Shown piece after piece: positions 1 to 48,348 of a stretch of DNA of 48,348 nucleotides. Source of the stretch: Lachnospiraceae bacterium (GTDB taxonomy: Bacteria > Bacillota > Clostridia > Lachnospirales > Lachnospiraceae); the NCBI GenBank assembly GCA_017623295.1, contig JAGAPK010000065.1, positions 1 through 48,348 of the forward strand, given 5' to 3'. The translations under genes were made by a program, and so were the position numbers. The notes beneath the pieces are model-generated. The model worked only from the letters and a program-made list of their open reading frames with translations, did not search any database and had not been told where the DNA came from. The first letter of the stretch is position 1. Every line of letters starts with the position of its first letter.

Positions 1-46
1 AGGACTGAAAATCCTCGTGTCACTGGTTCGATTCCGGTTCTGGGCA
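1..46 (+). tRNA. tRNA-Phe (GAA), 5' part outside the window
   Basis: The window opens inside a tRNA. The stem AGGA/TCCT (1-4 and 12-15) closes a seven-base loop CTGAAAA whose central triplet is GAA, so the tRNA reads phenylalanine codons. A normal T arm follows (ACTGG, loop TTCGATT, CCGGT), then the acceptor 3' strand TCTGGGC and discriminator A at 46. CCA is not encoded, as is common in clostridia. The acceptor 5' strand and D arm lie off the left edge. It forms a tandem pair with the next tRNA. Confidence 0.85.
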
Positions 47-66
47 TTATAAAAAATATTTTCTCT

Positions 67-137
67 GCGGGTGTAGTTCAATGGTAGAACACCAGCCTTC
101 CAAGCTGGATACGTGGGTTCGATTCCCATCACCCGCT
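67..137 (+). tRNA. tRNA-Gly (TCC)
   Basis: This is a complete cloverleaf of 71 bases. The acceptor GCGGGTG (67-73) pairs with CACCCGC (130-136), with T137 as discriminator. The anticodon stem CCAGC/GCTGG closes the loop CTTCCAA, whose anticodon TCC reads GGA/GGG glycine codons. The T arm is GTGGG-TTCGATT-CCCAT. CCA is not encoded. It lies 20 bases after the tRNA-Phe and is probably co-transcribed with it. The T run at 137-142 may help end transcription. Confidence 0.95.
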
Positions 138-199
138 TTTTTGTTGTTCAAAAATACCGGATGATTGAGATCGTGAGAAGACACAAAAGGAGGTATACT

Positions 200-529
200 A
201 TGGTTCCGTCTTTAGCAAGACAGGCTGTTATTATTAAATCGGGAAACAATACAAGCGTTTTAACGGGAAATTATGAGTTGGCCTATGCATTAGGATTTAT
301 CGTGAATCAGACAGGAATTCTTTTTCCGGGTGACTATACCAACTTATCGGATTTACAGGAAAAGGTGATAAAAGAAACAGAAGGCCAAAAGATAGAAGAC
401 GAAAAATTAGAGCATCTTTTTAGAATGGTCAGGCTTTATAATCCGACAGATGAGTTTGATGAGCAGATGGGGGAACTTATCAATATGGGATTGGGAGAGA
501 AATATCCTTGGGATATTCATCGTGCATGA
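200..529 (+). CDS. conserved-looking hypothetical protein, 109 aa
   Basis: I do not recognise this small soluble protein. The start at 200 has a good site AGGAGG (189-194) at normal spacing. The reading frame stays open further upstream, to a GTG at 113, but that part runs through tRNA-Gly and cannot be coding. The protein has no signal peptide or membrane segment. It begins MVPSLARQAVIIK and contains a hydrophobic stretch (residues about 30-43, LAYALGFIVNQTG) followed by an acidic, helical C-terminal half. It stands alone between the tRNA pair and a sensor kinase with its own promoter, so the context gives no functional hint. Confidence 0.7.
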   Translation: MVPSLARQAVIIKSGNNTSVLTGNYELAYALGFIVNQTGILFPGDYTNLSDLQEKVIKETEGQKIEDEKLEHLFRMVRLYNPTDEFDEQMGELINMGLGEKYPWDIHRA

Positions 530-585
530 TTAAATAAATTAAAAAGATATCAATTGATTTTTTTGTGGAAAGCAATACGAAAAGA

Positions 586-594
586 TGATATAAT
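586..594 (+). promoter_or_regulatory. extended -10 promoter for the hybrid kinase gene
   Basis: TGATATAAT at 586-594 is a perfect extended -10 (TGnTATAAT), 57 bases before the kinase start. No good -35 is seen at 17-18 bases, which fits an extended -10 promoter. Confidence 0.5.
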
Positions 595-651
595 AAAGCA
601 TTATAGTAGGTAGCAATATTGTTTTGTAAGAGAAGAATAAGGGGTTATTCT

Positions 652-2430
652 ATGACAGAATCATATATGAAGAAAGTATCGGGTTATCTATTTGGTGCAT
701 ATTGTTTTTATTTGCTCTATATTATGTTCTTTGTTCTGTATCTTGGATATGATAAGAGCTGGTTGGTTGTACCAATAGTGAGTCTTTTGATAGGCATTTA
801 TAGTCTTTTATTAAAGCGTGATAATTATCATTTCCAAGCGTATGTTATAACTATTTTTGCATGCGTTAATATTACGTTGTATGCGATTATGACGAATGAA
901 TTTACTGAAGTATTTACCGTGCTTTGTGCGGCAGCATGTATGATTTCTTTTTATCATATGCCTAAGATGAATTACATACTAGTTGGTTATACTACGTTAT
1001 TCGTTTTGTATGAATTGATTTTCCAAGGGGAATGGCAGGCATTTTTGGAAACGGAATCTTCCATTGTTATCGTAGTGCGTATTTTTAGTGCATATGTTTT
1101 GCAGGGGCTATTGATTTTCCTGATTTTCTATCAGAAGAAGATGCAGAGCCAGTTGGAAGAGAAAAACTGTCAATTAGAAATTGCCAATAAAGCAAAGAGT
1201 GATTTCCTTGCTAATATGAGTCATGAAATCAGAACACCAATGAATGCAATTTGCGGTATGGTAGAATTGGTGCTTCGAAATAAAGAGATTCCTGAGAAAG
1301 AAAGAGATTATTTATATGATATTCAGTCGGCAGGAAAAGACTTGCTTGCGATTATCAATGACCTCTTGGATTTCTCCAGAATTGATTCCGGAGAATTTAA
1401 GATTGTAGAAGAACCTTATGAAATGACATCAATCGTGCATGATGTAACGAATATCGTACAAGTAATGATTGGTGAAAAAAGAGTTGATTTATGCGTAGAA
1501 TTAAATCCTCAGCTTCCGGCGAAGTTAAAAGGCGATGGTGTGCGCATTAAGCAGATTATCATGAATCTGTTAGGGAATGCGGTTAAGTACACAGAAGAAG
1601 GAAGAATTCTTCTGAAAATAGAGTATGAGCTGGCAGAAGGTGTGAAACTGGAAGCCGGACAGAAGCTGAAGCTGATTGTAAGCGTAGAAGATACCGGTAT
1701 TGGTATTCCGGAAGATAAGCGGGAGACTATGTTCAATGAATTTACACAGGCAGATAGCCGTAGAAGCCGGGCGTTTGGTGGTATTGGACTGGGACTTGCG
1801 ATTTCAAAACAGCTGGTTGAACTGATGCATGGTACTTTAGAGGTAGAAAGTGAAGTTGGTAAAGGCTCTACATTTACTTTTTCATTAGAACAGGAAATAA
1901 TAGATGAGAAGCCTTGCGTTGGTACACAGAAGTATGCTGACCAGCAGGCAGCACTTCGCAAGGATAATCTTGAGAAGAGCAAAACAAAGAAATCAGACGT
2001 AACATCTTTTGAAGCACCGGATGTTAAGATTCTGATTGTAGACGATAATCGTGTAAACCAGAAAGTGGCAGAAGGACTCCTCAGACCTTATCATATGCAG
2101 ATTGACACCGCATCTTCCGGTGCACAGGCAATTGAAATGATTAAGAGTAAAGAATATGATTTGATTCTTATGGACTACATGATGCCGGAGATGGATGGTC
2201 TGGATGCTACCAGAATTATTCGTGCAATGGATGAGGAATATTATAAACAGTTGCCTATCGTTGCGCTTTCTGCAAATGCCATTAATGGTGTGGCAGAAAT
2301 GTTTATTGAAGGCGGTATGAATGATTTCGTAGCGAAGCCAATTGAAATGAAGATTATGGATGCCAAGTTGAAAAAATGGCTGCCGGAAAATAAAGTGTTG
2401 TCAAATGCTAAGTTAGTATATACCAGATAA
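652..2430 (+). CDS. hybrid sensor histidine kinase/response regulator
   Basis: A membrane-bound phosphorelay protein of 592 aa. About six hydrophobic segments fill residues 8-160 and form an unknown sensing region. A HisKA domain follows with phospho-acceptor His191 in SHEIRTPMNA. The ATPase domain has its N box at Asn309 (NLLGNAVKYT), G1 at DTGIGIP (347-353) and G2 at GGIGLGLA. A linker leads to a C-terminal receiver with acidic pair Asp464-Asp465, phospho-acceptor Asp508 (LILMDYMMP) and Lys562. There is no HPt domain, so phosphate must pass to a separate protein. The ATG at 652 has AAGGGG upstream; the TTG at 619 has no ribosome site. It lies 15 bases before an AraC regulator, so the pair may form one signalling unit. 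Confidence 0.9.
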   Translation: MTESYMKKVSGYLFGAYCFYLLYIMFFVLYLGYDKSWLVVPIVSLLIGIYSLLLKRDNYHFQAYVITIFACVNITLYAIMTNEFTEVFTVLCAAACMISFYHMPKMNYILVGYTTLFVLYELIFQGEWQAFLETESSIVIVVRIFSAYVLQGLLIFLIFYQKKMQSQLEEKNCQLEIANKAKSDFLANMSHEIRTPMNAICGMVELVLRNKEIPEKERDYLYDIQSAGKDLLAIINDLLDFSRIDSGEFKIVEEPYEMTSIVHDVTNIVQVMIGEKRVDLCVELNPQLPAKLKGDGVRIKQIIMNLLGNAVKYTEEGRILLKIEYELAEGVKLEAGQKLKLIVSVEDTGIGIPEDKRETMFNEFTQADSRRSRAFGGIGLGLAISKQLVELMHGTLEVESEVGKGSTFTFSLEQEIIDEKPCVGTQKYADQQAALRKDNLEKSKTKKSDVTSFEAPDVKILIVDDNRVNQKVAEGLLRPYHMQIDTASSGAQAIEMIKSKEYDLILMDYMMPEMDGLDATRIIRAMDEEYYKQLPIVALSANAINGVAEMFIEGGMNDFVAKPIEMKIMDAKLKKWLPENKVLSNAKLVYTR

Positions 2431-2445
2431 AATAGAGGAAGCGAC

Positions 2446-3348
2446 ATGGAAAAGGCTTATAAACTGGAATTCGCAGGAGAACAGACAGGAAGCTTGTATG
2501 TGAACTGCTGCGGTTTATCCAAAACAGAACCTTTGCATAGTTTTGGTCCGGCGTTAAAACCTCATTATCTGATTCATTATGTTTTAAGCGGAAAAGGTAA
2601 GTTTTCAATCGGAGGAAAAGAGTATCCTTTAGAAGAAGGATATGGCTTTTTGATAACTCCGGATGAGCTTGCCTTTTATCAATCAGATGAAAAAGAACCC
2701 TGGACCTATGTATGGGTTGGCTTTAGTGGTACGTTAGCAGCAGAATATATCAGTAATATGGGGTTGTCGGTAAGACAGCCTGTTTTTCGATGTGATAAAT
2801 CAGAAGAATTATACCGGATTGTGAAAGATATGATGGAGCATAATACCTTCGGGATGTCGAATGATTTGCGCCGGAATGGCCAGCTTGGAATTTTTCTGTC
2901 TGTTATAGCAGAGAGTTCCGCAGTAACAGAGAAGAATGAAATAGATCGTGCGAATACTTATGTCAGAAAAGCAGTTGCTTTTATTCAGAGCAACTATTGT
3001 AACCCGATTAAAGTAACGGATGTAGCAGATTATGTCTGTATCAATAGAAGTTACTTATATACATTATTCCAAAATTCTATGGGAATGTCTCCGCAACAAT
3101 TCCTTACAACCTTTCGAATTACCAAAGCAACGGAATTATTGCAGTTGACTTCTTTGCCGATAGAAAGTATTGCTCTTTCCTGTGGTTATAGTGATCCGCT
3201 TGTATTTACCAAAGCATTTCGTCAGATGAAAAAGATGTCTCCTACAAGCTATCGCAAGGAAATGCAGAAGGGTGAAGGCAGAAGAAACAAAGAACATTTG
3301 CAGCAGGTAGAAGATTTTATTAATCAGATAAATAAGCTGCATGAGTAA
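2446..3348 (+). CDS. AraC family transcriptional regulator
   Basis: A 300-aa regulator with an N-terminal cupin-like sensor domain (residues about 20-100, including GKGKFSIGGKEYPLEEGYG) and a C-terminal pair of helix-turn-helix units (about 170-270). The HTH region shows the family pattern INRSYLYTLFQ...GMSPQQFL and IALSCGYSDPLVFTKAFRQ. This architecture is typical of sugar-responsive activators such as MsmR/RafR. The ribosome site AGAGGAAG precedes the ATG. It lies 15 bases after the kinase and upstream of galKT, so control of galactose use by galactose or an alpha/beta-galactoside is a reasonable inference, unproven here. Confidence 0.88.
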   Translation: MEKAYKLEFAGEQTGSLYVNCCGLSKTEPLHSFGPALKPHYLIHYVLSGKGKFSIGGKEYPLEEGYGFLITPDELAFYQSDEKEPWTYVWVGFSGTLAAEYISNMGLSVRQPVFRCDKSEELYRIVKDMMEHNTFGMSNDLRRNGQLGIFLSVIAESSAVTEKNEIDRANTYVRKAVAFIQSNYCNPIKVTDVADYVCINRSYLYTLFQNSMGMSPQQFLTTFRITKATELLQLTSLPIESIALSCGYSDPLVFTKAFRQMKKMSPTSYRKEMQKGEGRRNKEHLQQVEDFINQINKLHE

Positions 3349-3466
3349 GGAAATGTACGGCAGCCTGACATTTTTAACATTTCGACAGGTATATATAACA
3401 AAGAGATATTTTATTTTTTTGAAAAATTTAATATGATAAGTTCAGAAACAAGAGAAGGACAACCGA

Positions 3467-3496
3467 GTGCGCACAATTTTGATGCGCACATTTTTT
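3467..3496 (+). terminator. intrinsic terminator or attenuator ahead of galK
   Basis: GTGCGCA (3467-3473) and TGCGCAC (3483-3489) form a perfect 7-bp stem with a 9-base loop, followed by A and six Ts. It lies 119 bases after the AraC stop and 55 bases before galK. It either ends the kinase-araC transcript or acts as an attenuator in a galK leader. I could not place the galK promoter with confidence. Confidence 0.6.
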
Positions 3497-3551
3497 CCAA
3501 AAAAATAACACAACAATATGATAGGTATTTGAAAGAAAAGGAGATTGGGGT

Positions 3552-4715
3552 ATGAAAGAAACAGTTTTAAAGAAATTCGAAGAAATTTTTGGGGACAGAA
3601 AAGATGTTAACGTGTATTTTGCACCGGGACGTGTAAACATGATTGGTGAGCATACTGACTACAATGGCGGTCACGTTTTTCCATGTGCATTAACAATCGG
3701 TACTTATGCAGCCGTAAGAAAAAGAGAAGATGATAAACTTCGTTTTTATTCCATGAACTTTGAAAAATTGGGTGTAATCGAATCTAGTATCGTAGATATC
3801 AAACCGGAAGAAGAAGCTGACTGGACGAATTATCCAAAGGGAGTTATGTGGGCTTTCGAGAAGAGAGGTTTCAAAATGACAAGTGGTCTGGATGTTGTAT
3901 TATATGGTAACATTCCAAACGGTTCCGGACTTTCTTCCTCTGCCTCTTTGGAAGTTTTGACAGGCTATTATTTAAGAGATTTATTTGGTTTTGATGTAAC
4001 AAATATTGACCTTGCATTAATCGGACAGTATTCCGAGAATAATTTCAATGGTATGAATTGTGGTATCATGGATCAGTTTGCTTCCGCAATGGGTAAAAAA
4101 GACAATGCGATTTTCTTAAATACAGCAGACTTATCTTACGAATATGCACCACTCGTATTAGATGGAGCCAAAATCATTGTTACAAACAGTAACGTAAAAC
4201 ATAAATTAGTAGATTCCGAGTACAACGTAAGAAGAAGTGAATGTGAAAAAGCTTTGGAAGAATTACAGACAGTTATCGGAATTAATGGACTTGGTGATTT
4301 GTCTGAGGAGCAGTTTGAAACGTACAAATCTGCAATTAAAGATGAGGTAAGAGTACGCAGAGCAAAACATGCTGTTTATGAGAATCAAAGAACAATTCGC
4401 GCCGTAGAAGCATTGAAAAATAATGACGTTGCTTTATTTGGTGAATTAATGAACGCATCTCATGTATCCCTCCGTGATGATTATCAGGTTTCCTGTGAGG
4501 AAATTGATGTCCTTGTAGAAGAAGCATGGAAGATTCCGGGTGTAATCGGTTCCCGTATTACCGGAGGCGGTTTCGGTGGATGTACTGTCAGCATTGTAAA
4601 AGACGAAGCAGTAGAGGAGTTCAAAGAAAAAGTCGGAGCAGCGTATATAGAACGTGTTGGTAAAACAGCAGATTTCTATGTAGTAGAAATCGGTGATGGT
4701 CCGAGTAAATTATAA
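3552..4715 (+). CDS. galK: galactokinase
   Basis: Galactokinase (387 aa) phosphorylates alpha-D-galactose to galactose-1-phosphate with ATP, the first committed step of the Leloir pathway in the cytoplasm. The galactokinase signature GRVNMIGEHTDYN is at residues 26-38, the GHMP ATP-binding motif NGSGLSSSASLE near 123-134, the catalytic Asp lies in CGIMDQFAS, and the third GHMP motif GGGFGGCTVSIV is near the C-terminus. The length is normal for the family. The ribosome site AAAGGAG precedes the ATG. galT follows after 50 bases in the same direction, so the two are almost certainly one operon. Confidence 0.97.
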   Translation: MKETVLKKFEEIFGDRKDVNVYFAPGRVNMIGEHTDYNGGHVFPCALTIGTYAAVRKREDDKLRFYSMNFEKLGVIESSIVDIKPEEEADWTNYPKGVMWAFEKRGFKMTSGLDVVLYGNIPNGSGLSSSASLEVLTGYYLRDLFGFDVTNIDLALIGQYSENNFNGMNCGIMDQFASAMGKKDNAIFLNTADLSYEYAPLVLDGAKIIVTNSNVKHKLVDSEYNVRRSECEKALEELQTVIGINGLGDLSEEQFETYKSAIKDEVRVRRAKHAVYENQRTIRAVEALKNNDVALFGELMNASHVSLRDDYQVSCEEIDVLVEEAWKIPGVIGSRITGGGFGGCTVSIVKDEAVEEFKEKVGAAYIERVGKTADFYVVEIGDGPSKL

Positions 4716-4765
4716 TCGAATAAGATTGTCAGAGAAATTTTTTCATCGAAAAAAGGAGAAGAACG

Positions 4766-6271
4766 ATGATTCAGACAAATATTAAAAAATTAGTGCAGTA
4801 CGGCTTACAGACCGGATTGATTGAAGAAGCAGATAAAATTTACACAACAAACAGATTGCTTGAGTTGTTTCAGTTGGATGAACTGGAAGATTGCGATGAA
4901 GCAGTTTCCATGACAGTGGATGAACTGGAAAATGTTCTTTCTGAAATGATGGACTATGCTTATGAAAAAGGTATCATGACAGAAAACAGCATCGTATATC
5001 GTGATTTATTTGATACTAAGATTATGAGTATGCTTGTGCCAAGACCGAATGAAGTAATCAGAACTTTCTATGAGAAATATGAAGTAAGTCCGAAGGAAGC
5101 TACCGACTATTTCTATAAATTAAGCCAGGATACAGACTATATCAGAAGATATCGTATTAAGAAAGACCAGAAATGGATTTCTACAACAAAATACGGTGAT
5201 TTGGATATTACCATTAACTTGTCCAAACCGGAGAAAGATCCGAAAGCTATTGCTGCAGCAAAGAATGCAAAACAGAGTGGTTATCCGAAATGTCTGCTTT
5301 GTATAGAAAATGAAGGATATGCAGGAAGAGTAAACCATCCGGCAAGACAGAATCACAGGATTATTCCGGTGACAATCAATAACAGCCAGTGGGGATTCCA
5401 GTATTCTCCATATGTATATTACAATGAACATTGTATCGTGTTCAACTCCAAGCATATTCCGATGAAGATTGAACATGATACCTTCTGTAAATTATTTGAT
5501 TTTGTAAAACAGTTCCCACACTACTTCGTAGGTTCCAATGCGGATTTACCGATTGTAGGCGGTTCTATTTTAAGCCATGACCATTTCCAGGGCGGAAATT
5601 ATGAGTTCGCTATGGCAAAGGCACCGGTAGAGAGAACTTTTACAGTAAAAGGGTTTGAAGATATAGAAGCAGGAATTGTAAACTGGCCAATGTCGGTTAT
5701 TCGTATTTCTGCAACTGATACAGAGAGATTGATTGCTTTAGCAGATGTGATTTTAGCAGCATGGAGAGGCTACACAGACGAAGCGGCATTCATTTTGGCA
5801 GAAACAGACGGAGAACCTCACAATACAATTACTCCAATTGCCAGAAAACGTGGTGATAAATATGAACTGGATCTGGTACTTCGTAATAATATTACAACGA
5901 AAGAGCATCCTCTTGGGGTATATCATCCACATGCAGAATTGCATCATATTAAGAAAGAAAACATTGGTTTGATTGAAGTTATGGGTCTTGCGGTATTGCC
6001 AGCCAGATTGAAAGGCGAAATGGAGCAGCTCGCACAGGCAATTCTGGATGGAGCGGATATTCGGAAAGATGAAGTATTGGAGAAACACGCTGACTGGGTA
6101 GATGCTTTCCTGCCAAATTACAGTGATGTAAACAAAGATACTATTATGGATATTCTTCATAAAGAAATTGGAGATGTTTTCATGAAAGTATTGGAAGATG
6201 CCGGCGTTTATAAGAGAACGCAGGAAGGTATGGCAGCATTTGACAGATTTGTTGCTTCCCTGAATCAGTAA
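4766..6271 (+). CDS. galT: UDP-glucose--hexose-1-phosphate uridylyltransferase (Gram-positive type)
   Basis: GalT (501 aa) transfers UMP from UDP-glucose to galactose-1-phosphate, giving UDP-galactose and glucose-1-phosphate. The length and motifs fit the long Gram-positive class 2 GalT rather than the roughly 350-aa E. coli type. The motif SHDHFQGGNYEF (near residues 271-282) replaces the usual HPH active-site triad region. CLLCIENEGYAGR and HPHAELHHIKKENIG are also family hallmarks. The ribosome site AAAAGGAG lies eight bases before the ATG. It is paired with galK. No galE or mutarotase gene is in the window, so the rest of the pathway must be encoded elsewhere. Confidence 0.96.
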   Translation: MIQTNIKKLVQYGLQTGLIEEADKIYTTNRLLELFQLDELEDCDEAVSMTVDELENVLSEMMDYAYEKGIMTENSIVYRDLFDTKIMSMLVPRPNEVIRTFYEKYEVSPKEATDYFYKLSQDTDYIRRYRIKKDQKWISTTKYGDLDITINLSKPEKDPKAIAAAKNAKQSGYPKCLLCIENEGYAGRVNHPARQNHRIIPVTINNSQWGFQYSPYVYYNEHCIVFNSKHIPMKIEHDTFCKLFDFVKQFPHYFVGSNADLPIVGGSILSHDHFQGGNYEFAMAKAPVERTFTVKGFEDIEAGIVNWPMSVIRISATDTERLIALADVILAAWRGYTDEAAFILAETDGEPHNTITPIARKRGDKYELDLVLRNNITTKEHPLGVYHPHAELHHIKKENIGLIEVMGLAVLPARLKGEMEQLAQAILDGADIRKDEVLEKHADWVDAFLPNYSDVNKDTIMDILHKEIGDVFMKVLEDAGVYKRTQEGMAAFDRFVASLNQ

Positions 6272-6320
6272 TACGATAATAAATAATTGTTTCTTTTTCA
6301 AATACCATATATAGAACGAA

Positions 6321-6356
6321 ATGTGGAGGAACCGAATCGGTCCTCCACATTTTTTT
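6321..6356 (+). terminator. intrinsic terminator of galKT
   Basis: ATGTGGAGG (6321-6329) pairs with CCTCCACAT (6342-6350), extended inward by ACCG/CGGT with one bulged A and a tiny AAT loop, and followed by a run of seven Ts. It lies 50 bases after galT. The convergent regulator ends at 6428, and the stem is symmetrical enough to act on both strands. Confidence 0.85.
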
Positions 6357-6427
6357 AGACACGCAGAATGTCTGCGGGAAACAGATAGAAAATATCTGTA
6401 GACATGCATAGCCAGATATGCCGGATA

Positions 6428-6775
6428 TTATATTTCATCAGAAATACCAAGCATGCTGCAAAGAAATGTATAGCAATCTCCCTGTTGTTTATTATTCATT
6501 TTCTGGTATAAGGATATGAGCCGTTGATATTTTTTCAGATTATGCATGTTATCTGCAAGCAGAGAATCAGCATTTATGCGCTCGTCGGAAAGATAGAGAA
6601 TGTAGTCAGTAGAAACATGGAAAAAACGTGATAAGTCGATTAAGAGCATGGCATCCGGGGTACTGGTGCCGTTTTCAATTTTGCTGAGCGTGGTTTGGTT
6701 TGCACCAAGATACTCAGCTAAAACTTTTTGTGTTAACTTTTTTTCCAATCGTAATTCCTTAATTCTTGTTCTCAT
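6428..6775 (-). CDS. XRE-family helix-turn-helix transcriptional regulator
   Basis: A 115-aa DNA-binding protein. The N-terminal Cro/CI-type HTH (residues about 5-60) shows IKELRLEKKLTQKVLAEYL and ANQTTLSKIENGTSTPD, then FFHVSTDYILYLSDE, which is the standard XRE domain end. The C-terminal 50 residues form a helical extension of unknown role, possibly for dimerisation. It stands alone, pointing toward the galT terminator and divergent from the radical SAM gene. The target is unknown. Self-regulation from the AT-rich 6776-7093 interval is possible. Confidence 0.88.
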   Translation of the reverse strand: MRTRIKELRLEKKLTQKVLAEYLGANQTTLSKIENGTSTPDAMLLIDLSRFFHVSTDYILYLSDERINADSLLADNMHNLKKYQRLISLYQKMNNKQQGDCYTFLCSMLGISDEI

Positions 6776-6928
6776 TTGTTGTATCCTTTCTTCTATTGTA
6801 TGCTATTTTTTGGCGAAAAGTATTCCAATTTTTAATAGAAATATTCTGAGAGGAATCTTTATTCGCTATTGCATACGAGCGTATGATGAAGGATGTAAAA
6901 AATGCAGAAAAATCGGTAAAAATTGTAC

Positions 6929-6956
6929 TTGACAAGAAAATACAACGGAATATTTT
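6929..6956 (+). promoter_or_regulatory. possible sigma-A promoter, distal
   Basis: TTGACA (6929-6934), a 16-base spacer and TATTTT (6951-6956). The -35 is perfect and the -10 is poor. It lies in the 318-base gene-free interval 6776-7093. Apart from this and the next promoter, the interval is AT-rich and I see no open frame or hairpin of note in it. Confidence 0.35.
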
Positions 6957-7030
6957 AAAAAATGAGAAACAAAAAAAGAATGTCGCAAGAAATAGGAAAA
7001 GTTTGTGTATGTGGTAAGTTCATGGAAATC

Positions 7031-7039
7031 TGTTATAAT
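7031..7039 (+). promoter_or_regulatory. extended -10 promoter for the radical SAM-nth-exonuclease operon
   Basis: TGTTATAAT at 7031-7039 is a perfect extended -10, 55 bases before the gene at 7094. The -35 position (around 7010-7016) is weak. Confidence 0.55.
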
Positions 7040-7093
7040 GGACAGAGAAATATAAGGAAAAGTTGAAGATAAACATATAGAGGAATCACTGAA

Positions 7094-8893
7094 ATGAAAA
7101 TTCTTTTAACTGCAATCAATGCAAAATATATACATTCCAATCCGGCGGTGTATAGCCTGAGAGCGTATGCGCTGGATGCGGCGAAAGGTTGTTGGCTACC
7201 GGAAATAGAACTTGCGGAATATACCATTAACAATCGTCGTGAAGAAATTCTTGCAGATATTTATAAGAAGAAACCGGATGTAATTGCATTTTCATGCTAT
7301 ATCTGGAATTGGAGTATGGTAAGCAGTCTTCTTGCAGAGTTACCAAAGGTATTACCGGAAACAGAGATATGGCTTGGCGGGCCGGAGGTTTCCTATAATC
7401 CCGATGAACTTTTGCAGAAATATCCTATGGTAAAAGGCATTATGATAGGCGAAGGGGAAGAAACTTTTTATGAGCTTACGCAGTATTATGGAAATTCCGG
7501 AATAAAGCTGGATGAAATTAATGGCATTGTGTTTCGGAGACAAGAAGCTATTGTGCAAACCGATCCACGTGAATTGACGGATATTTCCAAGTTGCCTTTT
7601 TTATATGAAGATTTGGAGCAGTTTGAAAATAAAATTATTTATTATGAAAGCAGTAGAGGTTGCCCGTATCGTTGCAGTTATTGTCTTTCTTCTATTGATA
7701 AGAAGGTGCGGTTGCGTGATATTGAGATTGTAAAAAGAGAATTGCAATTTTTCCTGGATAACAAAGTAAAACAGGTGAAGTTTGTAGACAGAACTTTTAA
7801 TTGCAATCATGAGCATGCAAAGGCAATCTGGCAGTATTTGCTGGAACATGACAACGGCACTACTAATTTTCATTTTGAAATTGAAGCGGATATTATTTCG
7901 GAAGAAGAGCTGGAGATTCTTGCAAAAATGCGACCGGGGCTGGCACAGATGGAAATCGGAGTACAGACTGTGAATCCTATGACTTTACAGGAGATTAGAC
8001 GAACTACCAACACAGAGAAATTGCGAAAGGTAGTAGAGCGGATTCGTGCAGGACATAATATTCATGTACATCTTGATTTGATTGCCGGACTTCCATATGA
8101 AGATTATGATAGCTTTATTCATTCTTTTAATGAAGTTTATAATATGAAACCGGAGCAATTGCAGTTAGGATTTTTGAAAATTCTGAAAGGTGCTTATATG
8201 CAGGAAAAGGTGGCAGATTATGAGATGCAATATCTTGATACACCGCCATATGAAGTGCTTTCTACCAAGTGGCTTCCGTATGATAAGGTGCTGCTTTTGA
8301 AACAAGTGGAAGAAATGGTAGAGCTGTATTATAACAGCAATCAGTTTACTTATACATTGCCGATTTTACAGACCGTTTTTCCGGATGCGTTTGCGATGTA
8401 TCGTAGTCTGGCCGATTTTTATCAGGAAAAAGGCTACTTTCTTGCTTCACCTGCAAGAAGCTACCGTTATCAGGTGCTTTTAGATTTTGCTATGAGTACC
8501 GAATTGTCAAATAAGGAGGAGCCAGATAAAGGAAGGTCAGACAAAGAAGATTTGATTCGACAGGCTTTGACTTTTGATTTATATTTGCGCGAGAATGCCA
8601 AAAGCAGACCGGGGTTTGCAAGGGATTTATCAATTTATAAAGAACCGATAAGAGCGTTTTATGAAAAGGAAGCAGAAGAATTTTGCTATCTGACAGAGTA
8701 CAAAAATTATGATAGCAGACAGATGAGTAAAATGACTCATATGGAAATTTTCGATTATCCGGTCTGGGAAGATGATATTTCCAAGAAAATGCAAAAGCGG
8801 GACAAACCATGTATGGTATTATTTGATTATCTATGCAGGGATGCATTGACTTATGAAGCAAGATATATTGTAGTGGATGGAGAGTTTCTATGA
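7094..8893 (+). CDS. B12-binding domain radical SAM protein (DUF4080-type)
   Basis: A 599-aa radical SAM enzyme. Residues 1-135 form a Rossmann-like cobalamin-binding type domain (PDVIAFSCYIWNW, EIWLGGPEVS, GEGEETF). The Fe-S/SAM cluster motif CxxxCxxC is Cys190-Cys194-Cys197 (RGCPYRCSYC). The TIM-barrel region holds MEIGVQTVNP and LDLIAGLPYEDY. The C-terminal 200 residues resemble the DUF4080 extension found on a clostridial group of these proteins. The substrate is unknown. These enzymes typically do methyl transfer or radical rearrangements. The stop overlaps the nth start by four bases (ATGA), so translation is coupled. Confidence 0.88.
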   Translation: MKILLTAINAKYIHSNPAVYSLRAYALDAAKGCWLPEIELAEYTINNRREEILADIYKKKPDVIAFSCYIWNWSMVSSLLAELPKVLPETEIWLGGPEVSYNPDELLQKYPMVKGIMIGEGEETFYELTQYYGNSGIKLDEINGIVFRRQEAIVQTDPRELTDISKLPFLYEDLEQFENKIIYYESSRGCPYRCSYCLSSIDKKVRLRDIEIVKRELQFFLDNKVKQVKFVDRTFNCNHEHAKAIWQYLLEHDNGTTNFHFEIEADIISEEELEILAKMRPGLAQMEIGVQTVNPMTLQEIRRTTNTEKLRKVVERIRAGHNIHVHLDLIAGLPYEDYDSFIHSFNEVYNMKPEQLQLGFLKILKGAYMQEKVADYEMQYLDTPPYEVLSTKWLPYDKVLLLKQVEEMVELYYNSNQFTYTLPILQTVFPDAFAMYRSLADFYQEKGYFLASPARSYRYQVLLDFAMSTELSNKEEPDKGRSDKEDLIRQALTFDLYLRENAKSRPGFARDLSIYKEPIRAFYEKEAEEFCYLTEYKNYDSRQMSKMTHMEIFDYPVWEDDISKKMQKRDKPCMVLFDYLCRDALTYEARYIVVDGEFL

Positions 8894-9549
8894 CAAAACA
8901 TACAAAAGCGATTTTGGATTTACTGGATGAACATTATGGAACAGAATATGTTTGTTATCTGAATCACGAGAATGCATGGCAGCTTTTAATTGCGACCATG
9001 TTAAGTGCGCAGTGTACCGATGCCAGAGTCAATATTGTGACGAAGGATTTGTTTCAGAAGTATACAAGTATTGATGATTTTGCGAATGCTGACTTAAAAG
9101 AACTGGAGAAGGATATTCATTCGACTGGTTTTTACCATAATAAAGCGAAAAATATTATTGCATGTTGTCAGGATTTACGGGATAAATTCGGCGGAGAAGT
9201 GCCAAGTTCCATTGAGGAACTCACTTCTTTGGCGGGCGTTGGAAGGAAAACAGCCAACGTCATACGTGGCAATATTTTTCATGAGCCAAGTGTGGTGGTA
9301 GATACCCATGTAAAAAGGATTTCCAAGAAATTAGGACTGACTAAAGAAGATGATCCGGTGAAAGTGGAACAGGAATTAATGAAAGTTTTGCCAAAAGATC
9401 ATTGGATTTTATGGAACATTCAGATTATTACGCATGGACGGCAGATTTGCAAAGCACCGACACCGAAATGTGAAGAGTGCTTTTTACAGGAGCAGTGCGC
9501 AGATTATAAGAAGCGCAGTAAAAAAGAGGAAGAATATGGAGCGAATTAA
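8890..9549 (+). CDS. nth: endonuclease III (DNA glycosylase/AP lyase)
   Basis: Nth (219 aa) removes oxidised pyrimidines and nicks the resulting abasic site in base excision repair. The helix-hairpin-helix LAGVGRKTANV carries the catalytic Lys120, and Asp138 follows in VVDTHVKR; both are at the same numbers as in E. coli Nth. The [4Fe-4S] loop Cys187-x6-Cys194-x2-Cys197-x5-Cys203 is intact. The ATG overlaps the radical SAM stop, and the gene end overlaps the next start, giving a tightly coupled three-gene operon. Confidence 0.96.
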   Translation: MTKHTKAILDLLDEHYGTEYVCYLNHENAWQLLIATMLSAQCTDARVNIVTKDLFQKYTSIDDFANADLKELEKDIHSTGFYHNKAKNIIACCQDLRDKFGGEVPSSIEELTSLAGVGRKTANVIRGNIFHEPSVVVDTHVKRISKKLGLTKEDDPVKVEQELMKVLPKDHWILWNIQIITHGRQICKAPTPKCEECFLQEQCADYKKRSKKEEEYGAN

Positions 9550-10243
9550 TTCCTATGTATGTCTGGATTTGGAAACAACCGGTCTGGACCCGAAGAAAAA
9601 CAAAATTATAGAAATCGGTGCGATTAAGGTTTCCAATGGAAAAATCGTAGAACAGCTGGAAACTTTTGTTAACCCGGGTGTGAAGCTGGAAGAGAGGATT
9701 GTGGAGCTAACCGGAATTAAGGATGAACAGCTTGCAAATGCACCGGAAATCGGAGAAGTGCTTCCCAAACTGCTTAGCTTTGTCGGAGAGGATATTTTAC
9801 TTGGGCATAGTATTTTGTTTGATTATTCCTTTGTAAAAAAGGCGGCGGTGAATCAGAAGCTTTCTTTTGAAAAAAAGGGAATTGATACATTAAAAATAGC
9901 CCGAAAATTTTTACCGGATTTGGAGAGCAGAAGTCTGGGATTTTTGTGTAACCACTTCGGAATTGAGCATAGTGCGCATAGAGCGCTCGCAGATGCAAAA
10001 GCAACCGCTATGCTGTACGATAAATTAACAGAGCTGTTTTATGAAGGAAATGAAAAAGATTTTCAGCCTGTTCCTTTGCTGTATCAGGCAAAAAGAGAAA
10101 CGCCGATTACGATACCGCAAAAAGAACAGTTATATAAATTGATAGACAAGCATAAACTAAAAGTAGAGTATGAAGTGGAAAAGCTTACCCGTAACGAAGC
10201 AAGCCGGATTATTTCTCAGCTTCTTGTAGAATACGGACGATAG
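9536..10243 (+). CDS. DEDDh 3'-5' exonuclease (DnaQ/PolC epsilon-like)
   Basis: A 235-aa exonuclease of the DnaQ superfamily. Exo I is CLDLETTGLDP (residues about 9-19), Exo II is LLGHSILFDYSF, and Exo III is HRALADAKATA, giving the D-E-D-D-H set. A C-terminal region of about 60 residues with basic helices follows. The start at 9536 has AAGAGGAAG upstream and overlaps nth by 14 bases; an in-frame upstream start at 9434 would lie deep inside nth and has no ribosome site. A role in DNA repair or proofreading is likely from the family and from the nth neighbour. The exact substrate is unknown. Confidence 0.9.
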   Translation: MERINSYVCLDLETTGLDPKKNKIIEIGAIKVSNGKIVEQLETFVNPGVKLEERIVELTGIKDEQLANAPEIGEVLPKLLSFVGEDILLGHSILFDYSFVKKAAVNQKLSFEKKGIDTLKIARKFLPDLESRSLGFLCNHFGIEHSAHRALADAKATAMLYDKLTELFYEGNEKDFQPVPLLYQAKRETPITIPQKEQLYKLIDKHKLKVEYEVEKLTRNEASRIISQLLVEYGR

Positions 10244-10817
10244 TATTCTTCATAACCGAGTTGATGGATTCGGCAACGGGATATAATTCCTTAATTTTTT
10301 CAGGAGTGTTTTCCTCCTGATATATCTTACATAAAAGTTTATAGGAGCCACTCACGTCACTTCTGGTCGAAATAGCAAATTCCAGAATTGTTTTGGCTTC
10401 TTTGGAATATCCTTTGTCATATAAATAGGAAGCCCATTGCTGCAAGGTTCTGACAAGGGTAGTGTAATTCTGGTCATAACGTGTCAGCAAATCAATATTC
10501 GGAGCGCCGTATTGCAGTTTTAAATCGGTATTGGTAATACCTGTAAAATTGACAATCGGGGATTCGCTGATAAATTTCAAAGTATCATGGTAATCAGCAA
10601 CCTGTTCATCATCTGCTAATACATCCATTGGAAGATTGTCGAAGGGAATAGTAATATATTCCAAATCATCCAGAGGCTGTCGTCTGGTATTGTTAGCCTG
10701 ACGCTCTTTTTCCCAGAAGGCTCGCTCGACTTCCGCATCCATACGTTTATGTTTAGCAAGCTCATAGGAGAGCCATATGATAAAGACGATAAAACTTGCA
10801 AAAAAGGGGAATTTCAT
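10209..10817 (-). CDS. hypothetical membrane-anchored protein with TPR-like helices
   Basis: I do not recognise this 202-aa protein. Residues 4-20 (PFFASFIVFIIWLSYEL) form one N-terminal membrane anchor followed by basic residues, so the bulk probably sits in the cytoplasm. The C-terminal half has paired helices resembling a degenerate tetratricopeptide repeat (TLQQWASYLYDKGYSKEAKT, then LLCKIYQEENTPEKIKELY). Its 3' end overlaps the convergent exonuclease gene by 35 bases. The ribosome site AAAGGATA precedes the ATG. It diverges from a tiny membrane peptide gene 38 bases away. Confidence 0.7.
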   Translation of the reverse strand: MKFPFFASFIVFIIWLSYELAKHKRMDAEVERAFWEKERQANNTRRQPLDDLEYITIPFDNLPMDVLADDEQVADYHDTLKFISESPIVNFTGITNTDLKLQYGAPNIDLLTRYDQNYTTLVRTLQQWASYLYDKGYSKEAKTILEFAISTRSDVSGSYKLLCKIYQEENTPEKIKELYPVAESINSVMKNTIVRILQEAEK

Positions 10818-10855
10818 ATATAATATCCTTTCAGTAAGCAGGGAGGTTTATGCTC

Positions 10856-10963
10856 ATGTTTTCTTGGCAAAATAAAAAATCAAGACGAATTATTTCATCG
10901 ATTATTATTATTTTACTGATTCTTGCAATGGTTGTACCGCTTATGGTAGCAACTATTGTTTAA
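10856..10963 (+). CDS. small single-span membrane peptide, 35 aa
   Basis: This short frame starts MFSWQNKKSRR and then has an uninterrupted hydrophobic span (residues 12-35, IISSIIIILLILAMVVPLMV...). The ribosome site GGGAGG (10841-10846) is nine bases before the ATG at 10856; another in-frame ATG at 10850 is too close to it. The basic N-terminus and hydrophobic tail predict one membrane helix with the N-terminus inside. It lies 61 bases before the VanW-family gene and may be co-transcribed with it. Function is unknown. The ribosome site and composition support real coding, but homologs were not checked. Confidence 0.55.
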   Translation: MFSWQNKKSRRIISSIIIILLILAMVVPLMVATIV

Positions 10964-11024
10964 CTAGAATTAAGTGTATCACATTTTCTCTGGGGAAGCA
11001 ACGAAACGGAGAGGAAGGAATGCT

Positions 11025-12599
11025 ATGATTAAGATGTGGAAGAAGTTGTCTGTTGTGACAGCATTATGCATCAGCATTTTCTCTTTTGGAATGACAGCAG
11101 AAGCAAAAGAGGATGAGAAAATTGAATCTGGTATTTACGTGAATGATATTAATCTTTCTGGCAAAACTGTGTCAGAAGCGAAGAAAGAAGTACAGACTTA
11201 TGTAGATTCTTTTGCAGATGCACAGATTACTTTTCATGCCATCGATGACCATGAAATTGTAACAACAGCATCGGAAATTGGTATGACCTGGGGCAACCCA
11301 GAGATTATTGAGGAGGCAGCAAGTCTCGGAAAAGATGGAAATATTGTACAGTGCTATAAGGCATTGAAAGATTTGGAATATGCAAATAAGGTATATAAAG
11401 TCAGCTTTGATTTTGATAAAGAAAAAATCAAAACATTGATTGAAGAACAGGGTACTCAGTATAATCAGGAAGCAATTAATGCAACTTTAACAAGAGTCAA
11501 TGATGAATTTCAGATTACCGAAGGTCAGACCGGTATTGTTGTTGATGCAGAGGCTTCTGCTGATTCTGTTTATGATTATCTTGTAAGCAACTGGAATGGT
11601 TCTGATTGTGAGATTGATTTAGTAGTAACGGTTGATGAGCCAGAGGGCAGCGTGGAAGAATTATCCAAGGTAAAAGATGTACTGGGAACTTTCACAACCA
11701 GTTTCTCTACTTCCGGTTCATCCAGAAGTGCTAATGTAACAAATGGTTGTCGATTGATTAACGGACGTACTTTGTATCCGGGTGAAGAGTTTTCTGCATA
11801 TGAAGCAGTAGCTCCTTTTACAGAAGCCAATGGCTACTATATGGCTGGTTCTTATTTGAACGGTCAGGTAGTAGATAGCTTAGGTGGCGGTATTTGTCAG
11901 GTTTCTACTACTTTATATAATGCTGTTTTGAATGCGGAACTGGAGGTTGTTGAGAGATACAACCATTCTATGATTGTTACCTATGTTGATCCTTCCGCAG
12001 ATGCTGCGATTGCAGAGTCTTCCGGCAAGGATTTTAAGTTTGTAAATAGTACAGATTATCCTATTTATATAGAAGGAATTACCACACCGGATAAGCAGAT
12101 TACTTTTACAATTTATGGTGTAGAAACAAGAGACAGCAACCGGGAGGTTCACTATGAAAGTGTTGTTTTGGAAAGAACAGCACCGGATACGGAAGTAATT
12201 TATACAGATGCAACACAGCCGGTAGGTTATTGTGTGGTGCAGTCTGCCCATATTGGATATAAGGCACAGCTTTGGAAGGTTGTAACCGTTGATGGGGTAG
12301 AAGTAAGTAGAGAACAGGTAAACAGCAGTGTATATAATAAGGCTCCAAGAAGTGCAACTGTTGGTATTGCAACAGCAGACCCTGCGGCTTATGAAGCGAT
12401 TATGGCAGCAGTAGCAACGAACAGTGTCGATCAGGTAAAAGCAGTGGCGGGAGCGTATAAAGCAGCGGCAGATGCAGCAGCAGCTCAGGCGGCAGCAGAA
12501 GCAGCGGCAGCGCAGCAACAGCAGACACCGGCACCAGAACAGCAACCGGCAGCACAGCCGGCACCAGCACCGGAACAACAACCGGTACCAGCACAATAA
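11025..12599 (+). CDS. secreted VanW-family protein with peptidoglycan-binding domain
   Basis: A 524-aa exported protein. Residues 1-28 are a Sec signal peptide (MIKMWKKL, hydrophobic core, cut near AEA). Residues about 30-220 resemble the YoaR-like putative peptidoglycan-binding domain. Residues about 235-370 are the VanW domain (FSTSGSSRSANV, NGRTLYPGEEFS, LGGGICQVSTTLYN). A G5-like/beta region follows, then a low-complexity tail of Ala, Gln and Pro (about residues 480-524) that probably spans the wall. VanW proteins are common in Firmicutes and their exact role is unsettled; presence does not imply vancomycin resistance. The start at 11025 has GAGGAAGG upstream. Confidence 0.9.
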   Translation: MIKMWKKLSVVTALCISIFSFGMTAEAKEDEKIESGIYVNDINLSGKTVSEAKKEVQTYVDSFADAQITFHAIDDHEIVTTASEIGMTWGNPEIIEEAASLGKDGNIVQCYKALKDLEYANKVYKVSFDFDKEKIKTLIEEQGTQYNQEAINATLTRVNDEFQITEGQTGIVVDAEASADSVYDYLVSNWNGSDCEIDLVVTVDEPEGSVEELSKVKDVLGTFTTSFSTSGSSRSANVTNGCRLINGRTLYPGEEFSAYEAVAPFTEANGYYMAGSYLNGQVVDSLGGGICQVSTTLYNAVLNAELEVVERYNHSMIVTYVDPSADAAIAESSGKDFKFVNSTDYPIYIEGITTPDKQITFTIYGVETRDSNREVHYESVVLERTAPDTEVIYTDATQPVGYCVVQSAHIGYKAQLWKVVTVDGVEVSREQVNSSVYNKAPRSATVGIATADPAAYEAIMAAVATNSVDQVKAVAGAYKAAADAAAAQAAAEAAAAQQQQTPAPEQQPAAQPAPAPEQQPVPAQ

Positions 12600-12634
12600 G
12601 AGAAAAGATAGAATCCAGACAGGCGGCTATTACT

Positions 12635-13630
12635 ATGAAAAATGGCAAGGTTTCAGAGAGTGTGTTAGTACGCTCTATCTTAAAACGAATAAAGACAAAA
12701 AGAGAAGAAATTTTATGTGGCGCAGGCATAGGGACAGACTGCGCCATTTTGTCATTTTCCAAAGAGGATGATTTTGTGCTTTCGGCCAATCCTGTCAGTG
12801 CACCAATGGAAGATGTTTCCGTTTACGGGATTCACAAAGCCGTCAATAATGTTGCGGTAACAGGAGCAGAGCCGGTAGGAGTTATGTTATCTTGTATGTT
12901 GCCGGAAGGCTGTGAAGAGAAAGATTTGCAGACAATGATGAGTCGGGCAGATGCACTTTGCCAGACTTTGAATATACAGATTATGGGTGGTCACACAGAA
13001 TTAACAAAGGCAGTTTGTGAGCCGATTGTGACAGTGACCGGAGTAGGCAGAAAGAAAAGAGATAATCTGCCGGATATTCGAGCGGTAAAGGCCGGGCAGG
13101 ATGTGGTAGTCAGCAAGTGGATTGGGCTGGAAGGAACGGTAAGAGTTGCCAAAGAACATAAAGATGCTTTGCTTACCAGATATCCAGAAAGAATGATAGA
13201 TGAGGCAATGGAATTTGAGCAGTTCCTCTCTATAGTACCGGAGGCCGCCACCGCCCTTAAGTCCGGCGTTTGCGGAATGCATGATGTTTCACAGGGCGGT
13301 ATTTTTGCAGCGTTGTGGGAACTGGCACAGAGAGCTGGCGTTGGACTTGAAATAGATTTGAAAAAGTTGCCTGTCAGACAGGAAACAATAGAAATTTGTG
13401 AATTTTTTGATTTGAATCCATATGAATTATTATCGGGAGGAAGTCTGCTGGTGACAGCAGAGGATGGAACAGGTCTTGTTGCAGCACTGGAGAGAGAAGG
13501 AATCCCGGCAGTTATTGTTGGAAAGACAACGGATGGAAATGACAGAGTGCTTTTTAATGAAGACGAGAAACGTTTCTTAGAACCACCGAAACCGGATTCA
13601 TTTTATCAATTAGCAGAAAGAAAGGAATAG
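12635..13630 (+). CDS. AIR synthase-related (PurM/HypE-like) protein
   Basis: A 331-aa protein with the PurM-type fold shared by AIR synthase, HypE, SelD and ThiL. Visible hallmarks are GAGIGTDCAI (N-terminal glycine-rich segment), AVNNVAVTGAEPVGV, IMGGHTELT, and HDVSQGGIFAALWE, which matches the C-terminal ATP-domain motif of HypE-like proteins. Such enzymes use ATP to activate a substrate through an acyl- or imino-phosphate. It lacks the C-terminal Cys that HypE uses for cyanide ligand synthesis, and no hyp genes are nearby, so a hydrogenase role is not supported. The ribosome site is weak (AGGCGG). Confidence 0.82.
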   Translation: MKNGKVSESVLVRSILKRIKTKREEILCGAGIGTDCAILSFSKEDDFVLSANPVSAPMEDVSVYGIHKAVNNVAVTGAEPVGVMLSCMLPEGCEEKDLQTMMSRADALCQTLNIQIMGGHTELTKAVCEPIVTVTGVGRKKRDNLPDIRAVKAGQDVVVSKWIGLEGTVRVAKEHKDALLTRYPERMIDEAMEFEQFLSIVPEAATALKSGVCGMHDVSQGGIFAALWELAQRAGVGLEIDLKKLPVRQETIEICEFFDLNPYELLSGGSLLVTAEDGTGLVAALEREGIPAVIVGKTTDGNDRVLFNEDEKRFLEPPKPDSFYQLAERKE

Positions 13631-13640
13631 GTATTAAGTT

Positions 13641-14123
13641 ATGAGAGAAAGATTGTTATCTATTATTGAAAAGAACAGCCGTGTTGATACAAAAGAACTG
13701 GCCGTTATCATGGGTGTAGAAGAAATTGATATTGTAAATGAACTTGCTGCTTTAGAAAATGAAGGAATTATCTGTGGCTATCATACAATGATTGACTGGG
13801 AGAAAACTTCTATTGATAAAGTAACGGCATTAATCGAAGTACGAGTAACACCACAGCGTGGTCAGGGCTTTGATAATATTGCAGAGCGTATTTATAAATA
13901 TCCGGAAGTAAATTCTGTTTACCTGATTTCCGGTGGTTATGATTTATTGATTACGCTGGAAGGTAAATCTCTGAAAGAAGTATCCAGCTTCGTATCCGAT
14001 AAATTATCTACACTGGACACTGTTCTTAGCACAGCAACACATTTTATTCTGAAAAAATATAAGGATCATGGAACAATCCTTGCTAAGAAATATGAAGATA
14101 CAAGAGAGAAGGTGACACCGTGA
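13641..14123 (+). CDS. Lrp/AsnC family transcriptional regulator
   Basis: A 160-aa regulator with an N-terminal HTH (residues 1-60, VDTKELAVIMGVEEIDIVNELAALENEG with expected spacing) and a C-terminal AsnC/RAM ligand-binding domain (YLISGGYDLLITLEGKS). Lrp-type proteins form dimers to octamers and respond to amino acids. It starts 11 bases after the AIR synthase-like gene. Its end overlaps the aminotransferase start by four bases (GTGA), so the two proteins are made together and the regulator probably senses a substrate or product of that enzyme. Confidence 0.9.
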   Translation: MRERLLSIIEKNSRVDTKELAVIMGVEEIDIVNELAALENEGIICGYHTMIDWEKTSIDKVTALIEVRVTPQRGQGFDNIAERIYKYPEVNSVYLISGGYDLLITLEGKSLKEVSSFVSDKLSTLDTVLSTATHFILKKYKDHGTILAKKYEDTREKVTP

Positions 14124-15289
14124 GAAATCCGTTAGCAGATAAAGTAGTTGAAATTAAACCATCTGGTATTCGTAAATTTTTTGATATTGTCAGTGAAATG
14201 CCGGATGCTATTTCCCTAGGTGTTGGTGAGCCGGATTTTGATACTCCTTGGCATATTAGGGACGAAGGTATTTATTCTTTGGAAAAAGGACGTACTTTCT
14301 ACACTTCCAATGCCGGTTTGAAAGAATTAAGAGAAGAAATCTGTCGTTATTTGAAAAGAAGACAGGGTGTGAAATATGATCCGCAGAAAGAAGTGCTTAT
14401 TACAGTCGGAGGCTCCGAAGGTATTGATGCAGCATTGCGTGCAATGTTAAATCCGGGAGAAGAAGTATTGATTCCTCAGCCAAGTTATGTATCTTATGAG
14501 CCATGTACCGTGTTAGCAGGTGGTGTACCGGTTGTTATTGAGTTAAAAGCAGAAAATGAATTTCGTTTGACAGCAGAGGAATTGGAAGAGGCAATTACAG
14601 AGAAAACGAAAATTTTGATTCTTCCGTTCCCGAATAATCCGACCGGTGCTATTATGGAACGCAAGGATTTAGAAGAGATTGCTAAAGTCATTGAAAAGCA
14701 TGACCTTTTTGTCATCTCCGATGAAATTTATTCTGAACTTACATACAAAGAGAAGCACGTCTCTATTGTGGAAATTCCAGGTATGCAGGAGAGAACTATT
14801 TTAATTAATGGTTTTTCTAAAGCATATGCTATGACAGGATGGAGACTTGGTTATGCATGCGGTCCAAAAGCGATTATTGAGCAGATGACCAAAATTCATC
14901 AGTTTGCAATTATGTGTGCGCCGACTACAAGCCAGTATGCAGCTGTAGAAGCACTCCGTAATGGAGATGATGATGTAGCAGAAATGCGTGAGGCATACAA
15001 CCAGAGAAGAAGATATCTGATGCATGCTTTTAAAGAAATGGGACTGGAATGCTTTGAACCGTTTGGCGCATTTTATGTGTTCCCATGCATTAAAGAGTTC
15101 GGCATGACAAGTGATGAATTTGCAACCAGATTTTTGGAGGAAGAAAAAGTCGCTGTTGTACCGGGTACAGCATTTGGCGACTGTGGTGAAGGTTTTCTTC
15201 GTATTTCCTATGCTTACTCCCTTGAGAATTTGAAAGTTGCTATTGAAAAATTGGCAAATTTTGTAGAGAAGCTGCGTAAGGAAAATTAG
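14120..15289 (+). CDS. pyridoxal phosphate aminotransferase, class I/II (fold type I)
   Basis: A 389-aa PLP enzyme of the aspartate/aromatic aminotransferase superfamily. The Schiff-base lysine is Lys234 in NGFSKAYAMTGWRLGY. Other family residues are GEPDFDTP, PFPNNPTGA (PLP-contacting Asn), SDEIYSEL (Asp-Tyr pair) and FLRISYA, with the substrate carboxylate-binding Arg. The amino donor cannot be told from the sequence; aromatic amino acids or alanine/aspartate are typical. The start GTG at 14120 is coupled to the Lrp-like regulator. This regulator-enzyme pairing recurs in Clostridia. Confidence 0.92.
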   Translation: MRNPLADKVVEIKPSGIRKFFDIVSEMPDAISLGVGEPDFDTPWHIRDEGIYSLEKGRTFYTSNAGLKELREEICRYLKRRQGVKYDPQKEVLITVGGSEGIDAALRAMLNPGEEVLIPQPSYVSYEPCTVLAGGVPVVIELKAENEFRLTAEELEEAITEKTKILILPFPNNPTGAIMERKDLEEIAKVIEKHDLFVISDEIYSELTYKEKHVSIVEIPGMQERTILINGFSKAYAMTGWRLGYACGPKAIIEQMTKIHQFAIMCAPTTSQYAAVEALRNGDDDVAEMREAYNQRRRYLMHAFKEMGLECFEPFGAFYVFPCIKEFGMTSDEFATRFLEEEKVAVVPGTAFGDCGEGFLRISYAYSLENLKVAIEKLANFVEKLRKEN

Positions 15290-15362
15290 TTTGAAAGAAG
15301 AAAAAACCAAAGCTTATTAAAAAAGCAATAAGAAAAAATGAAGTAATCAAAAGGTAAGAACG

Positions 15363-15860
15363 ATGCACATTATATTACATCAGCCGGAAATTCCGGCAAA
15401 TACAGGAAATATTGGCAGAACCTGTGTAGCAACGGGAACCAGTCTGCATCTGATTGAGCCACTGGGCTTCCGGCTGGATGAGAAATCCATCAAGCGTGCC
15501 GGTATGGATTACTGGGAACATCTGGATGTAACAAGATATATGAATTATCAGGAATTTCAAGAGAAGCATCCCGGTGCCAAAATATGGATGGCAACAACCA
15601 AAGCCAAAAAAATTTATACAGAAGTGGAGTTTGGACCGGATGATTTCATTATGTTCGGAAAAGAAAGTGCCGGCATTCCGGAAGAGATTCTGGTGGATAA
15701 TGAGGAAACTTGTATTCGGATTCCTATGTTAGATCAGATACGTTCCCTCAATTTATCCAACTCTGTTGCGATTGTGCTTTATGAAGCACTTCGCCAGAAT
15801 AATTTCAGCAATATGCAGTTAGAAGGAGAACTTCATAGACTGCACTGGAATAACCGTTAG
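15363..15860 (+). CDS. trmL: tRNA (cytidine(34)-2'-O)-methyltransferase
   Basis: TrmL (165 aa) is a SPOUT-fold methyltransferase that adds a 2'-O-methyl group to the wobble base of certain leucine tRNAs, using SAM. The trefoil-knot motifs are clear: PEIPANTGNIGRTC (residues 8-21), FGKESAGIPEEIL, and IPMLDQIRSLNLSNSVAIV. The length is standard. Its end overlaps the convergent sensor kinase gene by four bases. No terminator hairpin is visible between them. Confidence 0.95.
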   Translation: MHIILHQPEIPANTGNIGRTCVATGTSLHLIEPLGFRLDEKSIKRAGMDYWEHLDVTRYMNYQEFQEKHPGAKIWMATTKAKKIYTEVEFGPDDFIMFGKESAGIPEEILVDNEETCIRIPMLDQIRSLNLSNSVAIVLYEALRQNNFSNMQLEGELHRLHWNNR

Positions 15861-17281
15861 TCTTCGTCTTCAATATCAGATTTTGGAAGAGAAAAGATAA
15901 ATTCTGTTCCAACACCTTCTGTACTGATAACGTTAATATTTTCACCATGAGACCGGATGATTTCTTTCGTAATGGAAAGACCCAATCCGGTCCCTTTTTT
16001 ATCTTTTCCACGAGATAAATCGGATTTATAAAATCTGTCCCATATCATTTTCAGTTCGTCTTTGGGAATACCAATTCCGGAGTCTTTTACACTGATAAAG
16101 ATTTTGTTGTGTTTCTCCGTAGTTTCCAGTTTGATGACAGAGTTTTGATGGCTGAATTTAATAGCATTGTCTAACAAGTTATAAAGTACCTGTTGTATTT
16201 TGCCCATATCGGCGGTAACAAACATTTCGTCACCGGTTAAAACGAGCTCAATGCCAATCATTTTCTGTCTACATGTTCCCTCAAAAGATGCAGCAACGTT
16301 ACGAATCGTTGAATTGATGTCAAAATCTGTTTTGTCTAATAACATGCCCTTCATATTCAGGTTGTTCAGTGTCAGAAGGCTGTTTGTTAGTTTAGTCAGA
16401 CGTTCTGTTTCATTCAAAACGATGGTTAAATATTTTTCATGCAGCTCCGGTGGAATGGTGCCATCAATCATTGCTTCCAGATAGCCTTTAATCGAAGTAA
16501 GCGGAGAACGGAAGTCATGAGACACGTTGGCGACAAATTTTTTCTGATCGTCTTCCGCACGGGCAATTTCACTTGCCATATAAGACAAGGATGCTGCCAG
16601 ATAACCTATTTCATCTTCGCTTTCCACAGAAAATTCGTAGTGCATATTTCCGCTGGCATATTGTTCTGTAGCCTCAGTAATTTTCCGTAATGGAATATAA
16701 ACCATTTCGGTGAAAAAGATTAAGATAATCAAAGACAACAGAAACAAAATAACCAGCATAATGTAGGAAATATTCAACATACGGTCGGAAGCCGCCTGAA
16801 TATTACTCATGGAAGTATGGATGACAACATACCCTTTTACTTTAAAATCAGAAGTAATAGGAGCGAAAACGCTGAGCATATCTTCTTTAAAAGTGTCAAA
16901 AAAATTGCCAACGGTGTAATAAGAGCCTGCCGTTATGGTCGGATCAAAATTGTCAATCATTACTTCTGTTTCAACATCCATTGGTTTCGAAGAATCCAAA
17001 ACCATACGTCCGGAAGGATTGATAATCCAGATGGAAGAATCCAGATAAGTGTCCAGTGCATCCAACTGATTTTTTACCGCATCCAGAGTTGTTTCATTGT
17101 TATACAAATCCGTTGCATAGGAATTGGCAATTAAGGTTGCTTCCCGGTACAGCGTATCTGCTTTTTCTTTTTTTAAATGGTCTAAAGTCATGTTGGATAC
17201 GAAGGTGGCAACTACGATAAAACCGAAGAAGCCAAAAATAATGTATGCAACAATAAACTTAAGATAGAGTGTTTTGCGCAT
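15857..17281 (-). CDS. membrane sensor histidine kinase (HAMP type)
   Basis: A 474-aa kinase with two membrane spans (residues 9-29 and 172-193) bracketing an extracytoplasmic sensor of about 140 residues that looks like a single Cache/PAS-type domain. HAMP follows (about 194-246). HisKA holds phospho-acceptor His255 (NVSHDFRSPL). The ATPase domain has the N box at Asn372 (LLDNAIKFS), G1 DSGIGIP (400-406) and G2 GTGLGLS (430-436). It follows the response regulator in the same operon with a 26-base gap. The architecture resembles WalK/ResE/PhoR; the signal is not known. Confidence 0.92.
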   Translation of the reverse strand: MRKTLYLKFIVAYIIFGFFGFIVVATFVSNMTLDHLKKEKADTLYREATLIANSYATDLYNNETTLDAVKNQLDALDTYLDSSIWIINPSGRMVLDSSKPMDVETEVMIDNFDPTITAGSYYTVGNFFDTFKEDMLSVFAPITSDFKVKGYVVIHTSMSNIQAASDRMLNISYIMLVILFLLSLIILIFFTEMVYIPLRKITEATEQYASGNMHYEFSVESEDEIGYLAASLSYMASEIARAEDDQKKFVANVSHDFRSPLTSIKGYLEAMIDGTIPPELHEKYLTIVLNETERLTKLTNSLLTLNNLNMKGMLLDKTDFDINSTIRNVAASFEGTCRQKMIGIELVLTGDEMFVTADMGKIQQVLYNLLDNAIKFSHQNSVIKLETTEKHNKIFISVKDSGIGIPKDELKMIWDRFYKSDLSRGKDKKGTGLGLSITKEIIRSHGENINVISTEGVGTEFIFSLPKSDIEDED

Positions 17282-17307
17282 ATGAATATTGCCTTTCTTG
17301 TATTGCT

Positions 17308-18009
17308 TTAAGCTCTGGTTTCGAATTTATAGCCGATACCCCAGATGGTAGCAATGCGCCATTTTTCGTGGTCGTTGATTTTCTCGCGAAGACGTTTGAT
17401 ATGTACGTCTACGGTACGGGTATCGCCGATGTATTCATAACCCCAAATCTGGTCAAGCAGCTGCTCTCTTGTGAAAACATGATTAGGAGAAGCGGCAAGG
17501 AAATAGAGAAGTTCTAATTCTTTTGGTGGCATTTCTACGGTTTTCCCCATGTAAATAACGGAATAGTTCGTCTGGTTAACGACTAAATCCGGATATTCTA
17601 CGCACTTGATATCGGAAGTTGCCGGAGTTGCAACAACCGGCTTATAGCGACGGAGCACTGCCTTGACTCTGGCAACCAGCTCTTTGGAATCAAAAGGCTT
17701 TTCCATATAATCATCGGCACCAAGTTCTAAACCAAGAACCTTGTCAAAGACCTCGCCTTTTGCAGAGAGCATGATAATCGGCAGGGAAGATTTGCTGCGT
17801 ATTTCACGGCAAACCTGATAGCCGTCAATGCCGGGAAGCATCAGATCCAAAAGCATTAAGTTTGGCTCAAAACTTTCTACGGCAGTAAGAGCAGATTCTC
17901 CATCATTGACAATCATCGTTTCAAAACATTCTTTTGTCAGATAAAGGGAAATCAGTTCTGCAATATTATTATCGTCATCTACAATTAAAATTTTCTGTTT
18001 ATTTACCAT
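17308..18009 (-). CDS. OmpR/PhoB-family response regulator
   Basis: A 233-aa regulator. The receiver has acidic pocket Asp11-Asp12, phospho-acceptor Asp55 (LMLLDLMLPG) and Lys104 (MEKPF). The C-terminal winged helix (about 135-230) shows PPKELELLYFLA, FTREQLLDQIWG and TRTVDVHIKRLREKI. The kinase gene lies directly downstream, so this is the cognate pair. mutS2 lies 26 bases upstream on the same strand, so the pair may be co-transcribed with it. Confidence 0.94.
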   Translation of the reverse strand: MVNKQKILIVDDDNNIAELISLYLTKECFETMIVNDGESALTAVESFEPNLMLLDLMLPGIDGYQVCREIRSKSSLPIIMLSAKGEVFDKVLGLELGADDYMEKPFDSKELVARVKAVLRRYKPVVATPATSDIKCVEYPDLVVNQTNYSVIYMGKTVEMPPKELELLYFLAASPNHVFTREQLLDQIWGYEYIGDTRTVDVHIKRLREKINDHEKWRIATIWGIGYKFETRA

Positions 18010-18035
18010 AAAAAAGAACCGCCTTTCTCGGGTTT

Positions 18036-20408
18036 CTATTTAAATTCAGCAATTGTTACACCAGCATCACCTTCGCCATATTCACCTTGTCTGTATGATT
18101 TCACATATTTACAGCGGCGCAGATAGTCCTGTACGGCTTTGCGCAGTGCACCGGTACCTTTTCCGTGAACAATACGAACACTTGGCAGGTGGGCCAGGTA
18201 GGCATCATCCAAATATTTGTCCAGTTCAGAAATAGCTTCGTCTACTGTTTTTCCAAGCAGATTGATTTCTGTGGAAATGGAGAAGGATTTGGACATCTTC
18301 AATTTGCCGGAATTGGTTCGCTGCATTTTTCCGGTAGTTACCGTATCTTCGTCAATCAAAACCAGATCATCTAAAGATACCTGAGAGCGGATAATGCCAC
18401 ACTGTACAAATAATTTGCCGTTTCTGTCAGGAAGGGAATTTACCGTACCTTTTAATCCCATAGAAACGACTTTGACAGAATCGCCTAATTTTATCTGATT
18501 CGGTTTCAATAATTTATGAGTCGGTTTATCTGATTTTAATGTTAATTTTGCATTTTTCTCCGAAATCTTGTCACGTACTTTCTGACGGGATTTCTCTAAG
18601 TCTTTCATAGAAGAATTCGTTCCGGCTTTCTGGAAAGTACGAATTGTTTCATCAGCCACATCCTTAGCACTTTGCAGAATCTGTCTTGCTTCTTCATTAG
18701 CTTCCCGCAAAATTCGTTCTTTGGATTGGTCTATTTTCTCCTGTTTGGATTCCAGACGTTCTTTTAACGTCTTGATTTCTTCTTTATAGGAAGCAATTTC
18801 CAAACGTTCCTTCTCGATTGTGATTCGGCTGTTTTCCAAATCGGATAATAAATCTTCGAAACTTTCTTTGTCTTCGGTGATATGCTTTTTCGCATCTTCG
18901 ATAATATAGTCCGGCAAGCCCAGTTTGGAGGAAATTGCAAATGCATTACTTTTACCCGGGATACCGATTAAAAGGCGATAAGTTGGGCGAAGCGTTTCCA
19001 CATCAAATTCACAGCATGCATTTTCGACAAAGGATGTAGAAAGAGCATAAACTTTTAACTCGCTGTAATGTGTGGTAGCCATCGTACGAATGCCACGATT
19101 GTGCAGATAATCCAGGATAGCAATTGCCAGAGCAGCACCTTCTGTCGGGTCGGTTCCGGCACCTAATTCGTCGAAAAGACAGAGTGAATCCGCATCTGCT
19201 TTCTGTAAAATCGAAACAATCGAAGTCATATGAGAAGAAAAGGTACTTAGATTTTGCTCAATACTCTGTTCGTCACCAATGTCTGCATAAACTTCTGTAA
19301 AAATAGATAATTCGGAACGGTCCAGTGCCGGAATATGCAGTCCTGCCTGCCCCATTAAAGTAAGCAGTCCGACTGTCTTTAAGGAAACAGTCTTGCCACC
19401 CGTATTCGGACCGGTAATCACTAATAAATCGAAATCTGTACCAAGCTGAATATCAATCGGAACGACTTTTTTCTTATCCAAAAGAGGGTGTCTGCCCTGA
19501 CGGATACGAATATAATGTTCCGTGTTAAAAAGCGGTTTTGCAGCATTCTGCTCCATTGCAAGAGATGCTTTTGCAAAAATGAAATCCAGAGTTGTCATTA
19601 ACTTCTGGTTATTCATAAGTGCCTCTGTGTGCTCGCCTGCCTGAGCACTTAAATCAGCAAGAATGACTTCTATTTCTTCCTGTTCTTTTAAGGCAAGTTC
19701 TTTTAATTCATTATTCAGGGCAACAACAGCAGCCGGCTCGATGAAAAACGTGGAACCGGTGGAAGATTGGTCATGTACCATGCCCGGGACCTGTCCTTTG
19801 TGCTCTGCCTTGACCGGAATACAGTACCGATTATTGCGCATCGTAACAACCGCATCTTGTAAATAGGTGCGGTAAGAGCCGTTAATCATGGAAGTAAGCT
19901 GCGAATGAATTTTGTCATTCGTTAATGCTATACTGCGACGAATATGCTTCAAAGTGGGACTTGCATCATCAGCAATCTCGTCTTCCGACAAAATACATCT
20001 GCGGATTTCATTTGCCAATGGAGTAAGTGGCTCAAGTCCGTCAAAATATTCGTCAAGTGAATCGGCTGGTGCATCATCCCGTTCGCTTCGTCCATATGTC
20101 TTGATGCGATTTACATTCTCGAGTAAAGCGGCAATTTTCAAAAGCTCGGCAACTGACAAAACGCTGCCGATTTCCAGAGATTTGATGCACATACCTAAAT
20201 CCTTGTTGCCGCCAAAAGAGGTAGACCCCTTTTTGAAAAGACGACTTAATGCATCGGCAGTTTCTGTCTGCGCAAGGTTGATATCTTCTAAATTCGTCAT
20301 CGGGACAAGCTCACGACAAAGCTTCTTGCCCGGCTCGGAAGTTGCCTTCTCGGTTAACTGTTCAATAATTTTATTATATTCTAAAACACGTAATACTTTG
20401 CTGTTCAT
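18036..20408 (-). CDS. mutS2: endonuclease MutS2
   Basis: MutS2 (790 aa) is a Firmicute MutS paralog linked to suppression of recombination and to rescue of collided ribosomes, rather than to mismatch repair. The ATPase core has Walker A GPNTGGKTVSL and Walker B DELGAGTDPTEG. A long coiled coil (about 515-620) and a KOW-like region follow. The C-terminal Smr nuclease domain shows INLLGKTVDEA and HGKGTGALR. The ATG at 20408 with TGAGG upstream gives the usual N-terminus MNSKVLRVLEYNKI; a TTG at 20459 is in frame but adds unlikely sequence from a repeat. Confidence 0.96.
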   Translation of the reverse strand: MNSKVLRVLEYNKIIEQLTEKATSEPGKKLCRELVPMTNLEDINLAQTETADALSRLFKKGSTSFGGNKDLGMCIKSLEIGSVLSVAELLKIAALLENVNRIKTYGRSERDDAPADSLDEYFDGLEPLTPLANEIRRCILSEDEIADDASPTLKHIRRSIALTNDKIHSQLTSMINGSYRTYLQDAVVTMRNNRYCIPVKAEHKGQVPGMVHDQSSTGSTFFIEPAAVVALNNELKELALKEQEEIEVILADLSAQAGEHTEALMNNQKLMTTLDFIFAKASLAMEQNAAKPLFNTEHYIRIRQGRHPLLDKKKVVPIDIQLGTDFDLLVITGPNTGGKTVSLKTVGLLTLMGQAGLHIPALDRSELSIFTEVYADIGDEQSIEQNLSTFSSHMTSIVSILQKADADSLCLFDELGAGTDPTEGAALAIAILDYLHNRGIRTMATTHYSELKVYALSTSFVENACCEFDVETLRPTYRLLIGIPGKSNAFAISSKLGLPDYIIEDAKKHITEDKESFEDLLSDLENSRITIEKERLEIASYKEEIKTLKERLESKQEKIDQSKERILREANEEARQILQSAKDVADETIRTFQKAGTNSSMKDLEKSRQKVRDKISEKNAKLTLKSDKPTHKLLKPNQIKLGDSVKVVSMGLKGTVNSLPDRNGKLFVQCGIIRSQVSLDDLVLIDEDTVTTGKMQRTNSGKLKMSKSFSISTEINLLGKTVDEAISELDKYLDDAYLAHLPSVRIVHGKGTGALRKAVQDYLRRCKYVKSYRQGEYGEGDAGVTIAEFK

Positions 20409-20429
20409 GGAAAACCTCATTTCTGCTCC

Positions 20430-20608
20430 GCATCTGTCAGCTCGATAATCGTTACCCAATTACTCCTGTACTGAATTAGCACGGCTGAGCATCTGCCGCT
20501 CGATAATCTTCGATTTTCTCGCTGAGGGCTGTCGCCCAATTAAACCAGTCATGAATAAATTTGCCTGCAAGCAGTCAATTTATTCCTGTCTGGTTTAGCA
20601 GATGCTCA
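20430..20608. repeat. structured repeat with direct and inverted repeats
   Basis: GCATCTG-n-GCTCGATAATC occurs at 20430-20450 and again at 20489-20508. An 11-bp inverted repeat (20486-20496 and 20598-20608) encloses the segment. Inside it, 20541-20597 folds into a long interrupted hairpin: TAAACCAG/CTGGTTTA, GAATAAATT/AATTTATTC and CTGC/GCAG. There is no open frame. It fills most of the 310 bases between mutS2 and the HtrA-like gene. It could be a small non-autonomous mobile repeat, a bidirectional terminator, or a structured RNA. Confidence 0.6.
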
Positions 20609-20630
20609 TAGAAATATCATATCATAAAGG

Positions 20631-20659
20631 TTGTAAATTTACTACGGAAAAGATATACT
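20631..20659 (+). promoter_or_regulatory. promoter of the HtrA-like gene
   Basis: TTGTAA (20631-20636), a 17-base spacer and TATACT (20654-20659). It lies 60 bases before the HtrA-like start and just outside the structured repeat. The spacing is ideal and the -35 is one or two bases off consensus. Confidence 0.5.
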
Positions 20660-20718
20660 TAAACGTATGTGGACACTTTTGCAAAAAGGGGCAGAGGTGG
20701 TAAGGCAAGGAGTTTTTC

Positions 20719-22095
20719 ATGGAAGATAATCATAAAGAAATAAAACCGGAAATAAGTCATGCAGATAGTGAAGTGAAGGAACAGGCAGAGTATACGCCGT
20801 TTGTTCAGTCGGAATTTCTGCGGGAAAAAATTAAGCAGAAGCCTGTAAATAAGAAAAAACTGCTTCGAAGAACCATTATCACGGCGGTTATGGCGGTGGT
20901 ATTTGGTATTATAGCATGCCTTACTTTTTTGATTCTGGAACCGGTTATCAATAACTGGCTGTATCCGGAAGAAGAGGCAGAACAGGTGCAGTTTCCGGAA
21001 GAAACCGTGACAGAGGAAATGAAACCGGAAGATATGCTGACGGAAGAAGCCGTAGAAGAAGAAAGCGAAACCGTAGAGCTGGAAGATGAACAGATTGAGG
21101 AATTACTTTCTCAAGTGCAATTCGGTATCGAAGAATATCAGATGGTTTATGATGACTTGGCGCAGATTGCAAAAGATGCAAGTCGCAGTCTGGTAACAGT
21201 AATTGGTGTGACTTCAGATGTAGACTGGTTCAATAATACTTATGAAAATGAAGCTATGACATCGGGCGTAATTGTTGCAAATAATGGACGGGCAATTCTG
21301 GTTCTGGTAAATGCAAACAGCATTAACGATGCGGAAAGCATTGTAGTGACTTTTTGTGATCAGAAGCAGGCGGAGGCTGAATTGATTCAGAAAGATTCAA
21401 CTACCGGACTGGCAGTTTTATCTGTACCGCTATTGTCTATTGGTGAGGAGACTATGGATGTAATTAACATTGCGACATTAGGAAGTTCCAACGCAAGTGA
21501 TTTATTAGGGTCTCCGATTATTGCATTGGGCAGTCCGCTTGGAACGAGCGGTTCTGTATGTTATGGGGTAGTTACATCGACAGGAACGCTGGTTGATGAG
21601 CCGGATTCTGCTTACAAACTAATTACGACAGATATTTATGGCAGCAAAAATGCAACCGGTGTTATCGTGAATTTGCGAGGAATGGTTATTGGCATTATTG
21701 ATAATTCCTACAACAGTGAAGATAGGGCGAATCTGATTTCGGCCTGTGGTATTTCCGAGCTGAAAAGAACTATTGAAAAGTTATCCAATAACGAACCGCG
21801 CGCTTATATGGGTGTGCATGGAACCGATGTTCCGGACGAGGTGGCTATCGAATCCGGTATACCGCGAGGAGCCTATATCAAAGAAATAGAGATGGATTCT
21901 CCGGCGATGATAGCGGGCATTCAGAGCGGTGACGTAATTATTCAGGTGGGTGATACACCGGTAACAAGCTATAATGAATTTCTAAATGCCTTATATAATG
22001 CGATGCCGGGTGAATTTATCAATGTTACTTTGATGCGGCAAGGTGTTGATTCTTATCTGGAAATGACAGTGGAAGTTACACTGGGAGAACAGTAA
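20719..22095 (+). CDS. HtrA/DegP-like membrane protein lacking the catalytic triad (pseudoprotease)
   Basis: A 458-aa protein with the layout of membrane-anchored HtrA serine proteases: cytoplasmic tail (1-50), one membrane span (52-73), an acidic linker (84-130), a trypsin-like double barrel (about 150-350) and a PDZ domain (about 362-455, AYMGVHG, SGDVIIQVGDTPV). All three catalytic residues are replaced when aligned by eye. His is Asn198 (where TNNHV is usual), Asp is Gly230 (TTGLAV for TDLAV), and Ser is Ala312 (KNATG for GNSGG). The fold-defining VNLRGMVIGI strand is kept. It should therefore bind peptides or sense misfolding rather than cleave. The frame is intact, so this is not decay. 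The ribosome site AAGGAG precedes the ATG. Confidence 0.87.
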   Translation: MEDNHKEIKPEISHADSEVKEQAEYTPFVQSEFLREKIKQKPVNKKKLLRRTIITAVMAVVFGIIACLTFLILEPVINNWLYPEEEAEQVQFPEETVTEEMKPEDMLTEEAVEEESETVELEDEQIEELLSQVQFGIEEYQMVYDDLAQIAKDASRSLVTVIGVTSDVDWFNNTYENEAMTSGVIVANNGRAILVLVNANSINDAESIVVTFCDQKQAEAELIQKDSTTGLAVLSVPLLSIGEETMDVINIATLGSSNASDLLGSPIIALGSPLGTSGSVCYGVVTSTGTLVDEPDSAYKLITTDIYGSKNATGVIVNLRGMVIGIIDNSYNSEDRANLISACGISELKRTIEKLSNNEPRAYMGVHGTDVPDEVAIESGIPRGAYIKEIEMDSPAMIAGIQSGDVIIQVGDTPVTSYNEFLNALYNAMPGEFINVTLMRQGVDSYLEMTVEVTLGEQ

Positions 22096-22171
22096 TATTT
22101 TGTACATCTATCATAACTTATGTATGAGTTTGCAAATAACTATAAATGATGAAAAGAAAGAGGAAATAGAC

Positions 22172-23116
22172 ATGAAATATATTCAGGACTATAAGGAAGG
22201 CGACAGAGTTTTTGATATCTACTTATGCAAGCATAAACAGTCCGCAGTAACCAAGAATGGAAAACCTTATGAAAATGTTATTTTACAGGATAAAACAGGT
22301 ACATTGGATGCAAAAGTCTGGGACCCGAACAGTGCCGGAATCGAGGAATTCGATACACTCGATTACATAGAAGTGTATGGCGAAGTTAATAGCTTTCAAG
22401 GGGCTTTACAGGTCAATGTCAAAAGAATCCGTTGCTGCCATGAAGGCGAATATGACCCGGCAGATTACCTCCCGGTCAGCAAAAAAAATATTGATGAAAT
22501 GATGAAGGAACTGACAGGCTATATTAATAGTCTTCAGAATAATTACTTAAAAGAACTTTTGCAGGCATTTTTTGTAAAAGATGAAAAGTTTATCAAAGCA
22601 TTTCGTCAGTCATCTGCAGCCAAAACGGTACATCATGGATTTGTAGGCGGCTTGTTGGAGCATACTTTAAGTGTGACAAAAATGTGTGACTTTTACTGTA
22701 CACAGTACCCGATTTTGAATAGAGACTTATTACTCAGCGCGGCTATGTGTCATGATATTGGTAAAACAAAAGAGCTTTCTCTTTTCCCGGAAAACGATTA
22801 TACGGATGATGGACAATTCCTCGGACATATCGTTATGGGTGTAGAAATGGTGGGAGAAAAAATCCGTGACATCAAAGGATTTCCGCCTGTGCTGGCAAAT
22901 GAATTAAAGCACTGTATTCTGGCACATCACGGCGAGTATGAGTTTGGTTCTCCGAAGAAACCGGCGATTGTGGAAGCAATGGCACTGAATTTTGCAGATA
23001 ATACAGATGCCAAGATTCAGACATTTACTGAATTGATGGATCATACAAATGAAACCGGATGGCTTGGATTTAATCGATTGTTTGACTCGAATTTGATTGG
23101 AACAAGAATGGAATAG
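22172..23116 (+). CDS. yhaM: 3'-5' exoribonuclease YhaM family (OB fold plus HD domain)
   Basis: A 314-aa protein. Residues 10-95 form an OB-type nucleic-acid-binding fold (VILQDKTGTLDAKVWDP). Residues 150-290 form an HD phosphohydrolase domain with GGLLEHTLSV, AAMCHDIGKTKEL and LAHHGEYEFGS, giving the metal-binding His and His-Asp residues. Gram-positive YhaM/CBF1 trims RNA 3' ends and can also act on DNA. The start at 22172 has AGAGGAAA upstream; the frame is open back to 22100 without a ribosome site. It follows the HtrA-like gene by 76 bases. Confidence 0.93.
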   Translation: MKYIQDYKEGDRVFDIYLCKHKQSAVTKNGKPYENVILQDKTGTLDAKVWDPNSAGIEEFDTLDYIEVYGEVNSFQGALQVNVKRIRCCHEGEYDPADYLPVSKKNIDEMMKELTGYINSLQNNYLKELLQAFFVKDEKFIKAFRQSSAAKTVHHGFVGGLLEHTLSVTKMCDFYCTQYPILNRDLLLSAAMCHDIGKTKELSLFPENDYTDDGQFLGHIVMGVEMVGEKIRDIKGFPPVLANELKHCILAHHGEYEFGSPKKPAIVEAMALNFADNTDAKIQTFTELMDHTNETGWLGFNRLFDSNLIGTRME

Positions 23117-23128
23117 AAGTCAAATCTT

Positions 23129-23266
23129 GCTGGAAAAGTTTCCACTTTAGGCACGCTTTCGCTCCGTTACTCAGCGTAGCGGTACTAAGATTTTCAGTTC
23201 GCGTAGGCTTCTGAAAATCAAGTGCCGACGTTCGTAAAGGACCTTGCAGTGGAAATTTTTTCCAGC
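23129..23266. repeat. multi-branched inverted repeat between yhaM and the rRNA methyltransferase gene
   Basis: GCTGGAAAAGTTTCCACT (23129-23146) is nearly complementary to 23248-23266, forming the outer stem. Inside it GGCAC (23150-23154) pairs with GTGCC (23222-23226), CGCT (23154-23157) with AGCG (23173-23176), and GATTTTCAG (23189-23197) with CTGAAAATC (23211-23219). This predicts a three- or four-way junction. It is noncoding and starts 12 bases after the yhaM stop. The layout, with long outer arms enclosing smaller hairpins, resembles the repeat near 20.5 kb, though the sequences differ. Confidence 0.6.
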
Positions 23267-23310
23267 TTGTATGGTGATATGATAGAAAATAAGCTATTGA
23301 AGAGGTATAC

Positions 23311-24789
23311 ATGGAATATAAGAAGAATGATTTGGTGACGGTGCAGATTGAAGACATCGGACATGACGGAGAGGGAATCGGCAAAGTGGAAGGCTACACT
23401 TTGTTTGTGAAAGATGCTGTCATCGGCGATTGTGTCCTTGCGAAAATCACGAAGGCGAAAAAGAACTATGGATATGCAAGAGTTGAGAAGGTGGTAACGC
23501 CTTCTCCTTTTCGTGTGGAACCGAAGTGTGCTTTTCACAGACAATGCGGAGGTTGCCAGATTCAGGCAATGAGTTATGAAAGACAGCTTGCGTTTAAACA
23601 GGATAAGGTCAGAAATAACTTAATTCGTATCGGCAAATTTGAGGAAGATTTTGTGGACTCTGTTATGGAGCCGATTGTCGGTATGGACGAGCCGTGGCAT
23701 TATCGCAACAAAGCACAATTTCCGGTGGGCTATGATAAAAACGGCAAGCTGATAACCGGGTTTTATGCCGGACGGACACACGATATTATTGCGAATACAG
23801 ATTGCGCTCTGGGCGTTACGGAAAACAAACGGATTCTGGAAGCGGTGCTTGCTTATATGCAGGAAAATAATGTAAAAGCATATGATGAAAAGACCGGAAA
23901 AGGTTTGCTTCGCCATATTCTTATCCGCACCGGTTTTGCTTCCGGCGAAATTATGGTTTGCCTGGTTATCAATGGAAAGAAGCTTTCGGCAGAAGAGAAA
24001 CTGATAGAAAAACTGAAAGGGCTTGTATTCGAACGTTCATGTAAGGCGCCGGTTGGGACTGTTGGCGGTTTAGCAGAAAGCGAAATGACGGAGAAGAAGA
24101 TTGTCAGTATTTCTATCAGTATCAATACCGAGCAGACGAATGTTATTATGGGAAAAGAAATTCGGACTCTGTGGGGCAGCGATTATATAGAGGATAGTAT
24201 ACGAATTCTGGAAACAGAAGACAAGGTTACTTTCCGTATTTCACCGCTTTCTTTTTATCAGGTCAATCCGAGACAGACAGAGAAATTGTATAGCCTTGCC
24301 TTATCCTATGCGGAACTGACCGGAGAAGAAACGGTTTGGGATTTGTATTGTGGTATCGGAACGATTTCGCTTTTCCTTGCCAAAAAGGCAAAGCAGGTTT
24401 ACGGTGTAGAAATCATTCCGCAGGCGATTGAGGATGCGAAAGAAAATGCACGTATCAATGGCATTACAAATGCAGAATTTTATGTAGGTAAGGCAGAGGA
24501 AGTTTTACCGGAGAAATATGAAAAAGAAGGCATATATGCGGATGTTATTGTCGTAGACCCACCGCGCAAGGGCTGTGATGAAAAATGTCTGGAAACAATG
24601 CTTGCTATGCAGCCGAAGAAGATTGTTTATGTTAGTTGTGATTCGGCAACACTTGCACGCGACTTGCGAATTCTGGTGGATGGAGGTTATGAGCTGAAGA
24701 AAGTACGTGCTGTTGACCAGTTTGGTCAAACTGTGCACGTTGAATGCGCGGTCCTGTTGCAAAGGAGAGGTGCTGCTCCGGCACATTAA
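23311..24789 (+). CDS. rlmD: 23S rRNA (uracil-5-)-methyltransferase, RlmD/RumA family
   Basis: A 492-aa SAM-dependent enzyme that makes 5-methyluridine in 23S rRNA (or possibly tRNA; Gram-positive members vary in target). The N-terminal TRAM domain (residues 1-60) is followed by an Fe-S motif Cys-x5-Cys-x2-Cys (CAFHRQCGGCQ). The SAM domain has WDLYCGIGTISLFLA, the catalytic region VDPPRKGC and the nucleophile Cys in VYVSCDSATLARDL. An insertion around residues 240-270 (CKAPVGTVGG) is usual for the clostridial group. A 195-base gap with a structured repeat separates it from yhaM. A terminator follows. Confidence 0.93.
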   Translation: MEYKKNDLVTVQIEDIGHDGEGIGKVEGYTLFVKDAVIGDCVLAKITKAKKNYGYARVEKVVTPSPFRVEPKCAFHRQCGGCQIQAMSYERQLAFKQDKVRNNLIRIGKFEEDFVDSVMEPIVGMDEPWHYRNKAQFPVGYDKNGKLITGFYAGRTHDIIANTDCALGVTENKRILEAVLAYMQENNVKAYDEKTGKGLLRHILIRTGFASGEIMVCLVINGKKLSAEEKLIEKLKGLVFERSCKAPVGTVGGLAESEMTEKKIVSISISINTEQTNVIMGKEIRTLWGSDYIEDSIRILETEDKVTFRISPLSFYQVNPRQTEKLYSLALSYAELTGEETVWDLYCGIGTISLFLAKKAKQVYGVEIIPQAIEDAKENARINGITNAEFYVGKAEEVLPEKYEKEGIYADVIVVDPPRKGCDEKCLETMLAMQPKKIVYVSCDSATLARDLRILVDGGYELKKVRAVDQFGQTVHVECAVLLQRRGAAPAH

Positions 24790-24826
24790 AGAATGGGTAA
24801 AACGAAAAGAAAATAGAGAACAAAAG

Positions 24827-24880
24827 AAAAGACATTAGAGTGTAATCATTTAGATATGAGGAACACTGTAATGTCTTTTT
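24827..24880 (+). terminator. intrinsic terminator after the rRNA methyltransferase gene
   Basis: AAAAGACATTA (24827-24837) pairs with TAATGTCTTTT (24869-24879), extended inward by GTGT/ACAC across a GA/TG mismatch, with a 19-base loop. The T run at 24875-24880 completes it. It lies 37 bases after the stop. Confidence 0.75.
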
Positions 24881-24922
24881 GCATATAGGCAAAAACTATA
24901 GCCGGCTATAAATTTTATGTTG

Positions 24923-24951
24923 TTGACAATATAGCAGTGCCAGAATAGAAT
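24923..24951 (+). promoter_or_regulatory. sigma-A promoter of the sulfur amino acid uptake operon
   Basis: TTGACA (24923-24928), a 17-base spacer and TAGAAT (24946-24951). It is a strong promoter by consensus, 93 bases before the first permease gene, and gives a leader of about 85 bases. Confidence 0.75.
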
Positions 24952-24965
24952 ATAGTAAAAATAAT

Positions 24966-24982
24966 CCTACTGATTCGGTGGG
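24966..24982. promoter_or_regulatory. candidate operator, imperfect palindrome (CymR/Rrf2-like)
   Basis: CCTACT-GATTC-GGTGGG at 24966-24982 is an imperfect dyad, and a further AGTAGG half follows at 24986-24991. It starts about 15 bases after the -10, so a bound protein would block initiation or early elongation. Rrf2-type cysteine regulators in Gram-positives bind similar palindromes upstream of cystine uptake genes. The regulator identity is inference from the downstream genes. The half-sites could also pair in RNA (CCTAC with GTAGG). Confidence 0.35.
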
Positions 24983-24999
24983 AAAAGTAGGAAAAAGAA

Positions 25000-25026
25000 A
25001 GATGCCATAATGGTATCTGGCTTTTT
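25000..25026 (+). promoter_or_regulatory. leader hairpin with downstream T run (possible attenuator)
   Basis: AGATGCC (25000-25006) pairs with GGTATCT (25012-25018), with one G-U pair and a five-base loop, and GGC plus five Ts (25022-25026) follow. It lies 18 bases before the first permease start. The gap between stem and T run weakens it as a terminator. It may alternatively stabilise the mRNA end. Confidence 0.4.
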
Positions 25027-25044
25027 AGGAAAGGACATGATGGA

Positions 25045-25704
25045 ATGGACACAGAATTTATAGCCGAATATATTCCACTTTACATAGAAGCAGCTAAATT
25101 AATGCTTGGAATAGGGCTTATCGGTATTGTGCTTTCCCTGATTGTGGGGCTGTTGATTGCGCTCATTCAGTACTTTAAAGTTCCAATCCTAAGACAGATT
25201 GCAACGGTATATATTGAGCTTTCAAGAAATACACCATTGTTGGTACAGTTGTTTTTCTTATATTTTGGTTTGCCAAAGGCCGGAATTTATATTAGTTCTG
25301 AGGGATGTGCCATTATTGGTCTTTGCTTCCTGGGAGGCAGTTATATGGCTGAGGCATTTCGAAGCGGTATCGAGTCGGTAGAAAAAGGACAGGAAGAAGC
25401 AGCTTTGGCACTAGGACTTAGAAAAGGTCAGATTATAAAATATGTAATATTACCACAGGCGATATCGGTTTCCATTCCGGCATTGTGTGCAAATGTGATA
25501 TTTCTCATAAAAGAAACGTCCGTATTTAGTGTTGTAGCTCTTGCAGATTTAATGTATGTGGCAAAGGATTTGATTGGTCTTTACTATAAAACAGATGAAG
25601 CGTTACTTATGTTAGTTGTTGCGTATCTGATTATACTTTTGCCGATTTCAATTCTGGCGGCAGTGCTGGAAAGGAGCCTTCGTTATGCAGGATTTGGGAA
25701 TTAG
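25045..25704 (+). CDS. polar amino acid (probably cystine) ABC transporter permease 1
   Basis: A 219-aa membrane permease of the HisM/TcyL family with about five membrane spans. The motif EAAxALGLxxxQ, which docks the ATPase, is clear (QEEAALALGLRKGQIIKYV...). The ELSRNTPLLVQLFFLYFGLP segment is a family signature of amino-acid permeases. It is the first gene after the promoter/operator at 24.92-24.98 kb and overlaps the second permease gene by 20 bases. Substrate assignment to cystine rests on the attached binding protein and the neighbouring methionine genes. Confidence 0.9.
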   Translation: MDTEFIAEYIPLYIEAAKLMLGIGLIGIVLSLIVGLLIALIQYFKVPILRQIATVYIELSRNTPLLVQLFFLYFGLPKAGIYISSEGCAIIGLCFLGGSYMAEAFRSGIESVEKGQEEAALALGLRKGQIIKYVILPQAISVSIPALCANVIFLIKETSVFSVVALADLMYVAKDLIGLYYKTDEALLMLVVAYLIILLPISILAAVLERSLRYAGFGN

Positions 25705-26365
25705 AGTTTTGTTTATGGGAAACAATTTTATACGGCTTTTAGGAGGCCTTTGGATTACAATTCGAATTTCTTTGATAGCAGTTGCCTTTTCGATTGTATT
25801 GGGAATTTTGTTAGGAATGCTCATGACAGTAAAAAATCCGATTACGAAGGCTTTCACAAAGATATATTTAGAGTTTATAAGGATTATGCCTCAGTTGGTT
25901 CTTTTGTTTTTAGTTTTTTTCGGACTTACAAAATCCTTTGGGATTAATCTTTCCGGAGAACTAAGTGCAGTTATTGTATTTACCCTTTGGGGAACAGCTG
26001 AGATGGGGGATCTGGTCAGAGGAGCCTTGATTTCAATCCCAAAACATCAATATGAAAGTGGTGCGGCAATCGGACTTACCAAATGGCAGGTTTACCGCTG
26101 CATCATCATTCCTCAGATTTTAACAAGGCTTGTGCCACTTGCCATCAATCTGACAACACGAATGATTAAAACCACTTCTCTGGTAGCATTGATAGGTGTT
26201 GTGGAGGTACTTAAGGTAGCACAGCAGATTATTGAAGCCAATCGATACACTGTGCCGGATTCAGCACTGTGGATTTACGGAACCATCTTTTTCTTATATT
26301 TCTTTACCTGCTGGCCCATCTCTCTGTTGGCAAAAAGATTGGAGAAAAAATGGAAGACAACGTAA
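25685..26365 (+). CDS. polar amino acid (probably cystine) ABC transporter permease 2
   Basis: A 226-aa paralog of the preceding permease with the same topology and signature (YLEFIRIMPQLVLLFLVFFG, and ATPase-docking segment YESGAAIGLTKWQVYRC). The two should form a heterodimeric membrane channel. The ATG at 25685 lies inside the previous gene, giving a 20-base overlap and probable translational coupling. The ATPase gene follows after 47 bases. Confidence 0.9.
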   Translation: MQDLGIRVLFMGNNFIRLLGGLWITIRISLIAVAFSIVLGILLGMLMTVKNPITKAFTKIYLEFIRIMPQLVLLFLVFFGLTKSFGINLSGELSAVIVFTLWGTAEMGDLVRGALISIPKHQYESGAAIGLTKWQVYRCIIIPQILTRLVPLAINLTTRMIKTTSLVALIGVVEVLKVAQQIIEANRYTVPDSALWIYGTIFFLYFFTCWPISLLAKRLEKKWKTT

Positions 26366-26412
26366 AAAGAAAGTAGTATCTGTAAAATTTTTGAAAAAAA
26401 GAGGTGAGCCAT

Positions 26413-27192
26413 ATGGCTAAACAACCGGTTTTATTGGAAGCAAAAAATATTATAAAGGATTATGGGAATGGGCAAGTGTTAAATGATATCTCGCTTCAAA
26501 TTCACAAAGGGGAAGTAATTGTCCTGGTTGGCCCGTCCGGTTGCGGAAAGAGTACATTCCTTCGATGTATGAATGGATTGGAACAGATTCAAGCCGGACA
26601 GATTCTTTTAGATGGAGAGGTTATCACGGAAGGAAAAACTGACTGGCCAAAGGTGAGACAGAAAATCGGTATGGTTTTTCAAAGCTATGATTTATTTCCG
26701 CATATGAGTGTAATTGACAATATAATTCTTGGTCCTGTTAAGGTTCAGGGAAGAGATAAAAAAGAAGTAACGGAAGAGGCTGAGAAGCTTCTGGACCGAG
26801 TTGGTCTTCTTGATAAGAAGGATGCTTATCCAAGACAGTTGTCGGGAGGACAAAAACAGCGTGTCGCAATCGTCAGGGCATTGATTTTAAAGCCGGAAAT
26901 TCTTTTATTTGATGAAGTAACCGCAGCACTTGATCCGGAAATGGTAAGAGAAGTTTTAGATGTAATTTTAGAACTTGCCTCAAGCGGATATACCATGTTG
27001 ATTGTAACTCATGAAATGCAGTTCGCAAGGGCGGTTGCTGACAGGATTGTTTTTATAGATGGTGGAAAAATCGTAGAAAGCGATACACCGGAAGCATTTT
27101 TTACCCAGCCAAAGACCGATCGCGCAAGACGGTTTTTGAATACATTTATTTATGCAAAGGACGGAGAAAAATTAACGTCCGATTCATACTAA
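26413..27192 (+). CDS. polar amino acid ABC transporter ATP-binding protein
   Basis: A 259-aa ATPase that powers the permease pair. Walker A is GPSGCGKST, the Q loop is MVFQSYDLFP, the signature is LSGGQKQRVAI, Walker B is ILLFDEVTAALD and the switch His is in VTHEMQFA. The ATG at 26413 is preferred, with AGAGGTGAG upstream; a GTG at 26404 overlaps that site. It sits between the permeases and the binding protein. The family (GlnQ/TcyC-like) imports polar amino acids, including cystine. Confidence 0.93.
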   Translation: MAKQPVLLEAKNIIKDYGNGQVLNDISLQIHKGEVIVLVGPSGCGKSTFLRCMNGLEQIQAGQILLDGEVITEGKTDWPKVRQKIGMVFQSYDLFPHMSVIDNIILGPVKVQGRDKKEVTEEAEKLLDRVGLLDKKDAYPRQLSGGQKQRVAIVRALILKPEILLFDEVTAALDPEMVREVLDVILELASSGYTMLIVTHEMQFARAVADRIVFIDGGKIVESDTPEAFFTQPKTDRARRFLNTFIYAKDGEKLTSDSY

Positions 27193-27216
27193 AAAGAAAA
27201 GAGGAGGAGAAAAAGT

Positions 27217-28839
27217 ATGAAAAAGTTTGTAGCGTTACTGTTAACATTTGTCGTAGCATTGGGAGTTCTCTCCGGCTGCGGCAGCAAAGAAGAAGCGTCT
27301 GTGGGACAGACAGCAAATGAGACCGGAGGAGATGTAGTTTATCGTACTCTTGATGAAATCAAGGAAAGCGGCACTGTTAAGATTGGTGTCTTTAGTGACA
27401 AAAATCCGTTTGGTTATGTAGATGAAAATGGTGAGTATCAGGGTTATGATGTATATTTTGCAGAACGTATTGCAAAAGACCTTGGTGTGGAAGTTGAGTA
27501 TGTTTCTACAGAAGCAGCAAGCCGCGTAGAATATCTTGAGACCGGTAAGGTAGATATTATTCTTGCAAACTTTACGGTTACAGAGGAAAGAGCACAATCT
27601 GTTGATTTTGCACTTCCATATATGAAAGTAGCACTTGGTGTTGTTTCTCCGGATTCCGCACTTATTACTTCAGCGGACCAGTTAAATGGAAAGAAACTGA
27701 TTGTTACAAAGGGAACAACAGCAGAAACATTCTTTACAGAGAATTATCCTGAAATTGAGCTTGTTAAATTCGATCAGTATACAGAAGCATATAATGCTTT
27801 ATTAGACGGACGTGGAGATGCATTTTCAACAGATAATACAGAGGTATTAGCATGGGCATTACAGAATGAAGGATTCAGTGTTGGTATTGAATCTATCGGT
27901 AACTTAGATACAATTGCACCTGCTGTTTCCAAAGGAAATGAAACATTATTGACATGGCTCAATGATGAAATCGTTGCATTAGCAGATGAGCAGTTCTTCC
28001 ATGCAGATTACAAAGAAACATTGGAACCGGTATATGGATCCGCAGTTGATATTGACAGCTTAGTAGTTGAAGGTGGTGTAGTGGATGGCGCGGCACCGGC
28101 AGAAGCAAAAGGAACTATCACAGTTGCAGCAAGTGCAACACCTCATGCAGAAATCTTAGAGCAGGCAAAACCTCTCCTTGCAGCAGAGGGATGGGAACTT
28201 AATGTAACCGTATTTGATGATTATGTTCAGCCAAACTTAGTTGTTGAAAGCGATGAATTTGATGCGAACTATTTCCAGCATATTCCGTATCTTGATAATT
28301 TTAATGCAGAGCAGGGTACACATCTTGTAAATGCAGGTGGTATTCATTATGAACCATTCGGAATTTATCCGGGTACAAAAGCTTCCCTCGATGAGCTGGC
28401 AGAAGGGGATACAATCGCAGTTCCAAATGATACAACAAACGAAGCCAGAGCATTATTGTTATTACAGGCAAATGGTGTGATTACATTAAAAGAAGGTGCC
28501 GGTTTAGAAGCAACTATCAATGATATTGAAGAAAATCCAAAGAATATTGAAATTTTAGAGCTTGAGGCAGCTCAGGTATCCAGAGTAAAAGATGAAGTAG
28601 CATTTGTAGTATTAAACGGAAACTATGCTCTTGAAGCAGGTTTTTCCGTAGGGCAGGATTCCATCGCTTATGAAACTGCTGATTCCGAAGCAGCTAAGAC
28701 CTATGTAAATGTAATTGCTGTTAAAGAAGGCAATGAAACCAGTGAAGCAATTCAGGCATTAGTAAACGTATTAAAGTCTGATGAAATTACAACTTACATC
28801 AACGATAATTACGATGGAGCGGTTATTCCGTTTAACTAA
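27217..28839 (+). CDS. two-headed lipoprotein: cystine-type binding protein fused to MetQ/NlpA
   Basis: A 540-aa lipoprotein with a signal peptide and lipobox LSGC (lipidated Cys21). Residues about 45-280 are a family 3 solute-binding domain for polar amino acids (GTVKIGVFSDKNPFGYVDE, NFTVTEERAQSVDF, ADQLNGKKLIVTKGTTAE). A Gly/Ala-rich linker (283-299) leads to a MetQ/NlpA domain at 300-540 (ITVAASATPHAEILEQAK, DANYFQHIPYLDNF, NAGGIHYEPFGIY). The usual arrangement is two separate proteins. The fusion lies between the genes of a cystine-type ABC importer and metN-metI, so one surface protein may serve both. The frame is continuous with no sign of an artefact. Confidence 0.92.
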   Translation: MKKFVALLLTFVVALGVLSGCGSKEEASVGQTANETGGDVVYRTLDEIKESGTVKIGVFSDKNPFGYVDENGEYQGYDVYFAERIAKDLGVEVEYVSTEAASRVEYLETGKVDIILANFTVTEERAQSVDFALPYMKVALGVVSPDSALITSADQLNGKKLIVTKGTTAETFFTENYPEIELVKFDQYTEAYNALLDGRGDAFSTDNTEVLAWALQNEGFSVGIESIGNLDTIAPAVSKGNETLLTWLNDEIVALADEQFFHADYKETLEPVYGSAVDIDSLVVEGGVVDGAAPAEAKGTITVAASATPHAEILEQAKPLLAAEGWELNVTVFDDYVQPNLVVESDEFDANYFQHIPYLDNFNAEQGTHLVNAGGIHYEPFGIYPGTKASLDELAEGDTIAVPNDTTNEARALLLLQANGVITLKEGAGLEATINDIEENPKNIEILELEAAQVSRVKDEVAFVVLNGNYALEAGFSVGQDSIAYETADSEAAKTYVNVIAVKEGNETSEAIQALVNVLKSDEITTYINDNYDGAVIPFN

Positions 28840-28859
28840 AACCGTATTAAAGAAACATT

Positions 28860-28904
28860 GGAGATTGTCATATTGAGATGTGTGCATATGACAATCTCCT
28901 TTTC
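28860..28904 (+). terminator. hairpin between the binding protein and metN
   Basis: GGAGATTGTCATA (28860-28872) and TATGACAATCTCC (28887-28899) form a perfect 13-bp stem with a 14-base loop and a T run (28900-28903). It lies 20 bases after the stop. Partial termination or 3' protection here would give more binding protein than MetN and MetI. Confidence 0.75.
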
Positions 28905-28976
28905 ATAAATCTGCACACCAGAGAAAAAGTTTCGTTTCGTAATTACTTATATGGATTATTACAGGGAGGAATGGGA

Positions 28977-29756
28977 ATGGAGCCAATCATTCGCGTTGAG
29001 AATATTAATAAGACATTTAGTGCCGCTAACGGACAGGTAGAGGCTGTTAAAGATATCAGCTTTACTATTGAAAAAGGAGATATTTTTGGAATAATTGGAT
29101 TATCCGGTGCCGGAAAAAGCACACTGGTCCGCTGTCTGAACTTGCTTGAAAGGCCAAATGAAGGACGTGTTTATGTTGATGGAAAGAACCTGATGGAGCT
29201 TTCTGAGAAAGAACTGCGTAAGGAACGTCAGGATATCGGTATGATTTTCCAGCATTTTAATCTGCTGATGCAGAGAAATGTGCTGGATAATATCTGTTTT
29301 CCTTTAGAAATAGCGGGAATTGGAAGAAAAGAAGCAAGAAAGAGAGCGTATGAACTGCTTGAAACCGTAGGACTTTCTGAAAAAGCCAAAGCATATCCGG
29401 CACAATTGTCCGGCGGACAGAAACAGCGTGTAGCCATTGCCAGAGTCCTTGCAAATAATCCCAAGATTCTGCTTTGCGATGAAGCAACCAGTGCATTGGA
29501 TCCTCAGACAACAAAGTCAATATTAACATTATTAAAAGATATTAATCACAAGTATGGTATTACGATTGTTGTTATTACCCATGAGATGGCGGTCATTCAG
29601 GAAATATGCTCCAAGGTAGCCGTACTTGACCAGGGACGACTGGTGGAAGAAGGCACTGTAGAAGAACTGTTTCGTGCTCCGAAAACGGAGGAAGCAAAAA
29701 AGCTGATCCTTAATGGAAAAGGCTTAGGTGTCGAGGAGGTGGACGATTATGTTTGA
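28977..29756 (+). CDS. metN: methionine ABC transporter ATP-binding protein, short form
   Basis: A 259-aa ATPase of the MetN family: Walker A GLSGAGKST, Q loop MIFQHFNLL, signature LSGGQKQRVAIAR, Walker B ILLCDEATSALDP, switch VITHEMAV. Typical MetN is about 340 residues, with a C-terminal NIL/ACT-like domain that binds methionine and stops transport. This one ends soon after the ATPase core and lacks that domain, so feedback inhibition at the transporter is unlikely. The ATG at 28977 has AGGGAGGA seven bases upstream; the ATG at 28971 is too close to it. It overlaps metI by eight bases. Confidence 0.92.
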   Translation: MEPIIRVENINKTFSAANGQVEAVKDISFTIEKGDIFGIIGLSGAGKSTLVRCLNLLERPNEGRVYVDGKNLMELSEKELRKERQDIGMIFQHFNLLMQRNVLDNICFPLEIAGIGRKEARKRAYELLETVGLSEKAKAYPAQLSGGQKQRVAIARVLANNPKILLCDEATSALDPQTTKSILTLLKDINHKYGITIVVITHEMAVIQEICSKVAVLDQGRLVEEGTVEELFRAPKTEEAKKLILNGKGLGVEEVDDYV

Positions 29757-30411
29757 TGAAACAACAGTAAATATGTTAATAGAAGGAACCGGGGCTACTC
29801 TTTATATGACTCTGGTTTCCACTTTGTTCGGATATATCGTTGGATTACCGCTGGGTATCATCCTTGCCATTACGGACAAGACCGGAATTAAACCTAATGT
29901 AGTTATCTATAAGATACTTGATTTCATTGTAAATCTCACAAGAAGTATTCCATTTCTGATTCTGTTAATCTTAGTGATGCCTTTGACAAAGCTTATTGTG
30001 GGACAAAGCTATGGCTCGGCAGCGACTATAGTTCCACTTACCATAGCGGCAGCTCCTTTTATCGGACGTATGGTGGAATCATCACTAAAAGAAGTCGATA
30101 AAGGTGTGATTGAAGCAGCTCAGAGTATGGGAGCAGGAACCTTTACTGTTATCTGGAAGGTACTTTTGGCAGAAGCCAGAACCTCTCTTTTAGTTGGTGT
30201 GACGATTGCAATCGGAACGATTCTGGGATATTCTGCCATGGCCGGTGTTGTAGGTGGAGGCGGACTTGGCGACATAGCAATCCGTTACGGCTATTATCGT
30301 TACGAAACCGGTATTATGATTGTCACAATTGTAATTTTAGTTATTTTAGTTCAGATATTACAGGGACTTGGCATGATGCTGTCTAAAAAGCTGGACCGCA
30401 GGCAGGCATAA
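29749..30411 (+). CDS. metI: methionine ABC transporter permease
   Basis: A 220-aa membrane protein with about five spans and the MetI pattern (TRSIPFLILLILVMP, AAAPFIGRMVESSLKEVDKG, EAAQSMGAGTF for ATPase docking, MAGVVGGGGLGDIAIRYGY). The start at 29749 lies inside the metN stop region and has GAGGAGG upstream; an in-frame start at 29728 has no site. With MetN it forms the methionine importer fed by the fused lipoprotein. The operon ends here. Confidence 0.93.
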   Translation: MFDETTVNMLIEGTGATLYMTLVSTLFGYIVGLPLGIILAITDKTGIKPNVVIYKILDFIVNLTRSIPFLILLILVMPLTKLIVGQSYGSAATIVPLTIAAAPFIGRMVESSLKEVDKGVIEAAQSMGAGTFTVIWKVLLAEARTSLLVGVTIAIGTILGYSAMAGVVGGGGLGDIAIRYGYYRYETGIMIVTIVILVILVQILQGLGMMLSKKLDRRQA

Positions 30412-30472
30412 ATGAAAGAACTGAAGGAAGTGGTTATTGTATTTAGTATTCCAAATGTGTTAAGACAAAGTA

Positions 30473-30583
30473 TGCAGCTTAGTTGGAATTATGCAAGAAC
30501 TCTATACAGATATTTTTGCAATTGCCCGAATCGTAGGTTGGAGTGCGCACCGGATTGAGGAACTTATGTTTAGAATATGTTAA
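30473..30583 (+). pseudogene. citrate synthase C-terminal remnant
   Basis: The frame 30464-30583 encodes DKVCSLVGIMQELYTDIF and then AIARIVGWSAHRIEEL before a stop. The second half is the highly conserved C-terminal motif of citrate synthase. Only about 30 residues of similarity remain, with an in-frame stop at 30461-30463, no start region and no catalytic His-Asp residues. A different frame from 30412 gives a 49-aa reading MKELKEVVIVFSIPNV, which might be a second gene remnant. The piece lies between metI and the hsp20 promoter, marking an old deletion junction. Confidence 0.7.
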
Positions 30584-30612
30584 TAAACTTCATAATTATT
30601 TCACTAAAATTG

Positions 30613-30639
30613 TTAGCACTCTTTATTGACGAGTGCTAA
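30613..30639. promoter_or_regulatory. CIRCE operator (HrcA binding site)
   Basis: TTAGCACTC (30613-30621), nine bases, GAGTGCTAA (30631-30639) is a perfect CIRCE element. HrcA binds this dyad to repress heat-shock genes until protein damage titrates the chaperonins. It overlaps the -35 of the hsp20 promoter. Confidence 0.95.
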
Positions 30640-30654
30640 TATAGGTGTTATAAC
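30626..30654 (+). promoter_or_regulatory. heat-shock promoter of hsp20
   Basis: TTGACG (30626-30631), a 17-base spacer and TATAAC (30649-30654). The -35 lies inside the CIRCE dyad, so HrcA would occlude RNA polymerase. The resulting leader is about 108 bases. Confidence 0.8.
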
Positions 30655-30699
30655 ATATATAGAACAAAGATAACAACAAGGCTCTGGAGGGAATTTAAG

Positions 30700-30732
30700 A
30701 TGTTTCCAACTAAGCCGCAGCAATTTACATAG
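30700..30732 (+). CDS. ten-residue upstream open frame in the hsp20 leader
   Basis: ATG at 30700 is preceded by GGAGGG (30687-30692) at good spacing and reads MFPTKPQQFT before TAG. The hsp20 start is 36 bases further on, with its own GGAGGAATGAGG. A well-initiated tiny frame in a heat-shock leader could tune translation of hsp20, or could be the relic of an older N-terminus. Coding is likely only by the strength of its ribosome site. Confidence 0.35.
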   Translation: MFPTKPQQFT

Positions 30733-30768
30733 TGGCTGGGAAGCCTGAACAGAATGGAGGAATGAGGT

Positions 30769-31206
30769 ATGTTAATGTCTAGTATTTTAGGTGAAAGTTT
30801 ATTTGAAGAGTTGTTTGATGAGTTCACAAGACCGGTAAAAAGTGTTTCAAACTATACAACTCCGGCAGTAATGCGTACAGATGTAAAAGAAAGTGAAACA
30901 GGATATGAAATTCACATTGAATTGCCGGGTTATAAGAAAGAGGATGTAAGAGCAGAATTGAAGGATGGCAATCTTACAATCAATGCTACAAAAAATGTAG
31001 AAAATGATAAGCAGGATGAAAATGGAAAATACATTCGCAGAGAAAGATTTTACGGAAATTGCAGCAGAAGTTTCTATGTAGGAGAAGAAGTAGAACAGAC
31101 AGATATCAAGGCAAAATTTGAAGATGGTATCTTGAAAGTATTTGTACCAAAGAAAGATAAAAAACCTGCTATTGAAGAGAAAAAATACATCTTAATTGAA
31201 GGATAA
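30769..31206 (+). CDS. hsp20: Hsp20/alpha-crystallin small heat-shock protein
   Basis: A 145-aa ATP-independent chaperone that holds unfolding proteins. The alpha-crystallin domain spans about residues 40-135 (MRTDVKESETGYEIHIELPG, YKKEDVRAELKDGNLTI, FEDGILKVFVPKK) with the conserved G-x-L-type motif GILKV. A short N-terminal arm and C-terminal tail are present. The CIRCE element and promoter just upstream show HrcA control, which is unusual only in that sHsps are less often HrcA targets than GroE and DnaK. A terminator follows. Confidence 0.94.
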   Translation: MLMSSILGESLFEELFDEFTRPVKSVSNYTTPAVMRTDVKESETGYEIHIELPGYKKEDVRAELKDGNLTINATKNVENDKQDENGKYIRRERFYGNCSRSFYVGEEVEQTDIKAKFEDGILKVFVPKKDKKPAIEEKKYILIEG

Positions 31207-31245
31207 AAACTATTCGGATCGGTAGGATTTGAATTAGATAAGAGA

Positions 31246-31280
31246 AAACGGGAATGCTCTTAATATGGGCATTCCCGTTT
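31246..31280 (+). terminator. terminator of hsp20
   Basis: AAACGGGAATGC (31246-31257) pairs with GCATTCCCGTTT (31269-31280), a perfect 12-bp stem with an 11-base loop. The T run is only the TTT at its end, so it may also act as a stabilising hairpin. Confidence 0.65.
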
Positions 31281-31300
31281 CCCATAGCAGGAGTGATTCA

Positions 31301-32053
31301 ATGTTTTATAATTTAGCATTAAATTTTACAGGAATATATTCAAAAGAGGACGTAGAAAAAGAAAAACTAATATATGTTGATTGTACAGATATTTCCGGAA
31401 CCGATATGTATTGTTCAAAAGAGGCGGAATATATCATCAAACAGAGGATTGAAAAATTCGGTCCTTGCGGGATTCATTTCCTGGATTCTGGAAATTATCA
31501 TTATGTAACAAAATTTTTTGCAGAGCAGATTCAAGAGCCATTTTCGCTGGTGCTATTTGATTATCATGATGATATGAATAAAAGGACGGCGTATGAGTTG
31601 ACAGACTGTGGAAGTTGGGCAAGAGATATTTTTTTCAATCATCCCTATTTAAAACAGTTGATTATCATTGGGCCTGATCAAAAACAACTGGAAATTACAG
31701 ATATTCATATTAAAGAGAAGCTGGTTTGTATCAGTATTCAGGAATTGGAAAGTAAAAAAGCGGAAGTGAAATTGAAACAGATTAAAACTGACGTTCCGGT
31801 TTATATATCCATTGACAAAGATGTTCTGTCTGAATCGTGCGCAGTTACAAATTGGAATCAAGGCAGGATGTCATTGAAAATGCTGGAGGATCTTCTGACC
31901 TTGTTTTTAGTGGAAAGTGAAGTCATTGGTGTCGATATTTGTGGAGAATATTCCCCATCAGCAGGAAATTTTTCAGAGTTTGTTCATGCAGAAAAGTTAA
32001 ATAAAGAAGCGAATAATACATTATTTAGATATATTCGTTCATTCATTCAATAA
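31301..32053 (+). CDS. arginase/deacetylase-fold protein (arginase family)
   Basis: A 250-aa protein with the arginase metal set. His67 (SGNYHYVTKF), Asp87-x-His89-x-Asp91 (LVLFDYHDDM) and Asp172-x-Asp174 (YISIDKDVLS) match the six Mn ligands of arginase and agmatinase. VIGVDICGEYSP matches the family C-terminal strand. The protein is shorter than true arginases (about 300 aa), and the substrate is unknown; hydrolysis of a guanidino or related C-N bond is the family expectation. The ATG at 31301 with GGAGTGA upstream is chosen; the in-frame start at 31265 falls in the hsp20 terminator. Confidence 0.82.
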   Translation: MFYNLALNFTGIYSKEDVEKEKLIYVDCTDISGTDMYCSKEAEYIIKQRIEKFGPCGIHFLDSGNYHYVTKFFAEQIQEPFSLVLFDYHDDMNKRTAYELTDCGSWARDIFFNHPYLKQLIIIGPDQKQLEITDIHIKEKLVCISIQELESKKAEVKLKQIKTDVPVYISIDKDVLSESCAVTNWNQGRMSLKMLEDLLTLFLVESEVIGVDICGEYSPSAGNFSEFVHAEKLNKEANNTLFRYIRSFIQ

Positions 32054-32200
32054 TATATAAGCAGGTAGATTTATAATGAAAAACTAAAAAACCCTTAAAA
32101 ATTTGGTATTACATTCAGCTGAATAAGTATAAAAAAATAAGAAAGTGTACCGATATATTATGTAGTTAGAAGTGGCTTTTGAAATAGAAACGGAGCAGCT

Positions 32201-32740
32201 ATGAGAATCGATACAACGGACAGATGGAATATTTGGGATAAAGTAAATAATGACCAATGCCACAGATACATAAAGGATGTAGTCCCTGAATTAAAAGATC
32301 AGCAGATAAAAACCGACAGTGTGGATTTTTCAAAAGAAGGCATGGCTGCATTACGAGCCAAAGTGCAGAGTATGCCGGGACGTATTGATGTAGAAGAACA
32401 GAAGAAAACGTTTGAGATTCTTCCAAAGCTTAGAATGAATCCTGAGGATGATTTTTATTGGGCAATGAGAAACGATATGCAGACTTCTCTTGATGAAATA
32501 AAAGAGTCAAAGGGCAGTTATACATCGGAAGAATTTATATCAATTTGTATGGATGCCTATACCACCCAATATAATGCTCTGCAAAAGGCATATGCTGAGG
32601 GAAGCAGGGATATCTATATCGATGATGGAGTTGATGAAAACGGTAAATGGCAATATCATAAGGTGTCAAAGGAAGAGGATTTTGCCTTTTTGGAAAAAGC
32701 ATTTAAGCGTATTATAAATAGTTTAGTATTTAGAAGATAA
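32201..32740 (+). CDS. unknown protein 1 of the 32-39 kb cluster, 179 aa
   Basis: I do not recognise this soluble, charged protein. It has no signal peptide or membrane span. Residues 39-47 read DSVDFSKEG, a motif (D-x3-[I/F/L]-S-x2-[G/S]) seen again in three other proteins of this cluster. The C-terminus is a helical region (EEDFAFLEKAFKRIINSLVF). It is the first of seven same-direction unknown genes. The upstream 147 bases are AT-rich and I see no clear promoter. The ribosome site is poor (CGGAGCAGCT). Function is not assigned. Confidence 0.65.
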   Translation: MRIDTTDRWNIWDKVNNDQCHRYIKDVVPELKDQQIKTDSVDFSKEGMAALRAKVQSMPGRIDVEEQKKTFEILPKLRMNPEDDFYWAMRNDMQTSLDEIKESKGSYTSEEFISICMDAYTTQYNALQKAYAEGSRDIYIDDGVDENGKWQYHKVSKEEDFAFLEKAFKRIINSLVFRR

Positions 32741-32838
32741 AAACGATGAAGAAGTAGGTAAGCTAAGGATAGCGTTATGATTTCATGGATGAGTAGTATC
32801 TATGGGAGCATAATGCTATTTTTATATAAAAATATATA

Positions 32839-32962
32839 CCACTTGGTCCTTTCGGGCGCAGAGCAGATGTCTGGGGGACATCTGCTCTGCGCCGACCGGA
32901 GTAGAACGGAGACAGTGGTGCGGTCCTGACTGACAGGAAGGAAAAGCGTGTGAAACACGCTT
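32839..32962 (+). ncRNA. candidate structured leader RNA
   Basis: In the 237-base gap before gene 2 of the cluster there is a perfect 17-bp stem (32855-32871 with 32877-32893) capped by TGGGG. It is nested within GGTC/GACC (32845-32848, 32894-32897) and CCACT/AGTGG (32839-32843, 32914-32918). Two more hairpins follow: TCCTG/CAGGA (32924-32938) and AAGCGTGT-GAA-ACACGCTT (32944-32962). The ribosome site AAAGGAG at 32967-32973 comes immediately after. No T run follows the big stem, so it is not a plain terminator. It matches no riboswitch class that I can recall. Confidence 0.5.
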
Positions 32963-32977
32963 GCGGAAAGGAGAATT

Positions 32978-34483
32978 ATGCAGGTAGGAAGTAGTGTAAG
33001 CAACAGGTATTATACACCGTATCAGACGAATACGAGTGTAAAATACTGTGCAGGTTTTTCCAAGACAGAAGATGGAAAAATGACACCGAATGAAACAACG
33101 GAGAATCCGGGATTTGCTGAGTTTGTGGATTATCAGGAATTTCACAAGGCATGGATGTCCCAGGGAGCAGAAACAGCAATAGATTTTTTCCGCTTTGCAC
33201 CGAACGCTCCGGAGGAAATAAGACAGGCATTCACGGAGGCGGCAGCGGAAACAGGATATAACGAGGGCGAGAGAATGGATTATATCTCTCAAGTCCTTGT
33301 GCATCAGGTAGAGAATCGACAGAATGGTGTGGCAAATTACACGGATGTATTTGGCAGTTCCATAGCATCCGCCTTACAGGCAGCAAGAGAGATTCTGTAC
33401 GATTTGGAAAATCCTCTTATGCCGGTTAGCCAACGCGGAGAGAATGCTGCTAAGTACATAGAACAGGAAAAAGAATTTTACAGGTCATTCATTGAGAAAC
33501 TGGAAGGATTAGCAGGTGCGAGTGCTGCTGATACTGAGGAGCCGGCGGATTATGCGAAGTTTCTGGAAGAAAAGATGAACGAGATTTTTGTGAAAATCCA
33601 GAACGGTGACACGGAACCAACCTATCAAATTGGTGCACAGTCCTTCACAGAAAAAGAGTGGGAGGAGTTCCTTGATAAGTTTGATTCCGCCCAAGAGGCA
33701 ATTCAGGAGCTGATGAAGGAGGAACAGGCTAGAAAAGAGGCAGAAGAAGACAAAAAAGAAGGTATGGTTACTAATGATGCAAGTACTTTATTAACCACAG
33801 AATCCACTTCCTGTGTGTACGAGACTGCTGATCCGGAAGATGATGATTTACGTTATATCACATGGTATACCGAGAAAGGCATTTTCTGTAGAAAAGCCGG
33901 ACAGACCGAAGGGGACGAATGGGCGATTACTTTTGAAAATAAAGAACAGTACGACAAGGTAATGGAATTTATCGGACAGTTTCCTTCTGGCTGGAATATG
34001 CGTTTCGCAGCTCATGAGAATTTCTGGAATGATTTTCTGAATGATGAGATTGACATGGAAGGTTTTATGGAGTTTATCAATGGAACGAATAAAGGAGTGC
34101 CTGATTATTCCATCACGATAGGAGATTCCATGTATATTGACAAGGATAAAATGCAGTGGGCAAAATATACGAATCCGTTAGGAGCCAGATTCTACACAGC
34201 AGAGGAAATGCATCAGATGCAGATGGAGATAATCGCAGCCAATCAGGCAAAACTTACGAAGCTGACAGATTCCTATGGAGAAGTATATAAGCAAAATCAT
34301 CCTGATTATAACGGAGAACGAATTTTCTGCGAGTATCCGGGCGGACCGTTATATACTGCAGATGAGATTGGAAGGCTTATGTGGGAGCAATTTCTTGCTG
34401 ACATGAATATGACAGAAGAAGAGATGCAGCAGAAACGAGAGGAATGGATGGCTAATGTTGGTTATCCCGGATATGAAAGTTAA
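32978..34483 (+). CDS. unknown protein 2 of the cluster, 501 aa
   Basis: The largest gene of the cluster; I do not recognise its family. It starts MQVGSSVSNRYYTPYQ, similar to the start of unknown protein 6 (MQVNPTNLQQRYF). A coiled-coil or helical acidic segment (about 225-260, QEAIQELMKEEQARKEAEED) separates an N-terminal helical half from a C-terminal half rich in Trp, Tyr and Phe (FPSGWNMRFAAHENFWNDFL). There is no signal peptide, so any export would be non-classical. The ribosome site AAAGGAG is directly downstream of the structured leader. The next gene starts 16 bases after its stop. Confidence 0.7.
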   Translation: MQVGSSVSNRYYTPYQTNTSVKYCAGFSKTEDGKMTPNETTENPGFAEFVDYQEFHKAWMSQGAETAIDFFRFAPNAPEEIRQAFTEAAAETGYNEGERMDYISQVLVHQVENRQNGVANYTDVFGSSIASALQAAREILYDLENPLMPVSQRGENAAKYIEQEKEFYRSFIEKLEGLAGASAADTEEPADYAKFLEEKMNEIFVKIQNGDTEPTYQIGAQSFTEKEWEEFLDKFDSAQEAIQELMKEEQARKEAEEDKKEGMVTNDASTLLTTESTSCVYETADPEDDDLRYITWYTEKGIFCRKAGQTEGDEWAITFENKEQYDKVMEFIGQFPSGWNMRFAAHENFWNDFLNDEIDMEGFMEFINGTNKGVPDYSITIGDSMYIDKDKMQWAKYTNPLGARFYTAEEMHQMQMEIIAANQAKLTKLTDSYGEVYKQNHPDYNGERIFCEYPGGPLYTADEIGRLMWEQFLADMNMTEEEMQQKREEWMANVGYPGYES

Positions 34484-34499
34484 ACGAGAGGGTATGTTT

Positions 34500-35060
34500 A
34501 TGAGTATTCAGATTATAGATTATAACGGAGTAAGTCCGTATGCAAAAACAGATACTACTAATAAAGTACAGCAGGCAGGTGGAGATTTCCAAAATACGGT
34601 CATGAAATGTACCGGAACAACCACACAGAAAGCTGCCTTATATTCCGATGCTCTTATGTCCTATGCTAGCCCACAGACTGGAGAATCAGTAAATATATAT
34701 AAGGCAGAAAATTATTCAGAAGATAATCCTCTTTATGTTATGAGAGGACTGGATGCAAACGGAAATGAGTTTGAGGAGATGGTGGATGCAAGTACCATCA
34801 ACCTAAATAACTGTAGTTTTAATGAGTTGATGGTACTGAATGTGGAAACAGGGCAGACATCTCCCAGTGATTATCTGCGTGCAGTAGCTGTCCGGGCAAA
34901 TGCAGATGCCGACAGTTATTTTGAGGAAGCAGATTATATTGCCTATGCACAGGAGGTAATGGAGGATTACAAAACGCTGGGTAATTGGGATTCTTATCTG
35001 GCTATGGATAAATGGATACAGAGCTTGCTGGACTATACAGAGAAGGGAGAAGCATTATGA
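34500..35060 (+). CDS. unknown protein 3 of the cluster, 186 aa
   Basis: Unrecognised soluble protein. It begins MSIQIIDYNGVSPYAKTD; the N-terminal 60 residues look polar and extended, and the rest is mixed alpha/beta with an acidic C-terminal helix (AQEVMEDYKTLGNWDSYLA). The ATG at 34500 has GAGAGGG seven bases upstream; ATG 34494 is too close. Its stop overlaps the next start (ATGA), so it is translationally coupled to protein 4, which suggests the two act together. Confidence 0.65.
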   Translation: MSIQIIDYNGVSPYAKTDTTNKVQQAGGDFQNTVMKCTGTTTQKAALYSDALMSYASPQTGESVNIYKAENYSEDNPLYVMRGLDANGNEFEEMVDASTINLNNCSFNELMVLNVETGQTSPSDYLRAVAVRANADADSYFEEADYIAYAQEVMEDYKTLGNWDSYLAMDKWIQSLLDYTEKGEAL

Positions 35061-35929
35061 GTATGAAAATAGATGGATTACCTTCACAGTATAACGGATA
35101 TAAGGTTAATGTTGACAGAGCAAAACAGGAAATAGAAAAACAAAAAAATAGTAACATCAGTTTATGTGATCAGGCTGAAATATCTGGGGAAGGGAAAAAG
35201 GCTCTGGAAAACAGAATGTCAGCCTTAGCAGGAGAAAGACACATGGAGGATATCCGCCATCTTTCTTCTGTCAGTTCCTATGGTTACATAAGTGATTTCG
35301 AAAAGGCATTATCTGATTTTGGAAAAGGAAATGTTTCCGGCGAGTATGTAACCGGAGCTTATGAGGAAGCTATTGCGTATATTGCTTCTAAATTTGAAGA
35401 GGAAGATGGGGAAAAGACAGATTCCTTCGATCGTCATGTAAATAAAGCGGTGGCTGCATATAACATGATGCGGGACAGGATTGAGGCAAAGTATGCCGAT
35501 TCCCAAAGAGAAGCAGAATATTATGTTGCAGATCATGGAGAAATCGAAGAATTGACCAAAGAGAAAGAGTTGGAAATGCTCGATAAAGCCTATGCAAATC
35601 ATAGTACATTTATAGCAACCTCAACGCAAATTTGGGCAGATTTGCAGAGCTTTACACCAACAGTAGTATACCATAAAGGTGGCCAACAGTTTGATGAAGA
35701 GCAGGCTGTAGATATGAGCCGGAAGGAAAATACCGCAGAATATGGCGAAAAGGGAGAAATAAAGGATATGGTGTCGCAGGCATTTATGAATGCTGTCAGT
35801 GACGAGAACAGGATGTCGCTTTCGCAGCATGAAGGCAGTTTAAATCATTTTAAATTGAATTTAGGAATTTCAGTATCAGCAAGAGACAGGCTGAATGGTA
35901 TTTGGGACTATTATGCAAACCGAGAATAA
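35057..35929 (+). CDS. unknown protein 4 of the cluster, 290 aa
   Basis: Unrecognised soluble protein. Residues 38-46 read DQAEISGEG, the motif shared in this cluster, followed by KKALENRMSAL, which resembles the short motif seen near the start of some FlgM-type and flagellum-linked proteins. That resemblance is weak and not a family call. The remainder is mostly helical. The start at 35057 is coupled to gene 3. The next gene begins after 68 bases with its own ribosome site. Confidence 0.65.
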   Translation: MSMKIDGLPSQYNGYKVNVDRAKQEIEKQKNSNISLCDQAEISGEGKKALENRMSALAGERHMEDIRHLSSVSSYGYISDFEKALSDFGKGNVSGEYVTGAYEEAIAYIASKFEEEDGEKTDSFDRHVNKAVAAYNMMRDRIEAKYADSQREAEYYVADHGEIEELTKEKELEMLDKAYANHSTFIATSTQIWADLQSFTPTVVYHKGGQQFDEEQAVDMSRKENTAEYGEKGEIKDMVSQAFMNAVSDENRMSLSQHEGSLNHFKLNLGISVSARDRLNGIWDYYANRE

Positions 35930-35997
35930 AGGAGAGTTGTTCTTTTTAGAAGGTAACAAAGTTTTTTGCTGAATGAACGAAGTGTAAGGAGTCAATT

Positions 35998-36945
35998 ATG
36001 GTAAGGAACGTAGCAGATATTTATCAATCAGAACAGTACAGCTTAGCTGCACAGAAAGTGAAAAGAGCACAGGGAGCATTAAATATATTGTCAAACTCCG
36101 GGAAGAACGGACAAAGGGATATGCTGCATATTTCGGATACCGGCAGAACGTATTCCAAGGAGCATGTTGTGGCATTAGTAGATACGGCTGTCAATTTATC
36201 GACAAGTGATTTTTCTTTTTATTTTGATCATTACAATAATATGCCTGCTCTTTTGGAGGCTATAAACTTCAGTGAAGGTTTTGTGACTGACTCCTATAAT
36301 CCTGAATTAAGTGAGCTTGGTGTGTTGTCGTTTAAAATAGGGGGAGTCAGACAGTATATTCCAAACTATGCCATTCCGAAGATAAATGCCGGCATCCTCC
36401 CGACTATTTCTGCAAAGAATAATCAATTGATACTGGATAATAGGGGATATTACTGCTATACAGCAAAAAATGGGAAAAATTATACATGGACGGTTCATGA
36501 AGGTCATATAGGATGGGCGAAGTCCGAAAGTATGGCGGAAGCCGTGGGCGAGAACACGTCAGGCTACAATTACAGATGGGAAATGCACAGAGCCGGAGAT
36601 CTGCTTTCAAGGTTAGCAAAAGGAAGCAGTACCTATGGCTTTTCCAATGAGGAGCAGAAAGAGATTCTTGCCGGATTCGGCATTACAGAAGGACATTTCA
36701 CTATAGATGCCGGAGCCGGTACACATCATTATATGCTATTGGAAAATGGTGTTGTGATAGATATAGATAAACGAATGGAACTGATGAACAAAACAAATTG
36801 GCACAATCAAGGTTACCAGACTGGAGAAGTCATCAATGTATATGGCAAGGAATGTGTAATTGGCGAAGATGGTCATATTCAAGTATCAGCAGAGGATGGA
36901 TTTACGGATACGAAGATACAATATCCGGATGGAAAAACTTTATAA
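35998..36945 (+). CDS. unknown protein 5 of the cluster, 315 aa
   Basis: Unrecognised protein. The shared motif appears at residues 41-49 (DMLHISDTG). The C-terminal two thirds are rich in beta-type sequence, Tyr and Gly (YCYTAKNGKNYTWTVHEGHIG, AGAGTHHYMLLENGVVIDID), suggesting a beta domain. There is no signal peptide or membrane span. The ribosome site AAGGAG lies seven bases before the ATG. It is in line with the other unknown genes and likely in the same transcript. Confidence 0.65.
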   Translation: MVRNVADIYQSEQYSLAAQKVKRAQGALNILSNSGKNGQRDMLHISDTGRTYSKEHVVALVDTAVNLSTSDFSFYFDHYNNMPALLEAINFSEGFVTDSYNPELSELGVLSFKIGGVRQYIPNYAIPKINAGILPTISAKNNQLILDNRGYYCYTAKNGKNYTWTVHEGHIGWAKSESMAEAVGENTSGYNYRWEMHRAGDLLSRLAKGSSTYGFSNEEQKEILAGFGITEGHFTIDAGAGTHHYMLLENGVVIDIDKRMELMNKTNWHNQGYQTGEVINVYGKECVIGEDGHIQVSAEDGFTDTKIQYPDGKTL

Positions 36946-36973
36946 CAGTAAACTATTTTAAGGAAGTGAGAAT

Positions 36974-37573
36974 ATGCAGGTTAATCCGACAAACTTACAA
37001 CAACGTTATTTTTCCAGCACAGGAAGCATAGGCGGAATCCATCTGCCGGATTTTAACGATAAATATGTTTTCTCCAAAAAGAAAAGTGGCATCAGCGATG
37101 AAGAATATCGGAAGAAGATTGTAGAGCAGGCTTATAAGGATTTTGCGAAAGGACAATTCCAGAATAAATCAGAGGACTTTAATAGGCTGATGAAAAGCTA
37201 CACATCTGAGGTGTCGCCGGACAGAAAAGGAATCATTACCTCCGGTTTAAAAGCAATATCCAGAAACAGACAGGATGTATTAAAACCAATAGACTTCATT
37301 GCCACCTTATTGGAAGGGGAAGTAAAATATCAGAAGTTACCTTCCGGAAAAAGTGAGTACATAGAATTTTATGATAAGAATGGAGAAATGGTAGCAACAT
37401 ATTCTAACAACGGTTGGACTATGTATCCCACGAAGGCAGAAGCGGCGAGACAGACGGAAATGTGCATGATATACAATGAAGCATGGGGCAATGCAAAAAG
37501 AGGAGAGCCACTTGCATGTGGAGAAACTGCCGAGATGGATTGTTTGCAGAGCAGTTTTGATGCGAGGGCCTGA
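36974..37573 (+). CDS. unknown protein 6 of the cluster, 199 aa
   Basis: Unrecognised protein. It starts MQVNPTNLQQRYFSSTGSIG, echoing the start of unknown protein 2. Residues 60-95 are basic and helical (YKDFAKGQFQNKSEDFNRLM), and the C-terminal part has a beta hairpin-like segment (EYIEFYDKNGEMVATYSNNG). It starts 28 bases after gene 5 with AAGGAAG as ribosome site. No enzyme motif is visible. Confidence 0.65.
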   Translation: MQVNPTNLQQRYFSSTGSIGGIHLPDFNDKYVFSKKKSGISDEEYRKKIVEQAYKDFAKGQFQNKSEDFNRLMKSYTSEVSPDRKGIITSGLKAISRNRQDVLKPIDFIATLLEGEVKYQKLPSGKSEYIEFYDKNGEMVATYSNNGWTMYPTKAEAARQTEMCMIYNEAWGNAKRGEPLACGETAEMDCLQSSFDARA

Positions 37574-37621
37574 GAAATTAAACAGCGGTAAAGAATTTGA
37601 CACAGGGAAGGAAGCGTGAAC

Positions 37622-38728
37622 ATGTCAGTAACATCGGTTGGAAATAATGTAGTAGGAACAGATTATCAGCAGTATCAAAAATCGGATGAAGTTCTTTTCA
37701 AAACCTATTCTTATCAGGAGGGAAAGGAACAGGAAAAAGTATATTATAAAAAGGATTGTGTGGAACTTTCCCTTGAATCTTACATGATTCCTGCCACAGC
37801 AGATAACTATGAGGAAGTCAGAAGTATACTGAAGACACAGAGTGGTGGAAAGATTATCTCTCCGGGCAATCGGTTTTTTAGTGAAACTTATGAGATTATG
37901 CGAGATTATTATGATAAAAAAATCACTTGTGATGAAGTAAAGAATATTTTTAAGGAATATGTATATCACGCATTTGGCAGACCGGAAGAAACGCAGGATA
38001 ATGCAGAGACAGCGGATGAGGCAAAAGTAGTGGGTACTTCTATGAGTACCTATGAAAAGCAGCGTTTTACTGGATGGTTGTCAGGGCTGTATGAGTATTT
38101 CAGCAGGGCAAATACCAGAAATGCATGCACCAAAAATATGCAGGAAGGAAAGGCTTTGATAGAAGAAAACGGTATCAACTGGAATGGGACTTATTATTAT
38201 AATTCGGATTGGTACTATGCCTGTGAGGAGATGCAGAAGATGTTTCAAGAGACTGCAAATGAACTGACAGATGAATATGGAGCCGAACAGGTGGATTTTA
38301 CTTATGTGGAGCAACATACAAGATTTACGCTCGATGGGGGAATTACGTTCAATGGCGTATGGGATTCCATGGAATGGCAGATCAACCGTGACCGGGCAAT
38401 AGGCGGTAGCTTCCATGATGTAAACATGGCACCACCAGAAGATTTTGTATATTGCAGTAATGCTACATGGGATGGGGAAAATAATCTGGATAGTATCAAG
38501 GAATATTTTGAGAATGAGAGAAAAGAATCCCCTTTTATGATGTTCCTTTTGGCAGCAACGAAGAATACAGATGCAAAGGACAGTCTGTTACTTAATCAGG
38601 AAAATTATTTAGATTCCAGCGAATGGGAGGAAAACGCTACTTACCAGAGTACCATTTCCTTTTTGAAGAACTTTAATATTGCTTGGAATTTTAGAAGCAA
38701 CCGTTTTGAGTTTTTGAAAGAGGGATAG
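37622..38728 (+). CDS. unknown protein 7 of the cluster, 368 aa
   Basis: Unrecognised protein. A variant of the shared motif is at residues 45-53 (DCVELSLES). Aromatic-rich helices fill the middle (WLSGLYEYFSRANTRNACTK, WYYACEEMQKMFQETANEL), recalling the C-terminal half of protein 2. The start at 37622 has AAGGAAG upstream; the GTG at 37616 is in frame but overlaps that site. It is the last gene of the run. The 159 bases after it hold a MerR-type promoter. Confidence 0.65.
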   Translation: MSVTSVGNNVVGTDYQQYQKSDEVLFKTYSYQEGKEQEKVYYKKDCVELSLESYMIPATADNYEEVRSILKTQSGGKIISPGNRFFSETYEIMRDYYDKKITCDEVKNIFKEYVYHAFGRPEETQDNAETADEAKVVGTSMSTYEKQRFTGWLSGLYEYFSRANTRNACTKNMQEGKALIEENGINWNGTYYYNSDWYYACEEMQKMFQETANELTDEYGAEQVDFTYVEQHTRFTLDGGITFNGVWDSMEWQINRDRAIGGSFHDVNMAPPEDFVYCSNATWDGENNLDSIKEYFENERKESPFMMFLLAATKNTDAKDSLLLNQENYLDSSEWEENATYQSTISFLKNFNIAWNFRSNRFEFLKEG

Positions 38729-38835
38729 ATAATAAATACTCTGATTACAAGCAGGAGCATGGGGAGATACCACAGTATCACATGGATTTTAAATGGAGTG
38801 GAAAAGAATTTCGGTATGAATAATCAAATTCTGTA

Positions 38836-38866
38836 TTGACTCTCTCGTTACGTCACGGTTTAGGAT
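38836..38866 (+). promoter_or_regulatory. MerR-type promoter with 19-bp spacer and operator
   Basis: TTGACT (38836-38841), a 19-base spacer and TAGGAT (38861-38866). The spacer carries an imperfect dyad, CGTTACGTCACG (38846-38857). A 19-base spacer with a dyad between -35 and -10 is the hallmark of promoters activated by MerR proteins through DNA untwisting. It reads directly into the merR-like gene, so the gene is probably autoregulated. Confidence 0.7.
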
Positions 38867-38887
38867 GGAATCGGAAGGAGGAAATCT

Positions 38888-39727
38888 ATGAAAACGGTAA
38901 AAGAAATATCAAAAATAACCGGAATCAGTATTAGGACGTTGCGTTATTATGACGAGATTGGTCTCCTGAAACCTGCCAAAGTGACAGAAGCCGGATATCG
39001 CCTCTATGATGAACAGGAACTGGAGAAATTGCAGGAAATTTTATTCTACAAAGAGGTAGAAATCCCGCTGGCTGAGATTAAGAAAATCATGGAGAATCCG
39101 GAGTACGACAAGCAGAAAGCTTTGGCAGTACAGAAATCACTTCTGGAGCGTAAGCGCAATCGTCTGAATGGAATCATTGAGTTGATTGATGACGTAAGGA
39201 AGGGAGTAAATACCATGAGTTTTAGTGCTTTTACGCAAGAGGATGTAAAGAAGATTATTGACCATAGTTTGGAAGTGCAAAGTCAGGAGTCGTTGGATGC
39301 CATTATAGAGCAATTAGGCAGTTTGGAAAATTATCGGGCTTCCATGGAGGAAAACCTAAAGAATGAGAGCAGAACTGCAAAACTGATTAAGATTTATGGC
39401 AGTAAAGATAAGGCAGTAGATGCAAGCTTGGCAGCTACAGGGAATTTGGATGAACAGCAGCAAATTCAAAGTGAAATAGACAATATCTATAAGCGGTTTG
39501 CCATAGCAATGGAGAAACAGGATGCTGATATGGAAGCAGAATGTGTTGGGAAACTGGCCGAGGGTTACAAAAAACTCTTACGGTTAGATAATGCTAGATA
39601 TGTTTTGCTCAAGACCGCAGATGATTATCTCGGCAATGGTGTACTAACAAAAGCGACAGATAAGCAGTATGGACAAGGAGTAACGAAATACATTGGAGAA
39701 GGTATTAAACGCTACTATGGTGTATAA
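38888..39727 (+). CDS. MerR-family regulator with TipAS-like C-terminal domain
   Basis: A 279-aa regulator. The N-terminal winged HTH (residues 1-70) reads KEISKITGISIRTLRYYDEIGLLKP, then EAGYRLYDEQELEKLQEIL, the standard MerR pattern. A dimerisation coiled coil follows (about 75-115). The C-terminal 150 residues resemble TipAS, the domain of TipA-type regulators that binds thiopeptide and other hydrophobic drugs. An effector such as a peptide antibiotic is likely by family. It has a strong ribosome site (GGAAGGAGG). It follows the unknown cluster but has its own promoter. A terminator follows. Confidence 0.9.
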   Translation: MKTVKEISKITGISIRTLRYYDEIGLLKPAKVTEAGYRLYDEQELEKLQEILFYKEVEIPLAEIKKIMENPEYDKQKALAVQKSLLERKRNRLNGIIELIDDVRKGVNTMSFSAFTQEDVKKIIDHSLEVQSQESLDAIIEQLGSLENYRASMEENLKNESRTAKLIKIYGSKDKAVDASLAATGNLDEQQQIQSEIDNIYKRFAIAMEKQDADMEAECVGKLAEGYKKLLRLDNARYVLLKTADDYLGNGVLTKATDKQYGQGVTKYIGEGIKRYYGV

Positions 39728-39769
39728 TATATTTCTTTATAAAATTGCATAAAAGAGAAATTATAAGGT

Positions 39770-39802
39770 GAGTAATGAGCAAGGCGTTCATTGCTCCCTT
39801 TT
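39770..39802 (+). terminator. terminator of the merR-like gene
   Basis: GAGTAATGA (39770-39778) pairs with TCATTGCTC (39788-39796) through nine pairs including one G-T wobble, followed by CC and four Ts. It lies 43 bases after the stop. Confidence 0.6.
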
Positions 39803-39885
39803 CACGTTATAGGGAAATGATTGCAGATTTCTAGAGAAAACATGGGATATACGCAGGAAGTGTTTGCGGGAACCCTAGATGTAGG

Positions 39886-41323
39886 GACAGAGATTTATGC
39901 CGATGATGGAAAAAGTGCAACCAACACCAAAAAGCGTGATGATTTCAATGCCATGATAAAGGATGCACTGGATGGAAAAATCGACATGATACTGACAAAG
40001 TCGGTGAGCCGATTTGCCAGAAATACAGTAGATTCCCTGCTGACCATTCGAAAGCTAAAGGAAAAGAATGTAGCAGTGGTTTTTGAAAAAGAGGGTGTCA
40101 ACACCTTAGACGGAACCGGGGAAATCCTGATTACCATCTTAAGCAGTCTGGCACAGGAAGAGAGCCGCAACATCAGTGAGAATACCAGATGGGGCGTGGT
40201 TCGAAGATTTGAAAATGGCAAGATGATTGTCAACCACAATAAATTCATGGGATACACCAAAAACGAAAATGGAGATCTGGTCATCGTACCGGAGGAGGCA
40301 GAAATCGTAAGGCTAATTTTCAGGCTTTATCTGGAAGGCTACAGTGCCGGAAAAATCAGCAAATATCTGGAGAGCATAAAATTAAAACTGCCACGGGACA
40401 GGATAAGTGGCACGACACGGTAGTTCTGAAAAAGCTCCGAAATGAGAAATACATGGGAGATGCCCTGCTACAAAAGACTTATACCGTAGACTTTATGACA
40501 AAGAAAAAGGTTATGAATAAGGGGGATTGTGCCACAGTATTATGTAGAAGATGACCATGAGGCAATCATCCCCAAGGAACTATTTTACAGGGTGCAGGAA
40601 GAAATGACGAGAAGGGCAGCCATGAATAAGGCAGCAGTAACGAGGAAGAAAAATCAAAAGAGTAAATTTTCCTCAGAATATGCACTTACCGGTTTACTGC
40701 TCTGCGGAGAATGCGGACAGGAATACAGAAGAGTCACATGGTCGAGGAATGGCAAAAAAAAGATTGTGTGGAGGTGCAGTAACCGACTGACAAACGGAAC
40801 CAAGAACTGCAAGAAATCCGAGACACTGGAAGAGGGAGCATTGAACAGGGCAGTCATGTCAGCAATTAACCGTATCACCTGTAATGACGGAGATTTTGTG
40901 GGAGCATTCAGACAGAATGTCATCCGGGTAATCGGAAGCTACGGTTCAGAGCAGGAGCCGGACGAATACGATGATAAAATCAAAGCCAAGCAGGAAGAGA
41001 TGGTAGCACTGATTGCAGAAAATGCAAAAGAGGGTTCCTACACCGATGAGTTCGATGAGAGATACCGAAAGATTGCAGAGGAAATCACCACTTTAAAAGA
41101 GAAGCAAATAGAGGCCAGACGTAAGAAAAAACTGGCTGATAATTATGAACAGCGGCTTAAGGATATGGACAATTTCCTACAGAGCCAGACCTATAACATA
41201 CCGGAATTTGACAATGACCTTGTCAGAAGGCTGATAAGCAGTATCAAAGTAGTCTCTGCCGAGAAGCTGATAATCCAGTTCCAGTCGGGAATCGTCATGG
41301 AGCAGGAAATCAGTTATGACTAA
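39886..41323 (+). pseudogene. truncated and frameshifted large serine recombinase
   Basis: Fragments of a large serine recombinase (TnpX/Tn5397-like) remain. IYADDGKSATNTKKRDDF starts near 39894; the N-terminal start with the catalytic Ser (usually YCRVST) is missing. LTKSVSRFARN and EESRNISENTRWGV are recognisable. The frame breaks near 40390-40410, where sequence continues in another frame (KWHDTVVLKKLRNEKYMGD). It shifts again near 40524 in a run of five Gs and resumes as PQYYVEDDHEAIIP. The zinc ribbon (CGECGQEYRRV...C) and coiled coil then follow intact to 41323. It cannot make active integrase. It marks the left side of the defence region. Confidence 0.88.
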
Positions 41324-41407
41324 GTGACAGGCAGGGATGACAATTGAATAGGGAACGGAATTCCTGCCTGTAAAATAAATCCGTAGGATTTATGGTAAGA
41401 ATAAAAT

Positions 41408-41429
41408 GCTCGATGGGTTCGGGCTTTTT
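41408..41429 (+). terminator. intrinsic terminator after the recombinase remnant
   Basis: GCTCGA (41408-41413) pairs with TCGGGC (41419-41424) with one G-T wobble, a five-base loop and five Ts. Just upstream, ACAGGCAGG (41327-41335) and CCTGCCTGT (41363-41371) form a perfect 9-bp inverted repeat, and AAATCC-GTA-GGATTT is a third small hairpin. Confidence 0.65.
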
Positions 41430-41463
41430 ATTGTTGGCATAAATTAATAATGAGATATTTGGA

Positions 41464-41492
41464 TTGGAGTTATATATAATTTGTTGTATAAT
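41464..41492 (+). promoter_or_regulatory. promoter of the defence operon
   Basis: TTGGAG (41464-41469), a 17-base spacer and TATAAT (41487-41492). The -10 is perfect. It lies 50 bases before the first gene of the defence block and after a terminator, so the block is an independent unit. Confidence 0.65.
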
Positions 41493-41542
41493 GTTGAAAG
41501 AGAAGGACTTATGAATTTATTGTTGATTAAGAGGAAAGAAAA

Positions 41543-42793
41543 ATGGCACAGTTTAGAATAAAAACTAGTAAAAATGAAGTATTATGCCCAAGCGAAATGG
41601 AGAAGCATGAAAAGAAATCATTATTTGATAAATGCAAAGATGAAAAACTGAAACTTTTTTGCAATTGTAATGGGGCTTGTGAATATAAAGTGCGTAATGG
41701 AAATTGGGCAATATATCCATGTAGTCAAGGAAAACAGGCAGAACACGAGGATTGGTGCCCGAAATCGAAAGTATACTTAGATAAACGTGATTATAATGCT
41801 GGATTTTTGATTGATGATGAGACAGAGGAGGTCCGGGTGCATTTGTCAGAACCACTAATGCCTCGGGAGCAAAACGATGATGAACCAAATGAAAATGGGC
41901 CAAATGAGAATGTTCCACGAAATCATGATGGGGGAGGCAGAAGATATCCTCGGCATCAGCAAGGAGAAATTACGATTTCTGCTATGATCAAAAAGATGAA
42001 TATGCTTACATTTAAGCATGTTGCATTTTACAAAGGAAATAATGAGACAGTGTACCCCAAAACGAATGTAATGATTAAGAAAATGTTTTGGGCGGAAAAG
42101 AGGACAAGAATAGGAACTAAGAAAAAGAGTATTGCTGATTTAGACCGTCTAAAAGATGGTCTGGAATTTGTATATAAAGAATTAGCAGAGATACCTACAT
42201 ATAAAGCAGATGATAGGATTACACGTCTAATAATAAAAGAAGAGAAAGATGGTAAGGCGTTAACAGTTCCGGTTTATACACAAGAGTTGATTAGGGCACT
42301 TGAGGAGTACGAAAATACTTATGCGACTGATGACCTATCAAATAGGAATATTATTTTAGCAGGATTTCGAGATAGGTACGCAATGTATAGCTTAAGATTT
42401 CTTTTAGTAAACGATTATGGGTTGTTTTCTGAGAGTAATTATGAAGTGCAGATGTATAATGCCATTTGTGAAATAATGAACCGAAATAGATTCAAGGAAA
42501 AAGGTGTGTTCTTTTATAAGCCTTTTGAGTATGGATATGGTGCCTATGGGGACAAATATTTGGAAGATGGTATTATCGAATTTGAAGGGACAAATAAAAA
42601 AATAGTTATAGAAGTTTATGGTAGAAATGATGAGGATTATTTAGAGAGAAAAGATATTAAGTCCCAAATGCTTTCCAGGAAAGATAATATATATATTTAT
42701 ATTCCATGGGAGGCATATAATAATGAGCCATTACCATATAAGAGAATTTGTACTGAAATCGAAGGGGTATTAAAGGATGTAAATTCTCAATGA
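41543..42793 (+). CDS. putative zinc-binding protein with PD-(D/E)XK-like nuclease domain
   Basis: A 416-aa protein that I cannot name. An N-terminal cluster Cys40, Cys42, Cys46, Cys60, His68 and Cys72 (FCNCNGACEY ... AEHEDWCPKS) looks like a metal site and resembles the start of plasmid-borne DUF1173 proteins. Residues 105-140 are a disordered Asn/Glu/Pro-rich linker. The C-terminal 120 residues have a restriction-nuclease-like pattern: a helix with Glu301, then Asp342 (EDGIIEF) and Glu357 in IVIEVYG, as in VSR-like folds. The usual Lys is not obvious. It lies 44 bases before qatA on the same strand behind its own promoter, so it may be an added component of the Qat system. Confidence 0.6.
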   Translation: MAQFRIKTSKNEVLCPSEMEKHEKKSLFDKCKDEKLKLFCNCNGACEYKVRNGNWAIYPCSQGKQAEHEDWCPKSKVYLDKRDYNAGFLIDDETEEVRVHLSEPLMPREQNDDEPNENGPNENVPRNHDGGGRRYPRHQQGEITISAMIKKMNMLTFKHVAFYKGNNETVYPKTNVMIKKMFWAEKRTRIGTKKKSIADLDRLKDGLEFVYKELAEIPTYKADDRITRLIIKEEKDGKALTVPVYTQELIRALEEYENTYATDDLSNRNIILAGFRDRYAMYSLRFLLVNDYGLFSESNYEVQMYNAICEIMNRNRFKEKGVFFYKPFEYGYGAYGDKYLEDGIIEFEGTNKKIVIEVYGRNDEDYLERKDIKSQMLSRKDNIYIYIPWEAYNNEPLPYKRICTEIEGVLKDVNSQ

Positions 42794-42837
42794 GTGTTTA
42801 AAGAAAGTGAGAAAAGATTAGTGGAGGAGCTAGAAAG

Positions 42838-44715
42838 ATGATTTTATCTGATAATGAAACCAAAGTCGATTTACTTAATAATGAGGCGATAGCAAAAACA
42901 ATAGTTTCTCTTATTAAAGATAGTAAAGAGCAACCAATTTCTATCGGTATTCACGGGGACTGGGGAGCGGGCAAATCTAGTATTCTTGAAATGGTAGAAA
43001 ATGAAGTAACGACATCTGCTGCAGAGTCAGGTAAAAAGTATGCATGTATTCGATTTAATGGTTGGAAGCATCAAGGATTTGAAGATTCCAAAGTTGCTTT
43101 AATGAGTTCTATTATTTCAGAGCTTGAAAAAAAAGAAAAACTTGGTGTGAAGGCTGGAGAAATATTAAAAAAACTGTGGGGAAATATAAATTGGATGAGT
43201 ATAGCCAAGACTGCCGGAAAAACAGCATTGGGACTTGCTACAGGTACAGCACCTCTTACATTACTATCTTCAACGATGGATATTTTGAAAGCGACGGTAA
43301 CCACCGAAGAAGGAATTGCTGGGGCAATTGAGTCTATTGGTGGCTATTTAAAAGATGCCAACATTACGGAAGATACATCAAGTAATAAACAATTTTCTGA
43401 ATTTCAGGATAATTTTAATGAATTGTTAGAGGATGCATCTATTGAAAAACTTGTTGTATTAATTGACGATTTGGATAGATGTTTACCAGATGTGGCAATC
43501 AATACATTAGAAGCAGTAAGATTGTTTATGTTTACAGAAAAAACAGCGTTTGTAATTGCAGCAGATGAAAGTATGATACGTTATGCAGTCAAAAAGCATT
43601 TTCCTGATGCAATTGATGAAAATAAACTTAATACGGGAGATGCTTTTGCAAATAGATATTTAGAGAAATTAATTCAGATTCCATTTAGAATTCCTGCGTT
43701 AGGTGAGGTGGAGGCTTGTATATACATAATGCTACTTATGGTAGGTTCGGTTTTTGCTGATGAAAATCCCAATTATAAAAAGCTGAGAGAAGAAGGATTA
43801 TCAAGAATTAGGAAGCCGTGGAATGTAGAAAGTCTCACAGTTGACGATGTAAAAGGGCTTCTTGGAACTGATTATGAGAAAGCTGCAAATGAAGTATTGA
43901 TTGCGACACAAATATGCCATTTGTTAGCACAGAATACAGATGGAAATCCAAGGAAGATAAAACGGTTTGTAAACATGTTGCTGTTACGTTATGAAATTGC
44001 GAAGAATCGTGGGTTTGGAGATGAACTGGAACTTGCAATTTTAGCAAAGATGATGCTGGCAGAATATTATGAAACAGATTTTTATAAAGAATTAACTAAT
44101 CATTTGGATTCAGAAGGAAAATGGGGAGAAATCCCGGAAATACTTTCTGATATTCAAAAAATGGTCGAAGACAAGGAAGCAGTGGAATCAAAAGAGCGTT
44201 GGTATGATTTAAATAAGATTGGGGAATGGCTTATTACGGAACCGGAAATTACTGACAAAGACTTGAGACCATATTATTATGCTTGCAAAGAAAAGATTGA
44301 TTACTTTTCAGGTAAATCTTCTCAAAATGATTTATCAGAAGTTGTTGATTTGCTTTTTAGAGATGAAATGACGATTGTTGGACATATTGAGGATTTGCAA
44401 AACTTGACAAGTCAAGAATCTGACCAAGTGTTTGATGTTGTTGTTCAAAAAATCATGGAAAGAGGTCAATTTGATACGAAACCGAAGGGAACAGATGGTT
44501 TAATTATATTGGTACAGAATAAACCTGAACTTCGGAAAAGTTTGGTAAATTTTATAGATGCTATTCCTGTTTCTAATGTTGGTGTGTGGATTATACATGG
44601 ATGGGATAAAGCTATTCCGAAGGACTGTGAAGAAAGAAAGACTTTAAATCAATATTTTGACAAACTTAAAAGTAGCGGTACATCAGTTGTTAAGGCTGCT
44701 TTAAAAAAGATGTGA
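42838..44715 (+). CDS. qatA: QatA: KAP-family P-loop ATPase of the QatABCD anti-phage system
   Basis: A 625-aa NTPase. Walker A is HGDWGAGKSS (residues 39-48) and Walker B is LVVLIDDLDR (205-214), both typical of KAP NTPases. FNGWKHQGFE after Walker A is another KAP hallmark. A hydrophobic stretch (about 126-150) might contact membranes. The C-terminal 250 residues are helical. In Qat defence the ATPase is essential and probably senses infection or powers the complex, but the mechanism is not settled. The ribosome site GGAGG precedes the ATG. qatB starts 11 bases after the stop. Confidence 0.92.
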   Translation: MILSDNETKVDLLNNEAIAKTIVSLIKDSKEQPISIGIHGDWGAGKSSILEMVENEVTTSAAESGKKYACIRFNGWKHQGFEDSKVALMSSIISELEKKEKLGVKAGEILKKLWGNINWMSIAKTAGKTALGLATGTAPLTLLSSTMDILKATVTTEEGIAGAIESIGGYLKDANITEDTSSNKQFSEFQDNFNELLEDASIEKLVVLIDDLDRCLPDVAINTLEAVRLFMFTEKTAFVIAADESMIRYAVKKHFPDAIDENKLNTGDAFANRYLEKLIQIPFRIPALGEVEACIYIMLLMVGSVFADENPNYKKLREEGLSRIRKPWNVESLTVDDVKGLLGTDYEKAANEVLIATQICHLLAQNTDGNPRKIKRFVNMLLLRYEIAKNRGFGDELELAILAKMMLAEYYETDFYKELTNHLDSEGKWGEIPEILSDIQKMVEDKEAVESKERWYDLNKIGEWLITEPEITDKDLRPYYYACKEKIDYFSGKSSQNDLSEVVDLLFRDEMTIVGHIEDLQNLTSQESDQVFDVVVQKIMERGQFDTKPKGTDGLIILVQNKPELRKSLVNFIDAIPVSNVGVWIIHGWDKAIPKDCEERKTLNQYFDKLKSSGTSVVKAALKKM

Positions 44716-44726
44716 GGTGATTGATA

Positions 44727-45545
44727 ATGGGAACATCAACACATAATGGAGGACAAAAAGGAGGAACACCGCTAGTACCATCATGGTTACAGGAACCTGA
44801 TGAAAATATGCAAAATGAAACGCCTCAAGGTGTCAATGGTAATCAAATTCCACCGACAGGTGATGCGGATCGTTTTACAGCACCACGTGGTGAATTTACA
44901 AGATATATAAATTCTGGTGGACGGGATAGCAGTTTAGGGCGGAAAAGTGTTTCTAATTACATAAGAAATTCTTTAGGTGGTAGTTCAAATGCAACGCAAA
45001 GAATGGGAGCAGCCAGAAGCAGTACAGCGAGATTGTTAAATATTGCGGGTGCATTTGCTTCAGGCGGAGCAAGAGCTGTCGAGCAATATCTTTCTATTGA
45101 AAACCTTTCCCATAAGACTGCAAGTGATGCATTTATTGCTATTACTGATTTTGTTTGTCCGGATGGAGGACCACAAGATGAAGGCATTGCGCGGTCAGCA
45201 TATATTTCTGCAATAGAAGAATCACCAGAGATAGCTACAATTAAATTTGAGGATTTGACCTCTGAACAGATTATGGTAATTGTGGAACGTACTATGGCAA
45301 ATGCTATATTTAGTAGAATTACGAATGATATTGGAAATAAGATTATTTTGTTGCCACAGGATAGGGCTACATCGGACAGTATAATAGTTCAAATGAAAGA
45401 CTTTGTTAAAGGTTCTGTATCTGATGCGGTAGCCAATCTGAACATACAGACAGGGAATATTCGACAGGGAGATTCGCTAAGAATAGTAAATCAAGTGTAT
45501 AAGGAAGCATTTGATATTATGGTAAGTGCAGGTGAAAATGAATGA
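44727..45545 (+). CDS. qatB: QatB protein of the QatABCD anti-phage system
   Basis: A 272-aa protein with no known enzyme motif. It begins Met-Gly-Thr and has a Gly/Pro-rich disordered N-terminal 60 residues; the remainder is helical (LLNIAGAFASGGARAVEQYL, EQIMVIVERTMANAIF). The ATG at 44727 with GAGGTGA upstream is chosen; TTG 44721 is in frame but weak. Removal of Met would leave an N-terminal Gly. QueC-like proteins in other defence systems attach a deazaguanine to such a glycine, so QatC may modify this protein; that is inference here. It overlaps qatC by four bases. Confidence 0.88.
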   Translation: MGTSTHNGGQKGGTPLVPSWLQEPDENMQNETPQGVNGNQIPPTGDADRFTAPRGEFTRYINSGGRDSSLGRKSVSNYIRNSLGGSSNATQRMGAARSSTARLLNIAGAFASGGARAVEQYLSIENLSHKTASDAFIAITDFVCPDGGPQDEGIARSAYISAIEESPEIATIKFEDLTSEQIMVIVERTMANAIFSRITNDIGNKIILLPQDRATSDSIIVQMKDFVKGSVSDAVANLNIQTGNIRQGDSLRIVNQVYKEAFDIMVSAGENE

Positions 45546-46903
45546 ATCGATATAGGTTAAGAGCAAATTATGAAATTCAGAATATAGAGTCAAGGAGAGA
45601 GAATGGCACAGTTATTGTTGATGTACCTATGCTATCTGTGGGTGAATTAAACTATGGATTAAACCATGTTAAGGAGAAATTATATAAAGAAAATGTATAT
45701 CCCACTGAAATCGGGTTTGATATTATGTCGCTGGCAACAATGGTTTATTTGGCAGATACACGAATTGAGAGAGTGGTACATGGACAAGACTCTTGGTCGA
45801 GAGAAATAGAATTAGAGATACCGGTATCAAATGTAGAATTGTGGGAAACACAGATTTATACGGTTGAACGTATGCTTAAATTTCTTACAGGCGATTTATG
45901 GAAAATTACATTGTCAAGTAGAATGTGGCAGTTTAGTAAACCGGACGAAATAGGAGAAAAATCAAATAAATATGATGAAGTATCATTGTTCTCAGGAGGA
46001 ATGGATAGTCTTATAAGTACTATTAATTTAATGGAAGACAAGAAAAATACCTTGCTGATAAGTCATGCAGGTGAAGGACTTACAAAAAATGCGCAAAAAA
46101 ATATTGTGGACAAATTTGAACTGCTATATCCAGATGTATTACATACTTGGCTCGACTTGTGGATGGTATTTCCAAATAATTACATTCCGGAAGGTGGTAA
46201 TGATAATAATACAAGAAGTAGATCGTTTCTTTTTATTGGTTATGCGATTTTTGTAATGTCTGGTATGGATAATATTAGTGAATTGTTGGTCCCTGAAAAT
46301 GGTCTAATTGCATTGAATGTGCCATTAGATGAAACAAGGGTAGGTTCGTTTAGTACGAGAACAACACATCCGTTTTATCTTTTTTTATGGAATGAGTTAC
46401 TGCAGGGATTAGGACTATGTATGTCAGTGAAAAATCCTTATTGGAATAAAACCAAGGGAGAAATGGCAGCGGAATGTAAAAATAGTGATGTGCTGTATGA
46501 GACTATGAAGTTATCGTTTTCATGTTCATCACCAGGAAAAGCAAGATGGAAAAAACTTAGTCCGCAACATTGTGGGTATTGTGTTCCTTGTCTAATTAGA
46601 CGAGCAGCGATGTATAAAGCTTTTGGTAGTGATGGAACTGTATATACCGAGACATCTATTCATGAAATGCAAAGTAAAAATTCAGAAGGAATGGGAATCC
46701 AATTGCGTTCTTTCCAGTATGCAATTGATAAAATAAAGCAGGATAGTAATCGTGCTTTGTTCTATATACATAAGCCGGGACCATTACCGCAAGATGATGA
46801 ATATTTGCGGGAATTGGCTGATATATATGTGAGAGGTTTATTGGAAGTAGATAATTTTATACAGAATAATTTAGCTGAAGAGGGTAGTAACAATGATTTA
46901 TGA
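45542..46903 (+). CDS. qatC: QatC: QueC-like PP-loop protein of the QatABCD system
   Basis: A 453-aa protein. The PP-loop ATP-binding motif is SGGMDS (151-156). The zinc site is Cys328-x15-Cys344-x2-Cys347-x2-Cys350 (CGYCVPC), as in QueC. It is much longer than ordinary QueC (about 230 aa) because of an added N-terminal domain (1-140). No queD, queE or queF genes are nearby, so it is not for queuosine synthesis. QueC homologs act on 7-carboxy-7-deazaguanine; in defence systems they can link such a base to protein. It overlaps qatB (ATGA) and qatD (11 bases). Confidence 0.92.
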   Translation: MNRYRLRANYEIQNIESRRENGTVIVDVPMLSVGELNYGLNHVKEKLYKENVYPTEIGFDIMSLATMVYLADTRIERVVHGQDSWSREIELEIPVSNVELWETQIYTVERMLKFLTGDLWKITLSSRMWQFSKPDEIGEKSNKYDEVSLFSGGMDSLISTINLMEDKKNTLLISHAGEGLTKNAQKNIVDKFELLYPDVLHTWLDLWMVFPNNYIPEGGNDNNTRSRSFLFIGYAIFVMSGMDNISELLVPENGLIALNVPLDETRVGSFSTRTTHPFYLFLWNELLQGLGLCMSVKNPYWNKTKGEMAAECKNSDVLYETMKLSFSCSSPGKARWKKLSPQHCGYCVPCLIRRAAMYKAFGSDGTVYTETSIHEMQSKNSEGMGIQLRSFQYAIDKIKQDSNRALFYIHKPGPLPQDDEYLRELADIYVRGLLEVDNFIQNNLAEEGSNNDL

Positions 46904-47627
46904 TGCACATTGTCATTTGGATTTAATGGACAACATGGCAGGATTTATAAAAGAGATGCAAAATTCTGATATGAGCCTATTTGCAGTTGGTACTACCCCC
47001 AAGGCATATGATAGAGAAATACAGTTTTGCAGAAATAATCCTCGTATTAAAGTTGGATTAGGGATGCATCCACAATTAATTTCTAGCGGCTATGATGATA
47101 TGAAATTGTTTAAGACATTATTTGAAAAAAGTCACTATATTGGCGAAGTAGGCTTGGATTTTAGTAAAGAATATATTCAGACAAAAGAAGTGCAAGTGCA
47201 AGTATTTCGTGATATTGTCAAGTTGTGTGAACAGTGTGGAGAAAAAGTGGTTTCTGTTCATTCTCTTAAGTCGGCAAATACAGTTATTGAAATTCTGAGA
47301 GAATACAGAACACAAAGAAGTAATAAATATATCTTACACTGGTTTACGGGTACAATACCACAGCTAGAGAAAGCAATAGAATTAGGGTGCTATTTTTCGA
47401 TTAATCCAAGTATGTTAAAAACAAAATCAGGAATGGAGATAATAAATACTGTACCGGTTGAACGCATGTTGTTGGAGACAGATGCACCATTTACATTCAA
47501 AGTTCAGCATGTTGAAGAAATAGAAAAAGAGCTTAAGAGAGCCACATTAAAAATATCAGAGATAATTAAAATAGACATGACAGATGGATTTTATGAAAAT
47601 TCAAGAGCTGTGTTTAGATATCAATAG
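46893..47627 (+). CDS. qatD: QatD: TatD-like metal-dependent hydrolase of the QatABCD system
   Basis: A 244-aa TIM-barrel hydrolase. All TatD metal residues are present: His6-x-His8 (DAHCHLD), Glu85 (IGEVGLDF), His123 (VVSVHSLKS), His149 (ILHWFTG) and Asp197 (LETDAPF). TatD enzymes cut DNA, so this is the likely effector or nuclease of the system. It ends the operon. The gene starts inside qatC with AGAGGG upstream, so translation is coupled. Confidence 0.93.
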   Translation: MIYDAHCHLDLMDNMAGFIKEMQNSDMSLFAVGTTPKAYDREIQFCRNNPRIKVGLGMHPQLISSGYDDMKLFKTLFEKSHYIGEVGLDFSKEYIQTKEVQVQVFRDIVKLCEQCGEKVVSVHSLKSANTVIEILREYRTQRSNKYILHWFTGTIPQLEKAIELGCYFSINPSMLKTKSGMEIINTVPVERMLLETDAPFTFKVQHVEEIEKELKRATLKISEIIKIDMTDGFYENSRAVFRYQ

Positions 47628-47724
47628 ATACTGAAAAGTAAGCTGGAGGAGTAAGGTTACACAACTACTGTCAGAACATGAATTCATTACGGGATTATGA
47701 ATATATCCAATAGGGAAATTTTTA

Positions 47725-47753
47725 TTGAGAAAAAGAAGTAAACGCTGTATACT
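47725..47753 (+). promoter_or_regulatory. promoter of the MazF-like gene
   Basis: TTGAGA (47725-47730), a 17-base spacer and TATACT (47748-47753), 23 bases before the ATG. The spacing is ideal. The next gene is thus likely a separate unit from qatABCD. Confidence 0.55.
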
Positions 47754-47776
47754 ATTAAAGAAAAGGGAGACAGAAG

Positions 47777-48348
47777 ATGCGGTTTAGTGATATAAAAGTA
47801 GGATACATTTATAATGTAATTTTTGATCCGGTTCGGGATTGTGAGTTTGATGGCAAGCATTTGGCAGTGGTATTAAAGAGGAATAACGATAAAGCAACAT
47901 TTATTGTCATGCCACTTACGAGTGCACCTAATGGAGTCGGTGTGAATAAAATAAAATTAGGAGCGATGAATAGTTTACCGTCTTCGTTAAAATCTAATGA
48001 TACATACGCAGTATACAATCAGGTTCGAACAGTTAATGCTGATAGATTTATTGCTTTAAAAGAAGGCAGTGCAGTAAAGGAATGTCAGATGGAAAAGCAT
48101 ATTTTCCATAAACTATTATTTTTAGGTCTCCGAGAGATGGTATATAGTATTCCGCAAGATGAAAGGATTGAAATCTTAAAGTCTGCTTATGAAGCTGAGT
48201 TAATCTTAAAGGCAAAAGATATGGCTTATCAAATTGTAAAATTAAGGAAAGAGGAAATTCCCGATAAAAAGCAAATTGATGAATTTTTAGTACAGATTAA
48301 CGAAACAATAAAAGGTGTAACATATTCTTTGGATAAGCAGCTTGTTAA
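47777..48348 (+). CDS. PemK/MazF-like protein, 3' end outside the window
   Basis: At least 190 aa are visible and the frame is open at the right edge. Residues 1-100 match the PemK/MazF fold pattern: KVGYIYNVIFDP, then EFDGKHLAVVLKR, FIVMPLTSAPNG and DTYAVYNQVRTVNADRF. MazF toxins are RNases that cleave single-stranded mRNA at short motifs. Members are normally 110-120 aa; this protein has a helical extension of at least 70 residues, which might supply an antitoxin-like or partner-binding part. No antitoxin gene is visible upstream. The ATG at 47777 has GGGAGA upstream. Confidence 0.72.
   Translation, partial: MRFSDIKVGYIYNVIFDPVRDCEFDGKHLAVVLKRNNDKATFIVMPLTSAPNGVGVNKIKLGAMNSLPSSLKSNDTYAVYNQVRTVNADRFIALKEGSAVKECQMEKHIFHKLLFLGLREMVYSIPQDERIEILKSAYEAELILKAKDMAYQIVKLRKEEIPDKKQIDEFLVQINETIKGVTYSLDKQLV

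Follow-up and report, generated by a model that had tools for sequence, protein, structure and literature searches.

The locus described here is most closely related to the QatABCD system, a set of four genes for which part of a published report describes QatBC alone as enough against some phages, with QatA and QatD altering the range (PMC13279940). Two further families come into the comparison: RloB-like proteins (PF13707) and DUF1173 proteins (PF06666), which are common on conjugative plasmids (3441 plasmid records match a DUF1173 query, 2533 of them typed conjugative). The window, a stretch of 48,348 nucleotides from a Lachnospiraceae bacterium (contig JAGAPK010000065.1), carries a complete qatABCD operon at 42838-47627 and, unlike the described four-gene set, an additional DUF1173-like gene, here called X, 44 bp upstream. 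The features of the region are as follows.

39821-41323, plus strand: decayed serine recombinase, with homology from residue 71 of 546 only (39893-41320) and split open reading frames (39821-40423 and 40529-41323)
41389-41445, no strand assigned: the "recombinase tail", a conserved, near-palindromic, terminator-like sequence between the recombinase and the candidate promoter
41464-41492, plus strand: candidate promoter, TTGGAG-N17-TATAAT, absent from the promoter-scan list
41543-42793, plus strand: gene X, 416 aa, with an N-terminal Cys/His cluster, a linker and a C-terminal PD-(D/E)XK-like domain related to DUF1173
42838-44715, plus strand: qatA, KAP-family ATPase, 625 aa
44727-45545, plus strand: qatB, 272 aa counted from the ATG at 44727, with an MGTS N-terminus
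45542-46903, plus strand: qatC, QueC-like, 453 aa
46893-47627, plus strand: qatD, TatD-family nuclease, 244 aa
47778-48348, plus strand: PemK/MazF-like gene, truncated where the contig stops and identified by scanning its homologue at locus L037 (PemK, 2.9e-07)

All open reading frames of the operon were confirmed at these coordinates, and the first-pass annotation, which had called a complete qatABCD in canonical order preceded by a 416-residue gene in the same orientation, was correct on both counts, the end of X and the ATG of qatA lying 44 bp apart. Family membership was assigned by the NCBIfam equivalog cut-offs and the PADLOC Qat models. QatA scored 730 bits against the equivalog-level KAP ATPase model NF041923 (cut-off 600), QatB 194 against NF041924 (cut-off 100), QatC 498 against NF041925 (cut-off 280) and QatD 259 against NF041926 (cut-off 230), and the PADLOC models were matched by all four proteins. 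The key motifs are also in place, as had been claimed: the SGGxDS, TxT and Cys zinc-site motifs of the QatC core (FSGGMDS and STRTT here) align with the solved QatC 9zee_B, and the solved QatB 9vll_A aligns with QatB from residue 1. We corrected the qatB start from the TTG at 44721 to the ATG at 44727, because MGTS then falls at residue 1, as in 9vll_A. QatA found no phage match at 1e-10 and no solved structure at 1e-3. By gene order, family scores and motifs, the operon is a standard qatABCD with a predicted anti-phage role.

Gene X was compared across six copies, five of them full-length; the contig of the sixth (L006) ends inside the gene. Residues C40, C42, C46, C60, H68 and C72 of the Cys/His cluster, already noted in the first pass, are invariant in all six copies. 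Towards the C-terminus are the motifs LEDGII (340-345), IVIEVYG (354-360) and YLERKDIK (366-373), with the nuclease-like residues D342, E357, K370 and K373 identical in every full-length copy. Values of dN/dS between 0.088 and 0.178 (15 pairs, six copies) indicate that X is under purifying selection. The C-terminal motifs resemble what we take to be the PD-(D/E)XK signature, and the earlier reading of this end as nuclease-like is supported in that form, by the motif and the profile comparison described below.

Family searches with X returned nothing significant in Pfam, NCBIfam, PADLOC or PHROGs (best PHROG 19012, E 0.014); the best solved structure reached an E value of only 0.33, and neither phages nor plasmids gave a match at 1e-3. 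A class-level search yielded weak matches in six genomes (E 0.0019-0.056), two of which were set aside by eye as unrelated, one being sensor-kinase-like and the other lipoprotein-like. When the plasmid search was relaxed to E 10, 103 records were matched, and the 30 matches listed were all annotated as DUF1173, at E 7. Such values are insignificant alone, and we therefore turned to profile tests with shuffled controls.

For these tests, nine DUF1173 proteins of 396-434 residues, a range that includes the length of X, were hand-picked for spread from 60 listed plasmid matches or, for L070, from the plasmid search with X at E 10. Three of them, all gammaproteobacterial, share with X a C-terminal D...(I/M)EV(F/Y)G...Y-L-x-R-K-x2-K motif; the catalytic-looking motif is missing from the other six. 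Against the three motif-bearing proteins, which like the column ranges of the split profiles were chosen after the alignments and comparisons had been viewed, the C-terminal domain of X scored 49.7 with a profile probability of 95.2, against a shuffle maximum of 18.5, and none of 100 shuffles reached its score. Against all nine proteins the probability was 53.3, again reached by none of 100 shuffles, whereas the six motif-less proteins alone gave a chance-level result (probability 0.3, score 17.3). The N-terminal region, where DUF1173 proteins carry a CxC...H...C cluster, was marginally similar (probability 4.5, score 20.0, shuffle maximum 18.9), and the middle region showed no similarity to the DUF1173 profile, its score of 9.0 being reached by 95 of 100 shuffles. 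On this profile evidence, the C-terminal domain of X is related to that of the three DUF1173 proteins.

The Pfam DUF1173 model itself does not detect X: it gave no match to three pieces of X or to the whole L005 copy at E values up to 10, nor to the whole X of the window up to 1. A genome search with the model likewise missed X, its only match (E 0.38) lying elsewhere; run against 199 genomes of the phylum, the model left the controls silent too, and this search is uninformative on X. This lack of detection, the unmatched middle region and the absence of the motif from six of the nine DUF1173 proteins count against reading X as a nuclease module. The most likely reading of X is still that of an accessory nuclease module of mobile defence cargo.

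The first-pass annotation had placed all five genes behind one promoter, and this stands as plausible: the TTGGAG and TATAAT hexamers and their 17-nucleotide spacing are identical in all five X loci with an upstream region. However, the whole surrounding region is 91% conserved, and the promoter scan found 8 sites against 7.4 expected; with a count equal to chance, the scan was discarded as evidence. No terminator-like site was found in the X-qatA gap, and one lies inside X, at 42139-42165. X could in principle serve in regulation or anti-defence, tuning qat expression or protecting the element as it enters: X is promoter-proximal, stands in place of a 131-bp leader, and has a Cys/His module that could bind nucleic acid. 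The constancy of its four nuclease-like residues and its retention where qat is broken speak against such a role, which we regard as very improbable.

The distribution of X bears on whether it belongs to Qat. In four of the six copies (the window, L002, L003 and L004), and thus in four of the five contexts that can be determined, qatA directly follows X, with the 44-bp gap kept in all four. Recurrence beside qatA, which the first pass had proposed to score, is therefore real, but the copies are close relatives of one moved cassette (91-98% identical) and not independent recruitments. This adjacency could mean a real partnership, and together with the candidate promoter common to the X loci it favours a reading in which X is a functional, lineage-specific member of this Qat subtype that widens the phage range, perhaps as an effector or a specificity factor working alongside QatBC or QatA. 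Range modules are plausible given the division of labour among Qat proteins outlined in the part of the report cited above (PMC13279940).

Several loci argue otherwise. The assembly contains another qatABCD (L037), with QatA-D 94, 93, 91 and 87% identical to those of the window, which lacks X. The last 141 bases of the two contigs are exactly the same, as in an assembly-graph merge; we have dropped the description of L037 as a firmly established second Qat in the genome, and it may be a strain variant. Three further Clostridia qat loci whose upstream sequence is visible (L039, L040 and L041, the first two near-identical to each other) gave no match to X. In C. porci (L003), X is intact while qatA, qatC and qatD are broken. 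Lastly, in one case (L005) X shares bases with the end of an rloB-like gene on a 7.3-kb contig without qat, a single MAG contig on which the rloB-like gene is apparently frameshifted and the contig start is too near to show rloA. X is thus neither restricted to qat loci nor present in all closely related qat operons. Since X is missing from a near-identical operon and in one copy adjoins a different defence-type gene, we regard it as a swappable add-on whose behaviour is not that of a core Qat component. A functional part of this Qat subtype is accordingly unlikely; of the two roles offered by the first-pass annotation, that of an undescribed Qat component is not upheld, and a co-inherited defence-type gene fits best.

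The X-qat cassette has spread horizontally: its DNA keeps 91-98% identity across hosts that are 73-84% identical in rpoB DNA (aligned lengths 943-2116). A recombinase remnant or gene lies beside X in the window, L002, L003, L004 and L006. This setting, and the thousands of plasmid records matching DUF1173, would suit a housekeeping or transfer-related passenger of mobile elements, comparable to DUF1173 of conjugative plasmids and not a defence gene. However, X adjoins defence-type genes in Clostridia, the identified neighbours in the immediate flanks of its relatives being recombinase, qat and rloB-like genes, and defence or toxin-type genes follow the same recombinase tail at three of four places examined; we consider a passenger of this kind improbable.

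On balance, we lean modestly towards a standard qatABCD joined by an exchangeable, promoter-proximal accessory gene encoding a PD-(D/E)XK-type nuclease, the whole lying in mobile cargo. X would then be a metal-binding nuclease, distantly related to DUF1173 and probably co-transcribed with qat, that attacks invading DNA through a nucleolytic arm of its own; binding or recognition of the target may fall to the Cys/His module and cutting to the C-terminal domain. Placed as cargo behind a serine recombinase, the cassette would pass from one gut Clostridia host to another. Natural qatABCD operons occur in forms that carry X and forms that lack it, about 90% identical in DNA, and so allow a clean comparison of whether the phage range of Qat is widened by an accessory gene. 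A broader proposal is tentative, and possible though doubtful: that X is an exchangeable nuclease module joining unrelated defence operons (Qat, RloB-linked), and that the DUF1173 proteins on mostly conjugative plasmids are related plasmid-borne defence nucleases. The link to X would provide a first functional hypothesis for DUF1173.

What lies behind the same recombinase tail in other genomes supports the reading as mobile defence cargo. We found AbiEi/AbiEii in G031; in G054 a DUF3644/PDC-S64-like gene, with a large NPHP3_N/NACHT-like ATPase farther on; and ParE on one G273 contig. Against it, another tail-bearing contig of G273 had no clear defence cargo. With two copies in L004 and one in L005, downstream of X, the tail was considered as an attachment site, but we do not claim this, as a two-way terminator reading fits equally.

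The window is a complete contig (C13, 48,348 bp); the assembly to which it belongs totals 2.78 Mb in 74 contigs. From its sequence, the locus is a known system joined by an undescribed, exchangeable accessory gene, X, predicted to be nuclease-like. Qat was first reported in 2020. The complete QatABCD operon of the first-pass annotation was borne out, with each of the four proteins scoring above the cut-off of its NCBIfam model and also matched by PADLOC; all four genes are predicted to be intact.

41543-42793: X, 416 residues, ending 44 bp before qatA
42838-47627: qatABCD, anti-phage operon
QatA: 730 bits (cut-off 600), PADLOC match
QatB: 194 bits (cut-off 100), PADLOC match
QatC: 498 bits (cut-off 280), PADLOC match
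QatD: 259 bits (cut-off 230), PADLOC match

Residues 20-442 of QatC align to the solved QatC 9zee_B and retain FSGGMDS, STRTT and the cysteine cluster. The alignment of QatB to the solved 9vll_A begins with MGTS at residue 1, which places its start at 44727. In PMC13279940, this MGTS motif is described as essential and QatBC as the core of the system. No fifth Qat gene is named in the titles and abstract openings of the open-access QatABCD papers listed, or in the passages covered of PMC13329287.

X has no significant family match in Pfam, PADLOC, NCBIfam or PHROGs. Relatives occur at four loci in genome_contigs, namely L002 (uncultured Ruminococcus), L003 (Clostridium porci), and L004 and L005 (both uncultured Lachnospiraceae), and on one contig of the viral collection, L006, the same in repeated searches. 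Because the single-protein scan of genome_contigs uses exact 8-residue patterns, distant relatives would escape it. At 1e-3, X was found only in its own genome among 299 genomes of the family and 392 of the order, and only in the L003 genome when 60 genomes from the family of the L003 host were searched; at E <= 0.1, 341 class genomes gave its own genome and six weak matches (E 0.0019-0.056), these samples overlapping. It had no match in plasmids or phages at 1e-3. Pairwise dN/dS was 0.088-0.178 (15 pairs, six copies), and X is therefore a real protein under selection.

The proposed recurrence of X beside qatA held for four of the six copies, where it directly precedes that gene (window, L002, L003 and L004), but the L005 copy lacks qat and overlaps an rloB-like gene (PF13707, 7.2e-26), starting just inside its end; the L006 contig ends within X, hence its neighbor is not visible. 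The rloB-like ORF starts at model position 51, and the gene appears by eye to be frameshifted near base 100. Every qat gene of L002 and L004 aligns as a single piece. The L003 locus has intact X and qatB, with a frameshift and an in-frame stop in qatA, an in-frame stop at codon 336 of qatC and a frameshift in qatD, breaks that may be sequencing errors.

Cassette DNA is 91.3-97.9% identical among these four X-qat loci, against 72.8-83.6% for rpoB fragments of five hosts, from which we infer that the cassette moves horizontally. It is also a mosaic: L004 shares 97-100% identity with L002 over qat but 87% over the first half of X, a stretch in which L002 is 97-98% identical to the window. The serine recombinase upstream of X in the window is decayed, and the DNA of the recombinase tail (41250-41449) has matches in 9 of 299 family genomes, its own included. 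Five of the nine, with matches of <=36 bases, were left out, and three others were examined at four places. Directly behind the tail, G031 carries AbiEi and AbiEii. In G054, the tail is followed by an unassigned 143-residue ORF and next by a gene matching PDC-S64 and DUF3644; a large NPHP3_N/NACHT-like ATPase lies further downstream. In G273, a ParE toxin follows the tail on one contig, and by eye there is no clear defense cargo behind it on a second (L094). From these few cases, the place behind the tail may be a position for defense cargo. Second or displaced copies of the tail dyad lie near X in L004 (9663-9708 and 9849-9903) and L005 (2366-2413), possibly as footprints of repeated cassette joining.

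A second qatABCD operon in the same assembly, on the 8.1-kb contig L037, lacks X; its QatA, QatB, QatC and QatD are 94.4, 92.7, 91.4 and 87.2% identical to those of the window, and a recombinase gene ends 257 bp upstream of it. DNA similarity between the two stops at window position 41449 and returns at 42822, the 1372 bp containing X corresponding to 131 bp in L037. The final 141 bases are identical (window 48208-48348, L037 7981-8121), which suggests a merge in the assembly graph, and are preceded by 259 bases with 9 mismatches; given these identical ends, the two operons may be paralogues or strain variants. There was no X match at the other Clostridia qat loci L039 and L040, near-identical to each other, and L041; L038 (390 bp visible before qatA) and L042 (cut) were left out as uninformative on X. 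By eye, L039 (3129-4549) and L040 (reverse complement, 3849-5269) have a gene pair resembling the L091 AbiEi/AbiEii pair, located 0.5-0.6 kb before the qat operon, and two same-strand genes, the first nucleotidyltransferase-like, directly follow qatD at its 3' side in L041 (reverse complement, 10893-12405).

Proteins of the DUF1173 family (PF06666) open with CxC...H...C, the feature that first pointed to them. A search of plasmids with X at E 10 returned 103 records, the best 30 of which were all DUF1173, each at E 7. Nine DUF1173 proteins, three with a catalytic-looking C-terminal motif, were aligned and compared with X profile to profile. Over its whole length X matched the nine with a probability of 40.9 (E 2.8e-4, 329 colinear columns), the score of 37.8 exceeding all 200 column shuffles (maximum 27.6) and the reversed alignment (15.7). 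The likeness is to the three gammaproteobacterial motif-bearing members (whole-length probability 90.7, equaled by 0 of 100 shuffles; C-terminal part alone, 95.2) and not to the six without the motif (0.3, with a chance-level score of 17.3). For the N-terminal part the match to DUF1173 was marginal (score 20.0, against at most 18.9 in shuffles), and for the middle there was none, with 95 of 100 shuffles scoring as high. Taken part by part, these profiles indicate a C-terminal domain common to X and the motif-bearing branch of DUF1173; the N-terminal cluster is perhaps also shared. By the Pfam model, which gave no match, X is not a member of PF06666 itself. The C-terminus first annotated as PD-(D/E)XK-like has this profile match to motif-bearing DUF1173; its PD-(D/E)XK label is a presumed reading of the motif. 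In the searchable open-access literature, DUF1173 is mentioned once, in one paper, as a CRISPR spacer target.

On plasmids, the gene preceding qatA differs among the nine qat loci examined (of 104 matching records), and none of the genes listed before it in the incomplete gene tables is annotated as DUF1173. A poly-gamma-glutamate hydrolase-like gene and a RES-domain gene each overlap qatA at one locus (L044 and L050, respectively), and at L049 a gap of 24 bp separates a DUF3883 gene from qatA; at the remaining loci the preceding gene is at least 75 bp away. Accessory genes in general may occupy the slot that precedes qatA.

Further upstream in the window, six consecutive plus-strand ORFs (32978-38728; 501, 201, 305, 315, 199 and 370 residues) have no Pfam match at 1e-3, and a MerR/TipAS-type regulator (38888-39727) lies directly upstream of the decayed recombinase.
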